Positions 1-35,073 of a DNA stretch of 35,073 nucleotides are shown here, piece after piece. Position 1 is the stretch's first letter, and each line of letters begins with the position of its first letter. A program made the translations under genes and the position numbers. The notes below the pieces were generated by a model. That model ran no database searches, was not told where the DNA came from, and saw only the letters and a list, made by a program, of their open reading frames with translations. The DNA is from an uncultured Verrucomicrobiota bacterium (GTDB lineage: Bacteria > Verrucomicrobiota > Verrucomicrobiia > Limisphaerales > UBA9464), in NCBI GenBank assembly GCA_903907925.1, contig CAIVQB010000140.1:1-35073 (forward strand), given 5' to 3'.

Positions 1-2
1 CA

Positions 3-19
3 CAGCCCAAAAAGGGCTG
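3..19. other. Short GC hairpin at window edge
   Basis: CAGCCC and GGGCTG form a perfect 6 bp stem around an AAAAA loop. It lies beyond the stop of the SET-domain gene, so on the minus strand it could help end that transcript. The T-run is in the loop rather than after the stem, so it is not a canonical intrinsic terminator. Nothing else is visible in bases 1-89. Confidence 0.3.
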
Positions 20-89
20 CTCCCTCCTCGCGCCTCGCCATCCAGCCTTTTCCCCGACAACAGGACCCTTCCGAATTTTCAGACAGGCT

Positions 90-533
90 CTAGACGGATC
101 GGGGTTCCGCCGGCCAGCCCGCTCCGAGCGGTGAATCTTCTTCCACCCGTCCCAGTTTCCAGGCTACGTCGCCGTCGAACGCCCGGTAATCGCAGGTCAA
201 TTCCTCGCCGGCTGCAATCTCCCTCAGTGCCACGGTGACGATGGGTTCCGTCGATCCGGGTAGTGCCCCGGTGTTGGGCGTTTCCGAATGGTTCATGAAC
301 CGGGCGTCATCACCGGAAAGGATCAACCGCCGCGTGGCTCCGTCGAAATAGCTGAAATGGCGGACAAAACCGCGGGCCGGCTCCGGGAGCGCCGCCCAGT
401 GTTCCGGCGTCAGCGATTGGTCGAATCCCGGCTGGAACCGATAGAACGGCGTGCCTGCACGAATGGCGTGGCCGGCGAACAGGCCGTTGCCGTGAATGCC
501 GCTCGGCGCGACCCGGGTTTCGATCAGGATCAT
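90..533 (-). CDS. SET domain-containing protein (putative protein-lysine methyltransferase)
   Basis: This 147-residue protein is essentially one SET domain. SET enzymes move a methyl group from S-adenosylmethionine to lysine side chains. The N-terminal GIHGNGLFAG matches the strand at which SET domains begin. ARFMNHSETPNTG is the central RxxNHSxxPN motif, which shapes the AdoMet site and pseudoknot, and GEELTCDYRAFD is the C-terminal GEExxxDY motif with the usual catalytic tyrosine. No post-SET cysteine cluster is seen. The ATG start lies 18 nt after the stop of the DUF3568 lipoprotein gene, so the two are probably co-transcribed. Small stand-alone SET proteins occur in many bacteria. The substrate cannot be told from the sequence; a ribosomal or other cytosolic protein is possible. 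Confidence 0.85.
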   Translation of the reverse strand: MILIETRVAPSGIHGNGLFAGHAIRAGTPFYRFQPGFDQSLTPEHWAALPEPARGFVRHFSYFDGATRRLILSGDDARFMNHSETPNTGALPGSTEPIVTVALREIAAGEELTCDYRAFDGDVAWKLGRVEEDSPLGAGWPAEPRSV

Positions 534-551
534 GCCGGGACCGGGCGGAGA

Positions 552-962
552 TCAGAGAGATTTGCGGACCGCTTCGTGGACCTCCCGGGCCATGTGTTCA
601 TCACCAAACATGCCGACCCGGATGCGGAGTTCGGTGGATTTCTCCGTGATCCGCCGGAGTTTGAAGGTGATGGTGCGTCCGGTTGCGGACCGGGCCTCCA
701 AAGTCCCCTCGAGCGCGTCCTTGGACGCGCTTTCTTCCTCGAATTCGAGTCGTTTCACCGCGCCCTGGCAGGCGCTCCAGGTCGCATCCATCCCGGCGGA
801 TTCATTGGAGATGAGTGAGCCACGTTGATAGGCCACGGCACCCGCGCCGGCCGCGGCCCCCACCGCGACGGCCACGCATCCGGTGGTGGTGGCGAGCAGA
901 AGGATGCCGGCGAACCAGCCCGAACCCAAAACCAGCAGGCGACGAAGTGCGACGAACGACAT
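552..962 (-). CDS. DUF3568 family putative lipoprotein
   Basis: I chose the ATG at 962, giving 136 residues. The frame stays open upstream, but the extra N-terminus is basic, not conserved-looking, and runs into the divergent mnmA start at 1112. From 962 the protein begins with a hydrophobic export segment ending in LLLATTTGC, a plausible but imperfect lipobox (Thr rather than Leu at -3). A small-residue run VAVGAAAGAGAVAY follows, then a compact C-terminal domain with the FKLRRITEKSTELRIRVGMFGDE pattern in overlapping strands, typical of DUF3568. These are small envelope lipoproteins of unknown function found in Verrucomicrobia, Planctomycetes and Proteobacteria. It is the first gene of a probable two-gene unit with the SET-domain gene. 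Confidence 0.75.
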   Translation of the reverse strand: MSFVALRRLLVLGSGWFAGILLLATTTGCVAVAVGAAAGAGAVAYQRGSLISNESAGMDATWSACQGAVKRLEFEEESASKDALEGTLEARSATGRTITFKLRRITEKSTELRIRVGMFGDEHMAREVHEAVRKSL

Positions 963-1111
963 GGTCAGAAGAGAGCAGGACCCTTTCGTCACTGCAACGA
1001 CGATGCCTGGGCAGCGACCCCGAAGGACGGGACACGCGGCACCGGGTGGCCCTCTTTTTCCAGCCTTCTTCCGGCTTCGACGGCGGTCCGGAATTGTGAC
1101 AGAATGAAGCG

Positions 1112-2236
1112 GTGACACGGTCTCAGAAACAACGGGTGCTGGTGGGGATGAGTGGAGGCGTTGATTCCTCCGCCACCGCCGCTTTGTTGAAGTCAGAGGG
1201 ATTCGACGTGGTGGGTGTGACGTTGAAACTCTGGCCCCAGGACTGCGTGAACCGGGCCGAGGACAAATGCTGCGGCCCCCAGGCGGTGATGGATGCCCGG
1301 AGTGTCTGCGCCCAACTCGGAGTGCCCTACTATCTGGTCGACGAATCGGGCCTGTTCCAGCGGAAGGTCATTGAGTACTTCGCCGCCGAGTACAAGTCCG
1401 GACGGACCCCGAATCCCTGCGTGATGTGCAATCAGCACCTCAAGTTCGGTGTGTTGATCGATCGCGCGCGGCAGTTGGGTTGCGATTTCATTGCCACTGG
1501 CCATTTCGCCCGGCTCCAGCGCGATCCAGTTTCGGGCAGAACGCTTCTGCTCCAGGGTCGTGATCTTAAAAAGGATCAAAGCTATTTCCTGTTCAGCCTG
1601 CGTCAGGATCAGTTGGAACGTTCGATGTTTCCTCTGGGCGAAAAAACCAAAGCCGACACCCGTGACGTCGCGCGCGCCTGCTCGCTCCGGACGGCCGACA
1701 AGGAGGAGAGCATGGAAATCTGCTTTGTCCCGGACAACGACTACGGAAAGTTCCTGCGCGACGCGAAACTCGCCCAGCGCCATCCCGGTGACATCGTGGA
1801 TGAAACCGGCCGCAAGCTGGGCGAGCACGAAGGCGTGGAATTTTACACCGTGGGGCAGCGACGTGGACTCGGCATCGCCACCGGCGAACCGGTGTATGTC
1901 ATCGAGATCGATGCCGAACATAACCGCGTGGTGGTGGGCGATGAATCCCGGTTGAACTGCGAACGTTTTTCCGTGCAAAACTGCAACTGGATTCCGTGGG
2001 AGACGCCTCCGGAGTCGTTCGAATGCCGGGCCAAGATTCGGTACAATCATCCCGGCGCAGCTGCCACCGTCACGCCCGGCGCGGACGGCGTCGCATCGGT
2101 CGTCCTGCACGCCCCCGCCCGCGCGGTGGCCCCGGGCCAGGCGTGTGTTTTCTACGGCGGTCCCGAGGGCGATCAGGTGCTCGGGGGCGGATGGATTGCG
2201 CGTTCTGAGAATCCAACATTCCCCCGGCGCTTGTAA
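1112..2236 (+). CDS. mnmA: tRNA-specific 2-thiouridylase MnmA
   Basis: MnmA activates U34 of tRNA-Lys, -Glu and -Gln with ATP and inserts sulfur at C2 in the cytoplasm. The 374 residues match the usual family length. The ATP PP-loop SGGVDSS is at residues 14-20. The catalytic cysteine pair is at Cys103 (TPNPCVMCN) and Cys204 (MEICFVPD), the positions expected for the persulfide mechanism. The C-terminal half carries the family pattern FYTVGQRRGLGIA. The start is GTG at 1112. The only later Met in this part, Met13, sits directly before the PP-loop, so it cannot be the start. No Shine-Dalgarno motif is visible. The next gene follows 35 nt after the stop on the same strand. Confidence 0.96.
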   Translation: MTRSQKQRVLVGMSGGVDSSATAALLKSEGFDVVGVTLKLWPQDCVNRAEDKCCGPQAVMDARSVCAQLGVPYYLVDESGLFQRKVIEYFAAEYKSGRTPNPCVMCNQHLKFGVLIDRARQLGCDFIATGHFARLQRDPVSGRTLLLQGRDLKKDQSYFLFSLRQDQLERSMFPLGEKTKADTRDVARACSLRTADKEESMEICFVPDNDYGKFLRDAKLAQRHPGDIVDETGRKLGEHEGVEFYTVGQRRGLGIATGEPVYVIEIDAEHNRVVVGDESRLNCERFSVQNCNWIPWETPPESFECRAKIRYNHPGAAATVTPGADGVASVVLHAPARAVAPGQACVFYGGPEGDQVLGGGWIARSENPTFPRRL

Positions 2237-2271
2237 CCGGTGTGGCCGGGCGCGTAGGTTCGCCGTCGCTC

Positions 2272-3351
2272 ATGAGCACGCTCAATTTCGCGATCATTGG
2301 TACCGGCGGCATCTCCCTGCAAAACCATCTTCCCGGCCTGGCCTTGTGCCCCGACGTGAAGGTCCATGCGCTTTGCGATGCCAATCCGGCCACGTTGGAG
2401 GCCGCCCGCCAACAGACCGGTGCGCCCATCGTCTCGACCGACTGGAACGAGATCGTCCGCCGCGACGATGTCCATGCGGTGATCATCGCCACCCCGAATT
2501 TCCTGCATCCCGACATCGCCATCGCCGCGGCGCGGGCGGGAAAACACGTCCTCTGCGAAAAACCGATCGCACTGAACGCGCCCGACGCCCGACGCATGGC
2601 GGAGGAGGCCGACCGCGCCGGCGTGCGGCACATGACCGCCTTCACCTATCAATTCGTCCCCGCAATGCGGTACCTGCGGCACCTGGTGGCGCAGGGGGAT
2701 CTCGGCATTCCCTACCATTTCCGCTCCTGCCGCCTGCAGGACTGGGGCACGCGCAACCTCGGCTGGCGCCAGGTCAAGAAACTGGCCGGCACGGGTGAGA
2801 TCGGCGACATGCTCAGTCATCGGATCGATTTCGCGCTGCAATTGATCGGACCGATGAAGCGGCTCGTCGCCAACTTGATGACCCTCACGCCGGTTCGTGG
2901 CGGTGCGATCAATGACACCGACGATTGGGTGGCGATCCTCGCCGAGTTCCGCAACGGTGCGAGTGGTGTCCTGGAAAGTTCGAAGCTGGCCAGCGGTCGG
3001 AACGAATCCTGGCGCAGTCTCGATTACGTGGAGATCAACGGCAGCGAGGGAACCTTCGAATTCACCACCGGCAAATGGAATGAACTCCAGGCCGGCAAAC
3101 TCGGCGGACCCGGATTGCGCCCGCTCATCATTCCGCCGGAGTTCCATGTCTGGCCCGGTTCACCGCGCGACCCGGGCGTGGGCGATCCGCTGGTGACCTT
3201 CCGTTATGATCAAGCAGTCGAGTTTGTGAATTCCATCCGCGAACAGCGTCCGTGCGCCGTCACCTTCCACGACGGTGCGCGTGCCCAGGGCGTGATGGAT
3301 GCGGCGGTGCGTTCGACCGAATTGCGCCAGTGGGTGGACCTGCCGGCCTGA
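2272..3351 (+). CDS. Gfo/Idh/MocA family NAD(P)-dependent oxidoreductase
   Basis: This is a 359-residue dehydrogenase of the glucose-fructose oxidoreductase / inositol dehydrogenase family. The N-terminal Rossmann fold shows GTGGIS (residues 10-15). The family signature CEKPIAL lies at about residues 95-101, with the Lys that contacts cofactor and substrate. A C-terminal alpha/beta substrate domain follows, with GDMLSHRIDFAL placed where the catalytic His-containing helix is expected. The ATG at 2272 puts the Rossmann strand four residues in; an upstream GTG at 2242 would add ten unconserved residues. Such enzymes usually oxidise or reduce sugars, inositols or their derivatives. The substrate cannot be inferred here, because neither mnmA nor the TSUP gene points to a pathway. 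Confidence 0.9.
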   Translation: MSTLNFAIIGTGGISLQNHLPGLALCPDVKVHALCDANPATLEAARQQTGAPIVSTDWNEIVRRDDVHAVIIATPNFLHPDIAIAAARAGKHVLCEKPIALNAPDARRMAEEADRAGVRHMTAFTYQFVPAMRYLRHLVAQGDLGIPYHFRSCRLQDWGTRNLGWRQVKKLAGTGEIGDMLSHRIDFALQLIGPMKRLVANLMTLTPVRGGAINDTDDWVAILAEFRNGASGVLESSKLASGRNESWRSLDYVEINGSEGTFEFTTGKWNELQAGKLGGPGLRPLIIPPEFHVWPGSPRDPGVGDPLVTFRYDQAVEFVNSIREQRPCAVTFHDGARAQGVMDAAVRSTELRQWVDLPA

Positions 3352-3372
3352 CGTCGGCGGAATACCGTCCTC

Positions 3373-4137
3373 ATGCTTCCCGAGTTCAGCGGATTCCAAT
3401 GGGTGCTGGCCTCGGTGGCGGCGGTTGGGATCGGCGTGTCGAAGAGCGGCCTGCCGGGCATCAGCCTGATGCACGTCGTCATCTTCGCCCAATTGTTCCC
3501 GGGCATCGCTTCGACCGGAATCGTCCTGCCGATGCTGGTTTGTGGGGACATCGGTGCGGTCATTCTCTTCCGTCGGGACGCCCGCTGGCCCCATGTGATT
3601 CGAACCCTTCCGCCGGCGGTGGTGGGAGTGGCGGTGGGTTGGGCGCTGATGCATTGGGCGCAGGCGCATCACATCGCCGGGGCCCGGTTCAACCCGTTCA
3701 TCGGCGGGATCGTCCTGACCCTGGCCCTGGTCCAATTGTGGCGGAATCTCCGGCCCAATCTCTTCACCCATCTCCCACACAGTCGCGCGTTTGCCTGGGC
3801 GATGGGCGGCATCGCCGGTGTGACCACCATGGTCGCCAATGCTGCGGGTCCGGTGATGGGACTCTACCTGCTCGCAGTGTCGCTGCCGAAGGACGCCTTC
3901 GTCGGCACGGCCGCCTGGTTTTTCCTGCTCATCAACCTGATCAAGGTACCGTTCAGCGCGCAGCTCGGCCTGATCCAGGGACACACGCTGCTGTTCAACG
4001 TGGTGCTGGTTCCGTTCATCATCTGCGGCCTGTTTCTCGGCAAACGCGTGGTCGCCGTCCTGCCCCAAAAGAGTTTCGACAACCTGGTGCTGGCCTTCGC
4101 CGCCTTCGCCTCGGCGCGATTGCTGGGGGCGATTTAG
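3373..4137 (+). CDS. TSUP family (TauE/SafE) membrane permease
   Basis: This 254-residue, highly hydrophobic protein has about eight predicted transmembrane segments in two similar halves, the layout of the TauE/SafE (TSUP) family. Both halves have the family-type glycine/proline-rich segments: VGIGVSKSGLPG near the N-terminus and TTMVANAAGPVMGLYLL at the start of the second half. TSUP proteins move anions or small sulfur or organic-acid compounds such as sulfite, sulfoacetate or thiosulfate, but substrates vary and this one is not predictable. The ATG lies 21 nt after the oxidoreductase stop, so the two may share a transcript. Downstream is a repeat-bearing gap convergent with dnaG. Confidence 0.88.
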   Translation: MLPEFSGFQWVLASVAAVGIGVSKSGLPGISLMHVVIFAQLFPGIASTGIVLPMLVCGDIGAVILFRRDARWPHVIRTLPPAVVGVAVGWALMHWAQAHHIAGARFNPFIGGIVLTLALVQLWRNLRPNLFTHLPHSRAFAWAMGGIAGVTTMVANAAGPVMGLYLLAVSLPKDAFVGTAAWFFLLINLIKVPFSAQLGLIQGHTLLFNVVLVPFIICGLFLGKRVVAVLPQKSFDNLVLAFAAFASARLLGAI

Positions 4138-4184
4138 ATTTCCCAAGAAAGACATGGGAAAAACCGACCTCCATTGGGTGGAGG

Positions 4185-4670
4185 CGCCTCTCACCTATGG
4201 ACTGCGGCGGGAAGCGGAGCGCCACGCCGCTGTGGAGCGGGATTATAACTTCGAACGGAGGATCCTTCCATGACTCCGTCTCGACCCCGGACCACCCGAC
4301 ACCGCCCGTTTTGGAACGCCCGGTTGTTCATCCGAATGCCGGTCGAGCGGTGCACCGGCGGTCTCTCTCGACGCCCGGGTTCAATAGCGGTGTCGACGCT
4401 TCGCTCTGCCACCGCACTCCACAAAAAAGCCGCCTCTCCTCTATGGACTGCGGCGGGAAGCGGAGCGCCACGCCGCTGTGGCGCGGGATTGTAACTTCGA
4501 ACAGAGGATCCTTCCACGACTCCGTCTCAACCCCGGACCAACCGACACCGCCTGTTTTGGAACGCCCGGTCGTTCATCCGAATGCCGGTCGAGCGATGCA
4601 CCGGCGGTCTTTCTCTACGCCCGGGCTCGATAGCGGTGTCGACGCTTCGCTCTGCCCCCGCACTCCATGG
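4185..4670. repeat. Tandem ~246 bp intergenic repeat, two copies
   Basis: The 575 nt gap between the convergent TSUP and dnaG genes (4138-4712) holds no convincing gene. It contains two direct copies, 4185-4430 and about 4431-4670, aligned end to end with a 246 bp period. By eye they differ at about 18 positions, mostly transitions. Each copy begins with a segment reading MDCGGKRSATPLW on the plus strand (ATG at 4197 and 4443), rich in short inverted repeats such as AGCGG/CCGCT. Each contains GAACGCCCGGT and TGTCGACGCTTCGCTCTGCC. I recall this MDCGGKRSATPL-coding segment as a dispersed repeat in Verrucomicrobia genomes; that is memory, not a search. Reading frames across it are interrupted or overlap dnaG antisense, so it is not called as coding. 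Confidence 0.85.
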
Positions 4671-4712
4671 GGTGCGGGGCGGGACTTGAACCTCGGGAGA
4701 GTCCTCCGAACC

Positions 4713-6524
4713 CTACTCGTCACCAAGCGGCTGCAACGGCAGGCGTTTCGCGGCGCGCAATTGTTGTTGCCCGGTCATCGCGACGACGCGGTCTTCGTGG
4801 GACAATGCCGGATTGGAAACCTGCGCGGTGAGGCCGATGATGCGTTGATCGTAGGACTGATTGCGCAGGCGCAGGATGACATCGGCCAGTTGCTTTTCCG
4901 GGTCGGGAATCGTCCGTTGTTCCAACGCAGATTCGGCGATCAGTTGCCGGGCGAATTCGTCACCTTCGAATTGCGACAACAGGCCGGCGGCATCCGTCTC
5001 GAGTGAGAAATGAACCGCGGCAATCCGGCGGATCGTCGGGTGCGCCACCCACGAAGGATCCAAATGAACGGCAGCGAAATGTGACAATTCCGGCGAGAGC
5101 AGAATGTATTTCAAAAGCCAGATTTCGGTGACTGACGGAGGGGTCATCGGCTCGGCATCGACGCTGGGTGCGGCGTCGGACTCGTCGAGCGGCGGTTCGC
5201 TGGCTTCGACACGCTGGGGTGAGGGCCGCAGTTTTCGGAATTCAGTACGGACGGCGTCGACACCCACGCCGAGGCGTTGGCTGGTCTTTTGGGCGTAGGT
5301 GTCCAGCAGCACGGCGTTGCCGGTCTTTACCAGGTCTTCGCCCATCTTCCGGACCACCGCGATGCGGCCGCGGTCGCTGGTGGTGTCGTTCTCGGCGCAG
5401 AGATGGCGCAGATAGAAATCGAAGTAGCCTTCGGCCTTGCTGAGGATTCCGCGGAAGGATTCGACTCCGTGCTGTCGGATCCAACTATCGGGATCGTCCG
5501 GCGGCGGAATGCTGGCGACGCGCATCGCGAGGCCGGATCCGAGCAACCCCTCGAAGGATCGGATGCTGGCGTTGCGACCCGCCTTGTCGCCGTCGAAGCA
5601 GAGGACCACTTCGTCGACGTAACGCTTGAGAATGCGGGCGTGATCCGCGGTGAGTGCTGTTCCCTGGGGCGCCACCACGTTGCGGATTCCGGCGGCGTGA
5701 CAGGCGATGGTGTCGAGCTGGCCCTCGCAGATGACGGCGTGTCCGACGTCCAGGATGGCCCGCTTGGCCTTGTCGAGGGCGAAGAGGACCCGGCCCTTGG
5801 TGAACAACGGGGTTTCCGGTGAATTGACGTATTTCGCCGACTTTTCGTCGCCCTGCAGGATCCGGCCGCTGAAGGCGATGACCCGGCCCTGTTCGTCGCA
5901 GATGGGAAACATCAAGCGGCCGCGGAACCGGTCGTAGTGATGGCCGGTCTCCTCTTTTTTGAGAATGAGCCCGGCCTGTTCGCAGAGCGGCAGGTCGAAT
6001 CCCTTCGACTTCGCCCAGTTCACCGTGTCGTCCCAGGCTTCCGGCGCCGCGCCGAGGCGGAACTCCTTCACGGCATCAGGGCTGACGCCGCGCTTTTCCA
6101 GATAGTCGCGGGCCACCCGTCCGCCGGCCTCGTTGGACAGGCATTGCTGCCAGCGGACGCAGATCGCCTCGTGAAGCTTGAGGAGCTGGTCCTTGATGCT
6201 GCGTGACTGGCGCGCGCCGGGGGAATCGTCGGTTTCGATCGGGATATGGGCCCGTTCCGCCAGGCGCACCACAGCTTCAACAAACGACAGGCCTTCATAT
6301 TCCCGGACGAAGGTGAAGACATCCCCACCCTTGTGGCAGCCGAAGCAGTGGAAGATCTGCTTCGACGGATTGACGTTGAAGCTGGGTGACTTTTCTTTGT
6401 GAAACGGGCAGAGCGTGACGAAGTTTGCTCCGGCGCGCTTCAGGGGCAGGGATCCGCCGATGACATCGACGATGTCACTAGCGGCTTTGACCTGATCCAG
6501 GGTCTGCGGGGAAAACGTCGGCAC
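4713..6524 (-). CDS. dnaG: DNA primase DnaG
   Basis: DnaG makes the RNA primers for chromosomal replication. The called protein is 603 residues, normal for the family. The N-terminal CHC2 zinc finger is Cys39, His42, Cys60 and Cys63 (CPFHKEKSPSF...FHCFGC). The TOPRIM catalytic core shows CEGQLDTIA and the metal-binding LCFDGDKAG. The C-terminal third is divergent, as expected for the helicase-binding region. The start is inferred as GTG at 6524, which gives the N-terminus MPTFSPQTLDQVKAASDIVD, directly before the usual 'hydrophobic-IVxVIxxxxxLKRxGxNF' segment. The frame stays open for about 290 more codons, but that part is antisense to the MBL gene and is rejected. No Shine-Dalgarno motif is seen. 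A 174 nt divergent gap separates it from the MBL gene. Confidence 0.95.
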   Translation of the reverse strand: MPTFSPQTLDQVKAASDIVDVIGGSLPLKRAGANFVTLCPFHKEKSPSFNVNPSKQIFHCFGCHKGGDVFTFVREYEGLSFVEAVVRLAERAHIPIETDDSPGARQSRSIKDQLLKLHEAICVRWQQCLSNEAGGRVARDYLEKRGVSPDAVKEFRLGAAPEAWDDTVNWAKSKGFDLPLCEQAGLILKKEETGHHYDRFRGRLMFPICDEQGRVIAFSGRILQGDEKSAKYVNSPETPLFTKGRVLFALDKAKRAILDVGHAVICEGQLDTIACHAAGIRNVVAPQGTALTADHARILKRYVDEVVLCFDGDKAGRNASIRSFEGLLGSGLAMRVASIPPPDDPDSWIRQHGVESFRGILSKAEGYFDFYLRHLCAENDTTSDRGRIAVVRKMGEDLVKTGNAVLLDTYAQKTSQRLGVGVDAVRTEFRKLRPSPQRVEASEPPLDESDAAPSVDAEPMTPPSVTEIWLLKYILLSPELSHFAAVHLDPSWVAHPTIRRIAAVHFSLETDAAGLLSQFEGDEFARQLIAESALEQRTIPDPEKQLADVILRLRNQSYDQRIIGLTAQVSNPALSHEDRVVAMTGQQQLRAAKRLPLQPLGDE

Positions 6525-6664
6525 AGCCGGAGGGAGATACCGCCGCGCGGCGAAAGACGCAAAGGTGCAGCGGAGGGGTGCAGGAAAACGGGAAAACGAG
6601 AGAAAGCTGGGATTGCTGAGCACGGCGAGGAGTCCTCGCGCTTTCGACCGCCGCCGCTTTTCCT

Positions 6665-6684
6665 TTTGCCATTTGCCATTTGCC
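6665..6684. repeat. TTTGCCA short tandem repeat between dnaG and MBL gene
   Basis: Nearly three copies of the 7-mer TTTGCCA stand head to tail in the 174 nt divergent gap 6525-6698. They end 14 nt before the proposed GTG of the MBL gene, where a promoter or leader would lie. The rest of the gap is A/G-rich (AAAACGGGAAAACGAGAGAAAG) with no clear promoter or terminator. Confidence 0.5.
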
Positions 6685-6698
6685 TTTCTGCTTGCCCG

Positions 6699-7706
6699 GT
6701 GGAGTTTGAGTTCCAGCGCGGTGCGATTCATCTGCCTTCCCTTGGCCTGTGGCTCGATGCCCACCGGCCGATCGGACCGGCGGAGGCGGTGTTTGTGAGC
6801 CATGCGCATTCGGACCATATTGCCGGTCATGCCGAAGTGTTCTTCTCGCCACCCACCCGTGAATTGATGCGAGCGCGGGTGTCGGGAAAACGGGTTGAGC
6901 ATGTGGTGGAATTTGGCCGGCGACTGGACCTTTCCGATCCGGCGTTTTCCACCCGGCGTGAGGCGTTCCTGACCCTGTTGCCGGCGGGCCATGTCCTGGG
7001 ATCGGCCATGTCGCTGCTGGAAACGGCGGCCGGATCGCTGTTGTACACCGGTGATTTCAAACTGCAGGTCGGCCGTTCCGCGGAGGCCTGCGAAGCGCGT
7101 CCGGCAGATACCTTGATCATGGAAACCACTTTCGGCCGGCCGAAGTACGTGTTTCCGCCGATGGCCGAAGTCGCCGCCGCCGTCGTGGAGTTTTGCCGGA
7201 AGACACTGGCCGAGCCTGCGGTGCCGGTTCTGCTGGCGTATTCGCTGGGCAAGAGTCAGGAGATCCTCCATGCGCTTCTGGAAGCCGGATTGCCGGTGAT
7301 GCTGAGTCCGCCGGTGGCGAAGATGACCCGGATTTATGGAGGCTTTGGTCATCCTTTTCTCGGCTGGGAGGAACTGGACGCGGAGCGGGCGGTTGGGCAC
7401 GTGGTGATCTCACCGCCGGGCGCCCGGATCACCGCGCTCAAGGCGGCCGCGGGCCAGATCCGGACGGCCGTCCTGACCGGTTGGGCCCTGGATTCCGGAT
7501 GCCGGTTTCGATACCAGGCCGACGCGGCGTTTCCGCTCAGTGACCACGCCGATTTCCCCGATCTGATTGAGTTCGTGAAACGGGTGGCACCAAAGCGGGT
7601 GTTCACCCTGCACGGCTATGCCGCGGAGTTCGCGAGCACCCTGCGGGACATGGGCATCGAGGCGTGGGCCCTGGGTGAGGATAACCAGATGACTCTGCGG
7701 CTTTGA
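6699..7706 (+). CDS. Metallo-beta-lactamase-fold exonuclease-like protein (ligase-associated type)
   Basis: A 335-residue MBL-fold hydrolase from the proposed GTG start at 6699. The metal-binding HAHSDH is at residues 35-40, followed by AGHVLGSAM, TGDFKL, METTFGRPKY, LSDHADFPDL and FTLHGYAAEFA. This order, with a short beta-CASP-like insert, fits the family annotated as ligase-associated DNA 3' exonuclease, related to CPSF/RNase J nucleases. Those genes normally sit beside an ATP-dependent DNA ligase and a helicase; none is present here, so the assignment is by motif only. The frame extends upstream to 6399, but that part is antisense to dnaG. A Met start is lacking, so the exact N-terminus is uncertain. 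The nuclease role is inferred. Confidence 0.8.
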   Translation: MEFEFQRGAIHLPSLGLWLDAHRPIGPAEAVFVSHAHSDHIAGHAEVFFSPPTRELMRARVSGKRVEHVVEFGRRLDLSDPAFSTRREAFLTLLPAGHVLGSAMSLLETAAGSLLYTGDFKLQVGRSAEACEARPADTLIMETTFGRPKYVFPPMAEVAAAVVEFCRKTLAEPAVPVLLAYSLGKSQEILHALLEAGLPVMLSPPVAKMTRIYGGFGHPFLGWEELDAERAVGHVVISPPGARITALKAAAGQIRTAVLTGWALDSGCRFRYQADAAFPLSDHADFPDLIEFVKRVAPKRVFTLHGYAAEFASTLRDMGIEAWALGEDNQMTLRL

Positions 7707-7722
7707 TCCCGCAATGCCGGCT

Positions 7723-7756
7723 CCCTCTCCCCGGCGGGAGAGGGCTGGGGTGAGGG
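7723..7756. repeat. REP-like hairpin repeat, possible bidirectional terminator
   Basis: CCCTCTCCC (7723-7731) and GGGAGAGGG (7736-7744) form a perfect 9 bp stem with a CGGC loop, followed by CTGGGGTGAGGG. This arrangement is the widespread 'CCCTCTCCC...GGGAGAGGG...GGGTGAGGG' intergenic repeat known from many GC-rich bacteria. It fills the short gap between two convergent genes, so it could end transcription from both sides, although no T-run follows the stem. Confidence 0.7.
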
Positions 7757-7785
7757 TTTCGACGCGTCACATCGTTGCTCGCTGG

Positions 7786-8982
7786 CTACGAGGCTCGCTT
7801 CCGCCGGCTGGCCGGTTTCGCGGGTTGAATCGGATGGGGAGGTTGGCGCGGATTTGTTCCACCGAGATAGGTCCCGCAACTTTCGCGGACCACCAGCGTG
7901 GGAGTCAGCAGGTGGCTGCGGGAGGGCAGGGTGGGGTCCATGATGCGGTCGAGCATGGCCCGCAATGCGGCGATGGCGATCTCGCGGCAGGGTTGGTGGA
8001 CCGTGGTGAGCGGCCGGGACAGGAGGGTCGCGTAACGGACATCGTCAAAGCCGGCGATGCGAATGTCCTCCGGGACGCGGGAGCCGTGTTGCTGGAGTGA
8101 CCGGAGGAGTTCTGCGGCGGTCTGGTCGTTGGCACACAGCAGCGCCTCCCAACGCCGGCCGGCCATCAGGCTGCGCACAAAGCGGAGATCGGAGGGGCTC
8201 CCGATTTGAACCCAGTCGCGGGGAAGCTCCACGCCCCGGCGCGCGAGCGCCTCGCGGACGCCCGCGATCCGCGCATCCACGGTCGAGGCCGAATCCGGGT
8301 GCGCGACAAACGCGATGCGTTCGCAGCCGAGCTTGAGGAAATGTTCCGCAAGCAGATGGCCGGCCGCCATGTTGTCGAGTCCCACGAGATCGAAGTCGCT
8401 GCGCTTCGGGAAGGGACCGAGATCGCGATCGATCAGCACCACTGGAATACCGGCCTGACGGAATCGTTCGGCGATCTGGCGGTTGACGTCCTCGCGCCGG
8501 GCGACGCGCTCAAATGGCGCGAAGAAAACGCCATCGAGTCCGCGTTCGATGAACTGCCCGCAGATCTCAAGCGCCTGTTCGAGGCTCAGGTCGGAATCCT
8601 GTCCCGGATGGGTCGAGCCGCCCCACAGGAGGCTGTAGTCGTGGGACCGGGCCAGGCTCGCCAGTTCGCCGCAGATGAGTTCGAAGATCTCGGTGTGACC
8701 GAGCCCGGGAATCAGGAGTCCCAACTGCCGGGTGGACCCTGCGGCCGCCGCCCCGGGGCGCCGCACGAAGCTTCCGGAACCCATCCGGCGTTCGATCACC
8801 CCCTGGGCCTCAAGGTCCTTCAGCGCACGGATGACCGTGGGTCGGGAGACCTGATGCTGCCGGACCAGTTGGGACTCACTTGGCAGCCGCGCGCCGACGG
8901 CGTACCGGCCCGCGGTGATCGCCTGCTGTAGATCCCGCGAGATCCGCCGGTGTTTGGGAATGAGGTCGTCAGACATGGGCAT
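7786..8982 (-). CDS. AraR-like transcriptional regulator (GntR-type head, LacI-type sensor)
   Basis: This protein has 398 residues from the ATG at 8982 (396 from the ATG at 8976). The first ~75 residues are a GntR winged helix: GARLPSESQLVRQHQVSRPTVIRALKDL, seen as two adjoining parts, then GVIERRMGSGSFV for the wing. The remainder is a LacI/GalR periplasmic-binding-protein-like sugar sensor, with LGLLIPG, GLDGVFFAPF, IPVVLIDRD, GLDNMAAGHLLAEHF, CANDQTA and RIAGFDDV. The combination matches Bacillus AraR. The gene is divergent from a fructan-degradation operon, so it is probably that operon's fructose- or fructan-responsive repressor and its own regulator. The operator candidates at 8999-9036 lie just upstream of both genes. 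The basic C-terminal tail is unusual, with no known role. Confidence 0.9.
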   Translation of the reverse strand: MPMSDDLIPKHRRISRDLQQAITAGRYAVGARLPSESQLVRQHQVSRPTVIRALKDLEAQGVIERRMGSGSFVRRPGAAAAGSTRQLGLLIPGLGHTEIFELICGELASLARSHDYSLLWGGSTHPGQDSDLSLEQALEICGQFIERGLDGVFFAPFERVARREDVNRQIAERFRQAGIPVVLIDRDLGPFPKRSDFDLVGLDNMAAGHLLAEHFLKLGCERIAFVAHPDSASTVDARIAGVREALARRGVELPRDWVQIGSPSDLRFVRSLMAGRRWEALLCANDQTAAELLRSLQQHGSRVPEDIRIAGFDDVRYATLLSRPLTTVHQPCREIAIAALRAMLDRIMDPTLPSRSHLLTPTLVVRESCGTYLGGTNPRQPPHPIQPAKPASRRKRAS

Positions 8983-8998
8983 GGAGAAGTTGTTACTA

Positions 8999-9036
8999 AC
9001 AGGTCGACAACCTGTCAGCATAGGAATCTGACAGGT
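8999..9036. promoter_or_regulatory. Operator array: three alternating ACAGGT half-sites
   Basis: ACAGGT (8999-9004), its complement ACCTGT (9010-9015) and ACAGGT (9031-9036) form two overlapping dyads. The first is ACAGGT-N5-ACCTGT. The second is the perfect 9 bp arm pair ACCTGTCAG-N9-CTGACAGGT, which shares the middle half-site. Half-site centres are 11 and 21 bp apart, about one and two helical turns, so all lie on one DNA face. The array sits between the AraR-like regulator (start 8982) and the GH32 gene (start 9156). It is therefore the best candidate binding site for that regulator. No confident -35/-10 pair could be picked. Confidence 0.65.
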
Positions 9037-9155
9037 GATGGGAATGTATGTTGGCTCCGGCGGGCATTCCGGAGAGTAGTAGGGCGTCCCTTGAATCCGT
9101 CCTGGTGTCCGCCGGTTCGACCCGGTGCACCGTTGAGTTCCCGGGCATTGTCTTC

Positions 9156-11225
9156 ATGAATCGACGCCATATGAATTGGATCCGCTGGTTCCTGTTGGGA
9201 TCGGTCGTGGGAATGGTATTGAGGCTGAACGCCGGCCCGACACCGACCTATCGGGAGCCCTGGCGTCCGCAGTTCCATTTCACGCCGGCGGACACCTGGA
9301 TGAACGATCCGAACGGGATGTTTTTCTACGACGGTGAATACCATCTGTTCTACCAGAGCAATCCTTTCGGCAATCGTTGGGGGCACATGAGTTGGGGTCA
9401 TGCGGTCAGCCGGGATCTGACCCATTGGGAGCACCTGCCGCTGGCACTCGCCGAGGAAAACGGGGTGATGATCTTCTCCGGCAGCGCGGTGGTGGATTGG
9501 AAGAATACCAGCGGCTTCGGGCGGGACGGCAGGCCACCGCTTGTCGCGATCTACACCGGTCACTACACCACCCGGCCGCTCCAGAACCAACAGCTCGCCT
9601 ACAGCAACGACCGCGGCCGGACGTGGACCAAGTTCGCCGGCAATCCGGTGCTGGACATCGGCGCGACGGACTTCCGCGATCCCAAGGTGTTCTGGCATGA
9701 ACCGACCGGCCGCTGGGTGATGGCGGTGTCGTGGCCGTTGCAGCGGAAGATCCGGTTTTACAGCTCCCCCGATCTCAAGTCCTGGACCCACCTGAGCGAC
9801 TTTGGTCCCGCGGGCTCGACGAGCGGGATTTGGGAATGTCCCGATCTGTTCCCGGTCACTGTGGCCGGGCGGGCGCACGAATCCCATTGGGTGTTGGTGG
9901 TGAATGTCGGTTCCGGTGCTCCGGCCGGTGGGTCGGGCACGCAGTATTTTGTGGGGGAATTCGACGGGACCCGCTTTGTTCCTGATGAACGATCGACCCC
10001 CCGGCCCGAGCGCGAGTTTGTGCCCGAGGGACGGGTGTTGGGGGATTTTGAGGGTGGAAGTTATGGCGGATGGACCGCCACCGGTGATGCCTTCGGTTCT
10101 GCGCCGGCCGGTGGAGGCCTCGGTGGACAGCAGGCCGTGGATGGATTCCGGGGTAGGGGATTGGTGAACTCCTTTCGCGAGGGAGATCGTTCCCAGGGAA
10201 CGTTGACGTCGCCGGAGTTTGTCATCGATCACGACTACTTGAGCTTCCTGATCGGTGGTGGAAATCAGCCGGGAAAGCTGGGGGTGAATCTGCTGGTGAC
10301 GGGTCAGGTTGTGCGCACGGCGACCGGTGCCGATGCGGAGCGCCTCGCATGGCGGTCTTGGGATGTCCGTGACCTGCGCGGGCGAACGGCGCGGCTGGAA
10401 ATCGTCGATCGGGCGACCGGTGGCTGGGGCCATATCAATGCCGACCATTTTGTACTGGCTGACCGACCGGCCCGGAACGCATCGGAATCTGCGCTGTGGG
10501 CTGATTTCGGCAGGGATTTTTACGCCGGAGTGTCATGGTCCGACGTGCCGAAGCGCGACGGGCGGCGCCTGTGGATCGGCTGGATGAGCAATTGGAACTA
10601 TGCGAACGAGGTCCCGACCGAACCCTGGCGCAGTGCCATGTCGGTTCCGCGCGAACTGCTTTTGCGAGACACCCCGGATGGATGGCGGCTGCTGCAGAGT
10701 CCGGTGCGGGAGATGGCGCGTCTTCGAACCGGCGGCGAATCCGTCCGGAAGGTGAACGTCTCCGGGGCCAATGGCTGGCTTGCGGCGAAGGGGTTTCCCA
10801 GCGGTCTGGCCGAATTGGAATTGAAACTGGTTGAGATTCCCAAGACCGGAGTGCTGACCCTCCATTGCCGTCACGGCAACACCGGTGAGACTCGGATGGA
10901 AGTGGATTTCGCCGCCGGCGAACTGCGACTGGACCGCACTCAGTCGGGCCGGAGTGACTTCAACCCGACCTTTGCCGGCGTTCACACCGCACCGCTGCGG
11001 ATCGTCGATGGCCGGTTGAATCTGAGGCTCCTTTTCGATGTTTCGTCGGTCGAAATCTTCGCCCAGGGCGGGGAATCCGTGGTGACCGATCTGGTTCTTC
11101 CGGAGTCGCCGCCGCTGGGTCTTTCATTGACAACCGCGGGGCAGATGGGCGACCTCCGGGTTGATTCCCTCTCCCTGTGGACATTAAAGGCCGCTCAACC
11201 TGCACTCAAGAATTCAAAACCATGA
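9156..11225 (+). CDS. Secreted glycoside hydrolase family 32 (levanase/fructanase-like) with insert domain
   Basis: This 689-residue enzyme hydrolyses beta-fructosidic bonds in sucrose, levan or inulin. A hydrophobic signal peptide covers about residues 6-26 ([18 protein letters not shown]). All three GH32 acidic residues are present: nucleophile Asp51 in WMNDPNG, transition-state Asp175 in FRDP, and acid/base Glu227 in WECPD. The C-terminal beta-sandwich is present and ends in [14 protein letters not shown]. Between about residues 297 and 440 the propeller is interrupted by a ~140-residue insert (starting [10 protein letters not shown], ending near HFVLADRP), after which canonical sequence resumes at [17 protein letters not shown]. 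The ATG at 9156 is preferred; 9171 is also possible, and an upstream ATG at 9048 would bury the signal peptide. The stop overlaps the next gene's ATG. Expression is probably controlled by the divergent AraR-like regulator. Confidence 0.94.
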
Positions 11226-12016
11226 AATCCCTCCCCCATTCCCGACGTTCAAACGGGGTCACCGCCTTCACCCTGATCGAGTTGCTGGTGGTCATCGCCA
11301 TCATCGCCATTCTGGCCGGGATGCTGTTGCCGGCCCTGGCGCTGGCCAAGGAGAAGGGCAACCGGACGTCGTGCCTGAACAATCTGCGCCAGATCGGTCT
11401 GTTCATGCAGTTCTACACCGACGAATACCGGGACGTCTTTCCCGCGCACCGCAACCAGGGCGAAACGGACAACGCCACCACGGCGGTCACCAACTGGTGG
11501 GGCACGGCGATCACGGGATATTCGAAGAGCAGCTCCAATCTTTTCCACTGCCCGAGCATCAAGGGCAAGCGCACCGACACCGGGGTGAAATGGGAATGGA
11601 AGTTTGACGCCCACAAGGTCGGGTACGGCTACAACGCCTTCTTCCTGGGTCATTTTCCGTATGGGCCGGATTCGATCACCGTGAGTGGGGTGAAGTTTGA
11701 TGTTGCCCCGTGGTTCAAGCGTTCCGCGGTGGTGAGTGCCTCCCAGACCCTTCTTCTGGGCGACGCGATTCCCAAGTCGGACGGCTACTGGAGTAGCAGC
11801 CTCTGGTGGCCCACCAGCGGAATGGGGACCGGCCAGGGTCTGGAGGGCATCGATAACAATCGTCATCGCGGCTACGGCAACGTCGTCTTCACCGATGGCC
11901 ATTCCGAAGCCCGGCGTGGTATTTTGATCAATCCCCCCATCGATCCTTCCGGCGGCAGCGCCAAGGGTCTCGACAACTCCCAGTACTGGGATCCGTTGAA
12001 CCGCGCCCAACGGTAG
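11222..12016 (+). CDS. Pseudopilin-like protein (prepilin-type N-terminal methylation domain)
   Basis: This 264-residue protein has a short basic leader, then a prepilin-peptidase site at Ala15/Phe16 (Ala instead of the usual Gly), Glu at mature +5, and a hydrophobic helix [20 protein letters not shown]. The globular part has [19 protein letters not shown] and the C-terminal [10 protein letters not shown], typical of the large type II secretion-like pseudopilin family (DUF1559-like, H-X9-DG) expanded in Verrucomicrobia and Planctomycetes. Its ATG overlaps the GH32 stop as ATGA, so translation is probably coupled. These proteins are thought to be exported through type II/IV-pilus-like machinery. 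A role in attaching to or handling fructan at the surface is inference from position only. Confidence 0.9.
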
Positions 12017-12128
12017 TTCCCCGCGGCGCCCGTCCCAAAAAAACACTCTGGCTGAATCGACCCGATTCCGGGCACGCACCCTCCTTGTCTTCTGTCGCGG
12101 CTCATCCCGGCAGTTCCCTCCCTGTCTC

Positions 12129-13460
12129 ATGAAACATCGCATCCTTCTCTGGTCCCTCACCTCCGCCCTCGCCGGATTCCTGTTCGGTTTTGACACCGTG
12201 GTCATTTCCGGGGCGGAACAGAAGATCCAGTCGGTGTGGGGCCTCAGCGTCGGGATGCATGGTTTCGCGATGGCTTCGGCCCTCTACGGAACGGTGCTGG
12301 GTTCGCTGCTGGGCGGATGGCCCACGGACCGGTTTGGCAGGAAGATCACGCTGGGGTGGATCGGGATCCTGTACGTTGTTTCCGCATTGGGCTGCGCCTT
12401 CGCCCCTGGAGTTTATTCGTTCATCGCTGCGCGCTTCATCGGCGGGATTGGCATTGGGATCTCGACGGTCGCCGCCCCCCTCTACATTTCCGAAATTGCA
12501 CCGCCGAGCCATCGCGGACGGCTGGCGGGACTGTTTCAGTTCAACATCGTGTTCGGCATTGTCGTGGCCTTCCTGTCCAACGCGCTGCTCAGTGGCATCG
12601 GTGAAACGGCCTGGCGCTGGATGCTCGGCGTCGCCGCGGTTCCGTCCGTGGTCTACACCCTCCTCTGTCTGGGCATTCCGGAAAGTCCCCGCTGGCTGCT
12701 GGGCCGAAAGGGAGACCGGCAGGGTGGATTGAGGGTGTTGCAACTGATCCATCCCCAGGGAACTCCGGCCGAAATCGAGGCCGAAGCCCGGATCATCGAG
12801 GCTTCGTCGTCGGTGCGAACCGGCAGCTCGCGGTTCTGGACCCGGCGCCATTCGGTTCCGATTGGCCTCGCCGTCCTGGTCGCGTTTTTCAACCAGATGT
12901 CGGGCATCAACGCCATTCTCTACTTTGCCCCCCGCATCTTTGCGATGACCGGACTGGGCGAGAAGGCGGCCCTGCTCCAGTCCGTCGGCATCGGCATCAC
13001 CAATCTCGTCTTCACCTTCGTGGGACTCTGGTTGATCGACCGGTGCGGGCGGCGGACATTGTTGTACATCGGATCGTTCGGTTACATCGGGTCACTCGGT
13101 CTGGTGGCATGGGCGTTCTTCACCGGACATTTTGGGATCGTTCCGGTCTGCATCTTCGCCTTCATCGCCGCCCACGCCGTCGGTCAGGGAGCGGTAATCT
13201 GGGTGCTGATCTCGGAGGTCTTTCCGGATCTGCACCGTGCCGAGGGACAGGCGCTCGGAAGCTTTACGCATTGGATCTTCGCGGCGTTGTTGACCACGTT
13301 TTTCCCGGGGATGATCGCCTTCTTTCCCCCGGGCTGGGTCTTCCTGTTCTTCTGCGGCATGATGGTCCTGCAACTCGTGTGGGTGAAATTGATGGTGCCG
13401 GAGACGCGGGGATTGTCGTTGGAAGCCATTCAAAAGCAGTTTGGAATCACGGCGGAATGA
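12129..13460 (+). CDS. MFS sugar porter family transporter
   Basis: This 443-residue, 12-TM proton-sugar symporter of the major facilitator superfamily carries the sugar-porter marks in order: GFLFGFDTVVISGA in TM1, DRFGRK in loop 2-3, ISEIAPPSHRGRLAG after TM4, PESPRWLLG before the central loop, NQMSGINAILYFAPRIF in TM7, DRCGRR in loop 8-9, and PETRGLSLE at the C-terminus. The usual QQ of TM7 is NQ here. It lies 112 nt after the pseudopilin gene, and its stop overlaps the fructokinase ATG. With that neighbour and the upstream GH32 enzyme, fructose (or sucrose) is the likely substrate; this is inferred from context. The inner membrane is its site. Confidence 0.93.
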   Translation: MKHRILLWSLTSALAGFLFGFDTVVISGAEQKIQSVWGLSVGMHGFAMASALYGTVLGSLLGGWPTDRFGRKITLGWIGILYVVSALGCAFAPGVYSFIAARFIGGIGIGISTVAAPLYISEIAPPSHRGRLAGLFQFNIVFGIVVAFLSNALLSGIGETAWRWMLGVAAVPSVVYTLLCLGIPESPRWLLGRKGDRQGGLRVLQLIHPQGTPAEIEAEARIIEASSSVRTGSSRFWTRRHSVPIGLAVLVAFFNQMSGINAILYFAPRIFAMTGLGEKAALLQSVGIGITNLVFTFVGLWLIDRCGRRTLLYIGSFGYIGSLGLVAWAFFTGHFGIVPVCIFAFIAAHAVGQGAVIWVLISEVFPDLHRAEGQALGSFTHWIFAALLTTFFPGMIAFFPPGWVFLFFCGMMVLQLVWVKLMVPETRGLSLEAIQKQFGITAE

Positions 13461-14380
13461 GCATGGGATTCAAGGTTCTGGGTGTCGGCGAGGTTCTCTG
13501 GGATCTTCTTCCGGGTGGACCGCAACTGGGTGGAGCGCCGGCCAATTTCGCCTGCCATGCCGCGGCCCTTGGCGCGGACGCCGGCCTGGTCTCGTGCGTG
13601 GGCCGGGATGAGTTGGGACGCGAGGCGTTACGATTGCTGGGGGCGCGTGGACTGGACCTCTCGGCGGTGTCGATCGACGCGGAACTCCCCACCGGGACGG
13701 TTGCTGTGGTAATGGATTCCAAGGGCCATCCCGTGTTCACCATCGCCGGGAACACCGCGTGGGATGCCGTGAAGGCAGGTGAACGGGCCATGGAGCTGGC
13801 GGCCGGGTCCGATGCGATCTGCTTTGGTTCGCTGGGTCAGCGAACGGCGGCGGCCGGCGCGGAAATCCGGCGGCTGGTTCAGGCGACCCGGCCGGAGGCG
13901 TTGCGGGTCTTCGACGTGAACCTGCGACCGCCCTTCTACACGGCCGATGTCATCACCGCCTCGCTGGAATTGGCCAATGTCCTCAAGTTGAACGAAACCG
14001 AATTGCCCGTCCTGGCCGGGCTGTATCAATTGCGCGGCTCACCGGAGATGCAGTTGGAAACGCTCGCCGGTCGATTCGGATTGGACGTGGTGGCACTGAC
14101 CCTGGGGGCCGCCGGAAGCCGGTTGTTTCGCGACGGTCGATGGACGGCCGAACCGGCCCGGCCGGTCGTCGTGAAGGATGCCGTGGGAGCCGGGGATTCA
14201 TTTACCGCGGCGCTGGTGGCCGGCCTGCTGCGGCAGTGGCCGACTCCAAAACTCCTCGCCGCCGCGTCGGAGGTTTCTGCGTTCGTGTGTACGCGCGCGG
14301 GAGCCACGCCGGAATTGCCCCAACACCTGATCCGAATGTTCCAGCCCGCTGACGTGCCGGTGATGATTTCGGCGGTGTAG
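13457..14380 (+). CDS. PfkB family carbohydrate kinase, probable fructokinase
   Basis: This 307-residue cytoplasmic kinase is of the ribokinase/PfkB family. The N-terminal PfkB signature lies around GGPQLGGAPANFACHAA, residues 20-36. The C-terminal signature is DAVGAGDSFTAAL, with catalytic base Asp247 in the GAGD anion hole. FDVNLRPPFY and NVLKLNETEL are typical of bacterial fructokinases. The start ATG at 13457 overlaps the MFS stop as ATGA; Met3 is an alternative. Earlier in-frame codons would lie inside the transporter gene and are rejected. It completes the fructan pathway by phosphorylating imported fructose, most likely to fructose-6-phosphate. Convergent with secA, 24 nt away. Confidence 0.92.
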   Translation: MSMGFKVLGVGEVLWDLLPGGPQLGGAPANFACHAAALGADAGLVSCVGRDELGREALRLLGARGLDLSAVSIDAELPTGTVAVVMDSKGHPVFTIAGNTAWDAVKAGERAMELAAGSDAICFGSLGQRTAAAGAEIRRLVQATRPEALRVFDVNLRPPFYTADVITASLELANVLKLNETELPVLAGLYQLRGSPEMQLETLAGRFGLDVVALTLGAAGSRLFRDGRWTAEPARPVVVKDAVGAGDSFTAALVAGLLRQWPTPKLLAAASEVSAFVCTRAGATPELPQHLIRMFQPADVPVMISAV

Positions 14381-14404
14381 CGTTTCGAGAGCGCCGCCGC
14401 CGGA

Positions 14405-17400
14405 CTATTTCCCGCAGCAGCTCTTGTACTTCTTCCCGCTGCCGCAGGGGCAGGGGTCGTTGCGTCCGACACGCGGAGTGACCTGAACCGGGCGTGCCTT
14501 GGCGATGGCCTCGTTGGCTTCGCTGACCACGCCGCTGTCGCCCGGTTCCGCGCCCGCTCCGCTGCTGAAGGCGTCGGCCGATTGATGCGTGGTGACCTGC
14601 GGCAGGTTGTGGAGGAATTGCTCGAACGCCATCAGGCTGGAGGCGCTGCGGAAGATGTTGTGGCAGACCTCGGTCTTGATGTTGACCATCAATTCATCGA
14701 ACAACTTGAAGGCCTCGGCCTTGTATTCGATGAGCGGATCCCGCTGGCCGTAGGCGCGCAGACCGATGGAACTGCGGAGCGAATCCATCCCGTACAGATG
14801 CTCCTGCCAGAGGCGGTCGATCGCGCTGAGAATGGTGTAGCGTTCGATGCTGGCGAGGGCCTCGGGACGTTCGAAGCTCACCTTGAGTTCGTACGCCTCG
14901 CGGATGGCCTTGCTGACGAAATTCAACGTGCCGAACTGGGCTTCGCTCAATCCATCGAACAACGAGTCGGGCACCGGGAGTTCCCGTCCGGACTGTCCGG
15001 CCTTGAGGATCTCCTCCTCGGGCATGCCGATGGGGAAGTTCAGGTTCACCCAGTCGGCGAGGCCGCGGATGTTCCATTCGGCGGGATCGGTGTCCCGGCT
15101 GGTGAACTCCTGCACCTTGAGGAGTACGACCTCCTCCATCACGTCCATGAGCCGGTCGCGGACGTCCTCGGAACGGATGATCTCGTTGCGGAAGCCATAA
15201 ATGACCTCGCGCTGTTTGTTCATCAAGTCGTCGTATTCGAGCGTGCGTTTGCGGATCTGGAAATTGTGCTGTTCGACCCGTTTCTGGGCGGTCTCGATGG
15301 AACGGTTCAGGAGCGGATGCTCCAGTTCCTGCCCCTCCTCGAGGCCCATCCGTTCCATCACCTTGGTAATGCGATCAGAGCCGAAGAGGCGCATGAGATC
15401 GTCCTCCAGCGAGACGAAGAAATGGGAGGAACCGGGATCGCCCTGGCGTGAACAACGGCCGCGCAACTGGCGGTCGATGCGGCGGGACTCGTGGCGTTCG
15501 GTGCCGAGGACGTGCAGTCCGCCGACTTCGGCGACACCGGCACCGAGTTTGATGTCGGTACCGCGCCCCGCCATGTTGGTGGCGATGGTGACGGCGCCCT
15601 TCTGTCCGGCGCGGGTCACGATCTCCGCCTCCTGCTCGTGGTATTTGGCGTTCAACACCGCGTGCGGGATCTTGTCCTTATGCAGCATGCGGCTGAGCAT
15701 TTCGCTCGTTTCGACTGAAATCGTTCCGACCAGGATCGGGCGGCCCTGTCCGTGGAGTTCGCGGATCTCCTTGAGAACCGCGGTGAACTTCTCCCGGCGG
15801 GTCTTGTAGACCGTGTCGTTGGAGTCCTTCCGGATGTTGGTCTGGTTGGTCGGGATGGTCATCACCCCGAGTTTGTAGATGTCGTGGAACTCCGAGGCTT
15901 CGGTCTCGGCGGTGCCGGTCATGCCCGCCAGTTTGGAGTAGAGCCGGAAATAATTCTGAATGGTGATGGTCGCCAGCGTCTGGGTTTCGCGCTCGATCTC
16001 GACGCCTTCCTTGGCCTCGACCGCCTGGTGGAGACCTTCGCTCCAGCGGCGTCCGCTCATCAAACGGCCGGTGTTTTCGTCGACGATGATCACCTTGTTG
16101 TCCTGCACCACGTACTGCACGTCGCGTTCGTAGATGCAATACGCCTTCAGCAATTGGGAGATGGCGTGGATGATCTGGGCGCGTTCCTCGAACTGTCCCT
16201 GCAGCTTGGCCTTGGCCTCGAGCCGCTTCCGGGGATCCGGCTCGGCACCGGAATCGATCTGGCTGAACAGAGTGGCGAGGTCGGGCAGAACGAACGCCTC
16301 TGGATCGGTCGGTGAAATGAATTCGCGTCCCTTTTCGGTGAGGTCGGCCTCGTGCGATTTCTCCTCGATGGCGAAGAACAACTGTTCCTTCTCCTCGTAC
16401 AGAACCTTCTTCGACTGGTCGCCGTGCAACTCGACCTCGTAGGCCTGGACCCGTTTCTGGTTTTCCGGATCCTCGTACAGGCGCATCAGGCCCTCGGACT
16501 TGGGCTGGCCCAGCTTCACTTTGTAAAGCAGCGAGGCGAGTTGGCGTTCCAATTCCTCGGGGGCCTTGGGATTGGATCCGTCGGCAGGCTTCAGTTTGCG
16601 AAGGACCTCGTCGGCTTCGCGGACGTAGCGGTTGGTCAATTCGCGCTGGGCGTTGACCAGGCGTTCCACCGCCGGCTTGAACTCGGTGTACTTGTGCTCG
16701 ACCGAAATGACCGCCGGACCGGAAATGATCAGCGGCGTCCGGGCCTCGTCGATGAGGATCGAGTCCACCTCGTCCACAATGGCGAAGTAATGGCCGCGCT
16801 GCACCTGTTCCTCGGCGCGGGAGGCCATGCCGTTGTCGCGCAGATAATCGAAGCCGAATTCAGCGTTGGTGCCGTAGGTGATGTCGCAGCCGTACATCTC
16901 GCGCCGGACCTGGGGCGATTGATCGTGCAGAATACAACCAACCGTGAGCCCGAGATAACGATAAACCGCCCCCATCCACTCGGAATCGCGGGCCGCCAGG
17001 TAGTCATTGACGGTGACGACATGGACGCCGCGGCCGGTCAGGGCGTTGAGATAAACGGGCAGAGTGGCGACCAATGTCTTGCCTTCGCCGGTGGCCATTT
17101 CGGCGATATGACCCCGATGCAGGGCGACGCCGCCAATCAATTGAACGTCGAACGGCACCATGTTCCACGGAAGCTGATGCCCGCGAACCTCGATGACGGC
17201 CTTCGATTCGGTGAGCCGCCGGCAGGCGTTCTTCACCACCGCATAAGCCTCCGGGAGAATGAGTTCCAGCTCCTGCTTCAACGCCACCGGGTCGGTGATG
17301 GCGGAGAGCTTCTCCTTCCATGCGGCCGTCTTCTGGCGCAGCGCCTCTTCGGGCGCGGCCAGGAGCTGCTGCTCCGCGGTGTTGATCTGGTCGACCAACG

Positions 17401-17467
17401 GCCAAAGTTTGCGGACAGCGCGTTCGTTCCTCGAACCGAGGATTTTCTTGATCAAATAGCCAATCAT
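14405..17467 (-). CDS. secA: Preprotein translocase ATPase subunit SecA
   Basis: SecA pushes unfolded preproteins through SecYEG using ATP. Motifs in order: Walker A MATGEGKT (residues 124-131), Walker B/DEAD-like DEVDSILIDEARTPLIISG, and the second-domain helicase motifs MAGRGTDIKLG and ERHESRRIDRQLRGRCSRQGDPG (read as adjoining parts). The C-terminal SEC-C zinc motif DPCPCGSGKKYKSCC is in the last 20 residues. At 1020 residues it is over 100 longer than E. coli SecA. Most of the excess lies in the preprotein-binding region (about 250-430, with KLKPADGSN and DPRKRLEAKAKLQGQFEE), as in Bacteroidota and Verrucomicrobiota. The ATG at 17467 gives the expected N-terminus. It sits 125 nt downstream of the nitrate operon's last gene; that gap shows no clear terminator. 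Confidence 0.97.
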   Translation of the reverse strand: MIGYLIKKILGSRNERAVRKLWPLVDQINTAEQQLLAAPEEALRQKTAAWKEKLSAITDPVALKQELELILPEAYAVVKNACRRLTESKAVIEVRGHQLPWNMVPFDVQLIGGVALHRGHIAEMATGEGKTLVATLPVYLNALTGRGVHVVTVNDYLAARDSEWMGAVYRYLGLTVGCILHDQSPQVRREMYGCDITYGTNAEFGFDYLRDNGMASRAEEQVQRGHYFAIVDEVDSILIDEARTPLIISGPAVISVEHKYTEFKPAVERLVNAQRELTNRYVREADEVLRKLKPADGSNPKAPEELERQLASLLYKVKLGQPKSEGLMRLYEDPENQKRVQAYEVELHGDQSKKVLYEEKEQLFFAIEEKSHEADLTEKGREFISPTDPEAFVLPDLATLFSQIDSGAEPDPRKRLEAKAKLQGQFEERAQIIHAISQLLKAYCIYERDVQYVVQDNKVIIVDENTGRLMSGRRWSEGLHQAVEAKEGVEIERETQTLATITIQNYFRLYSKLAGMTGTAETEASEFHDIYKLGVMTIPTNQTNIRKDSNDTVYKTRREKFTAVLKEIRELHGQGRPILVGTISVETSEMLSRMLHKDKIPHAVLNAKYHEQEAEIVTRAGQKGAVTIATNMAGRGTDIKLGAGVAEVGGLHVLGTERHESRRIDRQLRGRCSRQGDPGSSHFFVSLEDDLMRLFGSDRITKVMERMGLEEGQELEHPLLNRSIETAQKRVEQHNFQIRKRTLEYDDLMNKQREVIYGFRNEIIRSEDVRDRLMDVMEEVVLLKVQEFTSRDTDPAEWNIRGLADWVNLNFPIGMPEEEILKAGQSGRELPVPDSLFDGLSEAQFGTLNFVSKAIREAYELKVSFERPEALASIERYTILSAIDRLWQEHLYGMDSLRSSIGLRAYGQRDPLIEYKAEAFKLFDELMVNIKTEVCHNIFRSASSLMAFEQFLHNLPQVTTHQSADAFSSGAGAEPGDSGVVSEANEAIAKARPVQVTPRVGRNDPCPCGSGKKYKSCCGK

Positions 17468-17592
17468 GGCGGCGGGTATTCCAACGGAGGGCCGAAGCTA
17501 GGGGTGTCCCGGGGAGGCGTCAAAGGCTTTGCCGGGGACGAAATGGAGCCCTCAGCCCTGCCGGAGTGCGGAAATGCAGTCAAAATCACCGT

Positions 17593-19860
17593 CTACGACC
17601 GACCAGCCGGGGCGATCCGGACCGCGCAGAACTTGTAGCTCGGCTGACGAGAATGGGGATCGAAACTGCCGGCGGTCAGGCGATTCACCCCGTCGTAGTG
17701 CATCGGCAGGAAGACCTGTCCGGGTTGAACGGTCCGGGTGATGAAGGCGTTGACTTCGAGAGTGCCTCGCCGGGAGGTCACACTGACTTTTCCATGCGCC
17801 TGGATGCCCAGCCGCCGGGCGTCGTCAGGGTGGACTTCGACATAGGCCTCCGTCGGGTAGAGCTTGCGCAGGATGGCGGACTTTGCGGTCCGGGTGTTGG
17901 TATGCCATTGCGCCGAGGAACCGCGGCCGGTCAGGAGGACGAAGGGATAGGCGTCATCCGTGGGTTCGGCCACCGGGCGTGGTGGATCGTAAAGAAACCG
18001 GGCCCGGCCATTCGGAGTGTGGAATTGGCCATCCTCGAACAAGCGGCGTTCCACTGCCGGGTCGGATGGCGTTGTGCGGGTGCTGGTATCGACCGTGGGC
18101 GTCTTCCATGGCCACTGGATTCCTCCACAACGGTCGATGTGCTGGTAGTCCTGGATCCCGGTGATGTCGCAGGGTTGCCCGGCGCTGAGCCGCTTGAGGA
18201 TCTGGAACGCCGCTTCGGGTGAGCTCCATTCGGCGAACTGTGGTCCGCGACCCCAGGCGGCGGCGATCAATTGAAAGATGGCAAAGTCGCTCAACGCCAC
18301 GCCCGGTGCCCGCCGCACTTTTTTGACCCGACCGATCCGGCGTTCGCTGTTGATCAGGGTTCCCTCTTTTTCACCCCAACCGGCCGCGGGAAGAATCAGG
18401 TCTGCTCGCTTCGCCGTGTCAGTGGTGTGGTAAAGATCCTGCACTACCAGGAAGTCGAGCTTGTCGAGCAGGCGATCGAACCGGCCACCATCGATCCATG
18501 AATGCGAAGAATTGGTGGCGATCACCCAGAGCCCCCGGATGGCGCCGCTTTCGATTCCGTCGATGATCTGGTCGTAGGCCCATGACGGACGGTCCGGTAC
18601 AAGCGCCGGATCCATGTTCAACGCTGTCGCCACCTGCTGGCGATGGTTCGCATCGACAAAATCGCGTCCGCCCAGCAGCGACGTGGCGTTCGCGTACAAT
18701 CGCGAACCCATCGCGTTGCACTGGCCGGTGATGGAGTTCGCACCGGTTCCGGGCCGGCCGATGTTGCCCGTCATCAGCGCCAGATTGATCAACGCCTGGG
18801 CGGTCCGGGTGGATTCGTGCCCCTGGTTCACGCCCATCGTCCACCAAAAGCTCACCCGGCGGCCGCGCGCAATCAGCTCCACGCAGCGATCGAAATCTGC
18901 CCGGGTGATCCGGGCGGCCGCGCAGGCACGCTCCGGCGTGAACTCCGCGACAAAGGTGGCGAACGCCTCGAATCCCTCGGTGTGAGCTTCGATGAATGAT
19001 CGGTCCAACGCCCCACGGGAAATCAGCGCCGCGGCGATCCCGTAGAGCAAGGTGAGGTCCGACTTGGGAGCGAGGGCGAGATGCAACGTTGCGTTGACCG
19101 CGGTCTCGGTTCGGCGCGGATCCAGCACGATGATTTCCGGATGATGCGGATTGCGCAGGACCCGTTGCCAGAGGATCGGATGAGCGATGCACGGATTCGC
19201 GCCGACGAAGACGAGCACATCCGACTCTTCGAAATCGGCGTAGGAATAGGGCGGCGCATCAAATCCGAAACTCTGTTTGTAGGCGACGTGCGCAGTCGCC
19301 ATGCACTGACGGGTGTTGGAATCCCCGTGCAATCCGCCCATGCCGAACTTGAACAACGCCCCCAGCAGGGCCATTTCCTCGGTGCAGATCTGTCCGGTGC
19401 TGAGGTAGGCGATGGAATGAAGTCCGTGGCGTTCCTGGACCCCGCGCATCCGCGTCACGAAGATGTCCATGGCCACCGACCACGACACCGGCTCCATCCG
19501 GCCGGTGGTCGGATTTCGCAGCAACGGTGTGGTGGCGCGATCGGGTGAATCCAGCGGCGTCAGCACTTCCCAGCCCTTGGGACACGCCATTCCCAGATTC
19601 ACCGGATAGTTGGGATCGGCACTGACATTGATTGCCTCACCGTTCTTGAGGTGGATGTTCAACCCGCAGCCGGTCGAGCAATAGCCACAAACCGCGGTGG
19701 TGACGGCGTCAGGTTTAAGCCGGGCCGGGACCTGGCCCAGTCCGAACGCGCCCGGAGTTCGGACCAGATCTGACGTCAACGGACCGGACCACTGCCGAAA
19801 CAGCGTGTTTTCCGGACGATCCGCGGGAACCGGGGGCGGCTGGGAGGAATCGGAGTTCAT
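17593..19860 (-). CDS. nasA: Assimilatory nitrate reductase catalytic subunit (molybdopterin, NasA/NarB-type)
   Basis: This 755-residue member of the DMSO-reductase superfamily reduces nitrate to nitrite. The N-terminal [4Fe-4S] motif is Cys58, Cys61, Cys65 and Cys93 (CGYCSTGC...GMACPKG). [19 protein letters not shown] holds the Cys expected to ligate Mo in Nap/Nas enzymes. VNQGHES and [18 protein letters not shown] are bis-MGD contacts, and a C-terminal molydop-binding domain ([17 protein letters not shown]) is present. There is no Tat signal, so it is cytoplasmic, and no Klebsiella-type C-terminal [2Fe-2S] domain. A ~50-residue N-terminal extension precedes the iron-sulfur motif. Its ATG overlaps the stop of the DmsB-DmsC-like gene (ATGA), which points to a tight complex with it. 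Last gene of the nitrate operon. Another oxyanion substrate is possible but unlikely next to nirA. Confidence 0.9.
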
Positions 19861-21593
19861 GGCATGCCCGGCATACGGTTGGGCGATGCCGTGCGGAAGA
19901 ACAGCCAACGTTCGAGGATTTCCCCGCCCAAACAGACCAGTGCCATCATCGGAACCAGTGCGGATCCGGAAGCATCGGTCACCGCCGGACCTTGGCCCGT
20001 CAGCATTCCCAGGGGAACCACGATGCCGGCGAGGCCCCCAATCAACAGCCGGATCGCGTGGGGAATGCGGAATGTTCCGGAAAGAAACTCGACCGTTCGC
20101 CGCGATTCATCGGGATGGAGATCGCTCCCGCCCGCACCGCTCGCCGCGCGCAGTTCGAGTGCCAGTTTGATCCCGTTCGCCACGATGACGCCCGTCAGCA
20201 ACGCCGATTGAAGGAGCGCCGAAATCGGCCCGAGCAGAACCAGCCCGAGCCAGCAGCCCAGACTGATCATCGTTCCAAAGAAACGCGGTGCGGTGACGGC
20301 GTCCCGCCAGCACCAGCGTCCGGTGTCGGAATAGACCCGCGTTTGGGCGAACACCGCTGCCACCGCCAGACCCCACAACGGAATGCTCCACAGCGCGGGC
20401 GGCAGTTGAATGAGAGAACGTCCGACGGGCGTTTCTGAGAGAATCCAGTACGGAAAGGTTCTTAGTCCGATCAACGCCGCTGCCGTCGCCGCCGCTCCGG
20501 CGAATGCGTTCAGCGCGATGGCTTCCCGGCTCAGCCAACTCGTCCGCCAGCCGAGCCAGACCCGCCATGCTTTTCGAGGTTGCCCGAGGTGAGCCACGCT
20601 TCCGGCCAAACCCGCGGCGAGGAAGGCCATCGCGATCACCGCCAACCGGAAGATCCCGGCATCGGAATTCGAGCCGGGCGTGCCTCGGGTCCACGCCATT
20701 CCTGCAGCCAGTGCGAGTCCACCGATGCCCGCCTGGGTGCCAACGAGTAGAAGGATCAACGGCCAATGCGCCGGCTGGGGCTTGGGTTGCGAATGGTCGG
20801 CCGCCCGCAACGTGGCCTCCGGTGCCCGGGTGATGTACCGAGTGGTCGGAAGGGTGATCGACGGATCGGGCGAATCCGGAAGCCATTTTCCGGGCTTCGA
20901 GGGCGTGCGGAATTCCACCCGCACCCAGGCGGTGGAAACCGTCGTGACCCGGATGGCCTCGTTGGGGCAGGCCTGGACGCAGGCGGGTGCTTCACCTTCG
21001 GCGAGCCGGCCATGACAGAGATCGCATTTCCGGACGATGCCCCGCCGCGCCGAATAGCGCGGCACTTCGTAGGGACATTTCATCACACAATAGCTGCAGC
21101 CGATGCATTGATCGTCGAGATGCCGGACGATTCCGGTCGAGGGATCCTTTTCGTAGGCCAGCACCGGGCATCCGAGGAGGCAGGCCGGTTCGACGCAATG
21201 ATGACAGGCGGTGGTGACGGTGCGTTGAACGGACAGAACCTGGTTGCCGGGCGCAGATCCGGCCGCGCGCGGAATGACGGTTTCGCCGAACAACACCCCG
21301 ACATCCCGCCAGCTCTCGTCATCGTCCAGTCCGTTCAACGCATGACAGGCCGTGACGCAGCCCTTGCATCCGGAACACCGGTCGAGGTCGACTTCGAAGG
21401 CGTATTGCTCACCCGGGCGCGGGGCGGTGAGTGGGATCAGGTCGCGATAGTGTCGTTCGAGCAGCGGCACCTCGGAGTCATGGCGTCGTGAAAATGAATC
21501 GACGGCCGTCAACCGGCGCTGCTCCGCGAGCAGGGTATCGATCAGCGTGTCGACGGATTCCCCGGCGGGAGTTGGGAGATGGGGAGGGATCAT
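19857..21593 (-). CDS. DmsB-DmsC-type fusion: four-cluster ferredoxin plus membrane anchor
   Basis: This 578-residue fusion has a DmsB-like N-terminal half with sixteen cysteines in four groups: 73/76/79/83, 130/133/138/142, 163/166/169/173 and 190/193/205/209. This is enough for four [4Fe-4S] clusters. From about residue 275 on there are roughly eight hydrophobic helices resembling the DmsC/NrfD-like quinol-oxidising anchor, for example [20 protein letters not shown] and [20 protein letters not shown]. An N-terminal ~70-residue extension has the phrase [21 protein letters not shown]. With no Tat signal, the iron-sulfur half should face the cytoplasm and pass electrons from membrane quinol to NasA, whose gene it overlaps by 4 nt. 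In E. coli the corresponding B and C subunits are separate proteins. The role is inferred from domains and gene order. Confidence 0.9.
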
Positions 21594-21637
21594 TCCCGTT
21601 CCGGGGTGGCCGTGGCTGGAGCGAACGCTGCGAATTC

Positions 21638-23428
21638 TCAGGCTTCCTGGGTGAACAATTCCTGAAGGCGTCCAATTTCATGACGGACGGTGAACGTTTG
21701 AAACGATTCGCCGAAGTTTCGGTGCTTGAGATAACCGCGCAGGATTTTCTCCACCGTTTCCTTCAACTCATGAAGGGCGACGCCCTGGAACAACTGTCGG
21801 CCGATGGCCTGGCGATCGCCGAATCCGCCCCCGACAAAGATGTGATAGCCCTCGCGACTTTCCCCGCCGACCTTGACGGTGGCGCCGAGAAGACCGAGGT
21901 CGCCCATGTAATGCTGGGCGCAGGAATTCGGGCAGCCGGTGAGGTGGATGTTGACCGGCTGATCCAGTTGGATGCGGGCGTCGAGATACTTCATCAAGTC
22001 CAGCGCGTGACCCTTGGTGTTCGAACTGGCGAATTTGCAATACGCGTTGCCGGTGCAGGCGATGAATCCGCTTTTGAGATTCGATTGCCGCCAGTCGAAA
22101 CCCATCTTGAGCACCGCCTTCTTCACTGTCTCGACATAGGCGTCCGGCACATTGGGAATAATGAAATTCTGCCAGACCGTCATGCGGATCTCGCCCGTGC
22201 CGTACAACTCGGAGATCTCCGCCAACCGCCGAAGCTGGCGTGCGGTGACCTGGCCCACCGGCACCGCCACGCCGATCCAGTTCAATCCGCGCTGCCGTTG
22301 CGGATAGACGCCCACCTGCGGATGCGGATCTTCGGCAGGAGCTGTCACCGGAGAAGTAGTGGCCCCAGCGGCAGGAACGCGCAGGAGAGCGTGACCCAGC
22401 AGCGTTTCCGTCTCGGCGAGGTAACGGTCGAGGGTCCAGTGTTCGAGCAGGTGCTTGAGCCGCGCCTTCTTTCGATCGGTGCGGTTGCCGTGGTTCACGT
22501 AGACCCGCAGCAGCGCGCTCGCCACCTTCAACGCCTCTGATGGCCGGACCAAAACGCCGAGATCGCGGGCGAAGGCCTTGTGTCCGGTGGCACCACCGAG
22601 CGCGACCCGAAAATACACACCGGGTTCAACCTCATTGGAAATGATGTCGCCAACACGCGGGCCCCCGGGTGCCGTCGTCGCGGAGGCCGTGGCCAGGACC
22701 CGGACCGCCTTGAATCCAATGTCATTGGTGTCTTCGACGGTCGGAATCTTTCCGCCGCCGTGGAAGGCGATGTTGAATTTCCGCGGGAGATCGTAGAACT
22801 CGCGGTGATTAAGGATGAGCTGGGCGAGCCCGAGCGTGAGCGGGAGGGTCTCGATCAATTCGGCCGGATCCACGCCACTGGTCGGATCGCAGGTCAGGTT
22901 GCGAACATTGTCGGCGCCGGCACCACGGGTGTGGAGGCCCGTCGCCTGCACGCGGCGGAGGAATTCCACGGTGTCGCGTGGCCGGATCAACCGCATCTGG
23001 AGATTGGCCCGGGTGGTGATCTGGATGTAGCCGGTCGTCAACTGCTCGGCCACGGCGGCGAGTTCGCGCAGTTGGAAGCTGAACAATTGTCCACCCGGAA
23101 TGCGGAGCCGCGCCATGTAGCCCTCGTGGTTGGGCGCGAGATAGAACAGGCCGTTCCATTTGAATCGGAACGTGTTTTCCCGGTCCGGCGCCTGGTCGGC
23201 TGCCGCGTGCTGGAGCAGGAGCGGGTAGGCGTCCAGCGGATGCAACTCCCGCTTGATCCGTTCCTCGGGAATCAGGTCGTCGAGTGACACTGTGGCGGGT
23301 GTGGCAGAGGGGGGTGGCACGATGTCGCCAAAGGTGAAGCCGCGGTTCCGCAGTCCAGCGAACCAGCCGTCGAGATAGGCGCCCTGTTCGGGATTGAGCT
23401 TTTGTCCGGCGATCTCGGTGAGGGTCAT
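21638..23428 (-). CDS. nirA: Ferredoxin-type nitrite reductase NirA (siroheme, [4Fe-4S])
   Basis: This 596-residue siroheme enzyme carries out six-electron reduction of nitrite to ammonium in the cytoplasm. Two nitrite/sulfite reductase half-domain repeats are visible: FSFQLRELAAVAEQLTTGYI in the first half and VTARQLRRLAEISELYGTGE in the second. The cluster-siroheme cysteines appear as CTGNAYC (C-x5-C) and TGCPNSC (C-x3-C). The arginine/lysine-rich anion-binding pattern ITTRANLQMRLI is present. The ATG at 23428 is preferred; a TTG at 23458 would only add ten residues. It lies 30 nt after the CysJ-like flavoprotein gene, its likely electron donor, and 44 nt before the iron-sulfur/anchor gene. 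Sulfite reductase is the main alternative, but the nitrate operon context argues for nitrite. Confidence 0.92.
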   Translation of the reverse strand: MTLTEIAGQKLNPEQGAYLDGWFAGLRNRGFTFGDIVPPPSATPATVSLDDLIPEERIKRELHPLDAYPLLLQHAAADQAPDRENTFRFKWNGLFYLAPNHEGYMARLRIPGGQLFSFQLRELAAVAEQLTTGYIQITTRANLQMRLIRPRDTVEFLRRVQATGLHTRGAGADNVRNLTCDPTSGVDPAELIETLPLTLGLAQLILNHREFYDLPRKFNIAFHGGGKIPTVEDTNDIGFKAVRVLATASATTAPGGPRVGDIISNEVEPGVYFRVALGGATGHKAFARDLGVLVRPSEALKVASALLRVYVNHGNRTDRKKARLKHLLEHWTLDRYLAETETLLGHALLRVPAAGATTSPVTAPAEDPHPQVGVYPQRQRGLNWIGVAVPVGQVTARQLRRLAEISELYGTGEIRMTVWQNFIIPNVPDAYVETVKKAVLKMGFDWRQSNLKSGFIACTGNAYCKFASSNTKGHALDLMKYLDARIQLDQPVNIHLTGCPNSCAQHYMGDLGLLGATVKVGGESREGYHIFVGGGFGDRQAIGRQLFQGVALHELKETVEKILRGYLKHRNFGESFQTFTVRHEIGRLQELFTQEA

Positions 23429-23458
23429 GGGGATGATTCCGGTGAGGTTGCGATCCAA

Positions 23459-25258
23459 TCAATAGACATCGCGTTGATACCGCTTGGCGGACTTGAGCCC
23501 GGCCACGTATTCGGCGGCCTGGTCGGCGGTGACGCCGCCCGCCGTTTCGATCAATCGATGCAGCGCGCCATCGACGTCTTTGGCCATGCGCTTGGCGTCG
23601 CCGCAGACGTACACATGCGCGCCACGCTCCAACCACTGCCACAACTCCGCACCGTTTTCGCGCATGCGATCCTGCACATAGATCTTCGCCGCCTGATCCC
23701 GGCTGAAGGCTAGGTCCAGGCGGGTGAGAAATCCGTCCGCATGCAGCGGCACGATTTCATCCTCGTACAGAAAATCGGTGCTCCGCCGTTGATCGCCGAA
23801 AAACAACCAGTTCGGTCCGGTCGCTCCCATGGCCCGGCGTTCTTCGAGGAAGGCGCGGAAGGGGGCGATCCCGGTTCCAGGTCCGATGAGGATGATGGGC
23901 ACCGATCCGTCGGCGGGGAGACGGAAGCCGTGCGACGTCTGGACGAACACCGGCACCGCCGGTTCATCGAGAACGACGCGATCGGCGAGGAACCCGGAAC
24001 ACACACCGGACCGACCCCGTCCGTGCGCCTCGTAACGGACGACGGAGATCGTGAGATGCACCTGGCCGGGATGGGCCTTGGGTGACGAGGAAATCGAGTA
24101 GAGCCGCGGGGGAAGCTTGCGCAGCGAGGCCGTGAATTCAGCGGGCGTGAATCCCGCACCCTGGCAGGCTTGAAGGATGTCGAGCACGTCGCGGCCGAAG
24201 GTCCACCGATCGAGTTCCACCTTTTGTTCAGGGGCCAACAATTTCAGCAAAGCGTCATTCGCTGATCGACGCGCGGCTTCCTTCAGCAACGGGGGTGGCA
24301 CCGCGGTGACGGTCAGGTGATGCAACAGGGCATCGCGAATCGGGATCGGGATCTCTCCACCGGCGGGATGCGGAACCGTTTCCGCGCCCGTGAACCGAAG
24401 CTGCGACAACACCTCGTCGACGAGCTTCGGGCAATTGGACGGGACCACACCCAGCGCGTCGCCAACGTCGTAACTCAACCCGCTGCCTTCGAGGGAGAAT
24501 TCGAAATGGCGGGTGTCCTTGTCCGAGCCGGTTCGATTCAAACGGCGATTGGCCTGGAGGCGGGACTCAAACGGACGGTTGCGGGAATAGCCCGAAGCGG
24601 TTTCAGCGACTGCGGGTTTCGGCGGGTCAGTGGCCGACGCAGCGGTCGCCGGTGCGGGCGTGGCGGTGGTGACGGATGTTTCAGCTTCCAGGGCGGTCCA
24701 CAGGGATTCGATCCAGGCCTTGGCGGTGGCCTCGTAGTCGACGTCGCATTCGCCGCGGGCGACGACGCGTTTGCCGCCGAGCTGTTCGAAGCGTTGATCC
24801 AACTTTTTGGAGGCGCCACAGAAGTCGGCGTAGTTGCGGTCACCGAGACCCAGCACGGCGAACGACAGGTGCTCCAAGCGTGCGGCGGTCTCCGTCGAAA
24901 TCCGGCTCCAGAAGGCGGTCGCGTTGTCGGGCGGATCACCATCGCCCCAGGTGCTGGTGACGATGATGCAGCGGGATTCGCGGGCAAGATCCTCGGCAGT
25001 GACCGCGTTGAGTTCCTTGAGCGTCGCCTGAAATCCCCGCCGTCCGGCCTCCTTGGAAATGGATTTCGCAAGACCGCCCGCCGAACCGGTCTGACTGCCG
25101 AACGCCACCAGCAGTGGGATCTGCGGGCGCGGAGCCGCCGCCGGTCCCGGGCCGGAACCCGAAACGTCGGCGAGGATGCCCGCCAGATAGCCGTTCAGCC
25201 ACGCGCGTTGTTCGGCGGTGAACGGGGCGTTTTCCGGAAGGCTGGGAACCGCGGGCAT
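23459..25258 (-). CDS. CysJ-like NADPH-dependent diflavin reductase
   Basis: This 599-residue protein has CysJ/P450-reductase architecture. It starts with a short helix (EQRAWLNGYLAGILA), then a flavodoxin/FMN domain with FGSQTGSAGGLA, TSTWGDGDPPDNA and LGLGDRNYADFCG. An FAD domain follows with RLYSISSSPKAHPG. The NADPH domain has IGPGTGIAPFRAFLEER and VYVCGDAKRMAKDVD, and the protein ends in the typical C-terminal aromatic (DVY). In sulfite reductase CysJ passes NADPH electrons to the hemoprotein CysI; here the gene sits 30 nt before nirA, so it is probably NirA's private donor in place of ferredoxin. The ATG at 25258 is chosen; GTG 25279 is an alternative. Family assignment is firm, partner assignment inferred. 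Confidence 0.92.
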   Translation of the reverse strand: MPAVPSLPENAPFTAEQRAWLNGYLAGILADVSGSGPGPAAAPRPQIPLLVAFGSQTGSAGGLAKSISKEAGRRGFQATLKELNAVTAEDLARESRCIIVTSTWGDGDPPDNATAFWSRISTETAARLEHLSFAVLGLGDRNYADFCGASKKLDQRFEQLGGKRVVARGECDVDYEATAKAWIESLWTALEAETSVTTATPAPATAASATDPPKPAVAETASGYSRNRPFESRLQANRRLNRTGSDKDTRHFEFSLEGSGLSYDVGDALGVVPSNCPKLVDEVLSQLRFTGAETVPHPAGGEIPIPIRDALLHHLTVTAVPPPLLKEAARRSANDALLKLLAPEQKVELDRWTFGRDVLDILQACQGAGFTPAEFTASLRKLPPRLYSISSSPKAHPGQVHLTISVVRYEAHGRGRSGVCSGFLADRVVLDEPAVPVFVQTSHGFRLPADGSVPIILIGPGTGIAPFRAFLEERRAMGATGPNWLFFGDQRRSTDFLYEDEIVPLHADGFLTRLDLAFSRDQAAKIYVQDRMRENGAELWQWLERGAHVYVCGDAKRMAKDVDGALHRLIETAGGVTADQAAEYVAGLKSAKRYQRDVY

Positions 25259-25282
25259 GATGCGTGTGTAGAGGCCCACCGC

Positions 25283-26806
25283 TTAGAAACTGAACTGGGT
25301 CTGGAGATAAATGTAGTCGGCGTCCTTGGATCCGATGGCGGAGAGGGAGCTCGATACATAACTGCCGCGGAAGAAATGGCAGTAGGCGGCTTCGATCGAG
25401 ATATACGGCGAAAGCGCCCAGGTGGCGACGAGATCGGTTTCGGCTCCGAGCGCGCTGCTGTAGGTGGGATTGATGCCGTAGCCGTTGCCTGGAGTGGCGG
25501 CCAGCCCGCCACGCCGCGCGCCGGTGACGGTGTAGAAACTGTCGTGCGTGTCCGCGAGCCACATCAGATGCGCTTCGGCCAGCAACGTGAGCCGGGCCAT
25601 CGGCTTCAGGCTGCTGAAGAAGCGCAGATCGTGCAGATTCTGCAGCGAGGCGAAGTCGGCAAACCCGTAGAACTTGTGATTGGTCGGGAAGAGGTTTTCG
25701 AAGGTCTGATGCTTGCCGTCGTTGGGATTCGAGTCACCGGAACCGAAGCAGTATTCGAGGCCGACCTTCGGAGTGAAGGCCACTTCCTGCCAGGTGTAGC
25801 TGGCATTGGCCACGGCCATGTAGGCCTGCTGTTCCAAGCCCCGGGCCGAAGCGGTCGCGATGGCCGGATCGTTGTAGTGACCGAACTGGTACGCGCCATC
25901 GACGAAGAAGTTGATGTTGCCCCAGTCGTTGGTCGCCGAGACGAAGCGCGCACCCAGGGTGTAGATGTCGCGGGCGGAGGTGACGGTGAACGGACTGCGC
26001 GGGCCCGGGCTGGTGGCCTGGGGGCTGGCGTTGCGGGACAGAAAATAGAAGTCCGAGACCAGCGAAGGGATCTTGCGCGATGTCAGATAGGCACCGGAGA
26101 AGTAATCGTAGTCGTTGGCCGTGTTGAAATTATTGTCATCGGGCAGAACGATCCGGGAGGTGAAGAAATCGCCGGAAAACCAGGAATTCTGCCAGCGGAG
26201 TTTGGCGGCATCGAAGACCCGGCCGACATTGTTCCAAGCAAAGGCGCCGACGAGGCGTTCCTCACCGTAGCTGAGTTCCTGACGCCCGACCTTGAGTGAG
26301 AGCGGGAATTCCTTGTGATTGCCCAGACCGAGGTAGGCCTGGTGGAGATCGATGGGGCCGTCGGATTCCGGACCAGCGCCGCTGCCGGGCAGGGCACCGG
26401 TGCTGGGGCGCTTGTCATTGGTGCTGGAACTGTTACGGCCCTGGACGAAAGCCTCGAACCATTTGCCGGTGTAGCCGACCCGGATGAGCGTCTTCTGGAG
26501 AAGATAGGAATTGTCGTTCAACACGCCGGGCTTGGCTGAAAAATCAGTCCCGGAACCAGCACCGGTGGCACCACCGTTCTCCTTCATCTCGTAGCGGGCG
26601 CGATATTGGACGCCGAGGTTCCAGGCCGCCATGTAGGGATCATCGGCGCGGAGATAGTCGTTGAGGAACCCCGTCGACGGCCGCAGCGGCGTGTCCAACC
26701 CGAGATCCAGGGGTGGCGCGGCCTGAAGCGAAACCGAAAGCGCGGCGACCGCCGCGATGGCCAGCGCGGCTTTGGGCAGGGTGGGAATGGGTGAGGGTGG
26801 GTTCAT
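25283..26806 (-). CDS. Outer-membrane porin, alginate-export (AlgE-like) family
   Basis: This 507-residue protein has a clear Sec signal peptide (KAALAIAAVAALSVSLQA, cleavage likely before APPLDL). Then come many alternating aromatic/polar strands typical of a beta-barrel, and a C-terminal strand ending in Phe (YIYLQTQFSF). Phrases such as RYEMKENGG, LHQAYLGL, SLKVGRQELSYGEERLVGAF and WQNSWFSGDFFTSRIVLPDD fit the alginate_exp family, which also covers non-alginate anion porins. It lies between the ABC importer genes and the reductase genes with 24-34 nt spacing, so it most likely lets nitrate or nitrite cross the outer membrane. No alginate genes are nearby. The substrate is inferred. Confidence 0.88.
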   Translation of the reverse strand: MNPPSPIPTLPKAALAIAAVAALSVSLQAAPPLDLGLDTPLRPSTGFLNDYLRADDPYMAAWNLGVQYRARYEMKENGGATGAGSGTDFSAKPGVLNDNSYLLQKTLIRVGYTGKWFEAFVQGRNSSSTNDKRPSTGALPGSGAGPESDGPIDLHQAYLGLGNHKEFPLSLKVGRQELSYGEERLVGAFAWNNVGRVFDAAKLRWQNSWFSGDFFTSRIVLPDDNNFNTANDYDYFSGAYLTSRKIPSLVSDFYFLSRNASPQATSPGPRSPFTVTSARDIYTLGARFVSATNDWGNINFFVDGAYQFGHYNDPAIATASARGLEQQAYMAVANASYTWQEVAFTPKVGLEYCFGSGDSNPNDGKHQTFENLFPTNHKFYGFADFASLQNLHDLRFFSSLKPMARLTLLAEAHLMWLADTHDSFYTVTGARRGGLAATPGNGYGINPTYSSALGAETDLVATWALSPYISIEAAYCHFFRGSYVSSSLSAIGSKDADYIYLQTQFSF

Positions 26807-26840
26807 GGAATGGGTGTTCGAAGGGTGGTGGGAACAGGGA

Positions 26841-27677
26841 TCAGGCGGAAACGGGGATGGACTCGGCAGGCGCAGTCTGGTGCGCCGGCATCGGCTTGCG
26901 TTGATGGGCGCGAACTTCGAGGAACTCGATGAGAGTGGCGCGGAGCCGGTGGTATTCCGGATGTTCCATCAGGGTCTTGCGGTCACGCGGACGGGGAAGT
27001 TTCACCTCGAGGATTTCGCCGATGCCGGCCTCGGGTCCGTCGGTCATGCAGACCACCCGATCGGACAGATACAACGCCTCGTCGACGTCGTGGGTCACCA
27101 TGACGGTGGTGATCTGGTTCCGGCGCCAGAGATTGATGAGCACCTGCTGAAGTTCGTAGCGGGTCAGGGAATCGAGCATCCCGAATGGCTCGTCGAGCAG
27201 CAGCATCTTGGGCTTGAGGGCGAAGGCCCGGGCGATTCCGACCCGTTGACGCATGCCCTGCGACAGTTCGGCCGGCCGTTTGTCCATGAAATCGGCGAGC
27301 CCCACCACGGTGAGGTAGTATTCAGCGATCTGTTCCCGTTCCAGCCGGGTGGCGGTGAAGAACACCTGGTTGATGCCCAGCATCACGTTCTCCCGTGCGG
27401 TCATCCACGGAAGAAGCGAGGGCGACTGAAAGACGATGCCGCGGTCCGGTCCCGGGCCGCTCAGTTCGCGTCCGGCAAGGATGATGCCGCCGTCCCTGAT
27501 CTCGGTGAGGCCGGCGATCATCATCAATACCGTCGATTTGCCGCAGCCTGAATGGCCGATGATGGTGACGAATTCGCCCTTGGCGATTTTCAGGTTAAAG
27601 TCCTGAACGATCGTCTGTGGGCCGCGGGCGGACGCATAGACCTTCTTCAGGTTGAACAACTCGAGATGCGCACTCAC
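26841..27677 (-). CDS. Nitrate-type ABC transporter ATP-binding protein (NrtD-like)
   Basis: This 278-residue ABC ATPase of the nitrate/sulfonate/taurine class shows Walker [10 protein letters not shown] (41-49), a Q-loop region around [18 protein letters not shown], signature [14 protein letters not shown] (Gln in place of the usual Gly), Walker [12 protein letters not shown], and switch His in [11 protein letters not shown]. The GTG start overlaps the stop of the preceding ATPase gene (GTGA), so the two are probably made in equal amounts and form a heterodimer on the cytoplasmic face of NrtB. There is no fused substrate-binding domain. It is followed 34 nt later by the porin gene. Confidence 0.92.
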
Positions 27678-28594
27678 AGCTCGACCTCCACGGTTTCCGT
27701 CTTCAATTCGCTCGGACGCCGGGCGCGTCGGCCCGATCCGAAGAACCGTTGAGAATGGTGGGTGATGTCCTCGGGTTCGACATCGGGGAGCACCAGCGAG
27801 CGGGAGAGCGTGGTGCGGTGCCGCGACGTCGCCTTGAGCAGGTATCCGATGACTTCCTGGCGGATCTGCTTGAAATCGTAACTCTGATGCAGCGTCCGGC
27901 GGTCGCGGGGTTGGGGCAGGATCACGGGAATGCTGGGACCGAGCGTGGCGCGCGGTCCGGCGGTCAGCGGGATGACCCGGTCGGCGAGCAGGATGGCCTC
28001 GTCGGGATCATTGGTGATGAGCACCACCGTCTGCTTTTCGGCGAGGCGGATGCGGGATATCTCGTCCTGCAGCGTCGCCCGTGTGAGGGCATCCAGCGCG
28101 CCGAGCGGTTCGTCGAGCAGGAGCACCTTGGGCTGCATGGACAGGGTCCGGGCGACGCTCACCCGTTGGCGCATGCCGCCCGAAAGTTCGTGCGGTCGTT
28201 TGTCCCGCGCCGGGGTCAGATTCACCATGGCCACGAACCGGTCGGTGTGCTGGCGACGTTCGGCGTCGCTCAGTTTGGGAAACACCTGATCGACGGCGAG
28301 TGCGACATTTTCATACACCGTCAGCCACGGCAGCAGGCTGTAGTTTTGAAACACCAGTCCGCGATCGGGCCCGGGTCCGGGAGTGTCCTGTCCGTCGAAC
28401 AACACCTTCCCGGATTCCGGCCGGAGCAGTCCGGCGAGAATCGACATCAACGTCGTCTTGCCGGAACCCGAGTAGCCGACGATGGCGACGAACTCGCCCT
28501 CCTCGATCTCGAGATCGATATCGGCGAGCACCTCGGTGCGGCGGCTGGCCGGGCCGTATCCCATCGAAACGCCCTGGAGTTGGAGAAAAGCCAT
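27674..28594 (-). CDS. Nitrate-type ABC transporter ATP-binding protein (NrtC/NrtD-like)
   Basis: This 306-residue ABC ATPase has Walker [10 protein letters not shown] (40-48), signature [15 protein letters not shown], Walker [13 protein letters not shown], and [15 protein letters not shown], where Asn-Asp replaces the usual His of the switch region (H-loop). This degenerate switch residue suggests an asymmetric heterodimer in which the partner (26841-27677) completes one active site. In cyanobacteria NrtC carries an extra NrtA-like C-terminal domain; here only a ~40-residue tail ([18 protein letters not shown]) follows the ATPase. The gene lies 57 nt after the permease gene. Nitrate is assigned from operon context; bicarbonate or cyanate use cannot be excluded by sequence. 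Confidence 0.92.
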
Positions 28595-28651
28595 GCTGAG
28601 TTCAGGAACGAAGAGTCATCGAGTGGTGTGAACGTGGAAGAGTTCCAGGGT

Positions 28652-29446
28652 TCACGCGGTCTTGAACCGGCGTTCGATCACGCTCATCAGGCGGTCGAGG
28701 ATGAAGCCGGTGCCGCCGATGGTGAGGATGCAGAGGATGATCTGCTCGTAGACCAGCGCGTTGTATTGCTGCCACAGGAAGCCGCCGACACCGGGCCGGC
28801 CGGTCAACATTTCGGCGGCGACAATTACCAGCCAGGCGATGCCGAGGCTGAGACGGAATCCGGTGAACATGTAGGGCAGCGTCGCCGGAATCATCACCCG
28901 GGTGAGCGTCTTCCAACGGGACAACTTGAGAACGCGGGCGACGTTGAGGTAGTCGGTCGGAATGGCGCGGACGCCGACCGCTGTGTTGAGCACCGTGGGC
29001 CACATTGAACACAGCGCGATCGTGAACAGCGCGGCGATTTCGGTGATGTTGATGCCCTTGATCTTGGCGAACAGCACCATGCCGAGCGGCAGCCAGGCGA
29101 GGGGCGAAACGGGACGGAGGATCTGGATGATCGGATCGAAGATCTTGGTGAAGGTGGGCGAGAGGCCGAGACAGAATCCGATCGGCGTGCCGAGGATCAG
29201 GGCGATGGCGTAGCCCTTGGCGACGAGTCCGAGCGAGAGGAGCGTGAAGCGGAGAATGCCCTGGTCGAGTTCGCCGCGTTTGCCCCACGGATCGAGCACG
29301 TAAGGCTTCGACTCATGCCAGGTCTTGGCCGGATCCGGGAGGTCGCCCGACCACGTGTGGCTCGAAATGTGCCACAGCAGGAGAATGAAAATCCCGCCGA
29401 GCACCGGGAGAAGAATGAAATCAAAACGATGCCACTGGTTTTTCAT
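28652..29446 (-). CDS. nrtB: Nitrate ABC transporter permease NrtB-like
   Basis: This 264-residue inner-membrane permease has about six hydrophobic segments. Its BPD_transp_1 core contains the EAA-type loop AEMLTGRPGVGGFLWQQYN, which is very close to the NrtB/CmpB consensus, and LRPVSPLAWLPLGMVLFAKI in the central region. A long periplasmic stretch after TM1 (DLPDPAKTWHESKPYV) is typical of the NrtB subfamily. The ATG at 29446 is preceded by CTTCCCCACCC, with no Shine-Dalgarno motif. The 131 nt upstream gap (29447-29577), after the signal-less binding-protein gene, is the longest inside the operon and shows no obvious promoter or hairpin. Forms the channel for the two ATPases that follow. Confidence 0.92.
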   Translation of the reverse strand: MKNQWHRFDFILLPVLGGIFILLLWHISSHTWSGDLPDPAKTWHESKPYVLDPWGKRGELDQGILRFTLLSLGLVAKGYAIALILGTPIGFCLGLSPTFTKIFDPIIQILRPVSPLAWLPLGMVLFAKIKGINITEIAALFTIALCSMWPTVLNTAVGVRAIPTDYLNVARVLKLSRWKTLTRVMIPATLPYMFTGFRLSLGIAWLVIVAAEMLTGRPGVGGFLWQQYNALVYEQIILCILTIGGTGFILDRLMSVIERRFKTA

Positions 29447-29577
29447 GGGTGGGGAAGAGATTCAAAGGCCGGGCCCCGAGCCGACCGGAAGGGTGAAACT
29501 TCCACTGCGTCCGATCCATCGAAGCAGGGATCGCTCTGGCAGATGTCGGTCGAGACCGGAAAGCGGGGGTGCATGAG

Positions 29578-30843
29578 TCAATCGCGGGGTGATTTGATGG
29601 CGAATGATTGCGCGTAGGCCTCGGGTTGGGACGGATCGAATTCGGCTCCGCCCAGCAGTCGCACGACGGGTCGTGTCGACGGCAGGCTGAGCACCCCGGC
29701 CTCCGCCATCGCCTCATGATAGAGATCGGTTCGCAGGACTGAGGCGGTGATTCCGGCGTAGTTTGGGATCCCGCCGATGAATCCCCAGCGCCGGTACTGG
29801 CTGAGAAACCACAGGCACTCGACGGCATCGGGAAGATTGGTCAGGCCTGACGAGAAAACCGGCGCAGAACCGGGCCCGGAGCGTCGTCCGTCGCCGAATT
29901 CGAATCCGGGTTGAATCCGGGCGCGAACCGTTTCGGCCGGACAATCCAGATGTTCCGGACGCGCCAGCAGTGCCGCCAGTTCGGCGGCGTTGACCGGGTC
30001 GTCGCACCATTTTCCGGAGGCATGCAGGGCGCGGAGGACGGCCTTGACCGTCCGGGGATTCTGTTCGGCGAAGTCGGCCTGAAAGGCGCAGACCTTTTCC
30101 GGATGATTGGGCCAGAGTGCGTCGGAGGTGATGGCGGTGAATCCGGTGCTCTGGAGTTGGGCGATCGCGTTCCACGGTTCGCCGGCGCAAAAGCCATCGA
30201 GCCGTCCACCGGCCATGTTGCGAACCATCATCGGCGGCGGAATGGTGATCAACGCGACATCCCGGTCGGGATCGATCCCGCCCTCGGCGAGCCAGTATCG
30301 CAGCCACATCGAGTGGGTTCCCGGTGGAAGCGTCTGGGCGAAGACGAGCGGCCGGCCGGCATCGCGCCGGTCCATCGTCGTGCGGTATAGGGCCCGGGCC
30401 TCAGTGCCGACTTTTCCCGCGTGCGCGCGGGCCAGCGTGATGGCCTGTCCGTTGCGCGACAAAACCCAGGGAATGACGAGCGGCGTGCATTCAGGCCCGA
30501 GAATGCCGAGTCGCGAGGCGAGCGGCATGCTGTAGAGCATGTGGGAGGCGTGGACGGATCCGTTGGCCAGCGCATCCCGCGAAGCCGTCCAGCTCGAGAC
30601 CTTCGCCGCCTGCGCGTTCAACCCTTCGGCGGCAAAGAATCCCTTCTCGACCGCCACCAGCAACGGTGCCGCGTCGGTCAGCGGCAGGAACCCGAGCCGC
30701 AGGTCCTTCACCTCGGGATCCCCGATCACCGGCGAAGCCGCCCCACTGCCCTGCAGGGCACGTTCCGCCGGAACGGACGCTCCGGAAGGGCTGTCGGTAT
30801 GGGCCATGCGATGATGGAGGGGATGGGGTGCGGGCAGGGTCAT
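29578..30843 (-). CDS. NrtA-like binding protein without signal peptide
   Basis: This 421-residue protein (ATG 30843; ATG 30807 also possible) is closely similar along its length to the Tat-exported NrtA-type protein encoded just before it: GFLPLTDAAPLLVAVEKGFF, ITIPPPMMVRNMAGG, LDGFCAGEPWNAIA and NHPEKVCAFQADF all have counterparts there. It starts with a polar, proline-rich stretch and shows no Sec, lipoprotein or Tat signal, so it should remain in the cytoplasm. Possible roles are a nitrate-sensing regulatory subunit equivalent to the C-terminal NrtA-like domain of cyanobacterial NrtC, or a NasS-like sensor. The gene begins 20 nt after the nrtA stop, consistent with tandem duplication within the operon. 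Function is inferred. Confidence 0.85.
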   Translation of the reverse strand: MTLPAPHPLHHRMAHTDSPSGASVPAERALQGSGAASPVIGDPEVKDLRLGFLPLTDAAPLLVAVEKGFFAAEGLNAQAAKVSSWTASRDALANGSVHASHMLYSMPLASRLGILGPECTPLVIPWVLSRNGQAITLARAHAGKVGTEARALYRTTMDRRDAGRPLVFAQTLPPGTHSMWLRYWLAEGGIDPDRDVALITIPPPMMVRNMAGGRLDGFCAGEPWNAIAQLQSTGFTAITSDALWPNHPEKVCAFQADFAEQNPRTVKAVLRALHASGKWCDDPVNAAELAALLARPEHLDCPAETVRARIQPGFEFGDGRRSGPGSAPVFSSGLTNLPDAVECLWFLSQYRRWGFIGGIPNYAGITASVLRTDLYHEAMAEAGVLSLPSTRPVVRLLGGAEFDPSQPEAYAQSFAIKSPRD

Positions 30844-30863
30844 GTCGGGAGTCCGGAGAAGGA

Positions 30864-32150
30864 TCAGCCCTTCAGCGAATTCACCGGGAACGCCTTGGCA
30901 TAGGCCTCGGGCTGCGCGGGATCGAACACGCCATCGAAAAGTGTTTCCGGTTTGGAATCCGCCCCGCCGTGGGCGTAGCCGAGTTCTTTCATCGCCTCCT
31001 CGTAGAGATCGGTACGCAGCACCTGCGCGGCGACGCCCTGATAATCGGGTGCGCCGGTGACCATGCCCCAGCGCCGGAATTGCGTGAGCCACCAGACGCC
31101 GAATTTTAGTTGGGGATAGTTACAGTTCCGGATACTGAAGATCATCGGGTTCGGATCCTTGTAGGTGCGTCCGTCGCCGAGGTTGTAGTCGCCCAGCAGC
31201 CGCCCGAGGATGATCTCCTTCTGGCAGTTGATATAGTTCGGCTTGCTGACGATCTCGCACTGCTCCGGCCGGTTCTCCATTTTGTCGAGCCACACGCTGG
31301 CCTCGTTCAGACCCTTGAGCACGGCCTTCACGGTCTTTGGATTCTTCTCGGCGAATTCCTTGGTGAAGGCGCAGACCTTTTCCGGGTGATCCTTCCACAT
31401 CGCCTGAGTGGTGATGGCGGTGTAGCCGATGTTGTCGGCGACCGCGCGGGCGTTCCACGGTTCACCGACGCAGAAGCCATCCATCTTCCCGACCTTCATG
31501 TTGGAGATCATCTGGGGCGGCGGGATGGTGATGAGGGAGATGTCGCGATCGGGATGAACGCCGCCGGCGGCCAGCCAGTAGCGGAGCCACATGGCGTGGG
31601 TGCCGGGCGGGAAGGTCATCGCGAAGGAGAGCGGTTCACCGAGTCCCTTGGCCTTCTTCACCATCGGCAACAGCGCCTTGGCGTCCTCCTTGACCAGTCC
31701 TTTGAACTCGGTCTTGAGGGTGATGGCCTGGCCGTTGCGATTGGCGATCCAGGGAATGACCATCGGCTTTTTCGGCGAGCCGAGCAGTCCCATGCTGGAG
31801 GCGAAGGGCATGCCCAGCAGCATGTGGGTGAATTGATTGTCGCCGTTGGAGAGCGAATCGCGGATGGCGGCCCAGTTGGCGCCCTTCGCGACAGTCACGT
31901 TCAGGCCGTGGTTCTTGAAGAATCCCTTTTCGGCGGCGATCACGAAGGGCGAGCAGTCGGTCAGCGCGATGATGCCGCAACGGCAGGCCGGTGTTTCCGG
32001 GGAATCATCGGCGAAGAGACTTCCGGACCAGCCGGTGGGAAGGCTGGCCAGCAGGGTGGCAGCGGCGGAACGCTTGAGGAAGCGTCGACGACTGGCGTCA
32101 GGCAGGGAGAGAACAGGTTTCACGTTCAATGGCAGGATGGGGTTGGGCAC
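30864..32150 (-). CDS. nrtA: Tat-exported nitrate-binding protein NrtA-like
   Basis: This ~428-residue CmpA/NrtA-family solute-binding protein has a twin-arginine signal, SRRRFLKRSAAATLLASLPTG, an exact S-R-R-x-F-L-K motif, so it is exported folded to the periplasm. The mature part has CGIIALTDCSPFVIAAEKGFF at its head (read in two parts), ITIPPPQMISNMKVGKMDGF, CVGEPWNARA and DHPEKVCAFTKEFAEKNPKT, all typical of the nitrate/bicarbonate-binding family. The start is uncertain: GTG 32150, GTG 32123 and TTG 32159 are all in frame and no ATG precedes the Tat motif. With any of them the gene overlaps the end of the NasS-like gene. It should deliver nitrate to NrtB. Bicarbonate (CmpA) is excluded only by context. 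Confidence 0.92.
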   Translation of the reverse strand: MPNPILPLNVKPVLSLPDASRRRFLKRSAAATLLASLPTGWSGSLFADDSPETPACRCGIIALTDCSPFVIAAEKGFFKNHGLNVTVAKGANWAAIRDSLSNGDNQFTHMLLGMPFASSMGLLGSPKKPMVIPWIANRNGQAITLKTEFKGLVKEDAKALLPMVKKAKGLGEPLSFAMTFPPGTHAMWLRYWLAAGGVHPDRDISLITIPPPQMISNMKVGKMDGFCVGEPWNARAVADNIGYTAITTQAMWKDHPEKVCAFTKEFAEKNPKTVKAVLKGLNEASVWLDKMENRPEQCEIVSKPNYINCQKEIILGRLLGDYNLGDGRTYKDPNPMIFSIRNCNYPQLKFGVWWLTQFRRWGMVTGAPDYQGVAAQVLRTDLYEEAMKELGYAHGGADSKPETLFDGVFDPAQPEAYAKAFPVNSLKG

Positions 32151-33195
32151 TGAGGGCAAGCGCCTGCCGGTGGCAGTCGCTGCGAAAAATCTGGGCCAGT
32201 CGGACTGGCGAAAACCGGCTGCGAATGTCGGCGTCCACCAGGTGTCCGGCGATCCACGCCGCAGTGTCCGCGCTGGGCTCGTTCACGCCGGGTCCGGAGA
32301 AAAGACTCAGGCCACCCGGCAGCGCGGGGAACCCGAGCCCGCGTTCCACCGGTCCGGACAGGCCCCGCCGGATGATCTCCGGCGTTAGGCCGACGTGACG
32401 GCGCTCTGCCAGCAGCAGCGCGAGCTCGCTGTGATTTGACACCTTGGAACACCAGGCACCGGCATCGAGAAGCGCGGCCAGCAGGGCGATGTGTTCCTGT
32501 GGACGACGGGCCGCAAAATCCGCCCGGGCCACCAGAACCTTCTCCGGATGCCGCGGAGCGATGGAACCGCTCGTTGCGGCGATCCAACCCTGGCCGTCGG
32601 CAACCGCCAGACTGTTCCAAGGTTCGCCGGAACAAAAACCGTCGAGATGACCCGCCGCCAGATTCGCGAGCATCTGCGGGGGCGGCACCACCACGATGCG
32701 CACCTCCTGATCGACGCCCGGTCCGGCCGAGTTGAGCCAAGTCCGCAACAGATAGGAGTGCGAGGAATGCGCGGACACCGTGCCGAAGGTCAGCACCTTG
32801 CGATTCCGCACCGCATGAATATGGCTGCGCAGCGTGGCGGCGTCGCGCACTCCGGCGTCCGCCAATCCCTTGCTGAGAGTAATGGCGTTGCCCTCTAGAT
32901 TCAGGACGAGACCAGTGATCGTTTCGGTCGGGACACAATTGTGGCCCGCCGCAAGGACCAGCGGAAAGGCGCAGGGCGCGTGCGCGGCGTCGAGTTCGCC
33001 CTGGGCTAGTTTGTCACGGACGGTGGCCCAGCCGAGTTCACGACTCAGCCGCACGTGGACCCCGTATCGTTCGAAGTCGCCATGCGCCTGTGCCGCCACC
33101 AACGGGGCGCAGTCGTTCAACGGCACAAACCCCAGCCGAATCGGTCCGCCCGTGGTGCGGGCAATCGTCGGAAGAGTGGGTGCGGTCGTCGTCAA
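32098..33195 (-). CDS. NasS-like cytoplasmic nitrate/nitrite sensor
   Basis: This 365-residue NrtA/CmpA-family protein has no signal peptide. The phrases LGFVPLNDCAPLVAAQ, LSRELGWATVRDKLAQGELDAAHAPC (in two parts), VLNLEGNAITLS, VVVPPPQMLANLAAGHLDGF and HPEKVLVARADFA match the NasS branch rather than periplasmic NrtA. In Paracoccus and Azotobacter NasS holds the ANTAR-type antiterminator NasT inactive until nitrate or nitrite binds. No nasT is seen here. It is the first gene of the 11-gene nitrate operon, divergent from a LysR gene. The start is TTG at 33195, the only NTG codon between an upstream in-frame TAG and the conserved domain. A weak start would keep sensor levels low; that is inference. 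Confidence 0.85.
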   Translation of the reverse strand: MTTTAPTLPTIARTTGGPIRLGFVPLNDCAPLVAAQAHGDFERYGVHVRLSRELGWATVRDKLAQGELDAAHAPCAFPLVLAAGHNCVPTETITGLVLNLEGNAITLSKGLADAGVRDAATLRSHIHAVRNRKVLTFGTVSAHSSHSYLLRTWLNSAGPGVDQEVRIVVVPPPQMLANLAAGHLDGFCSGEPWNSLAVADGQGWIAATSGSIAPRHPEKVLVARADFAARRPQEHIALLAALLDAGAWCSKVSNHSELALLLAERRHVGLTPEIIRRGLSGPVERGLGFPALPGGLSLFSGPGVNEPSADTAAWIAGHLVDADIRSRFSPVRLAQIFRSDCHRQALALSAQPHPAIERETCSLPA

Positions 33196-33269
33196 CGAAA
33201 CGCCAGTAAGCCGCCCGGATGCCGAATTCCCAAAGTTGGCCGAATGAGTGCTCTTCTAAATCCAACTGA

Positions 33270-33296
33270 TTTCAATGAAACAGCCTCATTCATGAA
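33270..33296. promoter_or_regulatory. Candidate LysR binding site in divergent nitrate promoter
   Basis: TTTCAATGAAA (33270-33280) is a perfect inverted repeat with one central base, and TTCATGAA (33289-33296) is a second palindrome with related half-sites that overlaps the LysR start codon. They lie in or at the edge of the 96 nt between the LysR ATG (33292) and the nitrate operon's TTG start (33195), where LysR proteins usually bind to control both directions. Assignment is by position and symmetry only. Confidence 0.4.
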
Positions 33297-34218
33297 AGGT
33301 CCGCTCGACAGCCGGCAGTTGCAGGCCTTCGTCATCCTTGCCCGGACGGGCAGTTTCACGCACACCGCGCGCGAACTCTTCCTCACCCAAAGCGCGGTCA
33401 GTCACTCGATGAAGGCGTTGGAAAGCGACATTGGTTGTCGTCTTTTGGACAGGGTGGGCAAGAAGGTGATGCTGACCCAGGCGGGTGAACATCTCCTGAA
33501 ACACGCGCAGGTGGTGTTGCGCGAAATGCTTGCGGCGCGCGATGGAATCGAGCATTTGGGCAAGTGGGGACGCGGGCGATTGAGGATCGGCACTACCGCG
33601 TCGATTTGCCAGGTGCTGCTGCCGCCGGTGTTGCGGGAGTTCAAGGAGAGTTTCCCTCAGAGCATGATCCAGGTGGAGCCGGGTGATACCGGCGAACTTG
33701 TTGTGGGACTCGAACGGCAGCGGATGGACCTCGCTGTCGCGCTGCAGTTGACCGCGGACGAGCGGTTCGAGTTTCTGCCGTTGTTCACCGATCAACTCGT
33801 GTTCCTCACTTCACCGCTTCACGGCTGGGCGCGCGCCGGGACGGTACCGCGCGCGGAAATCGCCAAGCAGAATCTCATCATCTATCGGAAGTCGTCCCAC
33901 ACCTTCCGGTTGGTGGACGAGTATTTCCGGAAGGAAGACATCGTGCTCAACACGGTCATCGAACTGGGCAGCATGGAGGCGATCAAGGAAATGGTGAAGC
34001 TGGGGCTGGGCGTCAGCATCATGGCCCCGTGGATCGCCCAGCAGGAGATCCGCGATGGATCGCTGGTGGCGCTGCCGCTCGGCCGCCGCCAGTTGAAACG
34101 CGACTGGGGTGTCCTGCACTGGCGCGGCCGCCGCATGACCCTCGCCGAGGAGACCTTCGTCGGTCTCTGCCGCTCCGCCTCCGAAAACCTCATGCGCACC
34201 CTCGACGGCACGGAGTAG
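33292..34218 (+). CDS. LysR family transcriptional regulator
   Basis: This 308-residue LysR-type regulator has an N-terminal winged helix-turn-helix in the first ~60 residues (LQAFVILARTGSFTHTAREL, then LTQSAVSHSMKALE) and a linker helix. The LysR effector domain follows (RGRLRIGTTASICQVLLPPV, DLAVAL, GLGVSIMAPWIA). The ATG at 33292 is preferred. It gives the usual 5-8 residues before the first helix and leaves 96 nt for a divergent promoter, while the in-frame ATG at 33244 would leave only 48 nt. Divergence from the nitrate operon makes it the likely activator of that operon, comparable in role to cyanobacterial NtcB; the inducer, perhaps nitrite or a nitrogen signal, is not known. Confidence 0.92.
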   Translation: MKGPLDSRQLQAFVILARTGSFTHTARELFLTQSAVSHSMKALESDIGCRLLDRVGKKVMLTQAGEHLLKHAQVVLREMLAARDGIEHLGKWGRGRLRIGTTASICQVLLPPVLREFKESFPQSMIQVEPGDTGELVVGLERQRMDLAVALQLTADERFEFLPLFTDQLVFLTSPLHGWARAGTVPRAEIAKQNLIIYRKSSHTFRLVDEYFRKEDIVLNTVIELGSMEAIKEMVKLGLGVSIMAPWIAQQEIRDGSLVALPLGRRQLKRDWGVLHWRGRRMTLAEETFVGLCRSASENLMRTLDGTE

Positions 34219-34277
34219 AGTTTCAGGGCCGGCGCCGTGTACTCCGGCCGGCTCCGGGTGTCTTGCGAGGAAGTTGG

Positions 34278-35073
34278 CTATCCCGCCCATCTGAAGTTCA
34301 CGCAACGCCAGGCGAGCAGCAGATGCAGGACACTGAAGACCCCGAAGACAACCCACCTCCACCTCCCACCGTTCGGAGTCGACATCCAGATCGCCATCCC
34401 GATGAAAAGCGGAAAGCAACAGGAAGCGAACCGGGAGTAGCTTGTGAAGACTCCGCTCATTGCTGGAAGGATCCCCAGGACATAGTCCCAGACCCAAAGT
34501 CCGCGGCTGGCTCGCCACACCACCGGGATGAAGAAGACATGAAGCAAGAAAACGAGGCGATCCAGGAGTGACCCGTTGAACTCATGCCACGAGGTCACCC
34601 GGAAGAACCCCGTCACAAAATGGGGCAGGTCCACGAGGTTCAGGATCGAATGCTTTCCCCAATGCCGTTGTGCGTCGAACCCTTCAACTGCGTTCCCGGT
34701 CCAGCTGTGCATGAGAAAGAGATAGGACCCAAAACCGAGAATCGGTGCACAAGACAGGAGCAGGAGAACTCCCACGTCCGAGTTTTTCCGTCGCTCGATA
34801 CTGGAGGGATCGCCGTCCGTAGACGCGGAGTCGCACTCCGTTCCACCGAACCGGCCAGCGATTCGAGGCCACAGGAGTGCGTGGGCGATTGGGATGCACG
34901 CAAACACGCCAATGGCGCGGGTCAACGGCAACAGGAACGCGCCGCACCACACCGCGAAATAACTTCGGGTTTCCACGCCAAGCCAGATCATCATCGTCAG
35001 CATGAAGAACAAAGACTCGCTGTAAACGAGCGAGAAAAAGATCGATCCCGGAAACAACGTCAAACTGGCCAGA
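34278..35073 (-). CDS. Multi-pass membrane protein, possible PIG-V-like mannosyltransferase (5' end beyond window)
   Basis: The frame is open to the window edge, so the N-terminus is missing; at least 264 residues are visible. About five to six hydrophobic segments are present. The phrase LFPGSIFFSLVYSESLFFML, followed by PLTRAIGVFACIP, resembles the lumenal-loop/helix region of PIG-V and related bacterial mannosyltransferases (GT-C fold), which use lipid-linked mannose. The conserved catalytic acidic loop that would confirm this lies upstream, outside the window. The C-terminus has SYSRFASCCFPLFIGMAIWM, like the PIG-V 'RY/F...P' region. The gene converges with the LysR gene, 59 nt apart. Fewer constraints are visible than for its neighbours, so treat the family as tentative. 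Confidence 0.6.
   Translation of the reverse strand, partial: LASLTLFPGSIFFSLVYSESLFFMLTMMIWLGVETRSYFAVWCGAFLLPLTRAIGVFACIPIAHALLWPRIAGRFGGTECDSASTDGDPSSIERRKNSDVGVLLLLSCAPILGFGSYLFLMHSWTGNAVEGFDAQRHWGKHSILNLVDLPHFVTGFFRVTSWHEFNGSLLDRLVFLLHVFFIPVVWRASRGLWVWDYVLGILPAMSGVFTSYSRFASCCFPLFIGMAIWMSTPNGGRWRWVVFGVFSVLHLLLAWRCVNFRWAG

Follow-up and report, generated by a model that had tools for sequence, protein, structure and literature searches.

Two lineages of NrtA-family proteins, one exported and two candidate cytoplasmic members, in a verrucomicrobial nitrate operon

How nitrate is sensed in bacteria with neither NasT nor a fused NrtC domain is, to our knowledge, not settled. The closest described systems are the C-terminal domains of cyanobacterial NrtC and CmpC, NasS of the NasS-NasT pair, and the binding proteins NrtA and CmpA. 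The parts of PMC6603209 dealing with NrtC report that truncation of its regulatory domain in cyanobacteria renders uptake ammonium-insensitive, and those of PMC11349869 dealing with CmpC report that an evolved BCT1 fusion could complement only if CmpC bore H409Q, at the equivalent of NrtA H196. PMC3795266 describes NasS as a relative of NrtA that has no signal but retains the residues for nitrate, and that is readily given a wrong annotation.

Here we compare with these systems a 35,073-nucleotide window, the whole of the DNA stretch analysed, from an uncultured Verrucomicrobiota bacterium (UBA9464; contig CAIVQB010000140.1). At 29578-33195 on the minus strand it encodes, head to tail, three complete NMT1_2 (PF13379) proteins, designated A1 (E 3e-72), A2 (E 4.9e-89) and A3 (E 3.5e-82). 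These are the sole PF13379 matches found in their own genome (96% complete), and all seven same-genus genomes (7/7) have three matches each. The features of the window are as follows.

33292..34218, plus strand: LysR-type regulator, divergent from A1 (PF00126 and PF03466)
33275..33289, unstranded: ATGA-N7-TCAT dyad in the A1-lysR gap (T-N11-A, LysR-type box; aligned loci and pattern count)
32098..33195, minus strand: A1, signal-less protein of the NrtC/CmpC C-terminal-domain type, predicted to bind nitrate, 365 aa (PF13379, PDB matches, tree, N at Gln155)
30864..32159, minus strand: A2, Tat-exported NrtA (PF13379; PDB 2G29, 296 bits; Tat motif SRRRFLK)
29578..30843, minus strand: A3, signal-less NrtA paralogue, 421 aa (PF13379, similarity to A2, fold model)
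28652..29446, minus strand: NrtB-type permease (TIGR01183, 203 bits, slightly below the cut-off of 209)
27674..28594, minus strand: first ATPase, without C-terminal regulatory domain (TIGR01184, 281 bits, below the cut-off of 292)
26841..27677, minus strand: second ATPase (NrtD-type), without C-terminal domain (TIGR01184, 316 bits, above the cut-off of 292)
25283..26806, minus strand: porin-like protein (Alginate_exp; PF13372, E 2.3e-59)
17593..25279, minus strand: assimilatory genes (CysJ-like flavoprotein, NIR_SIR reductase, Fer4-DmsC fusion, molybdopterin oxidoreductase)

The start of A1 is a TTG as listed, its exact position being uncertain; the start codon of A2 is also uncertain and, with the listed TTG, A2 overlaps the 3' end of A1. 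A3 begins with an ATG 20 bp past the A2 stop, a start backed by congeners, and lysR has an alternative in-frame ATG upstream, at 33244. No Rfam match to a leader RNA or riboswitch was found within the window, and no sigma-70-like site in 29300-33600, a weak indicator for this phylum.

The original prediction of an exact Tat motif in the second protein was borne out: A2 carries SRRRFLK together with an h-region of the Tat type, and it matches NrtA (2G29). All A2 proteins of the genus (8/8) keep W102, Q155, H196 and K269, which we take to be the nitrate-ligand positions of NrtA. Our Tat-like signal rule was positive in 49 of 59 A2 rows. The ten misses are L215, cut by a contig end; L064, apparently frame-shifted; L221, L085 and L119, with a visible RR; L133, L050, L051 and L060, Sec-like by eye; and L052.

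A1 shares 29% identity with A2 over 331 aa, and its best PDB matches are the NrtC/CmpC C-terminal domains (193 bits, versus 133 for NrtA). A1 groups with these domains (SH-aLRT 93, on a branch that is not strongly supported) in a tree of 111 rows, which were hand-chosen from the fetched loci and leave out the truncated A3 of one congener (G002); a FastTree phylogeny of 217 rows gives the same grouping with support 97. At NrtA positions 102, 155, 196 and 269 the window's A1 reads W/N/H/K, the identical set to that of the CmpC domain, N replacing Gln155 as in the NrtC/CmpC C-terminal domains. The title of PDB entry 9UAI describes a crystal structure of the CmpC domain in the presence of nitrate. 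As judged from sequence comparison, A1 is probably a homologue, in freestanding form, of the regulatory domain at the C-terminus of NrtC and CmpC.

The first protein had been predicted to be signal-less and NasS-like. It is signal-less by our rule, which was positive in none of 31 A1 rows, but it is not NasS-like by descent, as shown by the tree and by the rejection of a clade of A1 with L127 and L130, the signal-less, NasT-neighbouring NasS rows used for the AU test (p 4.2e-5). A search for ANTAR/NasT found no match in the 96%-complete own genome; it is able to detect ANTAR, since matches appeared in two of 116 genomes of the order, and 14 control genomes were silent. L163 and L164 adjoin ANTAR genes yet show RR-type signals by eye, and were therefore set aside as NasS comparators.

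A divergent LysR gene accompanies A1 in 54 of the 58 rows having enough upstream DNA; the four rows without it include L089, whose lysR the dyad survey did detect. It is also present at 14 of 17 loci hand-picked from genomes, some of them incomplete, in which the sole match of the family searches is of the A1 type. No nrtB was seen in any of these 17 stretches, some of which end shortly after A1; L275 of G191, fetched alongside them, has an ABC operon and was excluded from the count. In L260 and L261 A1 is followed by genes for a formate/nitrite transporter and for a NIR_SIR protein, in L269 by one for a molybdopterin reductase, and at several A1-LysR loci nothing nitrate-related was recognized downstream. 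This pairing away from transporter genes suggests a simple nitrate switch, which could be a general one, as A1 occurs with LysR in many verrucomicrobial genomes, also without nrtB nearby. LysR genes of the same kind stand directly before A2, without A1, in L085, L090 and L221, and thus A1 is not always needed by LysR. Among published loci, the relevant part of PMC3404531 gives a lysR gene (Mfum_140011, named CbbR) followed by Mfum_140012 ('nitrate-binding protein') and reductase genes, with nasA (Mfum_140017, 'nitrate transporter') in the same locus-tag run; Mfum_140012 is a candidate A1. Our literature search, with most subscription journals outside its scope, found no published A1-LysR pair or signal-less third NrtA.

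A putative LysR-type box, the T-N11-A dyad, lies between the divergent genes at 33275-33289, and its ATGA-N7-TCAT form is aligned at all nine related loci (9/9). The dyad is found in 34 of 59 regions, against 0.13 expected, and is absent from 25; the pattern was chosen on the nine loci, and with those left out the count is 25 of 50. Some of these hits come from near-identical relatives. In the window's genus the dyad may fall within an N-terminal extension of lysR.

A3 is 48% identical to A2 over 376 aa, and the Tat-like signal rule was positive in none of ten A3 rows, in agreement with the expectation that the third protein resembles the second without an export signal. Export calls here rest on the motif rule, hydropathy and inspection by eye; the best hydropathy 15-mer scores 0.27-0.99 in A3 leaders (five of nine listed frames, those where the leader itself was measured) and 0.93-2.11 in nine A2 signals, hydropathy alone being no separator. 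The upstream frame is shut six codons (G006) and four codons (G007) before the homologous MTF start, and in G004 and G555 no more than some 10 residues separate the first ATG from strand 1. These frames speak against a hidden upstream start with a signal, and none was found. With no export signal recognized in it, A3 is classed as an NrtA-derived protein and not as an exported NrtA; the operon thus encodes, as first proposed, one exported protein (A2) and two that are predicted to be cytoplasmic, A1 and A3 being signal-less by rule.

The ten A3 rows form one clade (SH-aLRT 100) inside the PVC NrtA clade of the 111-row tree, common to the window's genus and to G145, G555 and G569 of another family. 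A3 adjoins nrtB or lies between nrtB and the first ATPase in 10/10 cases, and in G145 it has a different place in the operon. Counts of A3 are lower bounds, because only the best candidates (up to four, six or nine per genome, depending on the search) were scored; outside the fetched loci A3 was judged by scores among the matches listed, and genome samples overlap between surveys. The second and third proteins had been proposed to result from tandem duplication followed by loss of the signal. The loss is upheld: A3 of G003 and G005 retains a relic from the end of the signal, LPAGWSGGVF, to be compared with LPVGWSGRVF in A2 of G003, and none of 100,000 shuffles scored as well. On this evidence from sequence, A3 is descended from a Tat-exported NrtA that lost its signal. 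The local duplication is not upheld, since a clade of A2 with A3 of the genus was rejected (AU p 8.5e-7) and A3 occurs in the other family; the tree also shows that the three proteins are related, and not unrelated acquisitions.

The four ligand residues W/Q/H/K are kept in all ten A3 rows, as in A2 of the genus; A1 has N for Q. The dN/dS ratios of A3 in four congener pairs are 0.12, 0.09, 0.17 and 0.14 (dS >1 in three); A3 is under purifying selection, which is against a pseudogene. A fold model of A3 (residues from strand 1 on) reached pLDDT 94.9 with 57 input rows, versus 59.8 with eight, and matches NrtA 2G29 with Z 54.4 and rmsd 1.5 over 371 residues. Both A2 and A3 have the NMT1_2 fold over their full length.

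We give a probability of roughly one half (about 0.48) to a joint explanation in which the two lineages of the operon would perform three jobs. Tat-exported A2 would catch nitrate outside the cytoplasm and supply it to NrtB and both ATPases. Cytoplasmic A1 would bind nitrate (or nitrite) and relay its state to the divergently encoded LysR, which would act via the conserved T-N11-A dyad. A3, an old NrtA paralogue with its Tat signal lost and its pocket kept, would act from the cytoplasmic side on the transporter and gauge nitrate there, as a detached stand-in for the domain fused to cyanobacterial NrtC. Nitrate binding, contact of A1 with LysR and contact of A3 with the transporter are steps that we infer; the explanation builds on the sequences, signal absence, ancestry, ligand residues checked, selection, neighbourhoods and dyad documented here. 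Counting against it, the genome has three PII genes, so that PII alone could regulate the transporter. Moreover, A3 is rare, and thus most relatives manage without it.

A1 might instead be the missing NrtC regulatory domain, working in trans on the ABC transporter and not on LysR. Its nearest relatives are indeed the NrtC/CmpC C-terminal domains, and both ATPases of the window lack that domain; fused NrtC is found in 0 of 52 A1 operons, a weak point because fusion occurs in just one of the other 64. We consider this unlikely, given that A1 and a divergent LysR occur with no nrtB nearby in genomes where no A2 was detected, for example at L260, L261, L263-L266 and L269. Somewhat less probable again is a NasS-type sensor, A3 or A1, whose binding of nitrate frees an RNA- or DNA-binding partner: A3 fits the description of NasS in the part of PMC3795266 cited above, but its clade is apart from the NasS rows, no ANTAR match was found in this genome and in the order in two of 116 genomes only, and the window gave no Rfam match.

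Two further alternatives concern A3 alone. It may be a cytoplasmic buffer or carrier that passes nitrate to the reductase without regulation, as its intact pocket, its missing signal and the reductase in the same operon would permit; we regard this as improbable, since A3 adjoins the transporter genes and not the reductase genes, and we know of no precedent among NrtA relatives. Least probable is a decaying or dispensable duplicate. A3 is rare, is truncated in G002 and changes faster than A2 (71% versus 90% identity between this genome and G007), but dN/dS of 0.09-0.17, pocket residues kept throughout and retention across the genus and three genomes of another family are hard to reconcile with decay.

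Returning to the joint explanation, the operon offers two proteins that differ in ancestry and that may both sense nitrate in the cytoplasm, and A3, with the signal relic in two congeners, may record an exported binding protein turning cytoplasmic. More tentatively, and with the odds somewhat against it, A1 and LysR of Verrucomicrobia, and of some Planctomycetes, could sense nitrate as a pair that does not depend on the transporter, a freed NrtC-type regulatory domain with a DNA-binding activator in parallel to NasS-NasT, and A3, in one genus and a few others, could be an exported NrtA that lost its signal and evolved anew into a protein controlling the transporter from the cytoplasm. A1 may now carry the annotation 'nitrate ABC transporter binding protein'.

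Compared with known systems, A1 is like the cyanobacterial NrtC/CmpC C-terminal domain (PDB 8WM7, 9UAI) in sequence, in the W/N/H/K of CmpC and probably in tree position, and A3 is like it in fold and presumed compartment. However, that domain is fused to an ATPase, whereas A1 and A3 are separate open reading frames; A1 pairs with LysR, also at loci without nrtB, and A3 descends from NrtA and lies elsewhere in the tree. The cyanobacterial domain binds nitrate and acts with PII in the control of transport; three PII genes are present in this genome. Like NasS of Paracoccus, Azotobacter and Pseudomonas, A1 and A3 are signal-less NrtA relatives near assimilatory genes, A3 having all four nitrate residues and A1 three plus N for Q, but each falls outside the NasT-neighbouring NasS rows, and a LysR takes the place of the antiterminator, no ANTAR protein having been found. 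A2 corresponds to the exported NrtA (2G29) and CmpA (2I48), and A3, whose model matches 2G29, differs from NrtA in having no export signal.

The minus-strand genes run in the order A1, A2, A3, an NrtB-type permease, two ATPases and an Alginate_exp porin, followed by a CysJ-like flavoprotein, an NIR_SIR reductase, a Fer4-DmsC fusion and a molybdopterin oxidoreductase. Next to A1, and divergent from it, is a LysR gene. A genome-wide search found three PF13379 members only, namely A1, A2 and A3.

PF13379 genes of the operon
33195-32098, minus strand: A1, PF13379
32159-30864, minus strand: A2, PF13379, with SRRRFLK
30843-29578, minus strand: A3, PF13379

The exact Tat motif noted for A2 is present (SRRRFLK), and no export signal was recognised in A1 or A3. 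The porin (25283-26806) lies between the ABC and reductase genes, is kept in many related operons and is a candidate outer-membrane nitrate channel. At 19857-21593 a ferredoxin-type iron-sulphur protein carries a fused DmsC membrane anchor; it adjoins the nitrate reductase and suggests a membrane-linked assimilatory reductase. The CysJ-like flavoprotein and the NIR_SIR reductase (21638-25279) are paired as in sulfite reductase. Two 240-base copies, 93% identical and 246 bases apart, form a direct repeat at 4182-4421 and 4428-4667.

Judged from its sequence, A1 is not NasS. Its best matches in a PDB sequence search are NrtC/CmpC C-terminal domains (193 bits, versus 133 for NrtA), and one side of a single branch holds 31 A1 rows and four NrtC/CmpC-type C-terminal domains (SH-aLRT 93; 97 for this grouping in a FastTree of 217 rows). 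Gln155 is replaced in all 31 A1 rows (29 N, 2 D); N also occupies this position in all four NrtC/CmpC-type domains, in CmpA, in 4 of 51 A2 rows and in one of five NasT-neighbour rows, and A3 has Q in 10/10. The original description of A1 as NasS-like did not hold for its descent: a clade with two NasT-neighbouring NasS rows, L127 and L130 (signal-less by eye), was rejected (p 4.2e-5). No protein with ANTAR, a domain of NasT, was found in this genome; across the order the same search gave hits in 2 of 116 genomes. Both of those ANTAR genes (L163, L164) adjoin an NrtA-like gene with an RR-type signal (by eye), not NasS.

A divergent LysR gene accompanies A1 in 54 of the 58 rows with enough upstream DNA, 35 further rows at contig or locus ends being excluded. 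The same holds for 14 of 17 A1-only loci (16 from genomes whose sole match was A1-type, plus L226); nrtB was found in none of these 17 stretches, some of which stop soon after A1 (165 bases in L271). Downstream of A1 lie a formate/nitrite transporter and an NIR_SIR gene in L260 and L261 (in L260 after one unassigned frame), a molybdopterin reductase in L269, a nasA relative in L267 and, further on, an NIR_SIR relative in L265; nothing nitrate-related appeared among the frames tested in the remaining loci.

Between A1 and lysR lies a dyad, ATGA-N7-TCAT (T-N11-A; 33275-33289), which recurs in 34 of 59 A1-lysR regions (0.13 expected from mononucleotide shuffles). The pattern was first noticed in nine loci, and 25 of the 50 other regions carry it, including L262, L265 and L266. 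An N-terminal extension of lysR (in-frame ATG at 33244) may overlap the dyad in this genus. In 29 of the 34 regions the dyad stands 35 (6) or 39 (23) bases before conserved QLQAF-type lysR codons; these spacings differ by 4, and therefore a single reading frame cannot account for both.

A3, 48% identical to A2, is a real, constrained protein without a recognised signal. It was modelled as NrtA (pLDDT 94.9 from strand 1 on; Z 54.4 and rmsd 1.5 over 371 residues against NrtA 2G29), and its dN/dS values in four congener pairs are 0.12, 0.09, 0.17 and 0.14 (Nei-Gojobori), with dS >1 in three pairs. All ten A3 rows keep W102, Q155, H196 and K269, the nitrate residues of NrtA. Transporter genes adjoin A3 in all ten, and in G145, a genome of another family, A3 lies between nrtB and the first ATPase. 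H196 of NrtA is confirmed in PMC11349869.

The distribution of A3 is patchy and its origin is not recent. Each of the seven congeners carries three proteins of the family. In G002 the third is truncated, and this A3 frame (L064, 5535-7155) overlaps parts of the genes for NIR_SIR and Fer4-DmsC, through either deletion or misassembly. Outside the genus, A3 was recognised only in G145, G555 and G569 among the matches listed, unfetched loci being judged by match scores; A3-profile matches >700 bits occur in at least 5 of 384 class-sample genomes (this one, G003, G005, G007 and G145). All ten A3 rows fall into a single clade (SH-aLRT 100), nested within an NrtA clade of Planctomycetes, Verrucomicrobia and a few others. 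In G004 both A2 and A3, and in G002 A2, cluster with sequences from the other family (support of 83 for A2 and 100 for A3), whereas A1 of both genomes clusters with the genus; this hints at joint movement of A2 and A3.

A3 has four kinds of N-terminus, none with an RR motif and h-region: one in this genome, G001, G006 and G007; a second, retaining a remnant of the end of the A2 signal, in G003 and G005; a nearly absent leader in G004 and G555; and another in G145. Best 15-mer hydropathy is 0.27-0.99 in the A3 leaders measured, versus 0.93-2.11 in nine A2 signals, and is no clear divider alone. The tandem duplication with later signal loss originally proposed for the A2/A3 pair is partly upheld. 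Signal loss is supported by the relic (LPAGWSGGVF, against LPVGWSGRVF in A2), which was equalled in 0 of 100,000 shuffles; a recent duplication within the genus is not, a clade of genus A2 and A3 being rejected (p 8.5e-7).

We propose that A2 would deliver nitrate; the likeliest role of A1 is to signal cytoplasmic nitrate to LysR, and that of A3 is to gauge nitrate at the transporter. PMC6603209 describes a putative nitrate site in the cyanobacterial NrtC domain, truncation of which gives ammonium-insensitive uptake, and by its title PDB 9UAI is the CmpC domain with nitrate present. Fused NrtC occurs in none of 52 A1 operons, so a separate protein could fill that part, although the fusion was seen in only one of 64 others. 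A literature search, with most subscription journals outside its coverage, found no published A1-LysR pair or signal-less third NrtA. Sensors among signal-less NrtA relatives are already known, NasS being described in PMC3795266; the variant in this operon is a free NrtC-type domain (A1) paired with LysR, together with a second, NrtA-derived cytoplasmic copy (A3).
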